Assembly (NCBI RefSeq): GCF_003991565.1
Contig: NZ_CP032819.1
Location: forward strand, 372,001-436,000
From: Butyricimonas faecalis
GTDB taxonomy: Bacteria > Bacteroidota > Bacteroidia > Bacteroidales > Marinifilaceae
DNA: 64,000 bases
Reading direction: 5' to 3'
In this document: positions 1 through 64,000 of the stretch, one piece after another
How positions within the stretch are numbered: position 1 is the stretch's first letter
Layout of the letters: each line of letters begins with the position of its first letter
Program-made: the position numbers and the translations under genes
The notes under the pieces: generated by a model
Told to the model about the DNA's origin: nothing
Seen by the model: only the letters and a program-made list of their open reading frames with translations
Database searches by the model: none

Positions 1-861
<861 letters not shown>

Positions 862-864
862 GTT

Positions 865-1998
865 ATGGGAAAAGACATTATCACAAATGATAAAGATATA
901 AACGACCTGTTCTTGAAGGTTGTTGACCTCGTCACGCAGGCAAGGAGACGTGTGGCAACAGCTGTCAATATAGCAGAGGTCTATACTAAGTTCCATATCG
1001 GACAATATATAGTAGAATATGAGCAAAAGGGAGAGAGAAGAGCCGAATATGGAAAGTCTGTGCTGAAAGAACTTTCCAAACGTCTGACTGATAGACTGGG
1101 CGATGGATGGTCATATTCTAATTTACGTCAAATTCGACAGTTTTATTTGGTTTACGGTAATTTGACAACCAGTGGTTATCAATTTGAAGATGTCCAAAAG
1201 GCTAACCAGTGGTTAGCAGATTATCCGAAGGCAGAGGAATATATCTCTGAACCGACATTCGCTCTCTCATGGTCTCATTATCTTATACTGATGAGGGTTG
1301 AAAATCCAGATGCCCGCAGTTTCTATGAAATAGAATGTACCCAACAACAATGGTCTAAAAGACAACTCAGCCGTCAAGTAGGAAGCTGTCTTTATGAGAG
1401 ATTGGCTTTGAGCCGTAACAAAGATGAAGTAATGCGGTTGGCTAAAGAAGGGCAAACTATTGGGAAACCATCGGACATTATCAAGAATCCCATAACATTA
1501 GAGTTTCTTGGTCTGAAACCTGATGCAGTTTACTCCGAGTCTAAATTGGAGAATGCCATTATCAACAAGATGCAGCAGTTCCTATTAGAACTTGGCAAAG
1601 GGTTCCTCTTTGAAGCAAGGCAGAAAAGGTTCACGTTTGATGAGCAGCATTTCTTTGTTGACTTGGTATTTTACAATCGTTTACTGCAATGCTATGTGCT
1701 TATAGATCTGAAGATAGACAAACTTACTCATCAAGACCTCGGACAGATGCAGATGTATGTCAACTACTATGACCGCTATGTCAAACAAAACTTTGAAAAG
1801 TCGACAATTGGCATTCTGCTGTGCAGGGAGAAGAACGATGCACTTGTGGAACTCACCTTGCCTAAAGATGCTAACATCTATGCTTCTGCTTATCAACTCT
1901 ATCTTCCCAACAAGGCTTTATTGCAAGCCAAGGTGAAGGAGTGGATTGAAGAGTTTGAAGAGAATGAGGAATTAAAGAAACTGGAAGAAAATGAATAG
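865..1998 (+). CDS. YhcG/DUF1016-family PD-(D/E)XK nuclease
   Basis: 377 residues. The N-terminal part (about 15-150) matches the DUF1016 N-terminal winged-helix region (IGQYIVEYEQ, YSNLRQIRQFY). The C-terminal part (about 190-350) holds a PD-(D/E)XK-like core: D266 in FFVDLVFYN and D281-L-K283 in VLIDLK. Such proteins often sit inside type I restriction operons in Bacteroidetes; their job there is not settled, but a DNA-cutting or DNA-processing role is the usual inference. It starts 3 nt after hsdM and its 3' end overlaps a possible early start of hsdS, so co-transcription is likely. The acidic tail (after about 360) looks disordered. Confidence 0.88.
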   Translation: MGKDIITNDKDINDLFLKVVDLVTQARRRVATAVNIAEVYTKFHIGQYIVEYEQKGERRAEYGKSVLKELSKRLTDRLGDGWSYSNLRQIRQFYLVYGNLTTSGYQFEDVQKANQWLADYPKAEEYISEPTFALSWSHYLILMRVENPDARSFYEIECTQQQWSKRQLSRQVGSCLYERLALSRNKDEVMRLAKEGQTIGKPSDIIKNPITLEFLGLKPDAVYSESKLENAIINKMQQFLLELGKGFLFEARQKRFTFDEQHFFVDLVFYNRLLQCYVLIDLKIDKLTHQDLGQMQMYVNYYDRYVKQNFEKSTIGILLCREKNDALVELTLPKDANIYASAYQLYLPNKALLQAKVKEWIEEFEENEELKKLEENE

Positions 1999-2044
1999 TA
2001 ATTGTGCAGTTTTTGGCTGTTCAATTACAAACAGATATACAACG

Positions 2045-3460
2045 ATGGATACAAAAGCATTACGTCAAAAGATACTCGATCTTGCGATACATGGAAAACT
2101 TGTACCGCAAGATCCAAACGATGAACCTGCATCAGTTCTGCTCGAACGAATCAAGGCTGAAAAAGAACGACTGATAAAGGAAGGCAAAATCAAGCGGAGC
2201 AAGAAGTCTGCAAAGACTTCCGATACGCCCCATTATCCCTACTTGTTGCCGGAGGGCTGGGAATGGTGTAAATTAGAAGATATTGTTTCTTTTGGTGGAG
2301 GTAAAACTCCGTCAATGGATAATAAAGAATATTGGGATAATGGAAGCCATCTGTGGGTAACTTCTAAAGATATGAAGTATAGCCATATAACAAACTCTCT
2401 GATGAAAATCACAGATAAGGCTTTGGAAGTAATGACAACATATAAGAAAGGTACATTACTCGTAGTAACACGTAGTGGTATATTGAGGCATACTCTTCCT
2501 CTTTCTATATTAGAAAAGCCTGCTACAGTTAACCAAGATTTAAAAACAATTTCACCTCATCTACTGGAACTATCTGAATATCTTTATGTTGTCATTAAAG
2601 CTAACGAGCAATTTATCTTAAAAGAATACCATAAAGATGGAACAACAGTAGATAGTATTGATTTTGATAAGTTCAAATGCTTACCAATTCCTTTAGCCCC
2701 TATCGCAGAGCAAAGACGTATAATTGTTGAAACAAAGCATTGGTTTGCTTTGATTGACCAAATAGAGCAGGGCAAAACTGATTTACAAGCCGTCATTAAG
2801 CAAACTAAATCAAAAATCCTTGACCTTGCCATGCATGGAAAACTCGTACCACAAGATCCGAATGATAAACCAGCATTCGAGTTGTTGAAACGCATAAATC
2901 CTGACTTCACACCTTGTGATAACGGGCATAGTGAGAAGTTGCCTCAAAATTGGGTTTGGGTAAAAGGAAAGAATATCTTTTTCCCTATGAAATCGACAAA
3001 ACCCAAGAACAACGAATTTCAATATATCGATATTGATTCCATTGATAATAAACAGCAAATAATAAACGAAATTAAAACAATAAAAACTCCCAACGCACCA
3101 AGTAGAGCCAGCCGTTACACTCAAAAGAATGACGTTATATTTTCGATGGTTCGTCCTTATTTGCGCAATATAGCAAAGGTTGTTACTAATAATTGTATAG
3201 CATCGACAGGATTTTACGTGTGTAGTGCTATTCCACAAATTCTAAATTCTAATTATTGCTATTATCTTATGGTTTCAGACTATGTGGTAAATGGATTAAA
3301 CCAATTTATGAAAGGAGATAATTCTCCCTCTATTAATAAAGGGCATATTGATGAATGGTTATTTCCATTGCCTCCATTGACAGAACAACAACGCATTGTT
3401 CAAAAGATAGAAGAACTATTCTCTGTTCTTGATAACGTTCAAAATGCCTTAGAAGTGTAA
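2045..3460 (+). CDS. hsdS: Type I restriction specificity subunit HsdS (expressed copy)
   Basis: 471 residues from the ATG at 2045. I prefer this over the in-frame ATG at 1991 because family members start like MDTKALRQKILDLAIHGKL. There are two target-recognition domains (TRDs): TRD1 begins at LPEGWEWCKLEDI and TRD2 at LPQNWVWVKGKNI. Each is followed by a conserved helical spacer (PLAPIAEQRRI, PLPPLTEQQRI). The spacer motif KILDLAxHGKLVPQDPND occurs twice, at the N-terminus and mid-protein, the usual circular symmetry of HsdS. Bases 2227-2929 (all of TRD1 and the central spacer) are repeated inverted at 5355-6057, so TRD2 can be exchanged by inversion. This is the only complete hsdS of the locus. 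Confidence 0.93.
   Translation: MDTKALRQKILDLAIHGKLVPQDPNDEPASVLLERIKAEKERLIKEGKIKRSKKSAKTSDTPHYPYLLPEGWEWCKLEDIVSFGGGKTPSMDNKEYWDNGSHLWVTSKDMKYSHITNSLMKITDKALEVMTTYKKGTLLVVTRSGILRHTLPLSILEKPATVNQDLKTISPHLLELSEYLYVVIKANEQFILKEYHKDGTTVDSIDFDKFKCLPIPLAPIAEQRRIIVETKHWFALIDQIEQGKTDLQAVIKQTKSKILDLAMHGKLVPQDPNDKPAFELLKRINPDFTPCDNGHSEKLPQNWVWVKGKNIFFPMKSTKPKNNEFQYIDIDSIDNKQQIINEIKTIKTPNAPSRASRYTQKNDVIFSMVRPYLRNIAKVVTNNCIASTGFYVCSAIPQILNSNYCYYLMVSDYVVNGLNQFMKGDNSPSINKGHIDEWLFPLPPLTEQQRIVQKIEELFSVLDNVQNALEV
2227..2929 (+). repeat. Left arm of 703-bp inverted repeat in hsdS
   Basis: This stretch is the inverted copy of 5355-6057 (position x maps to 8284-x). Identity starts at gccccattatccc and ends at gggcat on both sides. 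Translations and even shadow frames agree over the whole length, and stretches compared base by base match, so the repeat appears perfect. It covers TRD1 and the central spacer of hsdS. Confidence 0.93.
2923..2929 (+). other. Candidate hsdS inversion core site 1
   Basis: The heptamer cgggcat lies exactly at the boundary between shared hsdS sequence and the variable TRD2. The same heptamer, extended to cgggcattat, stands at the same boundary in both silent cassettes (4342-4351 plus strand, 5361-5352 minus strand). It is the shortest sequence shared by all three TRD2 junctions, so it is a candidate crossover site for the adjacent recombinase. The role is inferred. Confidence 0.5.
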
Positions 3461-3474
3461 ATGAATACACTTCT
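3451..3474 (+). terminator. Hairpin between convergent hsdS and recombinase genes
   Basis: Perfect 9-bp arms, agaagtgta (3451-3459) and tacacttct (3466-3474), with a 6-nt loop overlap the hsdS stop codon. The gene pair is convergent, so a bidirectional terminator is the simplest reading. There is no long T run. Confidence 0.5.
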
Positions 3475-3490
3475 AAAGGCTGATGCGACT

Positions 3491-4294
3491 TTACCAGTTA
3501 ACCACTTTATCCACAATCTTCTGCTGTTCGCTGGCAGTGCGACGTAGATAGATGCGTGTAGTTTCTATGCTTTCATGCCCCATTAGGTCGGCTAGTAGAG
3601 CAAGGTCATTAAAGCGGTCAAGGAAGTTTTTGGCAAAACGGTGACGGAATGAATGAGGATAAACAACCTCCTTGTTCATTCCGTATTTTTCGGCAAAATG
3701 TTTGAGTTGGGAAGCGATTCCACGAGTAGTAATACGCTGTCCGAAACGGTTCAAAAAGATATAGCCGGATGTTAAACCTTGATTCTTCAACCATTTCTCT
3801 GCTTCCGTCCGTAGGTTCTTGGGGATGTATAGCCGTCGAATCTTTCCACCTTTGCTATACAGATCAAGATACCCCACTTTGATATGCTCCGCTTTGATGT
3901 GGAGCAATTCACTAACACGTGCTCCGGTGGCAGCCATGAACCACACGATAAAATACCATTCATCATAACCATCTACTTTAAGCTGGGCTTTGAGAAATTT
4001 ATAATCGGCATCGCTGATTACATTTTCCAAGAAGTTCTTTTGCTGTACTTTTACGAACTTCACTTTTAGTTTTTCTTGTTTCGTAAACTCCAGATACTTG
4101 TTAATTCCTTGCAATCGCAGGTTAACCGTCTGTGGTTTGAAGTTCTCCACCAAATACCCCTTGTATGCCAAAAGGTTCTTTTTGTTTACTTCTCCATAAT
4201 GATTGAGGAAATACTGCACCGTCCACACATAGGAAGTGACGGTGTTCTTGGCAAGATTAGTCTTTGCCAAATGATTTTTGAATTTTGTTACCAT
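3491..4294 (-). CDS. Tyrosine recombinase, probable hsdS invertase
   Basis: 267 residues from the ATG at 4294 (MVTKFKNHLAKTNLAKNT); the frame extends to an earlier ATG at 4348, which would start inside the cgggcat site and is less likely. The N-terminal SAM-like domain is followed by the catalytic domain with R in TGARVSELLHI, HSFRHRFAKNF (H-x-x-R), GHESIETTRIYLR (H and the nucleophile Y). Its place between the expressed hsdS and inverted silent hsdS cassettes is the classic layout of phase-variable type I loci in Bacteroidales, where such enzymes invert the specificity genes. Function is assigned from family plus context. Confidence 0.88.
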   Translation of the reverse strand: MVTKFKNHLAKTNLAKNTVTSYVWTVQYFLNHYGEVNKKNLLAYKGYLVENFKPQTVNLRLQGINKYLEFTKQEKLKVKFVKVQQKNFLENVISDADYKFLKAQLKVDGYDEWYFIVWFMAATGARVSELLHIKAEHIKVGYLDLYSKGGKIRRLYIPKNLRTEAEKWLKNQGLTSGYIFLNRFGQRITTRGIASQLKHFAEKYGMNKEVVYPHSFRHRFAKNFLDRFNDLALLADLMGHESIETTRIYLRRTASEQQKIVDKVVNW

Positions 4295-4341
4295 ATTACA
4301 TTGATTTATAATGAATACAGTAACAATATAGCAAAACGTAT

Positions 4342-4351
4342 CGGGCATTAT
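4342..4351 (+). other. Candidate hsdS inversion core site 2
   Basis: cgggcattat immediately precedes the silent TRD2 cassette that reads on the plus strand. It is identical over 10 bases to the minus-strand site at 5361-5352 and over 7 to the site in the expressed gene. Confidence 0.5.
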
Positions 4352-4891
4352 CAGAACTTACCAGCAGGATGGGCTATGTGCAAGTTATCTGATTTGTGTA
4401 GAATTGAGAATGGTTTTGCTTTCAGCAGCAATGATTATAAGCCACAAGGAATACCATTAGTTCGTATATCAAATGTCATTCATAATACGATAGATATAAC
4501 TGACTGTGTTTATATTGAGGGTATTACGGACAATAAGTTTAAGATTTCAAAAGGAGATTTGCTTATTGCCATGTCTGGCGCAACAACAGGAAAAATGGGG
4601 GTATATCCGTTTGATGAAACAGCATACCTAAATCAACGTGTAGGAAATATCAAAATCTTAAACAAGTCCTCATTGTCTCCTGTTTATCGAAATACTTATA
4701 TGCAATCAAAAGTTGATGAAATACTAAAAATTGCATATGGAGGAGCACAACCAAATATCAGTGCTTCTGTTATTGGTAATTTTGATTTTCCCTTACCACC
4801 ATATAAAGAGCAGATACGGATTGTAGAAACTGTTCAAAGAATTTTTGATCAATTAGATGTAATCCACCGAGAGTTTATAGGCTCTCCGTGA
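4342..4891 (+). pseudogene. Silent hsdS cassette (alternative TRD2), promoterless
   Basis: The open frame encodes an HsdS C-terminal half only: LPAGWAMCKLSDLCRIENG (TRD start) through PPYKEQIRIVETVQRIFDQL (spacer helix) to a TGA at 4889-4891. It has no start codon at the TRD boundary; the frame merely runs on upstream through the antisense of the recombinase gene, so the longer frame from 4076 is not a gene. The cassette would be expressed only after recombination places it behind the hsdS 5' half. Its 3' end overlaps the convergent minus-strand cassette by 17 bp. Confidence 0.85.
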
Positions 4892-5351
4892 TTACATCCA
4901 GTTGCTTAAAGGCAAGATTTACTGCCTCCACAATTCTTTTCTGCTCATCATAAGGAGGTATTGGCACTTCTATTGCTTTGAATAGTTTTTTATTCAAGTG
5001 GGGAATAGCAGAGCCAACCTTATTTTCTCGTAATATCTTTCTGTGCAAGTTGATAACTTGTAACACATATTCCGCATTTATATTTTTATTGATAAACAAC
5101 TGCTTAAAAGTACTACCTTGATAGCCATCAATCGGAGTTCTGAATACTTCACCTGAATTCTCTCCATCAACTAAAATTAAAAGAGATTTTGCAGCTACAT
5201 ATTTGCCGGAAGTTAAAGTTTTGGCATCACGTTCACCACGCAAATATTTAACATCAAGATTTATCCTTTCTATACCATTTTGCTTATCACCATCAATCAA
5301 CGAACATAGTATTTGCATGGGTGCAACTGTCCATCCATCAGGCAACTGCGT

Positions 5352-5361
5352 ATAATGCCCG
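5352..5361 (-). other. Candidate hsdS inversion core site 3
   Basis: On the minus strand cgggcattat marks the point where the inverted hsdS copy leaves the 703-bp repeat and enters its own TRD2. It is opposite in orientation to sites 1 and 2, as needed for inversion. Confidence 0.5.
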
Positions 5362-6057
5362 TTATCACAAGGTGTGAAGTCAGGATTTATGCGTTTCAAC
5401 AACTCGAATGCTGGTTTATCATTCGGATCTTGTGGTACGAGTTTTCCATGCATGGCAAGGTCAAGGATTTTTGATTTAGTTTGCTTAATGACGGCTTGTA
5501 AATCAGTTTTGCCCTGCTCTATTTGGTCAATCAAAGCAAACCAATGCTTTGTTTCAACAATTATACGTCTTTGCTCTGCGATAGGGGCTAAAGGAATTGG
5601 TAAGCATTTGAACTTATCAAAATCAATACTATCTACTGTTGTTCCATCTTTATGGTATTCTTTTAAGATAAATTGCTCGTTAGCTTTAATGACAACATAA
5701 AGATATTCAGATAGTTCCAGTAGATGAGGTGAAATTGTTTTTAAATCTTGGTTAACTGTAGCAGGCTTTTCTAATATAGAAAGAGGAAGAGTATGCCTCA
5801 ATATACCACTACGTGTTACTACGAGTAATGTACCTTTCTTATATGTTGTCATTACTTCCAAAGCCTTATCTGTGATTTTCATCAGAGAGTTTGTTATATG
5901 GCTATACTTCATATCTTTAGAAGTTACCCACAGATGGCTTCCATTATCCCAATATTCTTTATTATCCATTGACGGAGTTTTACCTCCACCAAAAGAAACA
6001 ATATCTTCTAATTTACACCATTCCCAGCCCTCCGGCAACAAGTAGGGATAATGGGGC
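5355..6057 (-). repeat. Right arm of 703-bp inverted repeat in hsdS
   Basis: Inverted partner of 2227-2929. The arms are 2425 bp apart (2930-5354), and the intervening DNA holds TRD2, the recombinase and both alternative TRD2 sequences. Confidence 0.93.
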
Positions 6058-6113
6058 ATATCAGAAAGAGAAAAGGAGAGGAAAAAATCCCCTCCTTAAC
6101 TCTAATCCAAGTA

Positions 6114-6508
6114 TTAGACATTCAAGTCTTTTATCGGCAATCCATAATTGTATTGCCCGAAAAGTCCTTTGTGGATGAACTTCAAACCAAGTGTCTGATA
6201 ATACTTGTAGTCATCGCCTTCGGTGCAGAGGTATTTGTAATCGTAGCGTGGCATGTACTCCTTGAAGAACCGAGCCAAATCTTTCAGGCTTTCTTCTTGA
6301 AGTTACTGCGCACAATGATGATAGACCAGTCGGGGAAGTTACCTCTTCCTTCGCTATACTCCCAAAAGCGAATGTAGCAGTCCAAATCACGCTCACTGAT
6401 GTTCACACAAAAACCATTGGCATTTTGTATCACACTACAACTGTTTCTGTAGCCGAACTTCTCACACAAATAGAGATTGAAATCAAGAATTAAATCTTTT
6501 TGTACCAT
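6114..6508 (-). pseudogene. Frameshifted small protein of unknown function
   Basis: Two minus-strand frames join into one plausible protein of about 130 residues. The first reads from ATG 6508 (MVQKDLILDFNLYLCEKFGY) to SNFKKKA and a stop near 6284. The second, in the -1 frame, continues with ESLKDLARFFKEYMPRYDY and ends LPIKDLNV at a TAA (6116-6114). The break falls in aagaagaaagcc; a lost G would explain it. The residue content of both halves is protein-like and the join is seamless, which supports a real gene inactivated by one base, or a sequencing error. I do not recognise the family. Confidence 0.6.
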
Positions 6509-7496
6509 AAATAATTGAATTTAAGATGTTAATAAAAATTGGTTATAAATGAAAGCCTCGCTTGCGCTTAGCCTTTTTTTTTCATCAGACAATTGAACAC
6601 TGCTTCTTCTGCGGCAGTGCTACCTTGTTGGAGAGAAACAAGGTTTCAACAAACGAGCAACAAATGCGGTACAAAAATGAGCTGAAAAAGCCCTATAAAC
6701 GATAACCATTGCTTATAAGGCTAAAGAGAAAGGCGCTCAAAAGAACGCCTTAATAATCGTTGATGATATATGCGAATCGTTGGTAATCATCACTTATTTT
6801 CCGACGCAGTAACTCAGTTTACAAGTGTAACTATTTATAAATCAATTTATAAAACTTTGTTTCTTGATTTTGAGTAACAGAATAACAACAAATTTTCGTC
6901 AATTCCTGCAAAAGTCGATTTTTGAGGCTCATTTTCCGATGCAGCATATTATGCCAGTTGATTATCAGTGGTTTACAGCTTAAAAGATAGACTACTCAAA
7001 AAATTACTTGTTTTTTCGCCAAAAATCGCAGATTTAACACTTTTCTTCGTTGCCCACCTCAAAACAGAGGGAAAATGGGGAAAATCGTTCTCTTTCGCCC
7101 CGAAACCTCCGCTTCACAAAGATAAGGCATATCGGGGATAATTTCGCCGATTGGGGCTGCAAAATCAGAGATGGATTTACGGATTCTTCAACGGATTTTG
7201 GGGTTGCCTTTTGTGGCTTGGCAAGGGACGAATCTTGCTGTACTTTTGGGTTATGGTGTCGGATTATTTAGCAGCCAAAAGAGAAAGTCTGTTAGGGTCT
7301 GGTTCGGCTCAGTTTTGGAGAAGCCATCTCTTTTTCTCCCTCTTTTAGTTTTACTTTAATGCACGTATATATGAATACGGGGATAAAGTAAAGTTGGTTT
7401 CGGTGATTTATGCTGTAATTCGCTTGAAAAAGTGTATAACCATTGTGTTATGTTTGTCTTAGCCTTCATAATTTGCAACTCAAAACCTCTGTAACT

Positions 7497-7555
7497 TATA
7501 CCTTATCTGATATATTCACGTAGATAAAACAATAAATTATACCCATACTGATATA
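7497..7555 (+). promoter_or_regulatory. Direct-repeat operator candidate upstream of hipB-like gene
   Basis: Two 18-bp direct repeats sit 41 bp apart: TATACCTTATCTGATATA (7497-7514) and TATACCCATACTGATATA (7538-7555), 14 of 18 identical with the differences only in the middle four. A reversed half site GGTATA follows at 7591-7596, after the -7 element. HipB family regulators bind operators of this general form, so autoregulation by the downstream XRE protein is likely. The binding itself is inference. Confidence 0.55.
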
Positions 7556-7572
7556 ATGTTGAATATTTATGT

Positions 7573-7580
7573 TATCTTTG
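7573..7580 (+). promoter_or_regulatory. -7 element of the hipBST-like operon
   Basis: TATCTTTG fits the Bacteroidetes -7 consensus TAnnTTTG. No clear TTTG is seen about 19 bp upstream, where the second operator-like repeat lies. The gene starts 112 bp downstream, leaving a long leader. Confidence 0.55.
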
Positions 7581-7691
7581 TACCCGAAAAGGTATAAATA
7601 AAATGCAAACTGAGTGAAGAATCAAACTTGTTTGATTTATTCCGAGGTGCAGCCTTTATTGTAAAATCTTGGATTTTAAACATTGAATGCT

Positions 7692-7895
7692 ATGAATAAT
7701 CTTTCTACTACGGTCAAAATGTTGCGAAAGCAATATAATCTGACGCAAGAAGAACTTTCGTTGAAGTCGGGAGTGGGATTGCGTTTTGTGCGAGACCTTG
7801 AGCAAGGAAAGGAAACGCTACGCCTTGATAAGGTAAATCAGCTTCTTGACTTTTTCAATTATGAAATGGTTGCCACTCAAAAAATAAACGGTTAA
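7692..7895 (+). CDS. hipB: XRE-family HTH antitoxin (HipB-like)
   Basis: 67 residues from the ATG at 7692; the frame also has a TTG at 7683, less likely. It is a compact helix-turn-helix protein with KMLRKQYNLTQEELSLKSGV, then the recognition helix RFVRDLEQGK and VNQLLDFFNYEM, the usual HipB-like layout. In HipBST systems the small HipB binds DNA and autoregulates the operon. It lies directly upstream of split HipA genes (87-bp gap to the next) and behind the operator-like repeats at 7497-7555. Confidence 0.85.
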   Translation: MNNLSTTVKMLRKQYNLTQEELSLKSGVGLRFVRDLEQGKETLRLDKVNQLLDFFNYEMVATQKING

Positions 7896-7982
7896 GTCGA
7901 GAGTAGAGGCAAAACTTGTTTTGACTATGCCGAAGCGAGAGTGATTGTAAATGAACGAAGAGAAATTTCAACCTAATAATCA

Positions 7983-8321
7983 ATGAGACAAGCCCATATA
8001 TTTTACAAAGACCAATTGGCTGGTATTCTGACAGAAAACGATGCCGGATATGAGTTTCGCTATTTGCCGGAATATCTCTCTTCAGAAACGGCAAAGGCTG
8101 TTAGCCTGACATTGCCTTTACAGGAGGAAGCATATACAAGTCCTGCGCTATTCCCATTTTTCGACGGTTTGATTCCTGAAGGATGGCTGTTGGATGTTGC
8201 ATTGCGGAATACAGACATCAGCATTCTTGACCGGATGTCGTTGTTGCTGACATGCTGCAAGGATTGTATCGGAGCAGTAAGCGTCATTCCAATGGAAGAA
8301 AAGGAGGAAAGCCATGTGTAA
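7983..8321 (+). CDS. hipS: HipA N-terminal subdomain protein (HipS-like)
   Basis: 112 residues corresponding only to the N-terminal subdomain 1 of HipA: FYKDQLAGIL, then SLTLPLQ, the motif PALFPFFDGLIPEGWLLD, and CIGAVSVIPMEE. In HipBST systems this separated subdomain is HipS, which acts as the antitoxin that neutralises the HipT kinase (established for an E. coli HipBST; applied here by similarity). Its end overlaps the start of the kinase gene by 8 bp, so translation is probably coupled. Confidence 0.83.
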   Translation: MRQAHIFYKDQLAGILTENDAGYEFRYLPEYLSSETAKAVSLTLPLQEEAYTSPALFPFFDGLIPEGWLLDVALRNTDISILDRMSLLLTCCKDCIGAVSVIPMEEKEESHV

Positions 8322-9258
8322 TAATTGCTTATATTGTTATCGCCCGCTCTTAAAGGGGGAAAAGGATATGCACACAGCTTGCATAAAGAAGTTTTTCGGG
8401 ACAGCAACATTGCCTATTCTTGATTATACGACAGAACAACTTGACCAGCTTGCTCTGCAAATCATTCAAGACCAAACCTCTTTAACCGGTGTTCAGCCAA
8501 AATTATCCTTGCATTTGAAGGAACATGAGGGCAGCAAACGATTGACTATTGTCGGTCTATGGGGCGCTTATATCTGTAAGCCTCAGACCTCGCAATATGA
8601 AATGATGCCTGAAGTCGAGGATTTAACCATGCACCTTGCAGAGGTGGCACATATTGAGGTAGTTTCTCATACGCTGATGCGGATGGCAGATGATACGCTA
8701 TGCTATCTTACCCGCCGGATTGACAGAACTTCTACCGGAGAGAAGATTGCGATGGAAGATATGTGTCAACTGACCGAAAGGCAAACGGAACATAAATACA
8801 AAAGTAGTTATGAACGTATCGGCAAGACTATATTGAAATACTCTTCCTTGCCCAAAATGGATGTCACTAATTTCTTCGAGTTGGTCTTGTTCTCTTGGCT
8901 GACAGGGAATAACGATATGCACTTGAAAAACTTCTCTTTGTATGAAGCTGCTGATAAGATACGTCTAACCCCTGCTTATGATTTGCTAAATGCGGTTATC
9001 ATCAATCCCAAGGATGACGAAGAGTTAGCATTAACTTTGAATGGTCGGAAGAAAAAGCTTCAAAGAGAGGATTTTATTAGGTCGGCAGCCACGTTGGGGA
9101 TAGAGAATGTGATTGTAGAACGACTGATAAATAAGTATATCAAACTATTGCCGAAATTTGAGACCGTCATTCAAAACTCTTTCCTTTGCACTGAATTAAA
9201 GGAAAGGTATGACGAATTGTTGAAGGAACGGCTTGCGAGGCTTGCACAAAGACTATAA
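8314..9258 (+). CDS. hipT: HipA-type Ser/Thr kinase toxin with N-terminal zinc-ribbon-like head (HipT-like)
   Basis: 314 residues. The head carries C2, C5, C8, H20 and C23, a small metal-binding-like cluster. The kinase follows: Gly-rich/autophosphorylation loop S56-LTGVQPK, catalytic D201 in GNNDMHLKN, and Mg-binding D223 in PAYDLLNA. It lacks the HipA N-terminal subdomain, which is supplied by the gene before it. HipA/HipT kinases phosphorylate aminoacyl-tRNA synthetases and cause growth arrest; the target here is unknown. The cysteine head is not part of the E. coli HipT I recall. Confidence 0.87.
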   Translation: MCNNCLYCYRPLLKGEKDMHTACIKKFFGTATLPILDYTTEQLDQLALQIIQDQTSLTGVQPKLSLHLKEHEGSKRLTIVGLWGAYICKPQTSQYEMMPEVEDLTMHLAEVAHIEVVSHTLMRMADDTLCYLTRRIDRTSTGEKIAMEDMCQLTERQTEHKYKSSYERIGKTILKYSSLPKMDVTNFFELVLFSWLTGNNDMHLKNFSLYEAADKIRLTPAYDLLNAVIINPKDDEELALTLNGRKKKLQREDFIRSAATLGIENVIVERLINKYIKLLPKFETVIQNSFLCTELKERYDELLKERLARLAQRL

Positions 9259-9345
9259 AACGGTAAAATACACAATGCTATATGGATATATTAAATCTCA
9301 CCCAAATAACATCATTGTTCATCCTAACTTTAATAGAAAGAGACG

Positions 9346-9621
9346 ATGGACAAAAGAAACAAATTTTGGAAACGCCAACAGATGGCTCGTGTGTTTGAGG
9401 CTCGCATGATTCTTTATGCTGCTTATGGTCATTGCATCATTCGAGAGGATGGAAGCTATTATGAACATCCTCGTTGGTTTGAATTGGCAAAAGACAGATG
9501 GGCGCAAGTTTACAAAACTACAGGTACTCCGTGTAGCTGTTGGATGTGCAGGGGATTTGAATATGATCGCAAGGAGTATAAGAAAGAGACTCGGCGGATT
9601 ATTCGGGAATCAATGGAATGA
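9346..9621 (+). CDS. Small conserved protein with CSCWMCR motif, unknown function
   Basis: 91 residues, very basic (MDKRNKFWKRQQMAR start) with a C-terminal TGTPCSCWMCRGFEYDR motif and an RRIIRESME end. I recall short proteins with this CxCWMCR signature as common hypotheticals in Bacteroidetes. The closely spaced cysteines suggest metal binding, possibly with nucleic acid, but no function is established. It lies 87 bp after the hipT-like gene and 145 bp before the second hip module. Confidence 0.7.
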   Translation: MDKRNKFWKRQQMARVFEARMILYAAYGHCIIREDGSYYEHPRWFELAKDRWAQVYKTTGTPCSCWMCRGFEYDRKEYKKETRRIIRESME

Positions 9622-9737
9622 GCTAAATGATAAGGAACCGAATCTGTGCATTAATTGCATAGGTTCAGTTTTTATTATGTGTCTTTTAATCTTGTGATTT
9701 TTTGTCCGCAATATATCATTAAATAGATAAAAAGCAA

Positions 9738-9745
9738 TATCTTTG
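9738..9745 (+). promoter_or_regulatory. -7 element of the hipBA operon
   Basis: TATCTTTG matches TAnnTTTG and ends 21 bp before the ATG at 9767. A TTTG occurs at 9701-9704 but is too far upstream to be its -33 partner. Confidence 0.5.
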
Positions 9746-9766
9746 CATATTATATGATGAGTTAAT

Positions 9767-10087
9767 ATGGTAAAGAATACAATGGGGACTAAGTTGCCCC
9801 GAAAATTGGAGCAGAAGATGTCAGTTGTGGGAGAGCAGATTAAACTGGCTCGCTTGCGTAGGAATCTGAGTGTGGCTCAGGTGGCTGAACGTGCCACCTG
9901 CTCTTCATTGACTGTGTCCCGAATAGAGAAAGGCGCACCGACGGTAGCAATCGGAATCTACTTGCGTGTACTGTATGCTTTACAGCTTGACGATGATATT
10001 CTGTGGCTGGCCAAAGAAGATAAATTGGGAAAAGCCTTGCAGGATTTGAGTCTGAAGACAAGGGAACGTGCCTCAAAAAAGGAGTAA
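9767..10087 (+). CDS. hipB: XRE-family HTH antitoxin (HipB) of second module
   Basis: 106 residues with a clear HTH: IKLARLRRNLSVAQVAERA, then TCSSLTVSRIEKG and IYLRVLYALQLDDDI. The charged tail LKTRERASKKE is HipB-like. The ATG at 9782 is an alternative start. Only 3 nt separate it from the kinase gene, and aaaaggagtaaacg supplies a good ribosome-binding site for the partner. It should bind and neutralise HipA and repress the operon, as known for the family. Confidence 0.87.
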   Translation: MVKNTMGTKLPRKLEQKMSVVGEQIKLARLRRNLSVAQVAERATCSSLTVSRIEKGAPTVAIGIYLRVLYALQLDDDILWLAKEDKLGKALQDLSLKTRERASKKE

Positions 10088-10090
10088 ACG

Positions 10091-11353
10091 ATGAAGACGC
10101 TATATGTTTATGCCGATTTTGATTGGCTCAAGGAGACAGAACTCATTGGCGAGTTAGGTTATGAATCTCTTCGTGGCTCGGACAGCTATTGCTTTACCTT
10201 CAGCGATGAATGGTTGAAGAAACACGGGGATTTGTTCCTGAGTGATGACCTCAATAATTATCCCGGACAGCAATATACGCAACCAGAGAAAGATATATTC
10301 GGATGTTTCTCGGATGCTTTGCCGGATCGTTGGGGACGAACGCTGCTGTTGCGACGTGAACAGATTGCTGCGATGGAAGAGAAACGACCGGTACGGAGAC
10401 TGTCTTCTTTCGACTTTTTGACCGGTATTGATGACTTTTCCCGAATGGGTGCTTTCCGTTTTAAGGAATCAAAAGACGGAGGATTTATAAATGTAAGTGA
10501 GTCGTTGAAAATCCCACCTCTGACGGATATAAGGGAGTTGATTGCAGCCAGTGCGGAAATTGAGAAAAGCGAAGAGGGGAATGTCCTGCCTGACAGGAAA
10601 TGGGTTGCACAACTCGTGCAGCCCGGTTCTTCATTGGGAGGTGCAAGGCCTAAAGCCAGTGTGATAGACACGGATAAAACGCTTTATATAGCCAAGTTTC
10701 CTTCTCGCAAAGATGATTACGATGCAGGGCTTTGGGAGCATTTCAGTCATCTTCTTGCTGCAAAAGCCGGTATTAATGCTGCGAAAACCAAAATACTGGC
10801 AGCGGGAGAGAAATATCACATTTTGCTTTCTCAACGCTTCGATAGAACCCAAGAGAGAAAACGAATTCACTTTGCTTCTGCCATGACCTTATTGGGACTT
10901 AATGACGGCGATAATGCAACTACAGGACACGGCTATCTGGATATAGTCGATTTCATAATCCAGAACTGTACGAATGTGGAAGAGAATCTGCAGGAACTCT
11001 ATCGCCGTGTAGCTTTCAATATCTGCATTGGTAATAGCGATGACCATTTCCGCAATCATGGTTTTCTTTTAACGGCAAAAGGTTGGACGCTTTCTCCTGC
11101 ATACGATATGAATCCTACTTTGAATGAGTATCAGAGTCTGCTTGTCTCATCAGGCTCCAATAAGGCTGAACTGAGTATTTTGCTGGATGCTTGCGAAGAT
11201 TATATGCTTAATCGAAAAACGGCAAAAAAGATTATTTCGGAGGTGATTGAAGCGGTAAAAGGATGGCGCGAATTGGCAACACGATTGAGTATTTCCAAGA
11301 GAGAGATGGATATGTTTGCCGGAGTGTTGGATAAACGATATGATAGTCTTTAA
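10091..11353 (+). CDS. hipA: HipA Ser/Thr kinase toxin, full-length
   Basis: 420 residues containing both the N-terminal subdomain (YLPEN-like region replaced by FGCFSDALPDRWGRTLL, FDFLTGIDDFSRMGAFRF) and the kinase core: GSSLGGARPKASV loop, GNSDDHFRNHGFLL catalytic loop, SPAYDMNP Mg site. HipA kinases phosphorylate a tRNA synthetase and induce dormancy. The pairing with the HTH gene just upstream is the classical hipBA layout, in contrast to the split system 1 kb earlier. Confidence 0.9.
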   Translation: MKTLYVYADFDWLKETELIGELGYESLRGSDSYCFTFSDEWLKKHGDLFLSDDLNNYPGQQYTQPEKDIFGCFSDALPDRWGRTLLLRREQIAAMEEKRPVRRLSSFDFLTGIDDFSRMGAFRFKESKDGGFINVSESLKIPPLTDIRELIAASAEIEKSEEGNVLPDRKWVAQLVQPGSSLGGARPKASVIDTDKTLYIAKFPSRKDDYDAGLWEHFSHLLAAKAGINAAKTKILAAGEKYHILLSQRFDRTQERKRIHFASAMTLLGLNDGDNATTGHGYLDIVDFIIQNCTNVEENLQELYRRVAFNICIGNSDDHFRNHGFLLTAKGWTLSPAYDMNPTLNEYQSLLVSSGSNKAELSILLDACEDYMLNRKTAKKIISEVIEAVKGWRELATRLSISKREMDMFAGVLDKRYDSL

Positions 11354-11375
11354 TTTGATAAGGAGAAAAATAACT

Positions 11376-11975
11376 ATGAGTGGAGGATATTTTGATAGGA
11401 GCACATATGCAATACGTGAAATTGCAGATACTATGGAGCGTGATATTGCGAGAGCTTTACAGCCAAAGCCAGAGAAAGAGCATATGGATTATTGGGTAAT
11501 TTATGAGAAAGATAGCTTTAGCTCATTCCATAACTATAACAGCTATATGAAGTTTGCTAGTTATGAAGATGCAGAATCTTTTCTCCTGAGAGATAAAACT
11601 ATCGTCAAGGCAGAACAAAAATATGCAGACCTTTTTATCGCAGATGACATAATATTCCAGTCAACAACGCATAATATGTCTGATACTCCTGATGGTGAAC
11701 AAATTCCAGTATTATACTCAATCTATCATTGTTGTTATGATCGTTATCCGGATGATGCTGATGTATTGGAACTGTCAGATGAGACGATAAATGCAATGAA
11801 GGAGGCATATCGGCAAATGCGCATAGCAGAAATATATGCAACTCGCGTAGATTGGATGATGAGTGGCGATGATAGCGAAGAGAGCTTCCGAGAACGCATT
11901 AAGGGAGATTTGGCGGAGTTTGAAAAGGAATATGCTACTAAAGACTGGACATATCTTGATGAAGATGATGAATAA
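11376..11975 (+). CDS. Conserved hypothetical protein (MSGGYFD type)
   Basis: 199 residues from the ATG at 11376, chosen because aaggagaaa lies just upstream and related proteins begin MSGGxFD. The product is acidic and soluble, with IREIADTMERDIARAL near the start, a central MKFASYEDAESFLLRD stretch, and an acidic end (YLDEDDE). I recognise the N-terminus from hypothetical proteins of mobile elements but know no function. It starts 22 bp after hipA and may be in the same transcript. Confidence 0.7.
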   Translation: MSGGYFDRSTYAIREIADTMERDIARALQPKPEKEHMDYWVIYEKDSFSSFHNYNSYMKFASYEDAESFLLRDKTIVKAEQKYADLFIADDIIFQSTTHNMSDTPDGEQIPVLYSIYHCCYDRYPDDADVLELSDETINAMKEAYRQMRIAEIYATRVDWMMSGDDSEESFRERIKGDLAEFEKEYATKDWTYLDEDDE

Positions 11976-12168
11976 CATATAGAAAAACTCTCTGCGAATA
12001 ATTATTTTAGGTATAGTATTTTTCGTCCGGATGGGGGGAATGCATTCGTGTCGCAGCTACTCTGTCATAGTGATAGCCATCGCGAATCAAAGATTCATAA
12101 GCACTCAGTGGATTGTATTTGTTTTAAATGATATGCTGACAATATGTTATAAAAGACCGCAATACGTT

Positions 12169-12900
12169 TCATTCAGACAATTCACCTTTGTGATATTTTC
12201 TAACAAGGAAGTTGAAAAGGCAAGTGTGAACATTACCTAGAAAATTGCTTACAGCCATCAGCGTATTAAAAAGTTTTAGGGAATCCATCATAACTTTGCT
12301 TTCAACAATCTCTTCCTGTCGTGATTTATATAAATTCTCTGAGTCAAGATGGGTTTCAAAGTTACGTTCATCTTTCCACCAAGAAGAGGTATGTGATTGG
12401 TTTTCGAGGAGATATGTTAATTCCTGATATTGACGATTGATTACTTCCGGAAAGTACTTCATTATGGGCAGAAGTGTGTCCCATTCTGATTTCTTATGGG
12501 ATTTCTCATTAAAACCATAAAGTTTTTTGAAGCCTTCATTAAGGATTACAAACAATTTTCCGCGCATAAACCTTCGGTCATAGTCGCGGTCAGCAAGAAT
12601 GAAGTATTTCCCGGCTACCATACTGTCAATCATTGTAATAAGGACAAATAGGTAGACGGAGACAACAATTCGGTCTATTTTGTGGTATTCATCGTGTTTT
12701 TCTTTCGTATCTTCTAGAATATTTGTCATTAACGGAAGTCCCTCGGAGTATTGGGTGATGGTGCTATCTATGACAGAAATAAATTCTTTACGCTCTGATT
12801 CCGAAAGTGTTTTTCCGTTGTATTGTACCTCTTTAAACCATTGAGCATACTTGTATTCTCTGATTTGTGCGTATTGAATATCTGCAAAGTCTCCGTTCAT
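12169..12900 (-). CDS. Unrecognised helical protein beside the defence operon
   Basis: 243 residues, mostly alpha-helical by composition. A hydrophobic stretch IVVSVYLFVLITMIDSMVAG (about 78-97) could be a membrane segment or a buried helix. Later motifs include HTSSWWKDERNFETHLDSEN. I do not recognise the family. It reads on the same strand as the large operon ending at 13105 but is 204 bp beyond its last stop, so it may be a cargo gene or a distal operon member. Confidence 0.65.
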   Translation of the reverse strand: MNGDFADIQYAQIREYKYAQWFKEVQYNGKTLSESERKEFISVIDSTITQYSEGLPLMTNILEDTKEKHDEYHKIDRIVVSVYLFVLITMIDSMVAGKYFILADRDYDRRFMRGKLFVILNEGFKKLYGFNEKSHKKSEWDTLLPIMKYFPEVINRQYQELTYLLENQSHTSSWWKDERNFETHLDSENLYKSRQEEIVESKVMMDSLKLFNTLMAVSNFLGNVHTCLFNFLVRKYHKGELSE

Positions 12901-13104
12901 AATAATATGTCTTTTATCGTAACAGTTATGACCATTTTGATACTATATCTATTGTTTCGCTGTTTGGTTTGTACTTCTCCTCAATTTTTGAAATTTGTAC
13001 AACTATTGCCATCCTCCCAATTGATGTAAAATGATTTAATAATGCTGCACGAGCATTAATGTTGGTGCAGTATTATATTTGTGGGGTTAAATAAGATCCA
13101 CGAA

Positions 13105-16100
13105 TTACTGATTGCAATATACGTTTAAATCAATATTCGAGACATCTTTAATATATGAGGCGACACAACCTAATAGATTAAGTATATCTGAACTTGGATT
13201 TGAACAGCTTAATCCTGGCTGAACAATGTTGATGTGCATAATCAAATCTTTTTTCCAATTAATTTGTGAACTCAATTGTTCGAGCTCTTCTTCGGAACCT
13301 TTGAGTATTCTTGAACATTCTCTTCCTTGATATTTTTTTATTTTACGCGCAAAAAGGCGATTGAACAATTGGCGACTTTTATCTCTATCATTCCATTTTA
13401 GACATTTCTGAGCTTGTCCACAAACTTCATAAAAATTAGATATCATATTACTTACTTTTCCGCCATGTGCATATTTAAGATGAAATAGATGCATGTGTAT
13501 TGCATTATCTTCATTTTTGAATCCAATCAAGTCTGCAATTTCTCCACTACCGTCATCATCGTAAATCAAGTCAAATTGATCCCAAATATATTTAGAGAAG
13601 AAATATTGAATTGAATCTGTTTCATAAGGTACTACATGTTGTGATTCATTCTCAATTTTAGTATCAGCCCAATCAATACCTATTAATTTTTCTTGTGGGA
13701 ATGGGGCTATATCAGAATTTGTACCCACTAAATTATTGGCATAAAGGCACGAACCATCAGCAAAATAAATTACAGGAACTGCATCATTATTATTAAAATA
13801 ATCGCAAATATCATTATAAAGACGAGTCCCATATCTCATTTTTAGCTTATCTCCACTTACTTGCTTAACATGATATGTTTTGTGATTATCCCTTTCGTAG
13901 TATTCAATCATGTAAGTGAATTTAGAATCCTCTATAAGGATATTAAATGTGATTGTATTTTTTATTTCACAACTTGCCAATTCGATAGTAGCATACCATA
14001 ATTGATAGTCAATAGCATTATGTGTTAAGTAAATGCCATGCTCTGGATAATCCCTATATAGTTCTGGATCCCAGTCAATTGCAATAGGCGCAATTTGAGG
14101 TAATTCAGAGATTGTACAAACTCTTAAAGTATTTTTTATAAAATAATTTGGATCAATACTTTCATCTTCGACTAATTTTCCAATCATTCTAGCCCATTTC
14201 GTATATTCAAGTAGATTACCTCTTGTGTGACTCCAAATTTTTCCTTTTACAGAACATCCCACACTAGTTCGTTCACCATTTCTATAGCCGTTCCCGAATA
14301 AATTGTTTGCCGTTAATTGCTTTTGTTCGGTCATAGAAATGCCTTCTTGAACATCTTTACCATAATAGGACTTAAAAGAAACGTTTCCTATACGAGCTTT
14401 TCTGCCGCCAAAATTAGCAATAGCAAAACGCCTTACATCATGAAAGACACGAAATACGCAATGTCCTGAAATTTTACTGGTGTCATCTTCTCCAAAAATA
14501 GCCTTAACAATCTCGTCAGTCTCACTCAAAGTGCTGTAGACATAGGCATGGTTATAATTGGGCGTACAATATCTGTGAATGACAAGGATATTCCATAGCA
14601 AATTCTGTACACATTCAACGTTACCCCAATCAACATTTTCAATGCTTCCACCAATTACAACTAATGTGTCCCCCTCTGCAGTACTACTTCCAAACCGATA
14701 GTCATAAATTTCAGGAGATAGTATATCTTCCCATGCTTTCGGATTCCATGTGTTAGAAGTTCTATAAATTGTGGCACTTAATGGAATATTTATACCCTGA
14801 AATGGAATTTTTGATAATTCTAAATTTCCAAATGATTGAATGAATTGATTAAAATCTTTTTCTTGTTCAGTAGTCCCATCATTTAGAAGTGGCAACAAGC
14901 TATTCCAATCTGCATCTTTTGCATATAATTCTTCAAGTTCTTCCAATATAGGAGGATAAGCTATATTCGTAATAAAACTTGCATTTCCAAGATTGGAGTC
15001 ATATGAGGTACGTGTAAATCGACCTATAAATTGTAATGTAATTGGCAAACTCTGTTTGGCATCGTGAATTGCTGCAATTTTTAATTCTGGCATATCAAAT
15101 CCTTCTCCCAGCATATTAACACAAACAATAATTTTGTGCTTTTTATCTTTTATGCCGTTTAGAATTGATTTTTGATTAGGCATTGAACTAAATACTACCA
15201 CTGGATTCAAATCAGAGTATTGCTGATAAATTTCCATTACTTCCTTGGCTCTTTGTTTTGTACTACATCGAGCCATAAGAATATGATCGTATCCGTTCTC
15301 TATGTCAGAACGAAGTTGATTGACCGCCACTTCTGCAATATGTCTATCTGCTTGAATCAGATCATACTCCCTTATCGGAATAAATTTTATTGGCTTATAA
15401 TATCCTTGTGACTGCGCATCTTTTAAAGAAAAATTGTAAATAAAATCTCCTCTTAATCTTCGACTATCATTTCTGAATGGGGTAGCAGTAAATAGTGTGA
15501 CTTTCTCGTCATCGAAAGAATCAATAAATTCGCTCCATGTTTTAGCTTCAGAATGATGTGCTTCATCAATGAATAGATGGCTTATATTTGCCCGTAATAA
15601 ATCTATGATCGTTGATTCACTATTTGTAATAAGTGGCATGGTTGTAATTATAACATTAGATTTTTCGATTAAAGAATGCCATCCATTATAATCCATGCCT
15701 TCTTTGACAATTCCCACATTAGGATAGATGCAATCGCTAGCAACTATCTCATACTTTGGAAGTATTCCTAATGTGATAAATTTATTTGCCAATTGGTCTC
15801 TCAATGCATCAGATGGAACAGTTATGAGTACTTTGGGACATTGATTCGCAATGAGAATACTTAGCATTGTTTCTGTCTTTCCTGTTCCGGTTGGCATTAC
15901 TATTATATTTCTGCCATGGTGAATTTGAGCCTTAGACATAAAAGCATATATAGCTCCAAGTTGCGGAGCTCGAAGCCCAAAGATAGAATTTGGAATATCT
16001 TCCTTTCTGTAAAGAAATCTTTCTTTCCATGAAGCCGCTATTTCATTTGGATGCAAAGTTGTGAACGTTGGATGTTTTATCCATCTGATTGACAAAATAT

Positions 16101-16353
16101 TCCCTTTTAGAAATTCACTTTTACGAGGTTTTTTGTTTGTTAGTACAGCATATTGATAATTTTCAATATTAGGGTCATTCTCATCTCTCGTTAGAAGGAT
16201 GCTGACGCTATCTGTCTGTATAACAAAGGGTGATGTGGAAACAATATCAAATGTAGCTTTACTAAGCTCTTTATCATATCCGTTCAGATGTTCGACTTTG
16301 TTATTTCCACAACTCCATAAAAGTTGAACTATTTTAATAGGTAACTTTATCAT
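13105..16353 (-). CDS. SF2 DEAD/DEAH helicase with C-terminal PD-(D/E)XK-like region
   Basis: 1082 residues. Helicase motifs in order: Walker A MPTGTGKTE, DEAH in FIDEAHHSEAK, TATPFRND (motif III), SSMPNQKS/GEGFDMPELK, and motif VI QFIGRFTRTSYD. A long C-terminal half follows. At about residues 925-965 the segment DDDGSGEIADLIGF...MHLFHLKY has the spacing of a PD-(D/E)XK core, with H-x-K in place of E-x-K; this is my reading, not proven. It is the last gene of the tight operon (14 bp after the HerA gene), so it is probably the distal effector or translocase of the system. Confidence 0.85.
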   Translation of the reverse strand: MIKLPIKIVQLLWSCGNNKVEHLNGYDKELSKATFDIVSTSPFVIQTDSVSILLTRDENDPNIENYQYAVLTNKKPRKSEFLKGNILSIRWIKHPTFTTLHPNEIAASWKERFLYRKEDIPNSIFGLRAPQLGAIYAFMSKAQIHHGRNIIVMPTGTGKTETMLSILIANQCPKVLITVPSDALRDQLANKFITLGILPKYEIVASDCIYPNVGIVKEGMDYNGWHSLIEKSNVIITTMPLITNSESTIIDLLRANISHLFIDEAHHSEAKTWSEFIDSFDDEKVTLFTATPFRNDSRRLRGDFIYNFSLKDAQSQGYYKPIKFIPIREYDLIQADRHIAEVAVNQLRSDIENGYDHILMARCSTKQRAKEVMEIYQQYSDLNPVVVFSSMPNQKSILNGIKDKKHKIIVCVNMLGEGFDMPELKIAAIHDAKQSLPITLQFIGRFTRTSYDSNLGNASFITNIAYPPILEELEELYAKDADWNSLLPLLNDGTTEQEKDFNQFIQSFGNLELSKIPFQGINIPLSATIYRTSNTWNPKAWEDILSPEIYDYRFGSSTAEGDTLVVIGGSIENVDWGNVECVQNLLWNILVIHRYCTPNYNHAYVYSTLSETDEIVKAIFGEDDTSKISGHCVFRVFHDVRRFAIANFGGRKARIGNVSFKSYYGKDVQEGISMTEQKQLTANNLFGNGYRNGERTSVGCSVKGKIWSHTRGNLLEYTKWARMIGKLVEDESIDPNYFIKNTLRVCTISELPQIAPIAIDWDPELYRDYPEHGIYLTHNAIDYQLWYATIELASCEIKNTITFNILIEDSKFTYMIEYYERDNHKTYHVKQVSGDKLKMRYGTRLYNDICDYFNNNDAVPVIYFADGSCLYANNLVGTNSDIAPFPQEKLIGIDWADTKIENESQHVVPYETDSIQYFFSKYIWDQFDLIYDDDGSGEIADLIGFKNEDNAIHMHLFHLKYAHGGKVSNMISNFYEVCGQAQKCLKWNDRDKSRQLFNRLFARKIKKYQGRECSRILKGSEEELEQLSSQINWKKDLIMHINIVQPGLSCSNPSSDILNLLGCVASYIKDVSNIDLNVYCNQ

Positions 16354-16367
16354 AATCGATCAAGTAG

Positions 16368-17954
16368 TTATATTAAATGTGTCACATTAATTTTCTTATA
16401 CTTCTTGCCCATACCAAGTGCGAATGCCATTTGGTCTTTGATAATCAGTTCGCCTTTTTGGAGTCCAGCTATGGCAGTTCGTACTTCTTGCAATTCTTGC
16501 CCACTGACACCATATAGGTCTTTGATAACTTTATCGTCAATAGTCTGTTGCTTCATTATAAGTGGATATTGGGCATTAGCATAGAAATCAAACCCTTTAC
16601 TTTTGAAGCTACTCATATTTTGAGTGGCGAGAATGATACTTAATCCCTTATTTCGGCCTACAGCAATAAGGTTTCGCAACGGGCGGTTATCAAAGTCTAG
16701 CATATAGTGGGCTTCATCTATGATAGAGAAATGACGAATCTGCACCACATCCTCGTTTGTTGCCTGTTTTTCAATCTGTTCATATATGTTGTTGAGCTTT
16801 GAGATAATGAAATAGACAATAGCCTTTGCTATCGGGCCGTCTTTGGGGTAGCCGTCCATTTTTATGATGTAACAGTCATCGATAAGGCTGGCTTTATCTT
16901 CCTCTTCGAAGATATTAGCACGCACCAACTGTTTCAGTACAGATGAAATGCTGTCATCCTTTCCGGCGTCTGTCATCTTGGCTTGATATTCTTCCAACAT
17001 CATGTTGAATGTTATGGGTGCACCTTCTGTTTTCTTGTATGCCTCTACAATGGCTTCGCTCAATCGGTTATTCATATTTGCACTGGCTGATACTCGGTCG
17101 ATTGAGCATAGAGCCGAAGCCATCTCGGATGAATATAGGTTTATCTCATTGATAGGGCGGTCTGTGAGGTCCTTGAACGGAGTGAATGGTAGAGGATGCT
17201 CAATCGGGTCTATGATACAGCTGCGATCTACATCAAAATGTGAAAGCCAGTGATTGTTCTGAATGTCGCTGAACTCTCCTTTGTAGTCGAAAAGCAGGAA
17301 GTTTACCGGATATTGCGATTCTGACGATAATGTTCTGAACTGTTGCATCAACACTGCAAGCAGATTCGTTTTTCCTGAACCCGTAGCACCGGCAATAATG
17401 ATTTGTGAGTTGGTAATGTCTCGGCTGTTGATGTCGAGAGTGGCTTCCATCTCAACATCACCATAGTTGCCGATAATCAAGTTCAGCGCAGGAATATCTT
17501 TTACCATTGCCACCTTATTGTTTACTGCATATAAGATGGAATCCAAATTGTTATCAGCCAATAGGTAGTTTCTACCACGCAGCATTTCAGCGGCAATGAT
17601 GCGAGATAACACGGCATTTTGCGACCAATCTATATTCAGACTGGCGTAGCGCAATTTTAGTAACGCAGAGTACAAGGTAGATAAATCGTGCATCGTAAAG
17701 AAACTCGGAACGATACGTGCCGATGTAGCAGAGAGCTGTATATCCTTGTAATCTTCCTCCTTGCGTTCTGTAGTCAAACTCAAACCGACTATAAAGCAAA
17801 TACGCATTACTTTGTTTGTGGTTAGACTAGCACGTTTCTCTCTGTCTGCAGTGCGCGACAAGTTTATCTTACTTTCAATAAGTTCCTTTACTTGACTGAT
17901 TTCGTCAAGAATCCCCTCCATCTGACGGGTATTTGAAAAATTTATTATGCTCAT
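16368..17954 (-). CDS. DndE-like/HerA-type ATPase fusion
   Basis: 528 residues. Residues about 28-145 (NLSRTADREKRASLTTNKVM, then FIVGLSLTTE, SALLKLRY, AAEMLRGRNYLL) resemble DndE, the small DNA-binding protein of phosphorothioation systems. From about 155 on it is a HerA/FtsK-type ATPase: Walker A G189-ATGSGKT196, Walker B SIIDEAH (410-416), and the sensor region LSIILATQNMSS. HerA-type proteins form hexamers that pump DNA or activate partner nucleases. It starts 6 bp after the DndD-like gene, matching a DndD-DndE partnership. The DndE call is from pattern recall and should be tested. Confidence 0.85.
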   Translation of the reverse strand: MSIINFSNTRQMEGILDEISQVKELIESKINLSRTADREKRASLTTNKVMRICFIVGLSLTTERKEEDYKDIQLSATSARIVPSFFTMHDLSTLYSALLKLRYASLNIDWSQNAVLSRIIAAEMLRGRNYLLADNNLDSILYAVNNKVAMVKDIPALNLIIGNYGDVEMEATLDINSRDITNSQIIIAGATGSGKTNLLAVLMQQFRTLSSESQYPVNFLLFDYKGEFSDIQNNHWLSHFDVDRSCIIDPIEHPLPFTPFKDLTDRPINEINLYSSEMASALCSIDRVSASANMNNRLSEAIVEAYKKTEGAPITFNMMLEEYQAKMTDAGKDDSISSVLKQLVRANIFEEEDKASLIDDCYIIKMDGYPKDGPIAKAIVYFIISKLNNIYEQIEKQATNEDVVQIRHFSIIDEAHYMLDFDNRPLRNLIAVGRNKGLSIILATQNMSSFKSKGFDFYANAQYPLIMKQQTIDDKVIKDLYGVSGQELQEVRTAIAGLQKGELIIKDQMAFALGMGKKYKKINVTHLI

Positions 17955-17960
17955 AACTGT

Positions 17961-19961
17961 CTACTGATTAAGGGATATTCCAAAATAGCCTTCATCTATG
18001 GTTGTATTTTGTTCCTCAACATTACGATGCAGAGTATATGTCTTCGATATGAATGGCTCTAGTTTGATGTAGTCGCTATCCGTACGTATTTCAGATGTGG
18101 TACAGAGCAGAATAGTCTGTTCAGCCAACTGTGGGAAATATTCTTCCATCAAAGCGTCACGGCTTTCATTATCCAACACACCCATCACGGTATCAATCAT
18201 AACAGGCGGATTGTAGTCGCCAAGGTTGCGCAGCACTTTTAGCAACACCTGTATGAATATCTGTTTGGATGCGGCATTCAGTTGGTTTAACGATATTTCA
18301 TTACCGGCACTATGATATAGCTTGATGTTGAAATTCTCCATGCTGTCCGACAATTCCACACGTCCAACGTGTCCTTTGTAAGATACAAGCAAACGGTTGA
18401 GCTGCGACTGCATCTCTGTTTCTATCTGTGCTTTTTTCTTCTTCAACAGATTGTCGGCAACCTTATCAAAGAATGGACGCAATTTAACAAGTGTGTCAAA
18501 TTTTACATCCGGTTCTTGCTGTATTTGTACATCGTATTGGTGGATTCGTTTTTCCAAACGCTGAATTTCGTTTTTGAGATTATCCTCTTGCGTTTTCAAC
18601 TTTTCCAGAGTACGTTTGGATTCTTCATAATTGGCAATTAGCATATTGTTGCCACCTGCCTGTGTCTGTTCAAGTGTGCGCTTCTCTGTTCTGAGATTAT
18701 CCAGATTGGCAAGTTTTATTTCCATATCCTGTCTTTTGCGGTCGATGGAAACAAATTGGTTTCCATTACCCTTTTTCGGCAGTTCTCGGAGTACATCTAC
18801 CTCCGTAGTGTTCAGGTAGTCGTATGGGTCTGTTGCATTGGTTGTATTCTGCATGGCTACAATATGTGAAACCACGTTTTCTTCATCCACCGCTTGACTG
18901 CATAGCGACAGTTCTTTTAAATAATCTATAATTTTTGACGTTACATCACGAAGTGTCTCAATCGGATAGGCACCGGTGCTCTGTTTTTGGAGTTGTTCCT
19001 TTATTCGTAATATATTGTTGATTTCCTGAGAAAGGTTGGAGGCCAATTTGGGAAGGAACACATTGATTTCTATGTTGTCTATAAATGCCTTTAAGTTTTC
19101 TGCATAAGTGGCAGCTTCCTCAGTTATGGCTCGTATCTTACCGTCAACGTCCTGTATACGTTTGCTTAGGTTGGCAGCCTGTTGTGCACCATCTTTAGCT
19201 CGCTGGTATTCATCTTCCACCGATGACATATATTTATACAACCTGTCTTGCTCTGCAAGGCAAGTGTTCAAATCAATTACCAACTGCTCTTTCTGATTGC
19301 ATAACGAGTTGTATTCTTTGGCTTCTTTTTCTGCTTCTAATCGTTGCTCTGCCCACTCCTGTTGTAATTTCTCTGCTGCACGTTTCAGTTGCAGATACTT
19401 TTTGAAGCCAAGCACATTCTCAAAGTTGTCGCGTATGGTCTGCTGAAAGACATTCTTTTTCAGTAACTCGCTTGACTGCATCGCATCAAACAGAAAATAC
19501 TGGCTCAATTCCTGCGGCAGGTTGGCCTTGATTATCTTGCTGATTTCCTGTTCAGCCCGCACCCTCTCTTTGGGTGCAGTCATTGTGCCATACACATACA
19601 TATTGCCGTTCATGTTCAGCGATACACTTTCAAGCGGACGACCTTGTGGATTAAGCTGGTATATGCGTTTTAGGATATACTTCTGTTGCTGACCAAGCAC
19701 TTTGCCAACAAAGGTGATTTGCAGACTGATTTCTGGCTTCACCCGATTGACTGCCCCTTGATTGAGCAATTCCATAAAGTGTTCCTTGTTCTCTATTTTC
19801 AATCCATACAATGCACCGCTTATAGCTTCGAACAGGGTGGTTTTACCGCCACCGTTTGAACCACCGATGAGTATAATCGGGCGGTCGTCATCTACCGTCA
19901 AGTCGAGGTCGAGCGACAGGTAGGTCTTGAAGTTGCTAATCTTTATTCTTTGTATGAGCAT
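17961..19961 (-). CDS. DndD-like SMC-family ATPase
   Basis: 666 residues with an SMC/Rad50 layout: N-terminal Walker A G33-GSNGGGKT41, a coiled coil rich in E, K and Q (about 190-530), and a C-terminal Walker B region PVMIDTVMGVLD followed by QTILLCTTSE. The motif LPQELSQYFLFDAMQ (148-162) corresponds to the FFDGE-type motif of DndD. DndD couples ATP hydrolysis to DNA handling in dnd clusters; here no sulfur-transfer genes accompany it, so it presumably serves restriction or sensing. It lies 13 bp after the small gene and 6 bp before the HerA gene. Confidence 0.87.
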   Translation of the reverse strand: MLIQRIKISNFKTYLSLDLDLTVDDDRPIILIGGSNGGGKTTLFEAISGALYGLKIENKEHFMELLNQGAVNRVKPEISLQITFVGKVLGQQQKYILKRIYQLNPQGRPLESVSLNMNGNMYVYGTMTAPKERVRAEQEISKIIKANLPQELSQYFLFDAMQSSELLKKNVFQQTIRDNFENVLGFKKYLQLKRAAEKLQQEWAEQRLEAEKEAKEYNSLCNQKEQLVIDLNTCLAEQDRLYKYMSSVEDEYQRAKDGAQQAANLSKRIQDVDGKIRAITEEAATYAENLKAFIDNIEINVFLPKLASNLSQEINNILRIKEQLQKQSTGAYPIETLRDVTSKIIDYLKELSLCSQAVDEENVVSHIVAMQNTTNATDPYDYLNTTEVDVLRELPKKGNGNQFVSIDRKRQDMEIKLANLDNLRTEKRTLEQTQAGGNNMLIANYEESKRTLEKLKTQEDNLKNEIQRLEKRIHQYDVQIQQEPDVKFDTLVKLRPFFDKVADNLLKKKKAQIETEMQSQLNRLLVSYKGHVGRVELSDSMENFNIKLYHSAGNEISLNQLNAASKQIFIQVLLKVLRNLGDYNPPVMIDTVMGVLDNESRDALMEEYFPQLAEQTILLCTTSEIRTDSDYIKLEPFISKTYTLHRNVEEQNTTIDEGYFGISLNQ

Positions 19962-19974
19962 GGCGTAAATTCAT

Positions 19975-20193
19975 TTATTGACGTATTTTCTGTATGGCGT
20001 TGCGGATTATCTCTTCCGTATCGCCATCATTCATCTCTATTACATCTACTTTCTTGGCATGGTAGGCTTTCAAAATGTCCTCACTCAGCCAATCAAAATC
20101 AATATCTTCGGTAGCGCAGATAGCTTCTATCATTGCAAGATCATCCTTGCGGATGCCGTAATGCACAAATTTAGGGTCTATTCCTTTTGCCAT
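19975..20193 (-). CDS. Small protein of DNA-modification cluster
   Basis: 72 residues (MAKGIDPKFVHYGIRKDDLA start, ending IRNAIQKIRQ), acidic in the middle (DIDFDWLSEDIL). It sits between res and the DndD-like gene with gaps of 5 and 13 bp, so it is clearly part of the operon. I recall small proteins of this kind annotated only as associated with DNA-modification systems; no activity is known to me. An adaptor between the restriction enzyme and the ATPases is possible, but this is inference. Confidence 0.78.
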   Translation of the reverse strand: MAKGIDPKFVHYGIRKDDLAMIEAICATEDIDFDWLSEDILKAYHAKKVDVIEMNDGDTEEIIRNAIQKIRQ

Positions 20194-20198
20194 AATAC

Positions 20199-22562
20199 TT
20201 ATGCGTTTTGTGGATAAAAACAGTTCCAGTTCAATGTATCTGTGGTATTCTCAATAGGAAGGGGAGAGTACAGCCAGTTCTCGCCTTGTTGTAAGATCAC
20301 ACCGCCCGACAATGGTGTTTCGTCTGATGTGTTTTCTTTGATGTATTGCAACAATGCGTTATGCTTGTTGTGCGCAAATGCGTCACTGCCTGCACTTTTG
20401 GTGTCGAACAGATAAATATGACCGTTTTTCATGCGGATGATAAAGTCCACGTAAAACAACGACTTACCATTTTCATTGTCGGTGCTGTATTCTATGGCGT
20501 AATGCTGTTTGCCATTGTCTCCATTCTTGTACCACCAATCTATATATTGTTCATTTTGCTCCAAATAAGCTATGAAGTTCTTTTCCGGATTTGATGCTTG
20601 ATTGAGTTGTACAAATGGCAGAAGTGCGTGATTCCGACTTTCTTCTATATGATTGGTGTCATTGTCGTAAGTACGTTCTTCAGGCACCTCCCAATCGTAT
20701 TTTTTGAATACTCTCTTGGCTGCAGATGCTTTCTTGGCTCTATCGCGCTGTCTGGCATATTTTTCCAGCGCCGAGTCTATAATGCGGTCAAACTTAGGCT
20801 TGTTCAAATGATATAACACCACCTTTTTTGCGTCTGTGTCGAAGATACCGAAGAAGTCGGCCAATATTTCAAGCAGATAACTTGCAATTTTGTCAGCGCG
20901 ACCTTTACTCTCGAATTGATGCCCTTTTGTGGCGATGTATGCCATAAACACGCGGTCAATCTCAGTAGCTTTTCTTGCGTATTTTACGGTATCAACTTCT
21001 AATATCTGTTCCTCGTTCTGGAAATGTACGTCTTGCGGTATCTCAATGTTGATGTTCTTGACATCAAGGCGCAAAGAGTTGGTTACCTTTTTCCTGTTTT
21101 CATTGATTTTTAGGTCATCAGTCTCAGGTAATGGACCGCTTTCGTCATTAGTATTATCCAGCTTGGCCAATTCCTCTAACGAGAACAGTAAATTGCCTTC
21201 TGCAAAGTCCCAGAAATGTCGCGCTTCATCATAGAGCACTTTGCGAAAGTCAGGTCCCAAATAGTTACGTTCTATATTGGGACGTTCCGCATAGCAGGCT
21301 GGTAACCATACATTTTTCAAATTCTCACGGCGGTAGGCTGTAACAGTGTTGTTCAGGATATAGTCGGCATCGGCTGTGACGATTTGTATCTTGTCTTTAG
21401 CTATATCAGTAAACACATAACCCACATTGAGCATCTCTTTGGGATAATGCTTCTGTTCCGGCATACGCATAATACGACCAACAGTCTGAATAGTAAACTG
21501 GTCGCTTTGCAGCTTGCGGAATATAAGTAGCACGGCAGCGCGAGGACAGTCCCAACCCAAGGCGATAGCTTCTTTGAAAAGCAGTACCTCAGTCAAGTTG
21601 TCAGGCTTTTCTAAATCGGTCAGATTCTCTTTCTCATTTGCAAGCCATATCGCCAGACGGTGGTTGTCGGTGGTAATACCACACATCACTTCAAGATACT
21701 TCTTTACCTGATCGGCTATGGCAGCATCTTCCGTCGTCATATTTTCTTTTGTATCGTTAGGCAGCTGAATGAGTAGCAAAGGGTTGATGTCTGAACCTAC
21801 TGACTTATATGCTTCTGCTATTTGGTTACGTTTATCCGAAGCCGCTTTGATAAGGTTGGCATTAAGTTCCAGCTCATCGCTGAAATTCAGTTCTATCTCC
21901 GGGTTGAGTACCACCTCTTTCTTAATCATTTCGGCGGCTATCACATCCTGACGATACACCGTTACTTTTTCCTTTGGGTTGGCGGTTTTAGGTGTGGCGG
22001 AGATGCGGATTTCCACCATAGGATTGATTCTGTCAAGCACGGCAGCAGACTTGTCGGCTGTCTTCGACCAGAACATGTGCTCCTCGTCAATGATAGCTAC
22101 AATGGGCAGGCCGAAGTCTTCTTTCGTTTTATAGGTTATTTCGTAGAGCGAGAGCGAACAATCACCCTCACGCACCATTACATTACTCTCTTTGTTCACA
22201 CTTTCCCAGTTTACGAAAAGTATTTCACCGGGGCGGACTCCCTCGTTTTGGTCAAGCTCGTCAAACATCACCGGGCGCAGTGTACGTGTCTCCTCAAAAG
22301 CCTCTTTCAGTTTTTCGTAACTCTGTATGTGCAACTTGCGTGGGGCAAACCATATAAATGCGACTTCTTGATAACGACTGTCACCACGGTCGTGCAGTTC
22401 ATCCATCAGACCGGCAAGCATCTGACAAGCCATTACAGTTTTTCCGGCACCAGTCGTTGCTTCAAACACCAGTTTATTACGTTGTCCGCCTGCATTCAGT
22501 AGACGGATAGTCTTGTCAATCAATTCGGCTACTGCTCTCTGCTGATATACTAAATTCTTCAT
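20199..22562 (-). CDS. res: Type III restriction enzyme Res subunit
   Basis: 787 residues. SF2 translocase motifs: Walker A E34-ATTGAGKT42, IIDEEHMFW (motif II), ISATPKTAN, KEAIALGWDCPRA and VGRIMRMPEQ (motif VI). The C-terminal region has a PD-(D/E)XK nuclease core in VDFIIRMKNGHIYLFDTKS, with D-x-K as DTK. Type III Res uses ATP to communicate along DNA between two inversely oriented unmodified sites and then cuts. It is partnered with the Mod gene at the head of the operon, but a RhuM-family gene is inserted between them. The start overlaps the RhuM stop as ATGA. Confidence 0.92.
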   Translation of the reverse strand: MKNLVYQQRAVAELIDKTIRLLNAGGQRNKLVFEATTGAGKTVMACQMLAGLMDELHDRGDSRYQEVAFIWFAPRKLHIQSYEKLKEAFEETRTLRPVMFDELDQNEGVRPGEILFVNWESVNKESNVMVREGDCSLSLYEITYKTKEDFGLPIVAIIDEEHMFWSKTADKSAAVLDRINPMVEIRISATPKTANPKEKVTVYRQDVIAAEMIKKEVVLNPEIELNFSDELELNANLIKAASDKRNQIAEAYKSVGSDINPLLLIQLPNDTKENMTTEDAAIADQVKKYLEVMCGITTDNHRLAIWLANEKENLTDLEKPDNLTEVLLFKEAIALGWDCPRAAVLLIFRKLQSDQFTIQTVGRIMRMPEQKHYPKEMLNVGYVFTDIAKDKIQIVTADADYILNNTVTAYRRENLKNVWLPACYAERPNIERNYLGPDFRKVLYDEARHFWDFAEGNLLFSLEELAKLDNTNDESGPLPETDDLKINENRKKVTNSLRLDVKNINIEIPQDVHFQNEEQILEVDTVKYARKATEIDRVFMAYIATKGHQFESKGRADKIASYLLEILADFFGIFDTDAKKVVLYHLNKPKFDRIIDSALEKYARQRDRAKKASAAKRVFKKYDWEVPEERTYDNDTNHIEESRNHALLPFVQLNQASNPEKNFIAYLEQNEQYIDWWYKNGDNGKQHYAIEYSTDNENGKSLFYVDFIIRMKNGHIYLFDTKSAGSDAFAHNKHNALLQYIKENTSDETPLSGGVILQQGENWLYSPLPIENTTDTLNWNCFYPQNA

Positions 22563-23641
22563 TGCTTCTTGTCCTTTTTGTTCCCATGACTCTTGTTTTC
22601 AATCTCTTTCATTTCCAACAGGAAACGGTCGTAGTCCGATAAAAACAGTTGGTCTTGTATGATTCTGTATTTTTCAAATTCCGTTTCCGCGTGCAATCGT
22701 GCTATTTCTGCACTTACACGCCCGGCATCTTTCAGCAGACCGTATTCAAAGAGATTGATAAAATTATTCAGACGTTGCTCCCAGTCTGCCATTGTCAACG
22801 GAATGTGGCGCAGGGTCATTGTTTCAGCAAAATCAAGATAAGCCGTAACCATACGTTCCAATTGTCCCATTTCGACATCAGAAAGGTAATTCTTTGCTAT
22901 TGTCACATCGCTTTTCTTGATTTTGCCATAGGGGGCATCTGCCCAAGTTGTCAGTCCCATGTGTTCTTTGGCTGCATCAGCCCGTTGCACTATGAGTTCG
23001 GCTGCTGTATGACCATGGACGGCAAAGTGCATCTTGTTCTGTACGGTAGCATAAAAACGGTGGGTGGCCAATGCTGTCTTGTCGTAGTCTATGGCGGTAG
23101 CGTATAAATCGGTTATCTTTTGATAGAACAGGCGTTCGCTGATGCGTATCTCACGGATGCGTTCCAGTTGCTCCTCGAAATACTTATCTGTCAGAAAAGT
23201 TCCGCGTTTCAGCCTTTCCGAATCCATTACCCAGCCTTTGATGGTGTATTCCTTGGCAATGCCATTTACCCATTTTCTGAATTGTACGGCTTTCTCGGAA
23301 TTGACTTTGAAGCCGACAGCAATAATCATTTCCAATGAATAGTGGTTCGTAGTGTATTGTTTGCCGTCAGGAGCAGTTATTCGAAATTTTCGAATAACTG
23401 CCGTTTCCTGCAACTCGCTGTCCGAGAATATTTTCTTGATGTGATAGTTGATGGTGTGTACTTCCACACCGTATAGCATCGCCATCAGTTTCTGCGTGAG
23501 CCAGATGTTTTCATCTTCATAACGTATCTCTATCTGCTGCTCGTCATTACCGACAGATGCCACATAGTTCAGGTATTCGGCTGCACTGCTGCGTACCGTC
23601 ACTTGTTCTTTTTTCTTTTTGTGCTTCTCCTGCTCGCTCAT
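22559..23641 (-). CDS. RhuM-family protein
   Basis: 360 residues. Family hallmarks: EIRYEDENIWLTQKLMAMLYGV, HIKKIFSDSEL, the ITAPDGKQYTTNHYSLEMII region and VGFKVNSEKAVQFRKWVN. The C-terminal half is helical and ends in a lysine-rich tail. RhuM proteins are named after a Salmonella gene and often occur within restriction or mobile loci; their biochemical role is unclear. Here it overlaps Mod as TAATG and Res as ATGA, so it is translated as part of the type III unit. Confidence 0.88.
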   Translation of the reverse strand: MSEQEKHKKKKEQVTVRSSAAEYLNYVASVGNDEQQIEIRYEDENIWLTQKLMAMLYGVEVHTINYHIKKIFSDSELQETAVIRKFRITAPDGKQYTTNHYSLEMIIAVGFKVNSEKAVQFRKWVNGIAKEYTIKGWVMDSERLKRGTFLTDKYFEEQLERIREIRISERLFYQKITDLYATAIDYDKTALATHRFYATVQNKMHFAVHGHTAAELIVQRADAAKEHMGLTTWADAPYGKIKKSDVTIAKNYLSDVEMGQLERMVTAYLDFAETMTLRHIPLTMADWEQRLNNFINLFEYGLLKDAGRVSAEIARLHAETEFEKYRIIQDQLFLSDYDRFLLEMKEIENKSHGNKKDKKQ

Positions 23642-25509
23642 TACAAATCCTCCTCTTCATCAAAGTTCAACATTCCATTCGGCATATTCTCCTGAACGGT
23701 TGTTTTTGTATCGTCAGAGATAATAAGCTCGTCTTTTTTCTTAGGTAGTATGCGACGGTAGGCATTGTATATGGCTTGTGGCAGGGCACAAAGTTGCACC
23801 TTGTCTTGAACTTCTTCAAATTCGCCTTCCCATGGGTCTTCGCTTGGAGAGAACACATACACGAGCATCCTGTCCTCGTAATCTGTATTCTGAATCAAGT
23901 CTACCAACTGCTGCACAGCTTCTTCGCGGTAGATAATCATCATACGCTTTTTGCCGTTGTCGAAGTAGCGGAATACATTTTTGTAGGTCTGTTGCTCGCC
24001 AAATTTCTGCTGCTCGGTATAAAGATCTTCTTTGATGCAAAGCATATCGGTGGAGAGACTCATCAGCTGACGCATATTTTTCATGCTTCGGCCTCTGCCG
24101 ACAAAACTTGTGCGATAGTAGCGCAATGTGTTACCTGTCAAGCCCGGAACTTCTTCCCCTTTCGGAGTGGTGTAGCCATTGATTACACGTTTGTTGCGTT
24201 CGTAGGTTACTTCTTCGCAGATGTTATTCTCGTTATTGGTTACAAGAATACATTTACGATGACCGCCATCTTCGGCATTCAGTTGCATGGTAGCGTGAAG
24301 AGTGGTGCCGCTGCCGGCAAAGAAGTCGAGGATGGTTTTACAATCTGGTATAGTTTGTAACATATAACGCAGGATGGAAGTTGGTTTGGGATAATCAAAC
24401 GGAATATCTTCAAATATACTTCCTAGTTCTTTTTTAGCATTGTCGTTTGAAAAAATATTATTTACTAATTGAATTGATTGAACTGGTTTAACTCGTTCTT
24501 TTTCAATTACAACATAATTGTTTCCTGCTTTTTCAATAGATACCCTTTGGTAGGTTTTTGTGTAAATTCGTTTTCCGTTTTTCCCGTTTTTAACAACAAT
24601 AAACCCATTGTTATATCCAAAATTGAATAAATCTTCACTCCATCGCCATGCCCAGTCTGCTCTTTTATGCTTACCTTTCAGACGTTCCAAATATTGAGCG
24701 TAATTCCCTCCTGGATAGAATGTTTCACCATTGATGGTTATGGGATAATCTAGACTTGAACTATAAGACAAACTGTCATAATCCAATGTTTGATTCAACT
24801 TGTATTTTCCTCGTTGTTTATAGTATTCATCTATATTCTTAAAGCCTTCGTCATTATGGGGAATACCAGCAATAGTACACTGGGACTCACTTTTAGCATA
24901 TATCATTAAGTAATCATGATTTTGAGCTATTTTATCAGTGGTTTTTCCTGACGCTTTGGTTATTCTTGGAAGTATTGCTATAAAATTTTCAACCCCCAAT
25001 ATTTCATCACATAATAACTTCAATTGCGCCTGTTCGTTATCGTCAATCGAGATGAATATCACTCCTTTATCTGAAAGCAGCTGTTTGGCAATACGCAAAC
25101 GCTTGTTTATGAATGACAGCCATTTGGAGTGGCGATAAGAATCTTCTTTGTCTACGAAGCGGTCGTTATAGACGAAGTCGTTATTGCCGGTATTGTACGG
25201 AGGATCGATATAGATGACATCAATCTTGCCCTCGTGCGTGTAGGCAAGGGTGGTGAGGGCTTCGAGATTATCGCCTTCGATAAGGATATGGTTTGGTGCA
25301 TCGCCATCGGGACTGATGATGGCTTTTGATGCATCTTCAACCAATACGGGCAATTCTTCGCGTAGACGTTCCTCCACATCTTCCGGCTTATCTTCCCACA
25401 CCAATCCGTATCTCTTCTGCTTGCGCAACAGTCCTAACAACTCAGATTTCTCTTCGTTGGTCAAACCATCAAGCTGCAATATCCTGTTGTATAATTCTTT
25501 TTTGTTCAT
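23641..25509 (-). CDS. mod: Type III DNA methyltransferase Mod
   Basis: 622 residues. The beta-class N6-adenine methyltransferase order is seen: motif IV D102-PPY105 in YIDPPYNTGNNDF, a long variable middle that would hold target recognition, then motif I ILDFFAGSGTTLHA around residue 393. Mod carries the sequence specificity of type III systems, methylating one strand and guiding Res. No simple-sequence repeat that could drive phase variation is visible within it. It starts 27 bp after the XRE gene and is followed without gap by the RhuM gene. Confidence 0.93.
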   Translation of the reverse strand: MNKKELYNRILQLDGLTNEEKSELLGLLRKQKRYGLVWEDKPEDVEERLREELPVLVEDASKAIISPDGDAPNHILIEGDNLEALTTLAYTHEGKIDVIYIDPPYNTGNNDFVYNDRFVDKEDSYRHSKWLSFINKRLRIAKQLLSDKGVIFISIDDNEQAQLKLLCDEILGVENFIAILPRITKASGKTTDKIAQNHDYLMIYAKSESQCTIAGIPHNDEGFKNIDEYYKQRGKYKLNQTLDYDSLSYSSSLDYPITINGETFYPGGNYAQYLERLKGKHKRADWAWRWSEDLFNFGYNNGFIVVKNGKNGKRIYTKTYQRVSIEKAGNNYVVIEKERVKPVQSIQLVNNIFSNDNAKKELGSIFEDIPFDYPKPTSILRYMLQTIPDCKTILDFFAGSGTTLHATMQLNAEDGGHRKCILVTNNENNICEEVTYERNKRVINGYTTPKGEEVPGLTGNTLRYYRTSFVGRGRSMKNMRQLMSLSTDMLCIKEDLYTEQQKFGEQQTYKNVFRYFDNGKKRMMIIYREEAVQQLVDLIQNTDYEDRMLVYVFSPSEDPWEGEFEEVQDKVQLCALPQAIYNAYRRILPKKKDELIISDDTKTTVQENMPNGMLNFDEEEDL

Positions 25510-25536
25510 TATCTTTAAGATTAAAGATTGATGTTG

Positions 25537-25779
25537 TTATTTGACAAGTCTGACAATTTGAATACTTTCGTCCAAAGAGGAGTTCAGCAACTCCTTGACA
25601 TCAACTTCAAGTACATTGGCAATCTGTAATAATGTTTCCAGTCCCGGTTGCGAAGTATTGGTACACCATTTTGACACCGTTGCAGGATCTTTTCCTAATT
25701 GTTCAGCCAACCACTTGTTGGTTCGTTTCTTCTCCACAAGAACCACCTTAATTCGATTTATATCCTTTATAGTTTCCAT
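25537..25779 (-). CDS. XRE-family regulator heading the defence operon
   Basis: 80 residues: INRIKVVLVEKKRTNKWLAE, QLGKDPATVSKWCTN (recognition helix), LETLLQIANVLEVDVKELL. A stand-alone HTH protein directly before mod (27-bp gap) suggests a controller-type protein that delays or limits expression of the restriction genes. A minus-strand -7 element lies 29 bp upstream of its start. Confidence 0.87.
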   Translation of the reverse strand: METIKDINRIKVVLVEKKRTNKWLAEQLGKDPATVSKWCTNTSQPGLETLLQIANVLEVDVKELLNSSLDESIQIVRLVK

Positions 25780-25807
25780 TTTGGATTATATTATTTCTCT
25801 TATACTG

Positions 25808-25815
25808 CAAAAGTA
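25808..25815 (-). promoter_or_regulatory. -7 element for the XRE-mod-res-Dnd-like operon
   Basis: On the minus strand TACTTTTG fits TAnnTTTG, 28 bp before the XRE start at 25779. It is the only such element seen before the eight-gene operon. It lies in the 193-bp gap shared with the divergent gene at 25973. Confidence 0.55.
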
Positions 25816-25922
25816 ATGATTTTACTCCATTCCAGCATCATTCAAATAATATGATTTTCCATTAAAATTGCGAATTAGTTCAAGAATAATCACAAATAGG
25901 AGTTTACAACAATTGTTTTCAG

Positions 25923-25930
25923 TATCTTTG
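25923..25930 (+). promoter_or_regulatory. -7 element for the divergent gene
   Basis: TATCTTTG on the plus strand, 42 bp before the ATG at 25973. No convincing -33 TTTG is found at the expected distance. Confidence 0.5.
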
Positions 25931-25972
25931 TAACTGACAAATCACAAACAAGAACTTGGTTTATTGATAAAT

Positions 25973-27214
25973 ATGGAAGTGCATACATTGGACAATTTTC
26001 ATGATGACTTTGAAACAGGCCGTTGGATGGTTCGAAAATTTATATTACCAAATGCATCCGATTACCTTTGGGACATAGAGAATATCACATGGGCTCAAAC
26101 AGTATTAATTGATGCTTTTGGGGCAAATAGATTTTTTGATGAAGCTTCTCAAATGATAGCTAATTCAATATACCTTTTTCAGAAAGGATTTTTTGATACA
26201 GCATTTTATTCACTACGCCAATCCATTGAGCTTTCAATTGGCACACTATATCTAACAGCGAATCCGGAAAAGATGATAGAGTGGAAGAAATTAGAGCCCG
26301 GCTTTGAATCTGGTAAAATGGCTGACTTTCTACGAAAACATGAACCGGTCTTCAAAGAAATAAGAGCCAAAATCCCTGCTTTCTTTGACAATATACGTAC
26401 TGTTCAGAGAAAGACAAATAAATATGTGCATAAACAAGGCTATTCATCCTTTTATACCACACAAAGATATTCATGGTCGGATCACCGTGAAGATAAAGTT
26501 TATCTTAATATAGTTTCAGATTTTGAAGAAATTTTGAATGTGGCGATTGGTGCCGTTGCCATGTATCGTTTGGCTATAGACCCTTTACCCATTATATTAA
26601 TGGATGAAGAGTTGATGATGCGTTCCGGAGATTTTCTAACGAGACCATATTCAGAAGAATTTGTAGATAAATATATCGGCTTGGAAAATATCGAATTATA
26701 TAAACAAACTAATATCTATCAGGAATTTAAAGAAAGTATAATGTCTCATGAAAAACAAAATGAAGCAGTTTTTAATATTATTCATTGGCAAATAATAGAC
26801 AGATGCAAATTCGAAGATATAACCAAACAAATGCATTTACTGTCATATACGGATAGATTAGCAGTAGTTATTATGATGACATCTACAAAAATTCTGCAAG
26901 TGTATATTGAAGGTTGCTTCCATTACACTTCTGATGTTAAGGCGACACATTCGGATACGGTTATTGGTACTTCATATTATGAAGATTTCTTCGCGAATAG
27001 AGGTAATAACAATTTTAATGTTCCATTCAAAGATGGCTCGTATATTTCGAGAATTAAAATTTGCGATAAATTCTCTTACATAGAAACCAATACATTTCTT
27101 GATGATTCAGAAATAGCCATATTGAACTATATCGCCAAGATATTTGAAGAATCATATATTAAGCAAGAGAAAGAGTTAAAGAATTGGTTGGAAGAGCATA
27201 AAAAAAGAATTTGA
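25973..27214 (+). CDS. Unrecognised protein divergent from the defence operon
   Basis: 413 residues from the ATG at 25973 (MEVHTLDNFHDDF); a TTG three codons earlier is less likely. The N-terminal half has a helical stretch SIYLFQKGFFDTAFYSLRQS with RQSIELSIG and KTNKYVHKQGYS, reminiscent of HEPN or AbiV-like helical folds, but I could not confirm the conserved R-x4-6-H RNase motif. The rest gives no match to a family I know. It is divergent from the type III/Dnd-like operon, has its own promoter element and is closed by a strong hairpin, so it stands as a separate unit of the island. Confidence 0.7.
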   Translation: MEVHTLDNFHDDFETGRWMVRKFILPNASDYLWDIENITWAQTVLIDAFGANRFFDEASQMIANSIYLFQKGFFDTAFYSLRQSIELSIGTLYLTANPEKMIEWKKLEPGFESGKMADFLRKHEPVFKEIRAKIPAFFDNIRTVQRKTNKYVHKQGYSSFYTTQRYSWSDHREDKVYLNIVSDFEEILNVAIGAVAMYRLAIDPLPIILMDEELMMRSGDFLTRPYSEEFVDKYIGLENIELYKQTNIYQEFKESIMSHEKQNEAVFNIIHWQIIDRCKFEDITKQMHLLSYTDRLAVVIMMTSTKILQVYIEGCFHYTSDVKATHSDTVIGTSYYEDFFANRGNNNFNVPFKDGSYISRIKICDKFSYIETNTFLDDSEIAILNYIAKIFEESYIKQEKELKNWLEEHKKRI

Positions 27215-27239
27215 AAAGCACAAAAATAAGTAGTTCCAA

Positions 27240-27288
27240 ATGGGGCTGTCCCCAAAGTCGGGTATCCTCTTTTTGAGGATAGCCCCAT
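27240..27288 (+). terminator. Nested hairpin after the 25973-27214 gene
   Basis: Outer arms atggggct (27240-27247) and agccccat (27281-27288), with an inner hairpin tatcctc (27263-27269) and gaggata (27275-27281). It stands between convergent genes, so it is a likely bidirectional terminator. Confidence 0.65.
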
Positions 27289-27311
27289 ATGTTGTTTTTC
27301 AGTTTTATCGT

Positions 27312-27839
27312 TTATTTACCCTTATCCAAAAACTTCTGTATTGCTACCGCAATGCCAATTCCCAAAGTAGCCATAAGAATGCAACCAATAGCAGCTTTCC
27401 AAATCAATGCCGAGTGCAAAATCTCCACATTCGCTACTATGATGCTGGCGAAAAAAGAGAATAGTACAACCAGTATGATAATCAAGATATAGAATATCGT
27501 GTGCGGTATGAAAATATGGCTGTCTATCTTGCGAATTTTTCGCTCAGTTTCATTACATTTGTCTTGAATTTGATGAAGGAACTTATCAAGGACAGTTTGC
27601 CCAAATTTCTCGGCTTGCTCCTGTGTTCCTTGTGCAATAGCCACTTTGTACTCCCGGAGGAATTCGAGCAGATTTACCAGATTTGTAATCATGTAATGCA
27701 CATTGTCATTCAGGCTGGCAAGTTCCTTGATGTTCACATTGAGTAGCCGTTTTTCTTCCTCCAGATATTCATTCTTGGGAGTGGCTTTTATGGATTCCGC
27801 TTCATTCATTTCAGCGGAAAAATCAAATTTCTTTTTCAT
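27312..27839 (-). CDS. Mobilization-associated membrane protein
   Basis: 175 residues. A helical, coiled-coil-like N-terminal part (EYLEEEKRLLNVNIKELASL to about 105) is followed by two transmembrane helices (IFYILIIILVVLFSFFASII and IWKAAIGCILMATLGIGIAV). It follows the relaxase gene by 4 bp in the same direction. Genes of this type close the mob operons of Bacteroidales mobilizable elements; a role in presenting the relaxosome to a transfer channel is inferred from position only. Confidence 0.7.
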   Translation of the reverse strand: MKKKFDFSAEMNEAESIKATPKNEYLEEEKRLLNVNIKELASLNDNVHYMITNLVNLLEFLREYKVAIAQGTQEQAEKFGQTVLDKFLHQIQDKCNETERKIRKIDSHIFIPHTIFYILIIILVVLFSFFASIIVANVEILHSALIWKAAIGCILMATLGIGIAVAIQKFLDKGK

Positions 27840-27843
27840 AGGC

Positions 27844-29055
27844 TTATCGTTTTAATCCTGTTTTTGTTTTCTTTCCTAATGAACGGCTGGCGGCACGAGC
27901 GCATCTGCGAGCCCATTGCAAATCGTCGTCTTCCTTGTCTCTCCACGGAAGGTCGCTTTGTGAACCTCCGCCACCACCTCCAGTTGCCACATTCGGCGTT
28001 TCAAGCAGTCCTACAAAAATAGCCACCGCCATATCGGTAAGTTCCTGACAGTTGGCAACAAACCTGTAATCGAACTCGTCATTGAAGCAGTCGAGAACTT
28101 TTTCCGGAATATAGACCTTGTGTTCCTTGCCTTCATGGGTAAGGGTATAGGGAATCATGTCTGAACGGTCTGCGAGATATTGGGTATAGTCAATAGGAGC
28201 AGCCTTATGTTCTGTTGGCAGCTGGATGACTTGGGTAGTATTGTTCCTAATGGTTGTGGTCGGCTGATGATGCAGCTTCTCCCATGTCGCAGGAAGTTTC
28301 GAGACCATCAGATTTCTGCCTACTCCCAATTCGGAAGCTTTGTATTTGGTATTCCCTTGCACGAGTGCATAACCATGGAGAATACCTTGCTTGTCCTCTC
28401 TTTCATGGACGGTATAACCTTTCCGTATAAGAGCATTCTTGTACTCATCCCATGACCACGATGGCATTGCCCTCAACACCTCCATGCAGTCCCGATTCAC
28501 TTGTGGGATGTTGCGATTTCGGATTTGTGCCGCAGTCGTCCAGCCACGTTTCTTTGCCACTCGCTCCGCTGCACGTTGCGCCCGAAGATGAATGTTGTGG
28601 TCATTGTTGATATTGCCATTTTCATCCAAACGGCAGACCGCAGCATGGAGGTGGGGAACTTCGCCTTTGGATTCCGTATGCAGCCAGACCGAGTATTTGC
28701 TGTTAGCCAAATTAGTCTGGCAAGAACGGACTTTTCCGTCCTTGCCGGTAATCACTTGTTTGTCGAACTCCTCTGCGAAGTCGTGCCAAAGTTTTTGCCA
28801 GTCCTCCATGTCATAGAACTGAGTATGTTCGGGAGACGGACTCAACTCGATTCTGATTACCGAGTTCTTTATCGGCCGGTGTTGGGATATGGGCAATTGC
28901 ATGGAGTTCCATATCCCCATAGCATCCGGTTCTGAAGGCAACAGATTGTCCAATACCCGATAGATTTTCTCCGGATGTTTCTTGTGCTGTGATTCGCCGG
29001 TAATGTAACGGATGTCGTTTATTCCGTGCGATATGGCTTTGGCTTTTGCAATCAT
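27844..29055 (-). CDS. Relaxase/mobilization nuclease (MobB-like)
   Basis: 403 residues. The N-terminal relaxase domain has the histidine motif VPHLHAAVCRLDENG around residues 130-145 and NDHNIHLRAQRAAERVAKKRG after it, typical of Bacteroides mobilization relaxases. A glycine run GGGGGG near 367 separates the tail. It would nick at oriT and lead the strand into a recipient. Its start overlaps the end of the MobA-like gene by 4 bp. Confidence 0.88.
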   Translation of the reverse strand: MIAKAKAISHGINDIRYITGESQHKKHPEKIYRVLDNLLPSEPDAMGIWNSMQLPISQHRPIKNSVIRIELSPSPEHTQFYDMEDWQKLWHDFAEEFDKQVITGKDGKVRSCQTNLANSKYSVWLHTESKGEVPHLHAAVCRLDENGNINNDHNIHLRAQRAAERVAKKRGWTTAAQIRNRNIPQVNRDCMEVLRAMPSWSWDEYKNALIRKGYTVHEREDKQGILHGYALVQGNTKYKASELGVGRNLMVSKLPATWEKLHHQPTTTIRNNTTQVIQLPTEHKAAPIDYTQYLADRSDMIPYTLTHEGKEHKVYIPEKVLDCFNDEFDYRFVANCQELTDMAVAIFVGLLETPNVATGGGGGGSQSDLPWRDKEDDDLQWARRCARAASRSLGKKTKTGLKR

Positions 29056-29471
29056 TCTTCTTCGATTTTGGGGTTAGACGGAATCTTGTTCTTCTCTTTT
29101 ACTGCATTCAGGAACTGGCAGACACTTTCGGCCACATTGCCAAGTTCCTTGAGCCAGCTGACCATGAACGGAATCTGATTGAACATTGCTACACGTTGCT
29201 TTGTGGACATTCCGTGCAGTGCGGAGGTGTATTTTACGAGGTCTGACCGACAATCGTCCAGATTCTGCAACAGTGCCGCTTCTTCTTTTGTAAGCCTCGC
29301 TTTGGGCTTGAAGTTATAGGCGCACGACAATAGGTAATCGCTTACGGTCATGCCGCATTTTGTAGCTAGTGATTTTATATACTCCTTCTGGGTAGGAGTT
29401 ACTTTCGCCCCGATGAAGACGTCTCTTGTTTCTTTCGAGGAATCCAATGTTTTTTCAATATCTTCTTTCAT
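29052..29471 (-). CDS. MobA-like relaxosome accessory protein
   Basis: 139 residues from the ATG at 29471 (MKEDIEKTLDSSKETRDVF). The longer frame to 29600 reads through the candidate oriT and is not expected to be coding. The segment GAKVTPTQKEYIKSLATKCG with MTVSDYLLSCAYN is the ribbon-helix-helix-type DNA-binding signature of MobA/MobC accessory proteins, which help the relaxase open oriT. It is the first gene of the mob operon. Confidence 0.82.
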   Translation of the reverse strand: MKEDIEKTLDSSKETRDVFIGAKVTPTQKEYIKSLATKCGMTVSDYLLSCAYNFKPKARLTKEEAALLQNLDDCRSDLVKYTSALHGMSTKQRVAMFNQIPFMVSWLKELGNVAESVCQFLNAVKEKNKIPSNPKIEEE

Positions 29472-29785
29472 TTGAATCGTTTTTATAATGGTTGAATAGG
29501 TGCGAGCTTGCGAGTACCGCACCGGCAAAGGAACTGAGCAGGCGAGAGCGCCAATGTAAAACCGTAACGTAGTGAGGTTATACATTGGCATATCTCGCAA
29601 CAGTTACCTGTTGATGCTTCACGGCAAGCCATATCGGTTGCGTATAGTGAACTGGCACTCGGATAGGAAACATAGGATGATACTAGCCTCTAAAAGAGGG
29701 GAGAATATGAATATCTCACATGATGTCTTCCTCCGACTTTGCTTTATTCTTATATATACGCCCCAATAATAAAGTAAAGTTGAAC
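29472..29785. other. Intergenic region with candidate oriT
   Basis: The stretch before the mob operon holds an inverted repeat, ccaatgtaaaacc (29551-29563) and ggttatacattgg (29576-29588), matching at 12 of 13 positions around a 12-nt core. Such a structure just upstream of a MobA/relaxase pair is where oriT usually lies. No gene is seen. A 14-mer ataaagtaaagttg (29769-29782) recurs at 7383-7396. Confidence 0.55.
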
Positions 29786-30856
29786 TCAATAATGGTATTC
29801 TGGATTGAAGGCATAATCTTTCCCTTCTTTTATAACCATTTGTTTGTCACTGAGCAATGTTGCGACCTTTACCGCCTTGTTATAACCGAGTTTTATACCC
29901 TGTAATCCGTAACCCTCTTGCAAGCGTACTATATAATCATCGTAATTGTTGATGTTGCCATTGGCAAAAACGGCATCCAATGCTGGACGATGTACATTCT
30001 TTGGAATCTCCTTGTCCGGATCGAACGGTCCTTTGGTTGGTCGTCCGGTCTTCTTCTCTTTTGGCAGATAGGACTCTACCGGTTCGGGCATGGCTTCCTC
30101 GTTTATGCGGAAAGCGAAAGGTTCAAACTCACGGTCGCGGATATGCACGGCTTCGACCACGCTTATAGTCTTGTCCTCTTTATCCACCTCGATCTGCATA
30201 ATGGTTTCCGCTTTATTGTTGAGTTCAGTGCCGATGTGACCACGAGCATGTTCGTCATTCTTGTTCTGATGCAGTACGGTATGGATGTGAATCTGTCTGT
30301 CGTCCGTCCACTGCATGAATTTGGAGATAATATCGGTAGATTCACCAGGAGAATTGATGTCATACAGGAAATCACGGATGCCATCAATTACCACCAGTCC
30401 CAAATCCGGTATTGTGCCAATGGCCTGTTCGACTATCAATAGCCGTATTTTAGGTGAGAACTTACGCAGAGCCAGCATGAGCAGATTATCCGGCTTCTTG
30501 TCTTCCGGCAATTCAGCCAAACGTAGGATTCGTTTCAATATCTGCTGGCAATGATGTCGTCCTTGCTCCGTGTCTATGTACAGAATATTCCGCTTATTCT
30601 CGGGGAAAGTGGATCGATAATGAAGAACTGTGCTGTTTCTCAATGCCGATGCGACAATGGCAGATACGTTAAAGGTTTTCTTGCTTTTGGCTTTTCCGAT
30701 GGACGCACTGAAGTTTCCCAATGTACCGATAACAGCATCGTCTACCATCAGCACCACTGGCGACTGCTCGTAGGTATTTGTTACGCTCACGATTGATTCC
30801 TCCACATAAACCGCTAATTCCTCACGTGAAGGAGTCGTATTGTCCGCCTTCTCCAT
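29786..30856 (-). CDS. RecA/RepA-like ATPase of the mobile element
   Basis: 356 residues. A RecA-like ATPase core is seen: degenerate Walker A ASIGKAKSKKTFNVSAI around 52-68, NILYIDTEQG, and Walker B LGLVVIDGIRDF around 178. The C-terminal third is likely a winged-helix part. Comparable AAA_25/RepA-like proteins sit in Bacteroidales mobilizable elements, where they are thought to act in element replication or excision. It overlaps nothing but is 2 bp from the HTH gene before it. Confidence 0.8.
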   Translation of the reverse strand: MEKADNTTPSREELAVYVEESIVSVTNTYEQSPVVLMVDDAVIGTLGNFSASIGKAKSKKTFNVSAIVASALRNSTVLHYRSTFPENKRNILYIDTEQGRHHCQQILKRILRLAELPEDKKPDNLLMLALRKFSPKIRLLIVEQAIGTIPDLGLVVIDGIRDFLYDINSPGESTDIISKFMQWTDDRQIHIHTVLHQNKNDEHARGHIGTELNNKAETIMQIEVDKEDKTISVVEAVHIRDREFEPFAFRINEEAMPEPVESYLPKEKKTGRPTKGPFDPDKEIPKNVHRPALDAVFANGNINNYDDYIVRLQEGYGLQGIKLGYNKAVKVATLLSDKQMVIKEGKDYAFNPEYHY

Positions 30857-30858
30857 AG

Positions 30859-31233
30859 TTACCAGTTTTTCAGGTTCGGTTTACGACGATGGGATGCGAG
30901 CATGGACTTATTCTCTTCTTCGAAACTTTGCGGAGCCGGATTTTTTCGGGAGGATTCCAACCATCTGTCCAGCTCATCACGATAGATGTAGAGATGTTTT
31001 CCTTGTTTTATAACCGGAATATCGTCCTTTTTGACCTTGTAATAAAAGGTTGACAACGGCATTTTAAGATAGGCACAAGCCTCCTGTACGGTCATGGGGA
31101 CGTGCGTGTTCTCTTTGGTTTCGTACTGCTTGGAAAGTTTCTCCGTTAGCAGATTTTCCATACTTGCGATTCTGTCGCATAGTTCGCCCACCACAGTCGG
31201 CAGGTCGTTGAATGTCAGTTGGTCTTTTTCCAT
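30859..31233 (-). CDS. Excisionase-type HTH protein
   Basis: 124 residues. The central MTVQEACAYLKMPLSTFYYK to LYIYRDELDRWLES block is the HTH_17/excisionase (MerR-like) fold. A short N-terminal helix may oligomerise. Such proteins bend DNA at att sites or regulate excision; here it precedes the ATPase by 2 bp. Confidence 0.85.
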   Translation of the reverse strand: MEKDQLTFNDLPTVVGELCDRIASMENLLTEKLSKQYETKENTHVPMTVQEACAYLKMPLSTFYYKVKKDDIPVIKQGKHLYIYRDELDRWLESSRKNPAPQSFEEENKSMLASHRRKPNLKNW

Positions 31234-31332
31234 ATTATACTCTTTTAATCGTTTAATATGCTGCGAATCAACTCAATGAAACCTTGCAGAACAATACAGA
31301 CCGGATTAATTATTTCGTCTGCATGCGTTTTT

Positions 31333-32106
31333 TTAGTCTGAGTTACTATTATTTGTTTCTAAATGGAAGCGATAATCGCCTTTATCGGGCACGTCAATAG
31401 GAATCTGACTAGGAACTTGATCCCGCAAATTAAGTTTGAGATATTCAAGAGTCGCATTTTCGAGTTCGTGAGGAAATGAAGACTTGATAAAAACGGCTCT
31501 TTTTGCCAATGATACTCCCAAGCGTTCACCTACATTCCATGCCAGATGGCGAAGTCCCGGTGATCTCAGCGGATTATCTATATTGGAGCGAATGGGCTTG
31601 TATAAATCGGATCTATCACAGGCCATATACTCAATATTAGAAATGAGGATTACAATAGCTTCTTTGGACAGATAAGGTGCGGTTTTAATAGTTACATATT
31701 CACGAATAGCATTCATGACTTCTACTTGTTTTTCTGCTTCTTTCTTTTTGATGTTCTCTCGTATTGTATCATAATTATCTATAACTGAATTATTGGGCTG
31801 TTCAATAGTTTTAGTTTCATCTGCACAATCGGTTTTTATTTCGAAACCAGAGTCAGTAATAATAGGAGATTGCCGGTCAAAAGAAAAATTGATTGGATTC
31901 TTCGTCAGCCAAGTGTAGAAAAATCGTTGCAGTAGACCGCACAATAGAATTGTAACCACGAGGCCTATTATAACTGGAGTCGTTATTGTTGTGGTATTGA
32001 TTTTATGATAAGTGAATAGGTAAGTGTCTACTGCCACATAGGCAATTACCAATAATGCAAGAATAAAACTTATCCTCTTGGTCCGAATTTGAGTATTATT
32101 TGTCAT
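31333..32106 (-). CDS. Membrane protein of unknown function
   Basis: 257 residues with two N-terminal transmembrane helices (ISFILALLVIAYVAVDTYLF, about 12-31, and PVIIGLVVTILLCGLLQRFF, about 44-63). A soluble remainder rich in charged residues follows. I recognise no family. It has its own -7 element at 32137-32144 on the minus strand and lies between the integrase and the excisionase-type gene, as accessory genes of mobilizable elements often do. Confidence 0.65.
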   Translation of the reverse strand: MTNNTQIRTKRISFILALLVIAYVAVDTYLFTYHKINTTTITTPVIIGLVVTILLCGLLQRFFYTWLTKNPINFSFDRQSPIITDSGFEIKTDCADETKTIEQPNNSVIDNYDTIRENIKKKEAEKQVEVMNAIREYVTIKTAPYLSKEAIVILISNIEYMACDRSDLYKPIRSNIDNPLRSPGLRHLAWNVGERLGVSLAKRAVFIKSSFPHELENATLEYLKLNLRDQVPSQIPIDVPDKGDYRFHLETNNSNSD

Positions 32107-32136
32107 CTACTGCAAGTATTTGAAATGGTTATATGG

Positions 32137-32144
32137 CAAAGTTA
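32137..32144 (-). promoter_or_regulatory. -7 element for the membrane-protein gene
   Basis: On the minus strand TAACTTTG fits TAnnTTTG and ends 30 bp before the start at 32106. No clear -33 partner is seen. Confidence 0.45.
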
Positions 32145-32207
32145 TGTGCTATATTCCAGATATATATAATTAGTGACGACGAATTGCTCAATATTTGTAA
32201 AAAATAA

Positions 32208-32249
32208 CGGTTAGAGTATGATTTCAGACTAAAAATCATACTCTAACCG
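32208..32249. terminator. Strong 17-bp hairpin after the integrase gene
   Basis: Perfect arms cggttagagtatgattt (32208-32224) and aaatcatactctaaccg (32233-32249) with an 8-nt loop. It is the most stable inverted repeat of the element and lies just past the integrase stop, so it is a probable terminator. Confidence 0.7.
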
Positions 32250-32272
32250 CTTAAAATAGGGATAAGTGGCTG

Positions 32273-33388
32273 TCAGTCCTTCCGTGTCAAGGTAATCTTC
32301 TTGCTGGCTTCACGTTTGTTGGCATCCACGACTTTGATATACCTTTGAGTGGTGGTAATACTCTTGTGAGCCATAATGCTCTGTATGGTGCGGATGTCCG
32401 TTCCGGCAGCTGCTTGTAGCGTTGCAAATGTTCTACGATAGGAATGGAAGGTTATATTTTTGGTGATTCCGGCAGAACGAATCCACTCTTTCATCGGAAT
32501 TTGCGTCCAACTACGCATAAGTCCCTTGAATACTAAACCTTTCTTTTCTGAACTATAGCCTATCAATCCCAACGCTTCTTCACTAATAGGAATGATGTCT
32601 TCCGCTTTGTTTTTTTGTGTGATGATATGTACGCATTTCCCTCCGGCTGAGTAGTCTACAATATCTTCCCAGCATAGTGCGAGAATATCACTGATACGTA
32701 AACTGGTCATACATGAAAACAGCGATGCTATTTTCAGAATGGGCTTCTTGCACGGTGTTTCAGCCAACTTGTACAGTTCATCTACAGACAGATACTCTTT
32801 AACAACATCCTCCGTTTCAATCTTATCCAAAAAATCATTGACATTGGTCTTTATCATTCCATTGCGGTAGAGTATTTTCAGGAATCCCCTGAAGGTAGAC
32901 CAGTATCCCGATGCGGAGTTTCGTGTTATGCGTCCGTTACGTCTCAGTTTCTTAGCCGTGAGCAGATACTCCCGAAACTTGTTGCAAAGGTCTATGTCAA
33001 TCTCTTCAAAAGTACATTTACCATGTACGAAGTTGTTGAAATGCAGATAGACAAACTCCCATTTCTGGTCATGCTTACGGAGTTGCTTGCGATAATGCTC
33101 CAAGAAGTCTGCCTTGAGTCTGTACTTGTCAAAGAAGTCATACCGTTCATTGACAACAGACTCGAACCTACGACAACGGATGGCTTCGGCTTTCTCGGTC
33201 ATTACCTCGTTGAAATTCTGCTCTCGTTTGTTTCTCGGATTGGCATAAACATAGATGCCAAGCGATTCATGACGGATAACTTTCATAGTCTCTTTGTCCC
33301 GATACCCAGGATAATAATCTAAATAGAAAGACATCATTCTACCTTTTAACGGACGTGTTCTCAACGTTACTGTTTTACATTCATGCAT
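32273..33388 (-). CDS. Tyrosine integrase of the mobilizable element
   Basis: 371 residues. An Arm-binding and SAM-like N-terminal half (phage integrase SAM-like, WEFVYLHFNNFVHGK) is followed by the catalytic core: R in SCMTSLRISDILALCWEDI, H-x-x-R in FHSYRRTFATLQ, H in MAHKSITTTQRYIKV with the nucleophile Y. It is larger than the hsdS invertase and of the kind that integrates Bacteroidales elements. It is near the mnmE end of the island. Confidence 0.9.
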   Translation of the reverse strand: MHECKTVTLRTRPLKGRMMSFYLDYYPGYRDKETMKVIRHESLGIYVYANPRNKREQNFNEVMTEKAEAIRCRRFESVVNERYDFFDKYRLKADFLEHYRKQLRKHDQKWEFVYLHFNNFVHGKCTFEEIDIDLCNKFREYLLTAKKLRRNGRITRNSASGYWSTFRGFLKILYRNGMIKTNVNDFLDKIETEDVVKEYLSVDELYKLAETPCKKPILKIASLFSCMTSLRISDILALCWEDIVDYSAGGKCVHIITQKNKAEDIIPISEEALGLIGYSSEKKGLVFKGLMRSWTQIPMKEWIRSAGITKNITFHSYRRTFATLQAAAGTDIRTIQSIMAHKSITTTQRYIKVVDANKREASKKITLTRKD

Positions 33389-33505
33389 ACTAATATATTT
33401 TTATGGTTATTATTAATTCGCTTGCAAAACTCTGTAGTGTAATCATGCAGATTACATACAGCAGAGATTAATTTTTGAAGAATTAATGGATAGCGACAAA
33501 TTAGA

Positions 33506-34384
33506 TTATTTGTGAACACCCATAACCCTGTCAAACTCTACTTTTAGGAATCGGACGAACCGTCCGTTCTTCTCGCGGTTGATCTGATGGAATTGCAGAA
33601 TTCCGTAAACAGAGTCGCGGGAGAGTTTGAATTTTTCCATAGCCTCCTTGACTGTGTAATATTCCGCTTTGCTTTCCTGTTCCGATGTTTTGGATAGGTC
33701 GAAATGGAGTTTGGAATAATAGATTTGTCCGTGTTCTTTCTTGGATGGGATATTGTTCCGATACACCTGCGAACGGATGGCGACGCGTGTCATGCCGTAT
33801 TTTTCCTGAATCTCTTCCGGTGTGTACCATTCGGTCAGGTCGGAATCTACTTCGTATTTGGCAAAGGCGGCATCAATATGTTTCTTGCTGTAATAGTTGA
33901 ACTGGCGGATTCTCACTTTCGGAACTTTGTGCTGCCGTGTATAAGTCCACACCCATTTGGCGTTGACCTTATATTTCTCTGCAATTTCTTCAGCAGTATA
34001 ATACTCGGTGATGTCGAAGTCCTCTTTAGGCATGATGCGTTCATACGGTTTGGTTTTCATCATTAGTTCGATGTCAGCACGGCGAATGAGCGACTTTTTG
34101 CCACTGATGCGTGAAGCCCGAAGTTTGGATTCCTTTACCAATTTATATATGTATTGTCTGGTTACGCCCATCAACTTTGCTGCTTGGGCAAAAGAGAAGA
34201 AATCCTGTCCCTCGGCGGCTTGTCGAGGTTGTAGCAACTCTTGCGAGCGTTTCAACTGCCGCTTGCGTTCCCGGATGCGTTCTTTGTAGCCAAGATTGGA
34301 ACACTGATGGCTACAATAGCAGGTCGTTGTCTTTTGGGCTATAAATGGCTTTCCACACCATTGACAAATCTTTCTTACTTCCAT
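33506..34384 (-). CDS. Multi-HTH protein with N-terminal zinc-ribbon-like motif
   Basis: 292 residues. The start CQWCGKPFIAQKTTTCYCSH has paired cysteines and a histidine, like a small zinc ribbon. Then three or four helix-turn-helix units follow: FAQAAKLMGVTRQYIYKLVK, YTAEEIAEKYKVNAKWVW, YTPEEIQEKYGMTRVAI, YTVKEAMEKFKLSRDSVY. These are repeats of an excisionase/MerR-like fold of about 55-60 residues. It is the last element gene before mnmE and likely works at att or regulates the integrase. The function is inferred. Confidence 0.8.
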   Translation of the reverse strand: MEVRKICQWCGKPFIAQKTTTCYCSHQCSNLGYKERIRERKRQLKRSQELLQPRQAAEGQDFFSFAQAAKLMGVTRQYIYKLVKESKLRASRISGKKSLIRRADIELMMKTKPYERIMPKEDFDITEYYTAEEIAEKYKVNAKWVWTYTRQHKVPKVRIRQFNYYSKKHIDAAFAKYEVDSDLTEWYTPEEIQEKYGMTRVAIRSQVYRNNIPSKKEHGQIYYSKLHFDLSKTSEQESKAEYYTVKEAMEKFKLSRDSVYGILQFHQINREKNGRFVRFLKVEFDRVMGVHK

Positions 34385-34589
34385 ATTTTCCTTGTTTACA
34401 TTGGGGATAATTTCTCCTTATTTCTCCCGGATTTTGCCAACACATGTAAACCATTGTCAACACACGTCAACTAATGCGTCACTGTGACATTCGGGCTAAC
34501 CGTGAATTTCTGTCGCGGTAGAAATATGATAGAAAAATATGGATAAAAACCGTTATCTCCAAATACGGACTGGAAAGTGTTAAAATAGA

Positions 34590-34614
34590 AAAGTCGCTGA
34601 AATACAGCGACTTT
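34590..34614 (-). terminator. Hairpin downstream of mnmE
   Basis: Arms aaagtcgctg (34590-34599) and cagcgacttt (34605-34614), 5-nt loop, with A/T-rich flanks on both sides. It lies 42 bp beyond the mnmE stop and would terminate mnmE, or mark the right end of the island. Confidence 0.6.
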
Positions 34615-34655
34615 ATTCTAAATGGTTATAGTTAGTTATGGCTGTTTCCAAGCCA

Positions 34656-36050
34656 TCATTTGCCTACGCAAAAATTCTTAAATATATTTCCCAATACCTC
34701 ATCCGTCGTGATTTGTCCCGTGATTTCACCAAGATAATGCAGGCATTCCCGAATGTCTTGTGATACAAACTCACCACTAAGATGGGAGTCCAGTCCTGTG
34801 ATGACTCGCTCGATGGCTAGGCGGGCATGGGAGAGGGCTTCGTAATGGCGGGCATTGCTGACGATAACATCTCCTGAATGAAGAGCGTTTAGGTTGATCG
34901 TGGAAACTAGCTCGTCCACCAGGTGATGGATGTTATACCCTGTCTTTGCGGCAATCGGGAGAATCTTTTCCCCGGAAGATAGAGATGTGATTTGCGACAA
35001 GATTATGTCGGCAGAATCTGTTTGGTCTGTCTTGTTGAGTAGAATGACTAAGCGGGTATCCGGTCCGAGGTGTTCTTTCACTTGGGTATAATAGGGAAGG
35101 AATTGTTCCGTGTCTTTGGTGGCATCGATTAAAAACAATACGATACGGGCTTGTTCAATTTTGGTAAAAGTACGTTCGATACCCATATTTTCTACTCGGT
35201 CGTCTGTGTGGCGGATGCCTGCCGTGTCGATAAAACGGAAGGTGATTCCTTGGAGGTTAATGGTGTCTTCGATCACGTCACGGGTGGTACCCTCGATGTC
35301 GGACACGATGGCACGATCCTCTTTTAGTAAAGCGTTGAGTAGGGTACTTTTCCCCACGTTGGTATTACCAACAATGGCTACCGGAATGCCGTTTTTAATC
35401 ACGTTGCCAAGGGAGAAGGAAACGCATAGGCGAGAAATCAACGTGTCAATACCGACGGCAATACCCCGTAGTTCCGATCGGTCGGCGAACTCCACGTCTT
35501 CCTCCGAGAAATCCAGTTCCAGTTCGAGCAGGGAGGTGATGTGCAGCAGTTCCATTCGCAGTTTCATCAGTTCGTCCGAGAATCCTCCCCGCATTTGACT
35601 TAATGCCATTTTGTGGGCGGCTGCCGAGGATGAGGCGATTAGATCTGCAACGGCTTCCGCTTGTGAAAGGTCCATTTTACCATTCAAGAAAGCCCGTTGA
35701 GTAAATTCTCCGGGGGCTGCAAGGCGTGCTCCGGAGGAGATTAATAGTTGTAATATGCGTTGCTGAATGTATACTGAACCGTGGCAGGAGATTTCGATGG
35801 AATCTTCCCCGGTGAAGGAGTGGGGGGCGTGGAACACGGAGATTAATACTTCATCAATCAGTTCCTCCTTGTTGACGATCTTGCCGAAATGAATTGTATT
35901 CGGAAGAACATCTATCAGTTTTTTATGGGAAGGGGAAACAAATATCCGGTCACAAATTTCAATACATCCTTTTCCTGATAGGCGAATCACGGCGATAGCA
36001 CCCATTCCGGGAGCCGTGCCAATGGCACATATTACAGTCTGGTCATTCAT
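34656..36050 (-). CDS. mnmE: tRNA modification GTPase MnmE (TrmE)
   Basis: 464 residues from the ATG at 36050 (MNDQTVICAIGTAPGMGAIA); the longer frame to 36113 runs through the promoter. It has the N-terminal formyl-THF-binding TrmE domain, a central G domain with GNTNVGKSTLLN (P-loop), DIEGTTRD (G2), DTAGIRH (G3) and NKTD (G4), and the C-terminal Cys motif FCVGK with the catalytic-type cysteine. With MnmG it makes 5-carboxymethylaminomethyl modifications at U34 of certain tRNAs. The extreme 3' end is a known integration site for unrelated islands (for example SGI1), and here a mobile element abuts it. Confidence 0.96.
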   Translation of the reverse strand: MNDQTVICAIGTAPGMGAIAVIRLSGKGCIEICDRIFVSPSHKKLIDVLPNTIHFGKIVNKEELIDEVLISVFHAPHSFTGEDSIEISCHGSVYIQQRILQLLISSGARLAAPGEFTQRAFLNGKMDLSQAEAVADLIASSSAAAHKMALSQMRGGFSDELMKLRMELLHITSLLELELDFSEEDVEFADRSELRGIAVGIDTLISRLCVSFSLGNVIKNGIPVAIVGNTNVGKSTLLNALLKEDRAIVSDIEGTTRDVIEDTINLQGITFRFIDTAGIRHTDDRVENMGIERTFTKIEQARIVLFLIDATKDTEQFLPYYTQVKEHLGPDTRLVILLNKTDQTDSADIILSQITSLSSGEKILPIAAKTGYNIHHLVDELVSTINLNALHSGDVIVSNARHYEALSHARLAIERVITGLDSHLSGEFVSQDIRECLHYLGEITGQITTDEVLGNIFKNFCVGK

Positions 36051-36066
36051 GGTAATTTCTTTCGTG

Positions 36067-36074
36067 CAAAGGTA
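36067..36074 (-). promoter_or_regulatory. -7 element of mnmE
   Basis: TACCTTTG on the minus strand, 16 bp before the mnmE ATG. No good TTTG is present at the -33 position. Confidence 0.55.
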
Positions 36075-36100
36075 TATCTTTTTTATTGCGTATAGACTAA

Positions 36101-36139
36101 AAAATGAATCCAAATGAGCTGTTCATTTGGATTCATTTT
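36101..36139 (-). terminator. Terminator of the KAS III gene
   Basis: 17-bp perfect arms (36101-36117 and 36123-36139; aaaatgaatccaaatga and its complement) with a 5-nt loop. Read on the minus strand, the stem ends in a run of T. It is 18 bp past the stop of the gene at 36158. Confidence 0.8.
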
Positions 36140-36157
36140 TAAAAATTCTGTATTTGC

Positions 36158-37111
36158 TTATAAAAATTGCAAGAGTACAGCCCCGCAAGAGTACCCACCT
36201 CCGAACACGGAGAGTGCCACGAGGTCACCATGATCAACTCGGTCAAGGTTTTGCGATAAGGTGATGGCACAACTGGGACATCCCGTGTTACCTACTTCCT
36301 CGATGTTCGACAGCATGTGATCTTCGGGGAAATCAAGTTGACGGGCAACGGTAGACATGATTCGCTTGTTGGCCTGGTGAGAGGCAATGAATTTCAAGTC
36401 CGTCAGTTTTATTCCTTGGCTGTTCGTTACAGCATTTAACCCCTCGATCATGTAATGGCAGGCATTGATAAACACGTCACGTCCTTCCGGCATGCCGATA
36501 CCCTCGTGATGTGGGCGTAGGTAAACGGCAGTGTCTGCTTTGCCGATGTGTCCGAGTCCGCGGGTGAATATATTTAGTATACGAGCTGCTTTTTCTCCTT
36601 CCGGCATGGTGGAAATGGCGATTGCCACAGATCCGTCACCCCACAGGTGACCACTTTGCGGACAAGTTTCATTGCTGTATTCCGTGTTGTGCTCTGAGCC
36701 TACAACGATGGCTTTCGTGGCCTTGTTCATGGCAAAATACCCTTCGACAATTTCCATGGCGTTGATAAACGAGGAGCAGGCTGCCGAAACGGTGAGACAG
36801 TGTGCTCCTCGTGCCTTGAAATGGCGCTGTATCGTATGTGCCGCCGTGGCTACCGTGTCGTAAGGTGAATAAGTTGCGGCCACGATCAAGTCGACTTCCT
36901 CTATGGGAAAGGGTAGTTTTTCATTTAAACGCTTGACGGCTTCCAGGGCCATGGTATTCGTGTTCTCGTTTTCGCCGGCCTTACTTCGGGTGCTTATTCC
37001 TGTACGGGTGCGAATCCACTCGTCATCTAAACCGTTCACTTCCTTGAAGTAGGAGTTTGGAACCCGATTTTCCGGGAGATAATGTGCGAAAGCGTTAATA
37101 TACAATTCCAT
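36158..37111 (-). CDS. 3-oxoacyl-ACP synthase III family protein (KAS III-like)
   Basis: 317 residues with a thiolase fold signature. The catalytic triad is visible: C112 in VSAACSSFINAME, H in ASHQANKRI, N in VGNTGCPSCAI. The C-terminal FGGGYSCGAVLL loop is also typical. KAS III condenses acetyl- or other acyl-CoA with malonyl-ACP. The replaced GxGxxxG details and the pairing with a TetR gene suggest a dedicated lipid pathway rather than the housekeeping FabH, but this is inference. It lies 22 bp after the TetR gene in the same direction. Confidence 0.87.
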   Translation of the reverse strand: MELYINAFAHYLPENRVPNSYFKEVNGLDDEWIRTRTGISTRSKAGENENTNTMALEAVKRLNEKLPFPIEEVDLIVAATYSPYDTVATAAHTIQRHFKARGAHCLTVSAACSSFINAMEIVEGYFAMNKATKAIVVGSEHNTEYSNETCPQSGHLWGDGSVAIAISTMPEGEKAARILNIFTRGLGHIGKADTAVYLRPHHEGIGMPEGRDVFINACHYMIEGLNAVTNSQGIKLTDLKFIASHQANKRIMSTVARQLDFPEDHMLSNIEEVGNTGCPSCAITLSQNLDRVDHGDLVALSVFGGGYSCGAVLLQFL

Positions 37112-37133
37112 ATAATAAGTAGTGTGTGTTAGT

Positions 37134-37718
37134 TTATTTCTTAAGAATTCCGTGAAATAATATGTTTATATACTCGTTAATCACTTGTGGTCGTGGTTGA
37201 TGTTCGTACTGGCGTATAAAACCGAATTCCAGGCTTTTGAAAACGGATTGTAACGAGTTTGCCAGGCGTCGAGGTTGCTTGATCGAGAATATTCCCGCAT
37301 CGGTCCCGTCCCGGAGGATTGAATAGAGAAGCTCTATTTCTTGCCTGTCAATATTCTCTCGTAGTATTTCAATCTTACTGTTGTTATGGAGAAAAGTTTC
37401 CTTAATAGGTTGACTGCCGCCCATTAGCTCTGCAATTAAATTAAATCGTTCCTTGATGTATAACTTCAACCGTTTGTCGGCTGGCAAGGCCGTTCTGACT
37501 GCCTGTTCAAGTTTTTGTTCGATTAATTCTATTTTTTGATCCACGATGTGATTAAAAATATCTTCCTTACTGTTAAAATGAGTGTATAGCGTGCGCCGAC
37601 TGACTTTAGCGGCACGGGCAATATCCTTCATAGTTGTTCGATAAAAACTTGTTTCTATGAACAATTTTTGTGCCACGCTAACAATTTTTTCTTTCGTAAT
37701 CAGTAAGGTTGTTCTCAT
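37134..37718 (-). CDS. TetR/AcrR-family regulator
   Basis: 194 residues. The N-terminal HTH (IVSVAQKLFIETSFYRTTMKDIARAAKVSR, read in pieces, then RTLYTHFNSKEDIFNHIV) is diagnostic. The C-terminal ligand-binding half is divergent, as usual. It is co-directional with and 22 bp upstream of the KAS III-like gene, so it probably controls it in response to a fatty acid or related ligand. Confidence 0.9.
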   Translation of the reverse strand: MRTTLLITKEKIVSVAQKLFIETSFYRTTMKDIARAAKVSRRTLYTHFNSKEDIFNHIVDQKIELIEQKLEQAVRTALPADKRLKLYIKERFNLIAELMGGSQPIKETFLHNNSKIEILRENIDRQEIELLYSILRDGTDAGIFSIKQPRRLANSLQSVFKSLEFGFIRQYEHQPRPQVINEYINILFHGILKK

Positions 37719-37902
37719 TTAATTTCACAAATTGAAAAAAGTGTGCATTTATAATTTATATTCTCGTACAAGCAAAATTAATGCCACAGGTAACACGAAT
37801 GTGTAAAAAAGATTAAGATATTTTACCTCGAAAAGATGACTTTTGTCATATTTCATGAGGTAGGGGAGGTGTATATTCGCGGCCGAATTTAAATTAGATG
37901 CA

Positions 37903-38835
37903 ATGGTGAATATACTTTTAAAAGAGAAACCGTTTACCCGTGAGTGGTTCCGGACATACGCCTTACTCATCGGGGGTGCTTTTGTGCTAGCACTAGGATA
38001 TAGTTGTTTTATGGCGCCTTATAAAATTGTTCCGGGGGGAATTTATGGTATCACGATCGTTCTTCAACATAAGTGGGGATTCCCGATCGGTATGGCTGCC
38101 TTGTGTTTCAATTTGCCGTTGAGTTTATTGGGCCTGCGGGTTTTGGGAGCCGGCTTCGGGGTGAAAACATTTATTTGCTTCATCCTTGTCGCTGTTTTCT
38201 CGGATAGTTTACCCACACTCTTGTTGACGTTGATGGGAGAGCCGATTCCTACGGACCCGATGGTGACTCTCGATCCTTTCAAACTAGGTGATGAGGTATT
38301 GTTGGCATGTATTTTCGGCGGTGTTGTCATGGGTGTCGGTGTGGGTATGATCATGAAATCCCGTGCTTCGAGCGGGGGAACCGATGTGTTTTCGAACATA
38401 CTTCACAAGTGGACTCACCGTCCGTTGGGACAGTTGCAGATGATGGTCGATTCGTGTATCGTGATCTTCGGTTTCCTCATGTTTCAAGATTGGAAGGTGC
38501 CGATGTATTCGTGGCTTTCCATCTTCCTTATGGGGAAGACAATTGATATAATCCTACAAGGGGTCAATGCAGAGAAAAGCTTCTTTATTATCTCCGATAA
38601 AGCCGAGGAGATTCGGATGTATGTATTGAATGACTTGCACCGCGGTGGTTCCATCTTACCGATACAAGGTATGTACAATCGAGCGGAAAAGGAGATGATC
38701 ATGACGATGGTTAATCGTCGGCAGATGGTAACTTTGCAACAGGCCATATATAAGATTGACCCCAATGCTTTTGTGACGATATTCGATGCTAACCAGATTC
38801 TTGGAAAAGGGTTTAAGCGGTTAGATGCAGAATGA
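37903..38835 (+). CDS. YitT-family membrane protein (DUF161/DUF2179)
   Basis: 310 residues. Five or more transmembrane helices (for example YALLIGGAFVLALGYSCFMA and VLLACIFGGVVMGVGVGMIM) are followed by a soluble C-terminal DUF2179 domain (FFIISDKAEEIRMYVL, GGSILPIQGMYNRAEKEM, FVTIFDANQILGKGFKRL). The YitT signature PGGIYGITIVLQ is present. It is a widespread integral membrane family of unknown transport role. It is divergent from the TetR gene (184-bp gap). Confidence 0.9.
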   Translation: MVNILLKEKPFTREWFRTYALLIGGAFVLALGYSCFMAPYKIVPGGIYGITIVLQHKWGFPIGMAALCFNLPLSLLGLRVLGAGFGVKTFICFILVAVFSDSLPTLLLTLMGEPIPTDPMVTLDPFKLGDEVLLACIFGGVVMGVGVGMIMKSRASSGGTDVFSNILHKWTHRPLGQLQMMVDSCIVIFGFLMFQDWKVPMYSWLSIFLMGKTIDIILQGVNAEKSFFIISDKAEEIRMYVLNDLHRGGSILPIQGMYNRAEKEMIMTMVNRRQMVTLQQAIYKIDPNAFVTIFDANQILGKGFKRLDAE

Positions 38836-38869
38836 GTCAAGAATAGTATTTCGAAATAGATTTATTGGA

Positions 38870-38913
38870 AATCCGGTTTGACATGGAGAAATCTCTTTTG
38901 TTGAACCGGATTT
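38870..38913 (+). terminator. Hairpin after the YitT gene
   Basis: Arms aatccggttt (38870-38879) and aaccggattt (38904-38913, pairing over most of their length) followed by tagttta. The loop is 24 nt. It separates YitT from the next operon. Confidence 0.6.
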
Positions 38914-38957
38914 TAGTTTAAATTGTTTTGTAACTTTTCGTCTCGTTCATTCGTCCC

Positions 38958-40190
38958 ATGAATAAACAAAATAGTGGTATGTTAAAAACTTGGATTGTTG
39001 GATGCTTGATTTATTGTTCTTGTGTGGCGAATGGGGCGGCACAGGGGAGTCGGACGATACGGATTTACGGGGAAGTGACCACCGTGATGAATCGTAAAAT
39101 ATGCGGGTACATCACGTGGGGAAAGAATCTTTACTGGACAGATATTTTTTCTGCGGGAAAAATCGGGAACCCATATATGTGCTATCGGAATATCATGGGT
39201 GACAACGTGCGTTTTAGCGATGGTCGGAGAGATACTCCGCCAAATCATGAATTTTCTTGTCGTTTTGGGAATATCCGGTCAATTCGAGTGATTGGTGATA
39301 AGCGGATTGAGTTGGGCGTGAAAGGAGGAAATGTCATTGAAATCGAACGGGGACGGTCGCTTGCTATCGGTAGTTGGATAGCCGTGGAACCTCGGAATGG
39401 GAAGACTGAAAACGTGGTTTGGGAACATATCAGCGAAATCGTTTTTTCCGCCGCTCCCGACACGATCAACGAGCCGAAAGACCGTCCTATCGCGGGTATC
39501 GTGGAAACGCCTTACGGGATGTACAAGGGGCTTGTTCAATGGGATTTAGATGAGAATTCACAGGAATCATTACTTGACGGGAGGACGGAAACCACTTGGG
39601 TTTCAGTAGCCTTCAAGAATATAGAGAGCATCAAGTCGTTGGGTAACTCTTCCTTGGTAACCCTTCATAGTGGCAGGGAACTTTGCATGTGGGGAGAGAA
39701 CGACGTGAATGCCACGAATCGGGGGATAGCTATCAATATGCCCTCCATTGGACAGGTGATCGTGGGGTGGCATGATTTTAAGTCGTTTCGTACGATTCCT
39801 CTCGATCAGTTAAATCTTCCCGTTTACGATGATTTCGGGGCTCCCGAGCGTCTGTTCGGGAGAGTGGAAACACGAGATGGGCGTTCGTTGGAGGGCATAC
39901 TGGTGTATGATCTCGACGAGGCCATGGATTTTGAATTACTGGACGGGAAGAACGGGAATATATCTTACCGTATACCTTTCAAGTATGTGCGGGAAATAGA
40001 ACCTAAAAACTATAAATACACGTGGGTCAAGTTGTCGGGAGACACAGAACTGGTGTTGGGGGGAATGTATGACGTGATGGCAACGAATGATGGAATACTG
40101 ATCTTCCGGACCGGGGGAGAAGTTGTTTACGTGCGTTGGCGGGACGTGAAACGGATTGAGCTATGGACCAAGGGAAAACAGAATGACTAG
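38958..40190 (+). CDS. Secreted protein with three repeats, unknown family
   Basis: 410 residues with a signal peptide (MLKTWIVGCLIYCSCVANGA). Three units of about 110-130 residues recur: YGEVTTVMNRKICGYITWGK, AGIVETPYGMYKGLVQWDLD, FGRVETRDGRSLEGILVYDL, each with a following D/E-rich segment (the last two with LDG) and an IRSI/IESI/VREI strand. The pattern suggests repeated beta-sandwich or barrel units. I do not recognise the family. The stop overlaps the start of the sigma-factor gene by 8 bp, so it is the first gene of that operon. Confidence 0.8.
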   Translation: MNKQNSGMLKTWIVGCLIYCSCVANGAAQGSRTIRIYGEVTTVMNRKICGYITWGKNLYWTDIFSAGKIGNPYMCYRNIMGDNVRFSDGRRDTPPNHEFSCRFGNIRSIRVIGDKRIELGVKGGNVIEIERGRSLAIGSWIAVEPRNGKTENVVWEHISEIVFSAAPDTINEPKDRPIAGIVETPYGMYKGLVQWDLDENSQESLLDGRTETTWVSVAFKNIESIKSLGNSSLVTLHSGRELCMWGENDVNATNRGIAINMPSIGQVIVGWHDFKSFRTIPLDQLNLPVYDDFGAPERLFGRVETRDGRSLEGILVYDLDEAMDFELLDGKNGNISYRIPFKYVREIEPKNYKYTWVKLSGDTELVLGGMYDVMATNDGILIFRTGGEVVYVRWRDVKRIELWTKGKQND

Positions 40191-40668
40191 AATCGAATAT
40201 AACCGGGCCGTGGACCATTTCTCTGACTGTGTCTATCGTTTTATCCTTAAAATGTGCAAGTCGAAAGAGATGGCGGAGGATGTCGTGCAGGATAGTTTCA
40301 TGAAACTCTGGGAGGAAGTGGAACATATTGCCTACGATAAGACAAAGTCTTTTCTTTTCAGCACGGCATATCATAGGATGATTGATGTCTTGCGGCGGGA
40401 AACGAAGTTCGGGGACATCGAGAACGTGGCAGACCGGGTAGGGGATGTGCGGGAGGGATACACTGGATTACAAGAAATATTGGATGTTGCTTTGGAGAAA
40501 TTGCCCCCGGTGCAGAAAACGGTGATTCTTCTGCGGGACTACGAGGCGTATTCCTACGAGGAGATAGCCGGGATCACGGGGTTGAACGAATCGCAAGTGA
40601 AAGTGTACATCTTTCGGGCGAGAGCATTTATGAAAGCATACATCTGTAGGCTAGATGTGATTATTTAA
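40183..40668 (+). CDS. ECF RNA polymerase sigma factor
   Basis: 161 residues from the ATG at 40183 (MTRIEYNRAVDHFSDCVYRF). Sigma region 2 is KSKEMAEDVVQDSFMKLWEEV and region 4 is LEKLPPVQKTVILLRDYEAYSYEEIAGITG with NESQVKVYIFRARAF. It reads in frame-shifted overlap with the preceding secreted-protein gene and is followed 12 bp later by its likely anti-sigma. An envelope-stress circuit is the usual context in Bacteroidetes. Confidence 0.92.
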   Translation: MTRIEYNRAVDHFSDCVYRFILKMCKSKEMAEDVVQDSFMKLWEEVEHIAYDKTKSFLFSTAYHRMIDVLRRETKFGDIENVADRVGDVREGYTGLQEILDVALEKLPPVQKTVILLRDYEAYSYEEIAGITGLNESQVKVYIFRARAFMKAYICRLDVII

Positions 40669-40680
40669 GTGGGAGGAGAT

Positions 40681-41595
40681 ATGATAACGAGAGAGAGTTA
40701 CGAGATCTATTTCATGGATTACATGGATGGGAATTTGGCGGAGAGGGAGCGGGCAGAGGTGGAGGCTTTTTTGTTAGTTCACCCCGATTTGCGGGAACAG
40801 CTTGACGGGATGAGTGAGGTGAGACTGAAAGTTTCCACGGAAGTTTTCCGCAAAAAAGAACAGATCAAACAAATGGTGAGAGAAAGGGAAATGGAGTATT
40901 ATGCCATCGCTACCACCGAAGGGATTATCACGGATGAAGAACGGGCGTGGGTGGACGAGAATACCGATAAAAAAGTATTTGAACGGGAAGTCGATGTATA
41001 TGCCAAGATCAAAGTGAAATCTGATCCGGCATCTTGGTTCGAAGGAAAAGCCGGGTTGTACCGTAAGTCCGGGGTGATACTTCTTGTTAAACGTTATGCG
41101 GCTATTGCCGCGGTAGTAGCTTTGGCTATCGTGGTTGCCATTTATACCACGCAGGAAGAAGAATTCTCTATGGAAGATATACCTATGACGGTGGTGAAAA
41201 CTGAAACACTCCCGTTACCGCAAGCGTCAGAACCGGATGAAACCGGAGAAGCGGGAATAATCGAGGAACCGGAAAGTGTCATCGTACGACCGATGGAACC
41301 GGGAAAAGTACCGGTTGAAGTTGTGGAACGTGTGATTCCACCGGATGTCATTCAATTGAAGAAACATCTGAAAATTCCCGTGGTGATTATGGCTCCACAG
41401 CCAAGTGAGATCCTGACTTCCCCGTACGAGGAACTCCGCTTTCAGATGTCGGAGAAAGAGCAACAGGAACCCGTGTTTCAATCGATCACCCGATCGGGCA
41501 AGTCTGATAATATCGTGAATAACTTGATTGATGCGGGAAAGAATGTGCTGGAACATTTTCGAAGTAAAGAGAAAAAAGACATGGAAAACCTGTAA
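40681..41595 (+). CDS. Anti-sigma factor, single-pass membrane protein
   Basis: 304 residues from the ATG at 40681, chosen because gggaggagat lies just before it. The N-terminal cytoplasmic part (MITRESYEIYFMDYMDGNL, AERERAEVEAFLLVHPDL) matches the zinc-finger-like anti-sigma start of Bacteroidetes. A transmembrane helix (about 136-157, YAAIAAVVALAIVVAIYTT) and a proline/acidic periplasmic part follow. It should hold the upstream sigma factor. Confidence 0.85.
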   Translation: MITRESYEIYFMDYMDGNLAERERAEVEAFLLVHPDLREQLDGMSEVRLKVSTEVFRKKEQIKQMVREREMEYYAIATTEGIITDEERAWVDENTDKKVFEREVDVYAKIKVKSDPASWFEGKAGLYRKSGVILLVKRYAAIAAVVALAIVVAIYTTQEEEFSMEDIPMTVVKTETLPLPQASEPDETGEAGIIEEPESVIVRPMEPGKVPVEVVERVIPPDVIQLKKHLKIPVVIMAPQPSEILTSPYEELRFQMSEKEQQEPVFQSITRSGKSDNIVNNLIDAGKNVLEHFRSKEKKDMENL

Positions 41596-41649
41596 CTAAT
41601 TAAGGGAATTAAACGTCATGTAAGAAAAAAATTAATTAAAGATAAGATC

Positions 41650-42549
41650 ATGAGAATAATAGCTGCTTTTATCATGCTTATGGTGTGTGGGTTATCAGCT
41701 TCGGCACAACGAGACAGTGTGATTGTCAACGACGGTTGGCGAAAAGATACTGTTCGCACCAAAGAACAGGCATCGGACACCATTAGCAAGGAAACAGAAA
41801 TGATAATTTGGGATAACACGGTGCGAGAAAGCAGCGAGAAAAGGATTAACCATCCGGTCAAGTACCCTTGGGATGTCAGGGTATTATCCAAGAAGCCTCT
41901 CCGGCCGAACAAATTTCGCGGACACTGGAACGGGTTTTATTTCGGGTTTGTAAATTTCGGGAAAACAAACTATTCCAAATATGGCGGTGATCACTTCATG
42001 GAGCTGGATTGGGCAAATTCGTTTACAATGCATTTTAACTTTGCCAAGTTTAGCTTTGGTTTGAGTCCCCGGCAGCGTTTCGGTATATTCACGGGATTCG
42101 GCCTGGACTACTCCCGCATGTGTCTGGATGGAGATATTACTATTCGCAGGGGAAAAGGCGAGATGCTGCATGCCGTACCGTTGTCAGAATGGGAGATTGC
42201 GGATGTGAAGCGGAGTACATTCAAGACGCTCTATTTAACGATACCCCTGATGCTGGAAAAGCAATTCCCGGCTCCTGGCTGGAAAAGATTTTACGTGTCT
42301 ACCGGTTTTGTAGGAGGCATCCGTTTGCATACCAAAACAAAGGTTGTCTACACGAGTGAGAAAGGAAATAAACGTAAATTGAAAGAAAACGGAAGTTACG
42401 GCATGGTCCCTTTTAAGGTAGATTACACGTTGCGCGTTGGTTACCGGGGCGTGTGTATTTGGGGAAATTATTCGTTGACAAATATGTTTAACACGAATCG
42501 GACTCCGGAGTTGAGACCTTTTGCGGTAGGGTTTGGAATAAATATTTAA
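41650..42549 (+). CDS. Outer-membrane beta-barrel protein
   Basis: 299 residues with a type I signal peptide (MRIIAAFIMLMVCGLSASAQ). The mature part has alternating aromatic strands (GFYFGFVNFGKTNYS, FAKFSFGLSPRQRFGIFTGF, FYVSTGFVGGIRLHT) and ends in an aromatic/glycine-rich strand with a C-terminal GINI, as in OMP_b-brl proteins. The gene follows the anti-sigma gene by 54 bp and is probably the envelope output of the circuit. Confidence 0.85.
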   Translation: MRIIAAFIMLMVCGLSASAQRDSVIVNDGWRKDTVRTKEQASDTISKETEMIIWDNTVRESSEKRINHPVKYPWDVRVLSKKPLRPNKFRGHWNGFYFGFVNFGKTNYSKYGGDHFMELDWANSFTMHFNFAKFSFGLSPRQRFGIFTGFGLDYSRMCLDGDITIRRGKGEMLHAVPLSEWEIADVKRSTFKTLYLTIPLMLEKQFPAPGWKRFYVSTGFVGGIRLHTKTKVVYTSEKGNKRKLKENGSYGMVPFKVDYTLRVGYRGVCIWGNYSLTNMFNTNRTPELRPFAVGFGINI

Positions 42550-42606
42550 AGAACTTATATGCAAGTTTACGATAGTACTGGAAAAGTCCTTTCAGAAGAG
42601 AAAATA

Positions 42607-42650
42607 CTACCCTCTCCAACTCCCCCTTACACTGGGGGAGGGTTGATTAC
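42607..42650 (+). repeat. Dispersed palindromic repeat, copy A
   Basis: actaccctctccaactccc begins a C-rich sequence whose ctccccc (42620-42626) pairs with gggggag (42634-42640) around ttacact. A second, diverged copy lies at 43926-43965 beyond hydF. Sequences of this kind resemble interspersed intergenic repeats or miniature elements. Confidence 0.6.
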
Positions 42651-42667
42651 CGGGCGATGTTTCCTCT

Positions 42668-43858
42668 TCAATCTTGAAACACTTTCATCGCCCTTCTGAA
42701 TATTCCATGCAGGTAAGCAATTGTCATTCCATAGTTGCTGACAGGTATCCCTGCATCAATGGCAGGCTGGAGTCTGTTTTTCAATTGCTTTCCGGTGATC
42801 ATGCAGCCCCCGCATTGAATGACCATGGCGTAGTCGGTGATGGGACGGGTGATGGCATCCAAGCCGGCAATAAAGTCAAATTGAAAGTTCTTCCCGGTGT
42901 ATTCCTGTAGCCAGCGGGGAATCTTGTGGCGTCCGATGTCCTCGCAGGAAACATGATGGGAACAGGACTCTAGCATAAGGATACGATCGCCTTCTTTTAA
43001 TTCTTCAATCCGGGGAGTTCCGGCAAGATAAGCCTTAAAGTTCCCTTTGTGGCGGGCAAGAACGATACTGAAACTCGTGAGAGGAATCTCCGGGGGGACG
43101 AGGGCTGCTACTTTCTTGAATACCTGGCTATCGGTTATTGCCAGACGAGGGCGGATACCCGTTTTCTCCAGAAAAGGAGCAATCTCTTCCGGTTGCAGCA
43201 CGATCGAAGTGCAATGATTGTCGAGTATATCCCGAATCATCTGTACTTGCGGCAAAATCAATCGTCCGGCAGGTGCTTCGGAATCGATCGGGGTAATCAG
43301 TAACACGATGTCTCCGGGAGAAAGTAAATCGCCGATTAATGATTTCGGGGCATTATCCTTTTTCCATGTACTTTTTAAGGCATCCAGAATTAGATCCGTG
43401 TTGTCCTCCCGTGTGGAGTAGTCGATTACCGGACAGTGGTAGGTTGTTGTCAGTTTTTCCTTTAAAGCGGGAGTCAAGGCGACTTCGTCCCGTTTGTTAT
43501 GGATCACCAGAAACGGGATTTCCGATTTCTTTAATTGTTCGGCAAGTTGTCGCTCGTGTTCCCCGAAATGGTTATTCGTGATCACAAGCAGGGCCATGTC
43601 GGCTTGAGATATAGCGTTTCTGGTTTTTTCCACCCGCATTTCACCTAAAGGACCCGAGTCGTCAATGCCTGCCGTGTCAATAAAGATAACGGATGCAAAA
43701 TCCGGGATTTCATAACTTCTTTTTACCAGGTCGGTAGTCGTTCCGGCCACATCCGAAACGATAGCAATATCTTGACCCGTCAAGGCATTGATTAGCGAGC
43801 TTTTCCCGCTGTTTCTCCGTCCCAATAATATGATGTGTAATTTATTGTCTTTTCCCAT
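42668..43858 (-). CDS. hydF: [FeFe]-hydrogenase maturation GTPase HydF
   Basis: 396 residues from the ATG at 43858 (MGKDNKLHIILLGRRNSGKS); the frame upstream of it runs through repeat B and tandem AT repeats and is not coding. Features: P-loop GRRNSGKSSLI, DVAGTTTD, DTAGIDD, NKRDE; a dimer region; and the C-terminal [4Fe-4S] site C-x-H (CSHHVSCEDIG) with CGGCMITGKQL. HydF is the scaffold that assembles and delivers the H-cluster with HydE and HydG. It implies that the organism has an [FeFe] hydrogenase; hydE and hydG are not in this window. Confidence 0.94.
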   Translation of the reverse strand: MGKDNKLHIILLGRRNSGKSSLINALTGQDIAIVSDVAGTTTDLVKRSYEIPDFASVIFIDTAGIDDSGPLGEMRVEKTRNAISQADMALLVITNNHFGEHERQLAEQLKKSEIPFLVIHNKRDEVALTPALKEKLTTTYHCPVIDYSTREDNTDLILDALKSTWKKDNAPKSLIGDLLSPGDIVLLITPIDSEAPAGRLILPQVQMIRDILDNHCTSIVLQPEEIAPFLEKTGIRPRLAITDSQVFKKVAALVPPEIPLTSFSIVLARHKGNFKAYLAGTPRIEELKEGDRILMLESCSHHVSCEDIGRHKIPRWLQEYTGKNFQFDFIAGLDAITRPITDYAMVIQCGGCMITGKQLKNRLQPAIDAGIPVSNYGMTIAYLHGIFRRAMKVFQD

Positions 43859-43869
43859 AAAGCTGACTG

Positions 43870-44033
43870 ATTTTAGATTTTGAATTTTAGATTTTGAATT
43901 CCGGCTGCACAAGGCTGACGCTTTGACTACCCCCTCTAACTTTCCCTTGCACAGGGGGAGGATATGCTGCACCGGAACATGGAAGCGACTTTACGCGTTT
44001 TTCCATTCTACATTCTAAACTCTACATTCTAAA
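43870..44033 (+). repeat. AT-rich tandem repeats and palindromic repeat, copy B
   Basis: A 14-bp unit attttagattttga occurs twice (43870-43897). Copy B of the C-rich palindromic repeat follows (about 43926-43965, cccttgcacagggggagg). A 12-bp unit ctacattctaaa (44008-44019, 44022-44033) ends it. No gene is expected here. Confidence 0.6.
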
Positions 44034-44040
44034 TTTCCTA

Positions 44041-45192
44041 TCATCGATACATTTTCACGTCTTCCCGGGTGATGGTGTTACCGCAAAGAATGACCAATCG
44101 TTCCACGACGTTACGCAGTTCGCGGATATTACCCGTCCATTCGCATTCTTTTAAGGCGGCGATAGCATCGGGATATAGCGTTTTTGGAGAGATGCCCATT
44201 TCCGTGCATACTTCCGTCAAAAAGTGATTGGCCAGATCATCAATGTCTTCCAAGCGTTGGCTTAAAGGAGGTACGTCAATAATAATCACGCTTAACCGGT
44301 GATAAAGGTCTTCCCGGAAATTTCCTTTCTTGATCTCTTCTTTTAAATTCTTGTTCGTGGCGGCAATGACCCGCACATCTACATTTATATCGACATCCCC
44401 GCCCACACGGGTGATCTTTTGTTCCTGTAAAGCTCTCAGTACTTTTGCTTGGGCATTGAGACTCATGTCGCCAATCTCGTCCAGGAAAAGCGTTCCCCCG
44501 TTGGCAAGTTCGAACTTCCCTTTCTTTTGCTTGATGGCCGAGGTGAAAGACCCTTTTTCATGTCCGAACAACTCGCTCTCGATCAGTTCCGAGGGAATGG
44601 CAGCACAGTTCACCTCGACAAAGGCATTGTCTTTTCGGTGGCTTAATTCGTGCAGCTGATGGGCGACAAGCTCTTTTCCGGAACCGTTAGGTCCGGTGAT
44701 CAATATTCGGGCATCGGAAACGGCCACCTTGTCGATCATGGCCCGTATATGGTTTAACGCCTCGGAATTTCCGATCATGTCGTATTTTTTGCTGACCTTG
44801 TTTTTCAACGTCTTCGTCTCGTGAATTAATAAGTGCTTGTCTGTCGCGTTCTTTATCGTGATCAGTATACGATTCAAATCCAACGGTTTTTCGATAAAAT
44901 CGTATGCACCTTTCCGGATAGCCTCGATGGCCGTGTCGATGGTCCCGTGACCGGAAATCATGATTACCGGGGTGTCCGCGGAGAATTCCTTGATACGCTC
45001 CAGTACTTCGATACCTTCCATTTTGGGCATCTTAATATCACAGAAGACAACGTCGGGTTTTTCAGACTTCACGGAAACAAGTCCTTCCATTCCGTTTTCA
45101 GCCAGCACGACTTCGTATCCTTCGTATTGTAGAATATCCTTCATCGAATTACGGATACTTCTTTCATCATCAATCACTAATATTTTCGTCAT
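44041..45192 (-). CDS. Sigma-54-dependent response regulator lacking a Fis domain
   Basis: 383 residues from the ATG at 45192 (MTKILVIDDERSIRNSMKDI). A receiver domain with phospho-Asp in DVVFCDIKMPKMEG is followed by an AAA+ domain with Walker A TGPNGSGKELVA, Walker B TLFLDEIGDM and the L1 loop GSFTSA where GAFTGA is usual. The C-terminus stops at ITREDVKMYR, with no Fis-type HTH. I recall similar receiver-AAA proteins in Bacteroidetes, so the short form may be normal for the clade. No histidine kinase is adjacent. Confidence 0.9.
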   Translation of the reverse strand: MTKILVIDDERSIRNSMKDILQYEGYEVVLAENGMEGLVSVKSEKPDVVFCDIKMPKMEGIEVLERIKEFSADTPVIMISGHGTIDTAIEAIRKGAYDFIEKPLDLNRILITIKNATDKHLLIHETKTLKNKVSKKYDMIGNSEALNHIRAMIDKVAVSDARILITGPNGSGKELVAHQLHELSHRKDNAFVEVNCAAIPSELIESELFGHEKGSFTSAIKQKKGKFELANGGTLFLDEIGDMSLNAQAKVLRALQEQKITRVGGDVDINVDVRVIAATNKNLKEEIKKGNFREDLYHRLSVIIIDVPPLSQRLEDIDDLANHFLTEVCTEMGISPKTLYPDAIAALKECEWTGNIRELRNVVERLVILCGNTITREDVKMYR

Positions 45193-45428
45193 ACAACATT
45201 CTTTTTCTCTCACCGCAAATTTAGCTAAATAATTCGGAAAAAGAAATATCGGGTCATTGCCTTCGGTGAATTCATCAATTGAAATTTATAGGCAAGTTTA
45301 CAGCAAATCAATACTCCCTTCTTCTTATTGAATTCTAACTCAAATAAAGCCGTAAATAAACCCAAATAATACCATATACTCAGAGAGCATTCGACGTTTA
45401 CTCGTAGCTGAACCATCCCGTAACGTTT

Positions 45429-45516
45429 GAGCAACGGCTGAACAACGGCTGAGCAACGAATAAGGGGGATTATTTCCATAGCTTTTCAGTAGGATTTCCA
45501 TTAGTTTTCAGTAGAA
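45429..45516 (+). repeat. Two families of short direct repeats
   Basis: 11-bp units: gagcaacggct (45429-45439), gaacaacggct (45440-45450), gagcaacga (45451-45459). 22-bp units: 45473-45494 and 45495-45516, identical except in four positions. They lie back to back in the leader region of trmD. Confidence 0.7.
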
Positions 45517-45585
45517 GTTATTTCCGATGATTAATTAAATGAAGGATGTGCAAAATACTTTTTCATGTATGCAATGATAAATTAC

Positions 45586-45593
45586 TATCTTTG
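45586..45593 (+). promoter_or_regulatory. -7 element of trmD
   Basis: TATCTTTG, 57 bp before the trmD ATG. No TTTG is found at -33. Confidence 0.5.
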
Positions 45594-45650
45594 TGCCGAA
45601 TTTGAAAGGTCATATTCAATTTTCAGTTTTCAATTTTCAATTGTTTAACC

Positions 45651-46328
45651 ATGCGTATCGATATATTAAGTGTAGTACCGGAATTATTGGAAAGTCCTTT
45701 GAATCACTCGATTATTAAACGAGCAAAAGAAAAGGGGATCGTGGAAATTCATATTCATAACATTCGGGATTGGTCGAAAGATAAACACCGGAAGGTGGAT
45801 GACTATTCTTTCGGGGGAGATGCCGGGTTGGTGATGGCTGTTCAGCCGATTTTTGACTGCATCAACGAGTTGACTTCCCAGCGGCATTATGACGAGATTA
45901 TCTATACGGCTCCGGATGCTCCCGTGTTTAATCAAAAGACGGCAAATGAATTGTCATTGAAAGAAAATATCATGATTCTTTGCGGACACTACAAGGGGGT
46001 GGATCATCGGGTGCGCGAACATCTGGTCACCCGGGAAATATCCGTGGGGGATTACGTCTTAACGGGCGGTGAATTACCGGCTTGTATCATGACGGATGCC
46101 ATCGTGCGCCTGTTGCCGGGAGCCATGGGGGATGAAACCTCTGCTTTGACTGATTCTTTTCAAGACAACCTGTTGGCCCCACCCGTGTACACGCGTCCTG
46201 CCGAATTTAACGGGTGGCGGGTGCCTGAAGTTTTGTTATCCGGTAATCATGCCCTGATTGATGAGTGGCAGGAACAACAAGCCTTGGAACGGACAAAGGC
46301 CTTACGTCCGGATTTGCTTGATGACTAG
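45651..46328 (+). CDS. trmD: tRNA (guanine-N1)-methyltransferase TrmD
   Basis: 225 residues. SPOUT methyltransferase with the knotted motif region [30 protein letters not shown] and [16 protein letters not shown]. It methylates G37 at N1 in tRNAs with G36 and prevents frameshifting. Length and residues match the family closely. The start ATG is preceded by repeats rather than a ribosome-binding site, normal in this phylum. Confidence 0.96.
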
Positions 46329-46445
46329 ATGATTACAGCTTGGCGTGGTGATATTTTATTGTTTGCATTTTTAAGTGGGTAGGGTTGCAGTTGTTGTATT
46401 TGCTATGTAGGTATATTTTAGAATATATAAAATATGACATTTCCT

Positions 46446-46476
46446 TTGTCGTGTGGATAAATAGTCATACCTTTGT
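46446..46476 (+). promoter_or_regulatory. Promoter of the LruC lipoprotein gene
   Basis: TTTG (46446-46449), 19 bp, TACCTTTG (46469-46476): a full match to the Bacteroidetes promoter. The ATG is 22 bp downstream. Confidence 0.7.
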
Positions 46477-46498
46477 GAAAATAAATAATTCTTTGTGT

Positions 46499-47509
46499 AT
46501 GAAAAAGGTGATGTATATTTTGAGTTGCATAGCATTGTTTTTATCATGTGGAGATAAAGACGTGTATAAGGCTCCGGAGGTAGATTTGAATCTGTTGAAA
46601 CCATACGAGGATATGGAGGTCATTGTTCCGGAGGGGTATGCCTCGATTGTCAAGTTATATGATGATACCTTGGCCATTTGTACTTATTCAACAACAATTT
46701 CGGTTCCTACTTACTGGGCGTCTAAATTGAGTCGGGCTTCTGAAAATAGTCCGATCACGATTGAAAATATCAAAAATGAGAATAATTATTATCAAGGCGT
46801 GTTAAATGCTTGGCAAGTTGTGGTTTTTGAGGATAGTCAAAAAGGTGATTATGACTACAACGATTTGATCATACACGTGAACTGGAGCATTCGGGAAAAT
46901 AGCTACACGGTGGCTGTTCATCCAATTGCTTTAGGATCTTCTAAGAAAATTAAGTTGGGATTTGAGAAAATGGATGGTAATATTTCGAGCGTGGACGAGG
47001 TTATCGTGGCAGAGAATTGTCGGAAAGATCTGTTTGAGGGGAGAGAGGGGTTTATCAATACTTTTTCCGGCAAAGAAAAGGTGATTATTAATAACGGTAA
47101 ATATACGTATCGGAAAGAGTTGGCCAAACAGAGTAATGACCTTAGATGTGCCGTGAATTGGTTTATTGAAGTGGATGGCGGGACAAGATTGTATGCTATT
47201 ACGAATAATCCGGTATGCCTAAATCAAGAAGGAAGACCTTATGGCTTGATATTCACTAGAATCTATGATGAATATACCTATTGCAACAAGAAGGGAGAAC
47301 GTTGTGGTCTTGATTGGTTCCTGTATCCACAAGAGTTGGTGAGTATATTCGATATTTATGATTTCGATAGCTACATGAAAACAGGGGATATTTCTATTTT
47401 CCGAATACCTAAAGAAGGTTTTTATGATGCTATAGGCGAAGGGATACCGATGGGGAAAGATGGATTGTTGTATTGTCCGAATTCGTTGTATAACGTGAAT
47501 CTACAATAG
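46499..47509 (+). CDS. LruC-domain (DUF4842) lipoprotein
   Basis: 336 residues from the ATG at 46499. Lipoprotein signal ILSCIALFLSCGDKD with the modified cysteine in LSC; the acidic CGDKD residues fit surface export in Bacteroidetes. The LruC motif FEDSQKGDYDYNDLIIHVNW is present, and the product ends with a C-terminal segment PYGLIFTRIY. LruC proteins are surface proteins found with adhesins; function is unknown. A full promoter lies before it and a terminator after it, so it is monocistronic. Confidence 0.85.
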   Translation: MKKVMYILSCIALFLSCGDKDVYKAPEVDLNLLKPYEDMEVIVPEGYASIVKLYDDTLAICTYSTTISVPTYWASKLSRASENSPITIENIKNENNYYQGVLNAWQVVVFEDSQKGDYDYNDLIIHVNWSIRENSYTVAVHPIALGSSKKIKLGFEKMDGNISSVDEVIVAENCRKDLFEGREGFINTFSGKEKVIINNGKYTYRKELAKQSNDLRCAVNWFIEVDGGTRLYAITNNPVCLNQEGRPYGLIFTRIYDEYTYCNKKGERCGLDWFLYPQELVSIFDIYDFDSYMKTGDISIFRIPKEGFYDAIGEGIPMGKDGLLYCPNSLYNVNLQ

Positions 47510-47515
47510 CGTGTT

Positions 47516-47542
47516 AAAACGGGGTGTTTTCCCCGTTTTTTT
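47516..47542 (+). terminator. Rho-independent terminator after LruC gene
   Basis: aaaacgggg (47516-47524) pairs with ccccgtttt (47531-47539), followed by more T, a textbook stem and T run. Confidence 0.85.
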
Positions 47543-47575
47543 ATGCCTTTTCCCGTTATTTTTCAGCACATTTTG

Positions 47576-47606
47576 TTTGGCAGGTTGATATTTATTTGTA
47601 CTTTTG
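47576..47606 (+). promoter_or_regulatory. Promoter of rpsA
   Basis: TTTG (47576-47579), 19 bp, TACTTTTG (47599-47606): full consensus. The annotated start must lie downstream of this, which excludes the earliest in-frame start at 47604. Confidence 0.7.
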
Positions 47607-47666
47607 CGCCCGTGTTATAAAAACATAATGTCTAATTTATTAGGAGATAAGCATTTATTATTTATT

Positions 47667-49529
47667 ATGGCAGAAGAACAAAAAGAAATGCAAGCAGAAC
47701 TTGCACAAGAAGAAACCAAGAATGTTGCTCCCGTGGCAACCACAAGCGCAGAGGCTGACGAGAATTTTGACTGGGAAGCTTATGCAAATGATGATGTAAT
47801 CCCCGCATCAGAAAAAGAAGAATTGGCTAACAGATATGCCGAGACGCTTTCATCTGTAGTAGAGAAAGAAGTGGTTGAAGGTACTGTTATCTCAATGAAC
47901 AAGAGAGAAGTCGTTGTAAACATCGGTTACAAGTCAGACGGTATCATTTCATTGAACGAATTCCGTTACGATCCGGAATTGAAAGTGGGAGATAAAGTAG
48001 AAGTTTACGTTGAGACTCAAGAAGACAAGAAAGGTCAATTGACTCTTTCTCACAAGAAAGCAAGAGCTTTACGTAGCTGGGATCGCGTTAATGCAGCGTT
48101 GGAGAACGACGAAATTATCAAGGGTTACGTTAAATGTCGCACGAAGGGCGGTATGATCGTTGATGTATTCGGTATCGAGGCATTCTTACCGGGTTCTCAA
48201 ATCGATGTTAAGCCGATTCGTGATTACGATATCTATGTTGGTAAGACCATGGAATTCAAAGTGGTTAAGATCAACCAAGAATTCAAGAATGTTGTTGTAT
48301 CTCACAAAGCTCTTATCGAGGCTGAGTTGGAACAACAGAAGAAAGATATCATCTCTAAATTGGAAAAAGGACAAGTACTTGAAGGTACTGTTAAAAATAT
48401 CACCTCTTACGGAGTATTCATTGACTTGGGTGGCGTAGACGGATTGATCCACATTACCGACCTTTCTTGGGGCCGCGTAAATCATCCGAATGAAATCGTT
48501 GAGTTGGATCAGAAGTTGAACGTTGTTATTCTTGACTTCGATGACGAGAAGAAACGTATCGCTCTTGGTTTGAAACAATTGACTCCGCACCCGTGGGATG
48601 CTTTGAGCGCAGACTTGAAGGTGGGTGACCGCGTGAAGGGTAAAGTAGTGGTTATGGCTGACTACGGTGCTTTCGTTGAGATTGCTCCGGGTGTAGAAGG
48701 TTTGATCCACGTATCCGAAATGTCATGGTCTCAACACTTGCGTTCAGCTCAAGACTTTATGAAAGTGGGAGACGAGGTAGAGGCTGTTGTTCTTACCTTG
48801 GATCGCGACGAAAGAAAGATGTCTTTGGGTATCAAACAATTGAAGAACGACCCGTGGCAAAATATCGAGGAGAAATATGCTGTTGGTACGAAACACAAAG
48901 CTATCGTGCGTAACTTCACGAACTTCGGTGTGTTCGTTGAGATCGAAGAAGGAGTTGACGGATTGATCCACATCTCTGACTTGTCTTGGACGAAGAAAGT
49001 AAAACACCCGGCAGAATTCACTCAAATCGGTGCCGAGATCGATGTTGTAGTTCTTGAAATCGACAAGGAAAACAGAAGATTGAGCTTGGGTCACAAACAA
49101 TTGGAAGAGAATCCTTGGGATGTGTTCGAAACGATCTTCACCGTTGATTCTATCCACGAAGGAACGATCACTGAAATCTTTGACAAGGGTGCTGTCATTG
49201 CGTTACCTTACGGCGTAGAAGGATTTGCTACTCCTCGCCACTTGGTAAAAGAAGACGGAACTCAAGCTAAAGTTGACGAGAAATTACCGTTCAAGGTGAT
49301 CGAATTCAACAAGGGTGCCAAGAGAATCATTCTTTCTCACTCTCGTATTTTCGAAGATGAGCAAAAGGCTGCCGACAATGCCAAGAAGAAAGATGAAGCT
49401 AGCGCTACTAAAAAAGCAGTGAAGAAAGTAAAAGAGAAATTGGAAAAGACAACTTTGGGTGACATCACCGAGTTGGCTGCTTTGAAAGATCAAATGGAAG
49501 CTAAAGGAGAAGGCGAAAAGAACAATTAA
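47667..49529 (+). CDS. rpsA: 30S ribosomal protein S1
   Basis: 620 residues from the ATG at 47667 (MAEEQKEMQAELAQEETKN); an ATG at 47628 is possible. Six S1 RNA-binding domains follow an acidic N-terminus, recognisable by repeated VGDKVEVYV, GFIDLGGVDGLIHITDLSW, FVEIAPGVEGLIHVSEMSW, FVEIEEGVDGLIHISDLSW units. Codon use is strongly biased, as in highly expressed genes (for example gtt, aag, ttg rich). S1 unfolds mRNA leaders for initiation, which matters in Bacteroidetes, where Shine-Dalgarno use is low. Confidence 0.95.
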   Translation: MAEEQKEMQAELAQEETKNVAPVATTSAEADENFDWEAYANDDVIPASEKEELANRYAETLSSVVEKEVVEGTVISMNKREVVVNIGYKSDGIISLNEFRYDPELKVGDKVEVYVETQEDKKGQLTLSHKKARALRSWDRVNAALENDEIIKGYVKCRTKGGMIVDVFGIEAFLPGSQIDVKPIRDYDIYVGKTMEFKVVKINQEFKNVVVSHKALIEAELEQQKKDIISKLEKGQVLEGTVKNITSYGVFIDLGGVDGLIHITDLSWGRVNHPNEIVELDQKLNVVILDFDDEKKRIALGLKQLTPHPWDALSADLKVGDRVKGKVVVMADYGAFVEIAPGVEGLIHVSEMSWSQHLRSAQDFMKVGDEVEAVVLTLDRDERKMSLGIKQLKNDPWQNIEEKYAVGTKHKAIVRNFTNFGVFVEIEEGVDGLIHISDLSWTKKVKHPAEFTQIGAEIDVVVLEIDKENRRLSLGHKQLEENPWDVFETIFTVDSIHEGTITEIFDKGAVIALPYGVEGFATPRHLVKEDGTQAKVDEKLPFKVIEFNKGAKRIILSHSRIFEDEQKAADNAKKKDEASATKKAVKKVKEKLEKTTLGDITELAALKDQMEAKGEGEKNN

Positions 49530-49532
49530 TTT

Positions 49533-50465
49533 GTGAAATTCGAATTGACTATATTAGGGTGCGGTTCGGCCGTACCCACGCTTCAAAGAAATGCTGCCGC
49601 TCAGGTACTTCATGTACTTGAGCGGTACTTTCTTATTGATTGTGGTGAAGGTACTCAACAACAGTTGAGGCGTTTTAAGGTACCCTACAATAAGATTAAT
49701 CATATTTTTATTTCCCATTTGCACGGGGATCATTTTTTCGGACTGATCGGTTTGTTGTCCAGTTTTTCATTACAGAATCGTCGGGCTGAATTGCATATCT
49801 ATTCGGATAAGCGTTTGCAGGAAATTGTTGAGTTCCAGTTAAAGGTGATGAACGCTCGTCTGAATTACCCGTTGATATTCCATTACCTGGACCGTGAACC
49901 CGGTGTGATATATGAAGACCGTATGATGACGGTTCACACTTTTCCTTTGAAACATCGTTACGAGGCTCCGGTGACCGGATTTTTGTTTGCCGAGAAAGAG
50001 AAAGAGCGGAACATTAAACGGGAGATGACGGATGCTTTTCATGTTCCCGTGGCTTTCATGCATCGTTTGAAAAAAGGGGAAGATTATATTACTCCCGACG
50101 GTGAAGTGATAGCGAATAGTCGCTTAACGACAGCACCACCTGCACCCCGTTCTTATGCTTACATGACGGACACGCTTTTCCGGGAGACTTTTGCCGAATA
50201 CGTGAAGGGGGTTGATTTACTTTATCACGAATCCACTTACGGGAACGAGTTTGAGGGGTTGGCCAAGGACACTTTTCACAGTACTGCAGGTCAAGCAGCC
50301 CGAATGGCCGTACTTGCCGGGGCAAAACATCTTCTGCTGGGACATTTTTCGTCCCGTTATCCTGACCCAGCCCCTTTGTTGGAACAAGCACGGGAGATTT
50401 TCCCGAACACGGATTTGTGTTATGATGGGGCGGTATTCGAATTGCCGGCCGTGAAGAGGGGATAA
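49533..50465 (+). CDS. rnz: Ribonuclease Z
   Basis: 310 residues from a GTG at 49533. Metallo-beta-lactamase fold: ILGCGSAVPTLQRN, LIDCGEGTQQQLRRF, HLHGDHFFG (zinc ligands), later FHSTAGQAARMA and LLLGHFSSRYPD. Processes tRNA 3' ends. It starts 3 nt after the rpsA stop, so the two genes are probably co-transcribed. Confidence 0.93.
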   Translation: MKFELTILGCGSAVPTLQRNAAAQVLHVLERYFLIDCGEGTQQQLRRFKVPYNKINHIFISHLHGDHFFGLIGLLSSFSLQNRRAELHIYSDKRLQEIVEFQLKVMNARLNYPLIFHYLDREPGVIYEDRMMTVHTFPLKHRYEAPVTGFLFAEKEKERNIKREMTDAFHVPVAFMHRLKKGEDYITPDGEVIANSRLTTAPPAPRSYAYMTDTLFRETFAEYVKGVDLLYHESTYGNEFEGLAKDTFHSTAGQAARMAVLAGAKHLLLGHFSSRYPDPAPLLEQAREIFPNTDLCYDGAVFELPAVKRG

Positions 50466-50572
50466 TGTTGTTCTGGTATGGCTTGTTCCACTTTTGAGCT
50501 AAGGTTTCTCTAACTTTTATTCTGATTTTCAAGACAAGTGGCATATAGTAGGTGGTGTGAACTATTATGAAC

Positions 50573-50603
50573 TTGTTTGATGTTGAATTGTCCTGTATTT
50601 TTG
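50573..50603 (+). promoter_or_regulatory. Promoter of the fimbrillin locus
   Basis: TTG (50573-50575), 20 bp, TATTTTTG (50596-50603), close to the consensus, 37 bp before the first fimbrillin ATG. Confidence 0.55.
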
Positions 50604-50639
50604 TATAGAAAAAATGAAATCATATTTAAAATAACAGTT

Positions 50640-51539
50640 ATGAAAGTAGTATTTTGGTTGCACATTTTAGTTTTTCTTTCGCTGTACGGGTGTTCAGGAG
50701 GGGGCAGTGAAAAGGAAGTAATCCCTCCAATGGAACCGGAAACTCCGAAAGTGCGAATTGCTTTAAATTGCGGTATCGCTTCCCGGGCTACGGAAACGAA
50801 TTTCGAGTCGGGAGACAAGGTCGGTTTGTTCGTGGTGAATTATAACGGTTCGTCTGCCGGGACGTTGCAGAACACGGGAAATCATGCGGATAACGTGAAG
50901 TTTACTTATTCTTCTGCGTGGACACCAGAGCGAGATATATATTGGAAAGATGGTACGACGAAGGCTGATTTCTATTGTTATTATCCGTATGCGACAGTAA
51001 CGGATGTTACGGCGTACAAGTTTTCGGTGGCAGAGGATCAATCGACGGAAACCAGTTATAAGGCATCCGATTTCTTGTGGGGAAAAACGGGTGCGGTGTC
51101 ACCGTCGAGCAACGCGGTTGATATTACCTTGAAACATGTTTGCAGTTGTATGCAGATTAAGGTGGCTGCCGGTAAGGGGTACACGCAGGAGGAGTTGAAC
51201 GGGGTTATCGAGAGCGTGACCGTACACGGTGTCTGTGCCGGAGCTTCGATCAACTTGGCAACGGGAACTGTGACGGCGGAAGGCGGGGAGAAGGTGATCA
51301 TCCCTTGGAAGAGTGGCGAGTGTTACAAGGCGTTGATCGTTCCGCAATCTGTTGAGGAGGTGGGACTGATCGTTATTCTTATTAACAAGAAAGAGTACAC
51401 GTTGAGGAAGGCTTTCACGTTTGAAGCGAATAAACGGTACACGTTTACGGTTACGGTCGATAAGACGAATAATGGTATAAATGTCGGCATCGGTAGTTGG
51501 GAGGAGGATGGTGTTGACCACGGGGGTGTGGCTGAATAG
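50640..51539 (+). CDS. Fimbrillin-family lipoprotein 1
   Basis: 299 residues from the ATG at 50640. Lipobox LSLYGCSGG. Mfa/FimA-like motifs: TNFESGDKVGLFV, YWKDGTTKADFYCYYPY, KASDFLWGK, and a C-terminal FTFEANKRYTFTVTV. Fimbrillins are surface pili subunits or related adhesins of Bacteroidales. It heads the locus; the next gene follows after 16 bp. Confidence 0.88.
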   Translation: MKVVFWLHILVFLSLYGCSGGGSEKEVIPPMEPETPKVRIALNCGIASRATETNFESGDKVGLFVVNYNGSSAGTLQNTGNHADNVKFTYSSAWTPERDIYWKDGTTKADFYCYYPYATVTDVTAYKFSVAEDQSTETSYKASDFLWGKTGAVSPSSNAVDITLKHVCSCMQIKVAAGKGYTQEELNGVIESVTVHGVCAGASINLATGTVTAEGGEKVIIPWKSGECYKALIVPQSVEEVGLIVILINKKEYTLRKAFTFEANKRYTFTVTVDKTNNGINVGIGSWEEDGVDHGGVAE

Positions 51540-51555
51540 TTTAAAATGATAAGCT

Positions 51556-54500
51556 ATGAAAAGAAGATATTGTGTTTTGGTTGCCTGCATGATGGCGTTT
51601 CTATGCTTGCTTTTTGCCTGCCGGGAAGATGAAGGCGTGATGGGAGGCGAGGATCCCCGACTTCCGATTGATTTGTCGGGGGAGATTGACCAGGTGATGC
51701 TGTCGCGGGTGAATGACGGGGGATTTTGTGATCAGGATGTGATTGGGGTGTATATCGTGGACTACGAGGGAGGAAATCCCGGAGAGTTGGCATTGGAAGG
51801 GAATCGGGCTTCTAATGTGCAGTTCACGTACAATGAGGCTAATAATAAATGGAGCGGGGCGTATGATATTTACTGGAATGATACGAAGACCCCGATAGAC
51901 GTGTACGGGTATTATCCTTGGAGTTCTCCGGGGAGTATCAGCGAGTATGCTTTTGAGGTGCAGAAGGATCAGGCGAAGGCGGGGGCAAATGGGAATTTGG
52001 GAGGCTATGAGGCGAGTGATTTTCTTTGGGGAAAGGCGGAGAAGGTGGAACCTTCAACGAAAGTGATTTGTTTGGCTTTCCGTCATAAAATGAGTACGGC
52101 ACGGGTGACACTGATGGAAGGAGAGGGATTTGCCGAAGGGGAATGGACGGGGTTGGAGAAACAGGTGTTGGTGACAAATACGAAACGGAAGGCGTTGATT
52201 GATTTGAATACCGGGGACGTGACGGCCACGGGGGCGGTTGCTACCACGGGAACGATACCTTATCAGAAGGATGGGGTATTCCGGGCGATCGTCGTGCCGC
52301 AGGAGGTGAATGCCGGAACGGAGTTGTTCAAGATAACGGTTGATGGTGTGGTGTATACTTTCAAGAAGAACGAGGCATTTACTTACGTGCCTTCGAAGAT
52401 GCATAATTTCACGATTCGAGTAGACAAAAAGGAAAATACCGGTGCGTATGAGTTCGTGTTGGTGAGCGAATCGATTACGGCATGGGAGAATGATGAGATA
52501 ACGCACAATGCGACGGCAAGGGAGTATATCGTGATTGAATCTGAGGCTGGGAAGTTGAAGGAGGCGATTGTTGCGGCGAATAAGGATTTTCGAAAGTTGC
52601 AGAATCTGAAGATTACGGGGGAGATTGATGCAGGTGATTTTTATTTTATGCGGGATTCGATGAATTTGTTGCAGTCGTTGAATCTGAAGGAGGTAAAGAT
52701 AAAAGGTGAGGATGATGTAATTCCAGGTAATGCATTGGAGTCTAAATATTCTTTGACAAGATTAGTGTTGCCGGATCAATTGAAACAAATCAGCCACAGT
52801 GCTTTTAGCAATTGTAGAAACTTGACCGGTTCGTTAATTATACCGGAGGGTGTTACGAAAATCGAGAATGCGGCTTTTCTCAATTGTCAAAATTTGACAG
52901 GAACTTTGTCTCTGCCATCAACATTAGAAGTATTAGGTACTGGGTATGGTATTGGCGTTTTCAGAGGTTGTAAATTTGTATGTGAATTGAAGCTTCCGGA
53001 AAAATTAAGATACATTGGAATACAAGCTTTTTATGGATGCTCGGGATTTTATGGAGAATTGCATTTACCGGGTAGTTTGGAATTTCTGGATAGCGATGCA
53101 TTTGGTGGATGTAGAAATTTAACGGGTTCAATAACAATACCTCAGGGAGTAATGGAGATTGGAGAAGCTACATTTGCAGGTTGTTCGGGATTGAATGGAA
53201 CTTTAACTTTGCATGATGGAATTGTATCTATTGGAGCACGCGCTTTTGAAGGCACTTCTCTAAAAGGAGAGTTGCATTTGCCAAAGAATCTTGCAGCAAT
53301 CGGTGAGAATACATTTTGCGGTTGTGATTTTTCGGGGACATTGGTTTTGCCCGATGGATTGAGGTCTATCGGTGATAAGGCTTTCGCTTATAACTGGCGT
53401 TTGATGGGTGTTTTGGAATTCCCGGAGGGGATACAGAGTATCGGGGCCGGGGCTTTTGCCCAATGTCGTAGTATTGAAGGTTTGGTTTTTCCGGAAAGTT
53501 TGGAAAATATTCGTTACGAGGTGAGTTGGGGAGAAAATGGTGGTGCTTTCCAAAATTGTTTCGGTATCGGAAGTATTGTCTGTAAAGGTACTATTCCGGC
53601 TTATGTGCAGGCGGGGGCTTTTGATGGGGTGCCCAAAGATAATTTTACATTAGAGGTCCCGGAACCTGTTGTAGCACAGTATCAAGTTACTCCTGGATGG
53701 AGTGATTTTAAACGAATTGCAGCTCATCGGGAATTGGTTTGCAGGCCGGCGTTGGCGACAGCTATAAATACGGAATGTGTTCGTCGTCTGGTGCTGAATG
53801 CCGAGGGAGATTGGAAGGTAATCGAATTGCCTGACTGGTGTGTGTTGTCTCAAATGGAAGGATCGAAAAAGACCGAATTGATGTTGACAATAAAGGAGTT
53901 GAGCCGGGGTGGAGAACCTCGCGAGGGGGATGTCGTGTTCCAGTTGAAGGATAAAGACTACACGACACGTTGCCATGTAACACAATATGATTACGAATAC
54001 GGAGAGGACGAGATTATCACCTTGCAGGAGCATAAAATTGGTAACGGGGTTAATCTGGTATTTTTGGGAGACGGTTATAGTGCTTTGGATATTTCGAAAG
54101 GGAATTATATGACAATGATAAAGGAGCAAGTAGAACGTTTCTTTGATATAGAACCTTATCGGACATATCGAGATTATTTCAATATTTACACGGGGATCGC
54201 AGTTTCCCCAGAAAGTGGTGTCGGCACAGTAAATACGATTCGATACACGAAATTCGAGACAACGTACACGGGAGGGGTTGGTTTGCGATGTGATTACGAT
54301 GCCGTCTTTGCTTACGCATTGAACATGCCGACGGTGAACAAAGGGAATTTGAATCAAACATTGATTATTATAACACCGAATTCAACGGATTACGGTGGAA
54401 TTTGCCAGATGTGGGGAGATGGTTCCGCTATAGCATTCTGTCCGTTGAGTGATTACGGGTATCCGTTGGATTCCCGGGGTGTGATTCAACATGAGGCCGG

Positions 54501-54993
54501 AGGACATGGTTTCGGTAAGCTAGGGGATGAGTACATCTATCACAATGCGTTTATTGATTTCTGTGATTGTACTTGTTGTGCGCATGTAAAAGAATTTAAT
54601 TCTGCGAAATCTTTGGGATGGTACGAAAACTTGTCCCTTACCGGAAAAATGCATGAAGTGCCTTGGGCTCATTTCATTTTTGATGATCGGTATAGTGACG
54701 TGGTGGATATTTACGAGGGAGGATTTATGCATGCACGTGGAGTTTTCCGTTCGGAACAGAATAGCTGTATGAATAATGACATCCCTTATTATAGTGCGAT
54801 CAGTCGAGAAGCGATCGTGAAACGAATCATGGAATATGCCGGGGAATCTTACTCGTTTGAGAAGTTCGTGGCGAATGACAAGCGCGATGCCGGTGAATCG
54901 TTGTCCCGTTACGCGGATCGTCCGGGTGTTACGGTGCGGGGTAATCAATACGCGCCCCGGATTCATGAGGGGAAACCGGATATTTTGAAATAA
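51556..54993 (+). CDS. Fimbrillin-BspA LRR-BACON-M64 peptidase fusion
   Basis: 1145 residues. Order of parts: (1) lipoprotein signal (LLFACRED) and a fimbrillin-like N-terminus (about 1-310; FWGK motif ASDFLWGK); (2) about 390-695 BspA/LRR_5 leucine-rich repeats (LTGSLIIPEGVTKIENAAF type); (3) about 715-815 a BACON-like beta-sandwich (GDWKVIELPDWCVLSQMEG); (4) about 816-1100 an M64 metallopeptidase with H979-E-A-G-G-H984-GFGKLGDEY. M64 enzymes include IgA-cleaving proteases. I know of no named protein that joins a fimbrillin to an M64 peptidase. Confidence 0.88.
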   Translation: MKRRYCVLVACMMAFLCLLFACREDEGVMGGEDPRLPIDLSGEIDQVMLSRVNDGGFCDQDVIGVYIVDYEGGNPGELALEGNRASNVQFTYNEANNKWSGAYDIYWNDTKTPIDVYGYYPWSSPGSISEYAFEVQKDQAKAGANGNLGGYEASDFLWGKAEKVEPSTKVICLAFRHKMSTARVTLMEGEGFAEGEWTGLEKQVLVTNTKRKALIDLNTGDVTATGAVATTGTIPYQKDGVFRAIVVPQEVNAGTELFKITVDGVVYTFKKNEAFTYVPSKMHNFTIRVDKKENTGAYEFVLVSESITAWENDEITHNATAREYIVIESEAGKLKEAIVAANKDFRKLQNLKITGEIDAGDFYFMRDSMNLLQSLNLKEVKIKGEDDVIPGNALESKYSLTRLVLPDQLKQISHSAFSNCRNLTGSLIIPEGVTKIENAAFLNCQNLTGTLSLPSTLEVLGTGYGIGVFRGCKFVCELKLPEKLRYIGIQAFYGCSGFYGELHLPGSLEFLDSDAFGGCRNLTGSITIPQGVMEIGEATFAGCSGLNGTLTLHDGIVSIGARAFEGTSLKGELHLPKNLAAIGENTFCGCDFSGTLVLPDGLRSIGDKAFAYNWRLMGVLEFPEGIQSIGAGAFAQCRSIEGLVFPESLENIRYEVSWGENGGAFQNCFGIGSIVCKGTIPAYVQAGAFDGVPKDNFTLEVPEPVVAQYQVTPGWSDFKRIAAHRELVCRPALATAINTECVRRLVLNAEGDWKVIELPDWCVLSQMEGSKKTELMLTIKELSRGGEPREGDVVFQLKDKDYTTRCHVTQYDYEYGEDEIITLQEHKIGNGVNLVFLGDGYSALDISKGNYMTMIKEQVERFFDIEPYRTYRDYFNIYTGIAVSPESGVGTVNTIRYTKFETTYTGGVGLRCDYDAVFAYALNMPTVNKGNLNQTLIIITPNSTDYGGICQMWGDGSAIAFCPLSDYGYPLDSRGVIQHEAGGHGFGKLGDEYIYHNAFIDFCDCTCCAHVKEFNSAKSLGWYENLSLTGKMHEVPWAHFIFDDRYSDVVDIYEGGFMHARGVFRSEQNSCMNNDIPYYSAISREAIVKRIMEYAGESYSFEKFVANDKRDAGESLSRYADRPGVTVRGNQYAPRIHEGKPDILK

Positions 54994-55019
54994 GGGTTGA
55001 ATGTAAAAACAAGTAAGCT

Positions 55020-55904
55020 ATGAATTGCATGAAAATAATATACAGAATCGGGATACTCTATTTCCTGTGCCTCTCGGCTGGTTGCTCTAATTCGAAAAAG
55101 GAGATAGAGCCCGATAATCTGTTTGTCACTTTTGACGTGGTACATCCTTCGCTTGCCCGGGCCACCGCGACTGATTTCGAGGCGGGTGACCGGATGGGGG
55201 TGTTCTTGACGGAGAAAGATGCTCCTTTGGAAGTTTCCGGGAATTATGTGAATAACGAGTTGTTGACGTATTCCGGTTCGAAATGGGAGTCCGGAAGAAA
55301 GATTTATTGGAATGACGGTGCGTATGACGTGTTCGGGTATTACCCGTACGTTTCCCCGTTAACTAGCGTGGATGATATGCCGTTTGAGGTGGCGTTGGAC
55401 CAGACTACGGCGAGAGATGGGAGTTTGTTGGGAGGTTACGAGGCTAGCGATTTCCTGTGGGCAAGGTCGAAGAACGTGACCGCTGGGGATGGTGCGGTGA
55501 AGTTAACGTTTGCTCACCGGATGAGTAGATTGAATGTCCGGTTGGTCAAGGGTGAGGATTATGACGGGGAACTGCCTGAAGAGGCCGAAGTGTATGTACA
55601 TAACACGGTTCCATCGGCCACGATAGATTTGAGTGCGGGGTTTGTAACCAAGAATCCTTACGGTACGGCGGCGACAATTCGGGCGATGAAGACGGGGACT
55701 TACCAGTATTCGGCCATATTGGTGCCTCAGCGCATTGATAATAGCAAACCGCTGGTGGAGGTGGTGATGAAAGGAGTTGCTTATCTGGTGGAGAGCCGAT
55801 TTGTTTTCAAGCCGGGAATACAACACACGGTAACGGTGGTGATTTCGAAAAATCCGGAACAGGTGAAAATTGAGATCGGGGGTGAAATTGAAAATTGGGA
55901 TTAA
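55020..55904 (+). CDS. Fimbrillin-family lipoprotein 2
   Basis: 294 residues; the ATG at 55029 is an alternative start. Lipobox LSAGCSNSK. Motifs TDFEAGDRMGVFL, IYWNDGAYDVFGYYPYV, YEASDFLWARS, and FKPGIQHTVTVVI as in the other two fimbrillin-like parts. It follows the M64 fusion by 26 bp, so the three genes from 50640 form one unit. Confidence 0.87.
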   Translation: MNCMKIIYRIGILYFLCLSAGCSNSKKEIEPDNLFVTFDVVHPSLARATATDFEAGDRMGVFLTEKDAPLEVSGNYVNNELLTYSGSKWESGRKIYWNDGAYDVFGYYPYVSPLTSVDDMPFEVALDQTTARDGSLLGGYEASDFLWARSKNVTAGDGAVKLTFAHRMSRLNVRLVKGEDYDGELPEEAEVYVHNTVPSATIDLSAGFVTKNPYGTAATIRAMKTGTYQYSAILVPQRIDNSKPLVEVVMKGVAYLVESRFVFKPGIQHTVTVVISKNPEQVKIEIGGEIENWD

Positions 55905-55926
55905 TAGAAAGAAATGTGTATTTTTG
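55895..55926 (+). promoter_or_regulatory. Promoter of the WG-repeat lipoprotein operon
   Basis: TTG (55895-55897), 21 bp, TATTTTTG (55919-55926), 28 bp before the ATG. It lies partly within the end of the preceding gene. Confidence 0.5.
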
Positions 55927-55954
55927 CCGTATGTGATGTTGTAAAGCCCCGTCT

Positions 55955-57718
55955 ATGATAAGAATCGGAATATTTCTATTCACGTGTCTATTGCTATTTG
56001 CTTCTTGTGAAGAGAGGCGAATAGCAATAGATGCTTTACCGTTTAAGGTGACCCGGGGAAATGAATGGGGATTTCTTGGTACGGACGGGACGATCAGGAC
56101 GATCAACGCTTTTGCATACCGGCCTTCGGCGGTGGTGAACGAAAGGTTGAGCGTGCCGAATGATTCGGGGAGATACGAGTTATATAGTTTTTCGGGTGAG
56201 TTGAAATCGGTATCGCCCAAGAGTTTTGTCACGATCGGTTATTTCTTTGAGGAGGTGACGTTTGCCCAAGAGGAGAAGGACGGGCCGTTGATGGTGGTGG
56301 ATCGCTTCGGGAAAAAAGTGGCGGTTGTGGATAGTTACCAGGGGCATGGCATATTGATGGCACATAATTTCAGGGAAGGTTTGGCGTTGGTGTACACGAA
56401 TAACGGGAAGTACGGTTATATGGATACGCGTGGCGAAATGGTGATTAAACCGGTGTACGATTATGCCGCTGATTTCTCGGAAGGTTTGGCTGTTGTGGGA
56501 ATTGCCGACGGGGAGGGTCGGTTGGCTTATCAGGTGATTAATAAACAGGGGGGTGTCCAATTTTATATCACGTTACAAAATAGTCGGATACAAGAGAGTT
56601 TTTCATGTGGGTATTTGATGTTTAAGAATCTGGAACAGGATTATTGCGGGGCGTTGGATCGGGAAGGAAATGTTTGTTTGTATTTGCCGACACGGGTACA
56701 GGAGGTGATGCCGTTCCGTTATGATGCGGCGGTTTTTTGGACGGAATCGGGTGTCGGGGTGATGGATAAGTCCGGCAAGGTGTTGATTCCGGCGAATTAT
56801 GACGATGGACGGATGATTGGAGATCGGCGGGTGGCATTGAAGTTACGGGGTAAGTGGGCTCTTTTTGATTTCGAGGGACGACCGCTTAGTGAGTTCGTGT
56901 ATGATTGGATTTCAGATCTTGACCGATATGCTTTCGTGTGTGAGAATGGCGTTTATTATTTGATAGACGAAGGGGGGCAGATGGTCGGACCGAATAAATT
57001 TTCAATTATTCACTGGGATCAGGAAGCAGCTAGGGAGTATCCCCAAGTGTTCATGCGACATGAGGCGGCGAAAGATTCGGTGATGGTTGGGCCCGTGAAG
57101 GAAAAGAAAGATGTTAAACCATCCCGGGAACCTGTTTTGTCTAAGGCCCGTGTGATAGATAAGAACAGTCCTTTTTACCGGGAGGCCAAGCAAGTGTTGG
57201 ATGGGGGATTGCAGGAGGAGGATGCTTCGAATCGACGGGTTATATTGAATTATATGGAACATTTTCGGATGGCATATCTGACGAAAGATATTGATTTTCT
57301 GGAGCAGTTGTTTAGCGAGGAGGCGTTGATTGTCGTGGGGACGGTGATCCGGAAAGCACCCTCAAATGAGAGGCTTTATTTGTCCTCCGAGCAGGTACGT
57401 TATAGCGTGAAGAGTAAGCGCGAGTACTTGTATCATTTGAAGATGATTTTTAGGAGAAATCAGCATATTGATGTGAAATTCAATGATTTCACGATAAAGC
57501 GACATCCCACGAAAAAGGGGATATACGGGGTTTCGGTGAAACAGAGTTATAAATCGGATATATATTCCGACGAGGGGTATTTGTTTTTGTTGTGGGATTT
57601 TCGGGATCAAACGGCTCCCAAGATACACGTGCGTACGTGGCAACCCCGCATGATGGATGAATACACGCCGTTACCTGAACAGGAGATATTTAATATCGGA
57701 AGTTTTAATTTGGAATGA
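55955..57718 (+). CDS. WG-repeat lipoprotein with NTF2-like C-terminus
   Basis: 587 residues. Lipobox LLFASCEER. WG-type repeats: KVTRGNEWGFLGTDGTIR, YTNNGKYGYMDTRGEMVIKP, LKLRGKWALFDFEGRPL. The last 160 residues (EHFRMAYLTKDIDFLEQLF onward) resemble an NTF2/SnoaL-like domain. Function unknown; WG proteins often occur in envelopes. The stop overlaps the next start by 4 bp. Confidence 0.82.
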   Translation: MIRIGIFLFTCLLLFASCEERRIAIDALPFKVTRGNEWGFLGTDGTIRTINAFAYRPSAVVNERLSVPNDSGRYELYSFSGELKSVSPKSFVTIGYFFEEVTFAQEEKDGPLMVVDRFGKKVAVVDSYQGHGILMAHNFREGLALVYTNNGKYGYMDTRGEMVIKPVYDYAADFSEGLAVVGIADGEGRLAYQVINKQGGVQFYITLQNSRIQESFSCGYLMFKNLEQDYCGALDREGNVCLYLPTRVQEVMPFRYDAAVFWTESGVGVMDKSGKVLIPANYDDGRMIGDRRVALKLRGKWALFDFEGRPLSEFVYDWISDLDRYAFVCENGVYYLIDEGGQMVGPNKFSIIHWDQEAAREYPQVFMRHEAAKDSVMVGPVKEKKDVKPSREPVLSKARVIDKNSPFYREAKQVLDGGLQEEDASNRRVILNYMEHFRMAYLTKDIDFLEQLFSEEALIVVGTVIRKAPSNERLYLSSEQVRYSVKSKREYLYHLKMIFRRNQHIDVKFNDFTIKRHPTKKGIYGVSVKQSYKSDIYSDEGYLFLLWDFRDQTAPKIHVRTWQPRMMDEYTPLPEQEIFNIGSFNLE

Positions 57719-58671
57719 TGGGTAAAATAGCATTGATAATCCTGTTGTGTTTCCTGGGACATTCGATTGATGCCCAGGAGTTCGAGGTCCGCTCTTTTCG
57801 TTGTCTGACGAATGACATCACGGCTTGGGTGGATCCGGTAAGGGATTTAAACGATGAAGCTTGTGCCTTGATTAAGGTGGTGGGAGACCCGGACGTTGTT
57901 TTTTCAACTCCCTTGGGGATTGTAGCCCGAAAGAACGAGGTCGGTGAAATATGGATTTACGTGCCTCACGGGACGATGAAATTGACGATCAAGCATCCCC
58001 GTTGGGGGGTGTTGAGGGATTATCGCTTCCCGTCAGCGTTGGAGTCCCGTTTGACGTACGAGTTGGTGATTGCTCCCCCTCCCGAGAAGGTGCAGGAGAA
58101 GCCTTACCCGGAGGTGTTGAGGCGTTCGTTCCGGGGATTGGAGAATACTCCTTTGGATTATTCGCTTCGTGCCGTGTCCGGGGGTGAGTTGAGGGGAAGA
58201 AAACCGGCTTATTTTGTTTTGGCGACTTTGGGGATACACGAGGGGGAGATTGCGAATGGGTTGAGGTGCGGGGTCATGAGAAAGCATGGAGTATGGTTGC
58301 ACGTGCAGAGTAATTTCCGGTTCCTTTCGACTTCGGGAAAATGTAATAAGGCGGGTGAGTTGGTTTCGGGAGAACCGACTCCTTATTACAAGAGTTCCGT
58401 ATCCCGGGCTTTGAACACGGTTACTGCGGGTGGGATCCATCGGGTAATCGGGTTGTTGCATGTTTACGAGGGTGTTGGATACGGGGAGCAACGAGTGGTT
58501 TGGGAGACCTTGGAAGGTGTTAAGTTACAAAATACGGATTATTCGGTGAAAGGGGTTGCGGGTGAAGTCGGGGTACTGATGGAGGTGCGCCGGGTGGCAG
58601 TTTCTTTGGGGGTATTGACGATCCGGGGTGAATATTGGGAACCCGTGTTAGGTGTCGGGATTAATTTTTAG
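57715..58671 (+). CDS. Secreted protein with PEGA-like N-terminus
   Basis: 318 residues, signal peptide MGKIALIILLCFLGHSIDAQ. The first 130 residues (AWVDPVRDLNDEACALIKVV, VPHGTMKLTIKHPRWGVLRD) resemble the Ig/PEGA part of Bacteroidetes envelope proteins. The rest has alternating strands ending in GVGINF, like a small beta-barrel. Overlaps the WG gene as ATGATG and ends 3 nt before the next gene. Confidence 0.75.
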   Translation: MMGKIALIILLCFLGHSIDAQEFEVRSFRCLTNDITAWVDPVRDLNDEACALIKVVGDPDVVFSTPLGIVARKNEVGEIWIYVPHGTMKLTIKHPRWGVLRDYRFPSALESRLTYELVIAPPPEKVQEKPYPEVLRRSFRGLENTPLDYSLRAVSGGELRGRKPAYFVLATLGIHEGEIANGLRCGVMRKHGVWLHVQSNFRFLSTSGKCNKAGELVSGEPTPYYKSSVSRALNTVTAGGIHRVIGLLHVYEGVGYGEQRVVWETLEGVKLQNTDYSVKGVAGEVGVLMEVRRVAVSLGVLTIRGEYWEPVLGVGINF

Positions 58672-58674
58672 AGT

Positions 58675-60285
58675 ATGTATAAGTTTTACTTCTATATTAT
58701 CTGTTGTGTGATGGTGGGAACAGCTTGTTCGAAAGAGACAGGGCCAACGGTTTTACCCCCGACGCTGACGTTGCATGAAGCTACCGGGATTACCCGGAAT
58801 ACGGCCTGTTTGTCCGGAGAAATTGCTTTAAACGGGGATGGCGTTGTGCGGGATTGTTATTTCGTGTATGGCAGTTCACCGGAGGAGGTAGTGCGGGTTG
58901 CCGCTACCCGGACGGAAGAGGGGGCAGAGGTTATGTTGGAAGGGCTGAAGGCGGGGACGGAGTATTATTATTATTTGGAGGTTTCTAATGGAGGCAGTGC
59001 GGTACGAACGGATGTGTTGCATTTCCGTACTTACCCGAACACGGAACCTGTGTTGGAAGAGATGGTTTTGATTAATAAAGGGCCGACAACGGCAGTTGTG
59101 CAGTGCGTGTTGGTCGAGGACGGTGGGGAGGCTTTGTCTTTTTTGGGATTTAAATACCGGGGAGAGAGGTCGGCGGAAGAGTTGTTTGTTGCAGCAGAAT
59201 TGGAAGAAGAGGGTGTTTTTAGGGCTCGGTTGACAGATTTGAATTTATCCACGTCTTACGCGGTTCGGGCTTATGCTGCCAATGCCGTGGGAGAGGTGTA
59301 CACGGGGGAAGTGAAGTTTGTCACGGATAACGCGATATATATTTCGGAGCCGGGGACCTTGTCGGAGGTGATTGGCGAACGATTGAAATATGAATTGACC
59401 GAGATTTCTATTAGTGGAAAATTGAACGGTTCCGATTTCCGTTTGTTGCGGGATATGTTGGGGAGGGGAGTTGACGGAGAAGAGACTCCGGGAAAGCTGA
59501 GTCGGCTTTATCTGACGGATGTACAGGTTGTCGAGGGTGGAATGAGTTACTATTCTTCCCGCTATACGGCTAATGATACGTTGGGGTATGGTATGTTTAT
59601 GAATTGTAGTAATCTGCTGGAGGTGGCCTTGCCGAATACGGTGAAGGTGGTGGAGAAGGATGTATTCAAGGGGTGTACGGGGTTGACGGTGCTGACGATT
59701 CCCGACGAGGTGCGAAGTTTTGCCTCTTCGGAGGGATGTATTTCGTTGAAAGAGTTTCGAGTATCTGTTGTGAATTCCAGTTTCACGATGGAAAACGGCA
59801 TTTTGTATGACAAGGGGAAAGAGACGTTGTTGTTGTACCCGGAGGGGAGGGTACAAACTGTGTTTGAAATTCCGGAAGGGGTGAAGAAGATTGCCGGGTG
59901 TGCTTTTCAAAATGCACCCGTGGATACTTTGATGATGGCACATTCGGTTGTCGGTTTGGGACTTCAGGCGTTTCGAGGTGCCAAGTTTAAGAAAGTGATC
60001 CTTTCCGATGGAATTACAACGATACCGGGGGCTGTTTTTCAAGGATGTACCGGGTTACGTTCCGTGACGTTGGGGAGTGGAACGATGTATATATCTGATT
60101 ATTGTTTTGACGGGTGTATGTTGGAGGAGTTGCGTGTGTTGGCGGATATTCCTCCTGCCTGTGCGTCAAAGGCCTTTGAAGGAGGGAATTTCTTTGATTC
60201 GTGTGTGCTTTACGTGCCTTCCGGGTGTAAAAACAGGTATCGTTATGCCGATCCGTGGGGGAAGTTTAGACGGGTCGTGGAGTAA
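58675..60285 (+). CDS. Fn3/BspA-LRR lipoprotein
   Basis: 536 residues. Lipobox VGTACSKET. Two fibronectin-III-like domains (about 30-120 and 125-215; KAGTEYYYYLEVSN, NLSTSYAVRAYAAN) and a C-terminal BspA-type LRR_5 part (VALPNTVKVVEKDVFKGC, SDGITTIPGAVFQGC). BspA-type repeats bind host matrix proteins in related bacteria. Last gene of the surface locus. Confidence 0.87.
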   Translation: MYKFYFYIICCVMVGTACSKETGPTVLPPTLTLHEATGITRNTACLSGEIALNGDGVVRDCYFVYGSSPEEVVRVAATRTEEGAEVMLEGLKAGTEYYYYLEVSNGGSAVRTDVLHFRTYPNTEPVLEEMVLINKGPTTAVVQCVLVEDGGEALSFLGFKYRGERSAEELFVAAELEEEGVFRARLTDLNLSTSYAVRAYAANAVGEVYTGEVKFVTDNAIYISEPGTLSEVIGERLKYELTEISISGKLNGSDFRLLRDMLGRGVDGEETPGKLSRLYLTDVQVVEGGMSYYSSRYTANDTLGYGMFMNCSNLLEVALPNTVKVVEKDVFKGCTGLTVLTIPDEVRSFASSEGCISLKEFRVSVVNSSFTMENGILYDKGKETLLLYPEGRVQTVFEIPEGVKKIAGCAFQNAPVDTLMMAHSVVGLGLQAFRGAKFKKVILSDGITTIPGAVFQGCTGLRSVTLGSGTMYISDYCFDGCMLEELRVLADIPPACASKAFEGGNFFDSCVLYVPSGCKNRYRYADPWGKFRRVVE

Positions 60286-60333
60286 ATGAGTTTGTGGAGA
60301 AATATCATTTGGAATTTTATTTGTAATTTGAAG

Positions 60334-60364
60334 TTTCCTGAATAAGATACTTTTTGTATCTTTG
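60334..60364 (+). promoter_or_regulatory. Promoter of the ART toxin-antitoxin cassette
   Basis: TTTC (60334-60337), 19 bp, TATCTTTG (60357-60364). The ATG at 60369 is only 4 nt past the -7 element, so the transcript may start at or near the start codon, giving a leaderless message. Confidence 0.5.
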
Positions 60365-60368
60365 TTGT

Positions 60369-60797
60369 ATGAATACGAATTTACAGAAAATAGGAGAACT
60401 TCTTAGCCAATATCGGAAGAGTAAAGGTCTGACCCAAGAAGAGGTGGGGGCGATGATCGGTGTTCAAAAAGCGATGGTTTCAAAGGTCGAAAACGGCCTA
60501 TGTGTCAATTTTAATACGATCAATCGTCTTGCAGAAGCATTGGGTGTCGAGCCGGTAGTCGGACTCAAACCCAAAAAGAAAGCGGACAAGAACCTGATTG
60601 ATTATGTGATGACGGTAATTATCGAGTTTGCACGTCGGCATGGTTTGACAATTCGGGAGGCAAGCAATTATATCGGACGTTTCAAGGGGATTGATTTTCT
60701 CGTTGAATTTTACGATGTGGAACATACTCTGTCATTTAATGATTGTGTGGATGACTTGACCGTTGTCTGCCAAAATTACGGAGGCACATTGAAATGA
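60369..60797 (+). CDS. HTH antitoxin with DUF3791-like C-terminus
   Basis: 142 residues from the ATG at 60369. An XRE HTH (YRKSKGLTQEEVGAMIGVQK, MVSKVENGLCVNFNTINRL) is joined to a C-terminal segment (NLIDYVMTVIIEFARRHGLT, ASNYIGRFKGIDFLVEFYDV) that resembles DUF3791. Its stop overlaps the next start as ATGA. By analogy with other HTH-DUF3791 proteins it should be the antitoxin and repressor of the cassette. Confidence 0.8.
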   Translation: MNTNLQKIGELLSQYRKSKGLTQEEVGAMIGVQKAMVSKVENGLCVNFNTINRLAEALGVEPVVGLKPKKKADKNLIDYVMTVIIEFARRHGLTIREASNYIGRFKGIDFLVEFYDVEHTLSFNDCVDDLTVVCQNYGGTLK

Positions 60798-61270
60798 TAC
60801 TGTACCACGGCTCGAATATGGCAATTGACACTATCGATCTCGACAAATGCCGTCCGTATAAAGATTTCGGCAAAGGGTTTTATCTCACAGATATTCAGGA
60901 ACAGGCCCAAAGGATGGCTGCAAGGACTGCACGGATGTTCAAGGGAGATCCGACACTGACCGCATTTGAATTTGACTTGAAAGAGGTAATGCGGGCAAGC
61001 GGATTGAAAGTAAGAATCTTTGAAAAGCCTGACAGGGAATGGGCTAAGTTTGTTATGTCTAACAGAGATATAAATACCGTTCAGCCTTGTCATGATTATG
61101 ATATTGTTATCGGTCCGGTTGCTGATGATACCATTGCTCGGTTATTACGGTTATATATCGAGAATTTTATTAGCGAAGAACAGTTATTGCGTGAACTGAC
61201 ATTCTCGAAAGTTACGTCACAATATTTCTTTCACTCGGAGACAGCACTAAAAATGTTGAAACGATTATGA
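60794..61270 (+). CDS. DUF3990-family putative ADP-ribosyltransferase toxin
   Basis: 158 residues. An ART-like start LYHGSNMAIDTIDLDKC and DFGKGFYLTDIQEQA (the Y/FYLT element), with a C-terminal SQYFFHSETALKMLKRL. I recall this as DUF3990, a putative toxin with an ADP-ribosyltransferase fold. Overlaps both neighbours as ATGA, so the three genes are translationally coupled. The toxin activity is inferred. Confidence 0.8.
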   Translation: MILYHGSNMAIDTIDLDKCRPYKDFGKGFYLTDIQEQAQRMAARTARMFKGDPTLTAFEFDLKEVMRASGLKVRIFEKPDREWAKFVMSNRDINTVQPCHDYDIVIGPVADDTIARLLRLYIENFISEEQLLRELTFSKVTSQYFFHSETALKMLKRL

Positions 61271-61494
61271 ATACAAATAATGCAAAATTTCTTTTTGAAG
61301 GAATATCCGCTGATGTAGTCCGCTATTTGGTGGAAAGAAATGATATGGATTTACAGGAAGCCATCTCCGTATTTCACAATTCGGAAACATTCGCCCAATT
61401 GGAAGATTTCTCAACAGGTTTATACATTGAAAGTCCGGCTTATGTTTATGATCTTCTGATTTCAGAGTTGAAAAACGGGAAACTGGTGCAATAA
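61267..61494 (+). CDS. DUF3791-like small protein, second antitoxin candidate
   Basis: 75 residues (MNTNNAKFLFEGISADVVRY to the end). The YLVERNDMDLQEAISVFHNS part has the same kind of helical pattern as the C-terminal part of the HTH protein. It overlaps the ART gene by 4 bp. It may be a neutralising partner of the toxin. Confidence 0.75.
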   Translation: MNTNNAKFLFEGISADVVRYLVERNDMDLQEAISVFHNSETFAQLEDFSTGLYIESPAYVYDLLISELKNGKLVQ

Positions 61495-61531
61495 TGCATT
61501 CTTGTTTCCGACAATTAATGAGTTTTTCATC

Positions 61532-62665
61532 TTAGAGTTTTTCCCGGATGTTTTTAATTTCCCGTTTCACGTCTAGTTGCATGTTGGTCAGGAGTTTTTT
61601 GTACACCGGGGTTTTCCGTTGATTAGATTCAGGGTAATCGGTATTTAAAGCTTTTCGTAATGCTTGATACATTAACAGGCTATCTTGCACTAAATCTTGG
61701 CGGTTTGCCGAGTAGCGGGTTATATTCCGGTGTAAACGGCTTTTCTCTTGTAAGAGGGTGTGATGGTAGGCGTTACCGGTTGAAAAATTGCTATATACTT
61801 GGGTAATCGTATTTCTATTCGGTGATTTGTTTCCGGCAAAAGGGTATTGCAAGTAAAGAAATGTGATCAGGAAGGATACGATGATGAATGCGGCGTATTT
61901 GTAGATTGTTCCGAAAGATTTGCTTTTTAGGGTTTCGACGATTTCAGCGGTATTGTTGAAACGTGAATTTGGGTTTTGGCAGGTGCATTTTTGAGCAATT
62001 GAGGCTAGTTTACGATCTTTTAGGATTGTGGCTAGTTCTTCGATGATGATGCCTAGTGAATAGATATCCGTTCTACAATCCAGAGTCGCATTCGGGTCTA
62101 GTTGTTCCGGAGCGAGGTATTTTTCTGTTCCTGCAGGTATTTTTAGGATTTCATAATCATCACAATCAGCAAGTCCGAAATCGATAAGTTTGACGTTATT
62201 CCCGTTGTACGTGATGAGAATATTGTTGGGTTTCAGGTCTTTGTGAATAAGTTGTTTGTTGTGGATATACTGCAAGGCGTTACATATTTCCGTGATAAAT
62301 TTGTAGGCTAAGGCTCGGGTTAGTTTGCCTTGTTCAATGAAGGTGGTTAGCGGAATGCCGTCGATATATTCCAGTACGATGTAATTTCCTAAAAGGTCAT
62401 TCTTTTCCCAACCGATGGTATGGCGGATGTTGGGGTGGTCCAATTGATAACCGATGTTGAATTCTTTCAACAGGAGTTGTTTGTAGAATTCTTGTGAGGA
62501 ATAGAAAGGCTGTAGGCTTTTGAGTATATGCAGTTTTCCATACCGGCGGCATAGATGTAGTCTGCTATACCCGTTAGCCGGCGTATAGAATTCTTTCAGG
62601 TCCGAGTATATATCCACGGTTATATCTTCTCCGAAAAAGCCGGATGATAAAGTCTCCTCGTTCAT
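61532..62665 (-). CDS. Membrane-anchored Ser/Thr protein kinase
   Basis: 377 residues. Hanks-type kinase: K49 (HILK), E68, H141-KDLKPNN148, D162-FG164, APEQ (185-188). The glycine-rich loop is degenerate (NGYSRLHLCRRYGK). A transmembrane helix at 256-275 (YKYAAFIIVSFLITFLYLQY) is followed by an about 100-residue extracytoplasmic tail. It likely senses outside signals. It begins at the last base of the stop of the preceding gene (TAATG). Confidence 0.9.
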   Translation of the reverse strand: MNEETLSSGFFGEDITVDIYSDLKEFYTPANGYSRLHLCRRYGKLHILKSLQPFYSSQEFYKQLLLKEFNIGYQLDHPNIRHTIGWEKNDLLGNYIVLEYIDGIPLTTFIEQGKLTRALAYKFITEICNALQYIHNKQLIHKDLKPNNILITYNGNNVKLIDFGLADCDDYEILKIPAGTEKYLAPEQLDPNATLDCRTDIYSLGIIIEELATILKDRKLASIAQKCTCQNPNSRFNNTAEIVETLKSKSFGTIYKYAAFIIVSFLITFLYLQYPFAGNKSPNRNTITQVYSNFSTGNAYHHTLLQEKSRLHRNITRYSANRQDLVQDSLLMYQALRKALNTDYPESNQRKTPVYKKLLTNMQLDVKREIKNIREKL

Positions 62666-63237
62666 TATGTCAGTTGATTGATTAACGTGAGTCCCCCGTT
62701 ACGTCCGGCTATGAAAGGCGGAGTTTTTTGGTTATCTCTTAAAATGTAGGATAACAATAAAGGTTGGCCCATTAGGAAACAAGCTGTTTCGAAGCAATCT
62801 CCTTTTTTCAGTTTGGATTGTTTCGAGTCGATAACCTGAAAGTGGGCTTCCCCGTGATATTGCAGGCGCAAGTAACGATTGGGCGACCAGCCTATTTCTA
62901 TCTCGTCTCCCGGTTTCAAATTCTGCACTTGTATTTGTCGTGTGGTGAAGAATGAAGAATTGTATATTGTACTAGTTTTCAAATGAATGCAAAAATCACT
63001 GAAACAATTGAAACCGATGTATCGGGATAATAAATCTAGGGTTTGTGTGCGCGGTTGATGTGTGTCGTTGACGTACCCCCACAAGCGTTTTAAGGTGGAG
63101 GTGGAGATCAAATAACCGTGTTCGGATTTTAAATGAAGAGAGAATTCGTCGAAATCGGTCGTGGTAAGTAAGTTTCGAGAATACTTTTTTCCGACTAATG
63201 TCAATAGCTCCATTATTTCCGGTTTCAATTTATTCAT
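62665..63237 (-). CDS. Kinase-partner protein, unknown family
   Basis: 190 residues. The N-terminal half (MNKLKPEIMELLTLVGKKYS, STSTLKRLWGYVNDTHQPRT, LDLLSRYIGFNCFSDFCIHL) looks like an HTH-type DNA-binding or interaction module. The C-terminal half resembles a small beta domain (VQNLKPGDEIEIGWSPNRYL). The pair with a downstream Ser/Thr kinase recurs in Bacteroidetes as I recall. It might be the kinase substrate; this is inference. Confidence 0.75.
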   Translation of the reverse strand: MNKLKPEIMELLTLVGKKYSRNLLTTTDFDEFSLHLKSEHGYLISTSTLKRLWGYVNDTHQPRTQTLDLLSRYIGFNCFSDFCIHLKTSTIYNSSFFTTRQIQVQNLKPGDEIEIGWSPNRYLRLQYHGEAHFQVIDSKQSKLKKGDCFETACFLMGQPLLLSYILRDNQKTPPFIAGRNGGLTLINQLT

Positions 63238-63271
63238 TCGATATACAATTAGATTTATTTATAAATGATGA

Positions 63272-63279
63272 CAAATTTA
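63272..63279 (-). promoter_or_regulatory. -7 element of the kinase operon
   Basis: TAAATTTG on the minus strand, 34 bp before the start at 63237. Confidence 0.45.
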
Positions 63280-63340
63280 CTAGAATATGGCGGAATAGAA
63301 AAATTTTTAAACGGATAAAAGCAAGTCAAAATTAAATCAC

Positions 63341-63348
63341 TATATTTG
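63341..63348 (+). promoter_or_regulatory. -7 element of the ECF sigma gene
   Basis: TATATTTG on the plus strand, 18 bp before the ATG at 63367. No clear -33 TTTG. Confidence 0.5.
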
Positions 63349-63366
63349 TCTGATTGGTGATGAAGT

Positions 63367-63930
63367 ATGTATGCCGATATGATAGATGAGCAGTTGATTT
63401 TATCCGGGGTAAATCGCAAAAATGAAAAGGCTTGGAAGAGTCTTTACGAGCATTACTATGCGGCATTGTGTACTTATGTGAACCGGATTTTGAAGGGATC
63501 GGAGAGTACGGAGGATTTGGTGCAGGAGGTTTTTATTGCTGTTTGGAGATCTGAAAAAAGGTTTGATTCGGTACAGGATTTAACTCGTTATCTGTACCGG
63601 GCCTGTTATAATAATGCGTTGGTGTTCGTGAGGAATAACCAGATTCATGATACCATATTGAATTCAATAGGGGCAGAAAGTGATTTTACTGCTGATGACG
63701 TGTATGCGCAAACGGTTCGGGAGGAGGTAACACGGCAGTTGTACGTGTATATTGAAGGGCTACCTTCGGAACAGAAAAAAGTAATTTTAATGAGTATTGA
63801 AGGGTATTCATGGGATGAAATTGCTGAAAAATTGAGAATAAGTGTAAATACCGTCAAAACGCATAAGAGTCGCGGGTTCAAATATTTACGTTCAAAATTG
63901 CAAGATTCCGTGTGTTTGTTTTTAATTTAA
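63367..63930 (+). CDS. ECF RNA polymerase sigma factor
   Basis: 187 residues; the in-frame ATG at 63379 is an alternative start. Region 2: GSESTEDLVQEVFIAVWRSE; region 4: GLPSEQKKVILMSIEGYSWDEIAEKL with SVNTVKTHKSRGFKYLR. It is of the Bacteroidetes sigma-70 family that usually precedes a FecR-type anti-sigma and a SusC/SusD pair. The next gene is outside the window. Confidence 0.92.
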   Translation: MYADMIDEQLILSGVNRKNEKAWKSLYEHYYAALCTYVNRILKGSESTEDLVQEVFIAVWRSEKRFDSVQDLTRYLYRACYNNALVFVRNNQIHDTILNSIGAESDFTADDVYAQTVREEVTRQLYVYIEGLPSEQKKVILMSIEGYSWDEIAEKLRISVNTVKTHKSRGFKYLRSKLQDSVCLFLI

Positions 63931-64000
63931 TTGAAAAAAAAGTGTCTTTTCGTGTCATCTGAAATCGAGAGTTGTGTATTATGAGTATACAATGTGAAAT

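Follow-up and report, generated by a model that had tools for sequence, protein, structure and literature searches.

A type III restriction-modification cassette joined to a Dnd-type motor module in a candidate defence operon of Butyricimonas faecalis

The window analysed, 64,000 nucleotides of the B. faecalis contig NZ_CP032819.1 (positions 372,001 to 436,000), hosts between 13105 and 25779 eight densely arranged open reading frames, all intact and all on the minus strand. An XRE-type regulator of 80 aa (25537..25779; Pfam HTH_3, 39 bits) is followed by a type III Mod of 622 aa, a predicted N6-adenine methyltransferase (23641..25509; PF01555 N6_N4_Mtase, 106 bits; PADLOC MTase_III), by a RhuM-family protein of 360 aa, an optional insert between mod and res (22559..23641; PF13310, 347 bits), and by a type III-like Res of 787 aa, in which an SF2 helicase precedes a C-terminal PD-(D/E)xK-like motif (20199..22562; PF04851 ResIII, 51 bits). 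Next come Sp, a small protein of 72 aa of the Sp-DndD family (19975..20193; PF20306, 35.2 bits, cut-off 27.2), a DndD-like coiled-coil ABC ATPase of 666 aa (17961..19961; AAA_23, 70 bits; TIGR03185; PADLOC DndD, 211 bits), and a DndE::HerA fusion of 528 aa, DndE-like at residues ~1-140 and HerA/DndH-C ATPase at ~155-528 (16368..17954; DUF87, 39 bits). The series is closed by an SF2 helicase of 1082 aa, also ending in a PD-(D/E)xK-like motif (13105..16353; PF04851 ResIII, 72 bits). Calculated from the coordinates, XRE and Mod are 27 bp apart, Mod/RhuM and RhuM/Res overlap by 1 and 4 bp, and Res/Sp, Sp/DndD, DndD/HerA and HerA/SF2 are spaced by 5, 13, 6 and 14 bp, respectively. The tight packing claimed in an earlier sequence-only reading is confirmed, 27 bp being the largest gap, and HMM searches (Pfam, PADLOC, NCBIfam) gave matching family assignments for all eight proteins. 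Promoter and terminator signals in the 12850-26050 interval were near shuffled expectation and were set aside.

The motifs D102PPY105 and F397AGSGT402 of Mod are maintained in at least 95% of 59 aligned rows, and the same holds, in 68 rows, for the Walker A (37-42), DExH (159-162) and D706...D720xK722 motifs of Res. A Mod carrying N6-methyltransferase motifs thus adjoins a Res endowed with an SF2 motor and a PD-(D/E)xK nuclease, the latter predicted from the motif only, as in type III restriction-modification systems. XRE relatives (73% and 62% identity) lie upstream of Mod-Res in the loci L131 and L134, and the regulator, judging from gene neighborhood, probably travels with the cassette.

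The genes which follow form a module reminiscent of Dnd systems. DndD scores 183.3 bits against TIGR03185, below the curated cut-off (245.85), finds no match among PDB sequences at 0.001, and belongs to a subfamily marked by the signature PVMIDTVMGVL. Catalytic motifs are kept at 95% or more in 79 DndD and 74 HerA rows. The presence of a CxC zinc hook in DndD was considered and rejected, since the window protein has none, and CxC was found in 3 of the 79 rows. In the HerA protein, DndE is undetected by HMM scans, and alignment of its N-terminus by hhalign to those of L030-L033 is in register, though not significant (P 0.67). The N-terminus folded alone has a DndE-like fold in the predicted model, this fold test being the only one of the three approaches to give a clear result; a predicted DndE fold is accordingly paired with DndD. 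The ATPase part matches the HerA fold and is nearest to DndH, residues 148-508 aligning to DndH 1332-1700 of 1715 in the best PADLOC match. Neither nuclease nor toxin domains were detected when Sp, DndD and HerA were scanned with HMMs. Sp-DndD proteins scored over cut-off in 7 of 395 genomes, each beside a DndD gene.

Relatives were collected by scanning one genome per species with two DndD peptide patterns, a procedure which samples this DndD subfamily; DndD alignment yielded 125 relatives, and the best 80 were kept. Judging by record titles, the set is Bacteroidota throughout, apart from L097, given as an 'uncultured bacterium', and L054, a MAG whose title reads Clostridium. In loci with enough contig to decide, tblastn with the window proteins as queries found a match to Mod in 51/51, Res in 63/63, Sp in 76/76 and HerA in 67/67 loci, core genes being short or split in some loci, in part at contig ends. 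The median distance between match ends is 36.5 bp for Res-Sp, 16 bp for Sp-DndD and 18 bp for DndD-HerA, and inserts reach 2.9 kb in single loci. Sequences beyond HerA turn over: clustering of the 255 ORFs of at least 120 aa found within 6 kb after HerA, from 63 loci (L026, L028 and 61 of the 80), gives 225 groups, none with more than four rows. Because the core is kept while downstream ORFs change, Mod-Res-Sp-DndD-HerA is taken as the conserved core, and the rest as cargo. As the five genes recur together down to 44% DndD identity, the arrangement is not due to chance, and the coupling of Dnd-type ATPases to a methylation system devoid of phosphorothioation genes, originally read from one sequence, is recurrent among relatives.

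Gene order is conserved for the five core genes, and variable for RhuM and the SF2 helicase, which had been assigned to the same system. RhuM separates mod from res in 4 of 51 loci. Of the 42 loci whose sequence extends 6 kb or more past DndD, one (L044) has SF2 behind HerA; L035, with less than 6 kb available, also has it. On these figures, and because the SF2 relatives found in four genomes (G165, G095, G304, G135) all occur where DndD has no match, the two genes were rejected as core parts. The helicase carries the motif E938IAD941...H958xK960...Q980, invariant in 6 rows, and has four matches among PDB sequences, all XPB/RAD25-type helicases; it also matches PADLOC PbeA, the best stretches residing inside the helicase part. 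It is a variable downstream passenger, and probably a separate defence gene.

Mobilization genes of the NikA and MobA types (27844-29600) lie upstream of XRE, and so does a tyrosine integrase (32273-33388), which adjoins mnmE. Similarity to the genome G007, of the same genus, breaks off where mnmE reaches its 3' end (34656); in G009 similarity continues through the integrase region. No direct repeat of 13 or more bases is shared by the 34380-34760 and 1-34000 intervals. The genes flanking the operon (25964 and 12169) were both found, among the loci examined, only in L044, from Bacteroides nordii WAL 11050. Viral contigs gave 64 pattern matches and no relatives; four plasmid records were retrieved at E 1e-20, all with DndD matches of 22.8-24.6% identity. 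All five core proteins are encoded in one 'phage' record, MT835906; this entry, however, is neither verified nor annotated, and could be a piece of bacterial DNA. Among 56 genomes of the family, a full-length DndD of this subfamily was detected only in the B. faecalis genome itself, with short pieces in G011 and G046. The 120 best-scoring of 5344 DndD matches are 96-100% identical, and the genera named among them are Phocaeicola, Parabacteroides, Bacteroides, Tannerella and Fermentimonas.

The absence of dndB and dndC, as first proposed, holds. DndC is over cut-off in none of 16 system-holding genomes (B. faecalis, and those carrying 15 of the 80 loci), a single sub-threshold match of 22.7 bits occurring in G455. 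For DndB, no match was obtained in the B. faecalis genome, where the sole PAPS-reductase-family match lies ~1.7 Mb away. The same claim for dndA stands in part: nothing is over cut-off, yet two sub-threshold cysteine desulfurases are present, and this family gives matches below cut-off also in 14 of 14 control genomes. Dnd operons with a comparable core exist. L031, from the same family as the window, L032 (G007), from the same genus, and L033 all have dndC followed by DndD and HerA homologues. The dndC genes of L031 and L033 score 450 and 462 bits against TIGR03183, and the DndC of L032 is 68% identical. Residues 5-107 of the L031 HerA protein match TIGR03184 (DndE) at a sub-threshold score; the DndD of this locus exceeds its cut-off, and the next gene is ParB-like, a position held in L033 by a DGQHR protein. 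L147 (G142) includes dndC (375 bits), Sp-DndD, DndD (275 bits), a 513-aa FtsK-model protein and DGQHR_dnd_1. In L030 (G302), the protein that precedes Sp and DndD-HerA (734 aa) matches sigma factors weakly. In the DndD tree, 21 type III-linked and four dndC-linked proteins, the latter on very long branches, are split by a branch of 100/99 support. These operons are most simply read as products of a partner swap, the same kind of DNA-handling core residing behind either DndC, for backbone sulfur, or a type III Mod-Res, for adenine methylation.

The two halves may also be found apart. Mod-Res lacks the motor module in the loci L131, L132 and L133; the genomes with such solo cassettes are G281 (at a second locus, Res being 73-74% identical), G058 and G238, in which 3.8-8.3 kb beyond Res are module-free. 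Two further genomes have no DndD match; in G391 the contig stops 230 bp past Res, in G305 Res is split in two pieces. The Res of L131 is 73% identical to that of the window, and in a tree of 71 Res rows, including four solo ones (L131-L134), built by a quick method and with solo L134 on a very long branch, the solo label requires three changes and solo L131 adjoins the composite L038. Solo loci and tree placement indicate that Mod-Res is a cassette also living by itself. Conversely, 16 genomes of a 395-genome class sample have a DndD match at E 1e-10; five (G000, G281, G277, G315, G444) host this subfamily, and the other 11 matches are 22-30% identical. Mod-Res adjoins DndD in four of the five. 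In the exception, G315, the module is present, its upstream neighbors encode a TPR protein and TyrRS, and no Res match was found in the genome at E 1e-20. In a 326-genome phylum sample there are four DndD matches, and two genomes of one genus, G689 and G697, hold a 36-38% identical DndD with no match to Sp, HerA or Mod-Res in the 12-20 kb fetched. Their DndDs fall inside the type III-linked clade, a placement which suggests losses. Across these two samples, neither of which was selected by peptide pattern, 4 of the 7 genomes holding this DndD subfamily have the composite. The splitting among relatives that the sequence-only reading named as evidence against a single system is thus seen in part, as Mod-Res alone in L131-L133, and DndD without Mod-Res in G315, G689 and G697. 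Mod-Res without the module, with solo L131 nested among composite Res proteins, and the three of seven genomes lacking Mod-Res both count against the explanation favored below.

The cassette, or part of it, can differ where the module is nearly constant. The window and L037 share 98% identical Res and 97% identical DndD, but in Mod the identity profile drops to 13-23% in the windows covering residues 181-390, and is at least 90% beyond them; residues ~180-390 are read as the exchanged, probably sequence-recognizing region. Similarly, L040 and L072 have DndD 97% and HerA 95% identical, yet Res and Mod are 47% and 48% identical. In some pairs, therefore, either the Mod recognition domain or the whole cassette differs, DndD and HerA being >90% identical. 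Spearman correlations of pairwise identity, in 51 rows holding all five proteins, are 0.88 for DndD-HerA, 0.81 for DndD-Res, 0.75 for DndD-Sp and 0.58 for DndD-Mod. As the recognition region, or the cassette, is exchanged behind near-constant DndD and HerA proteins, the self mark probably changes while motors stay.

We lean, with slightly better than even confidence, towards a composite defence operon, in which a type III system operates with a mark-independent DndD-DndE::HerA motor, probably acting in the restriction arm. Mod would mark host sites, and Mod-Res would sense unmarked sites on invading DNA. DndD, as a Rad50/SMC-like clamp, and DndE::HerA, as a DNA-binding ring translocase, would capture and pump the invading molecule, Sp regulating or bridging the two, and restriction would be made processive by the module. 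Specificity would reside in Mod, the module reading neither sequence nor mark, and SF2 and RhuM would be accessory genes. Cuts are attributed to Res, because the module has no recognizable nuclease. Solo relatives of Mod-Res exist, so that methylation chemistry can probably proceed without the core; the module is placed on the restriction side because its HerA domain is nearest to DndH, and because it tolerates different Mods. In PMC10853773, DndFGH is regarded as a system that restricts, and a DndH-type HerA points therefore to restriction. The second effector arm of the sequence-only reading is likewise a proposed role.

DndD and DndE are required in PT systems for the mark itself. Their residence in a modification machine argues for a different role, in which Sp-DndD-DndE::HerA would be the modification arm, scanning DNA and loading Mod, for example to remethylate the unmarked daughter duplex left after replication by one-strand type III methylation. 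The location of Sp-DndD directly behind dndC in L147, the position that Mod-Res has here, fits this possibility, which we regard as unlikely, given that same-family type III Mods occur without such helpers, that the HerA domain is closest to a restriction protein, and that the module is near-constant while Mod changes. Alternatively, the module may act on its own as a back-up effector, of abortive or anti-replication type, restrained by Sp and fired upon inhibition of Mod-Res; small proteins of related systems have been proposed as negative regulators in PMC10853773, and the module of G315 has no adjoining Mod-Res, but the lack of any nuclease or toxin domain among the HMM matches makes the hypothesis quite doubtful. 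That two unrelated defence systems are merely linked on mobile islands, as the separate occurrence of each half might imply, is very improbable, since Res (63/63) and Mod (51/51) are kept at mostly short distances over DndD identities of 44-100%, in loci where downstream genes turn over.

The composite operon, which we continue to prefer, may be compared to known systems. Dnd clade 3 of Rakesh, Aravind and Krishnan, where DndE is fused to HerA (PMC10853773), shares with it the DndD-DndE::HerA core, and at least one of the dndC operons, L147, contains Sp-DndD. In contrast, the window operon has no DndC, DndB or DndA over cut-off, a type III Mod-Res taking their place, and window-type DndDs (PVMIDTVMG) sit on a branch separate from the four dndC-linked ones. 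XRE-Mod-Res with intact predicted motifs is shared with type III systems, and close relatives of this cassette lack the module; the conserved Sp-DndD-DndE::HerA genes are extra. The CxC-ABC and PbeABCD systems, described in PMC10853773, are alike in having a DndD-like ABC ATPase, DndE, a small protein, and base methylation replacing PT. They differ because their methylases are C5/N4 cytosine enzymes, whereas a predicted adenine Mod-Res is found here, DndD has no CxC hook, and DndE is fused to HerA; no HKD/PLD nuclease family is among the Pfam matches of SF2 or Res. Unlike the eight-domain DndH of DndFGH, the window HerA protein (528 aa) has no other domains of that protein, and aligns to its C-terminal HerA part alone; DndF and DndG are not among the PADLOC matches listed for the ten proteins scanned. 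In HerA-nuclease defence systems (HerA-DUF4297, Sir2-HerA), HerA has a nuclease or NADase subunit of its own as partner; the window protein matches the HerA fold, and the operon proteins have no DUF4297 or Sir2 match, but Res could be the partner.

PMC10853773 describes a DndD/CxC-DndE core with cytosine methylases replacing PT, and HerA fused to DndE next to DndD-related ATPases, and suggests that Dnd-type systems lacking DndC may use another modification; an adenine type III Mod-Res pairing is absent from the sections consulted. The literature search found no recognized description of a Mod-Res-Sp-DndD-HerA operon, an earlier mention being possible in 10.1093/nar/gkaa726 (a 2020 ABC-ATPase classification) or in supplements.

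Tentatively, and with a little less than even confidence, DndD-DndE::HerA, with or without Sp, may be viewed as a mark-agnostic DNA-handling module moved between DndC sulfur marking and Mod-Res adenine methylation. Its real job would be the capture and translocation of DNA for self/non-self enforcement, rather than sulfur chemistry, and the type III-linked version would represent a distinct Bacteroidota defence type. The operon provides a tangible example, found repeatedly, of Dnd-type proteins partnered with a predicted adenine methyltransferase, relatives of which occur without such helpers, and offers a natural way to ask what Dnd motors do. Loss of dndD or HerA could here separate a helping role in modification from one in restriction, a distinction hard to draw in PT systems. 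The operon may also hinder the passage of DNA between Bacteroidales of the gut.

The operon is bordered by two genes, at 12169-12900 and 25964-27214, the latter encoding a protein with only a weak match to DUF5677. Both flanking proteins are shared by the window and the locus of Bacteroides nordii WAL 11050 (L044), and were found in no other locus of the set L026-L113. Further along, the region 27844-34656 carries mobilization genes, AAA_25 and HTH_17 genes, and a tyrosine integrase gene adjoining mnmE. Similarity between the window and genome G009 extends through the integrase, and that between the window and genome G007, of the window's genus, stops at position 34656. The opposite end of the island carrying these mobilization and integrase genes was not found.

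Near the start of the window, the interval 865-6059 hosts a gene encoding a YhcG/DUF1016 PD-DExK protein, followed by two HsdS specificity genes in opposite orientations, which flank a tyrosine recombinase gene (3491-4348). This layout suggests an invertible specificity locus of a type I R-M system. Next comes a pair of ORFs, at 7983-9258, that match the N-terminal and C-terminal parts of HipA. An HTH ORF (9767-10087) and a full HipA-type ORF (10091-11353) follow.

Relatives of genes in the operon occur in other settings. Mod, Res, Sp, DndD and HerA are all present in MT835906.1 (L139), an unverified record of 15.6 kb labelled 'Bacteriophage sp.', which probably represents a fragment of bacterial DNA or a cargo region. 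A relative of the SF2 helicase-nuclease clusters on the same strand with reverse transcriptase-like and MukB-like proteins (L137:639-12431). DndD proteins of the window subfamily, identified in two genomes of one genus (L159:7914-9980 and L160:6092-8251), have no Sp, HerA or R-M matches nearby; domestication, or decay of a former system, is possible.

At L030:6750-12798, Sp-DndD-DndE::HerA lies behind a protein of 734 aa whose sigma-factor matches are weak and which, by eye, is perhaps a HARE-HTH. At L147:3742-10506, dndC-sp-dndD is followed by genes for an FtsK-type protein, DndE-like by eye at its N-terminus, and for DGQHR_dnd_1; this locus shows that Sp-DndD occurs within a phosphorothioation operon. 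Within the window's own genus, G007 has a dndC-dndD-HerA operon (L032:4656-11817), the sulfur equivalent of the system in the window.
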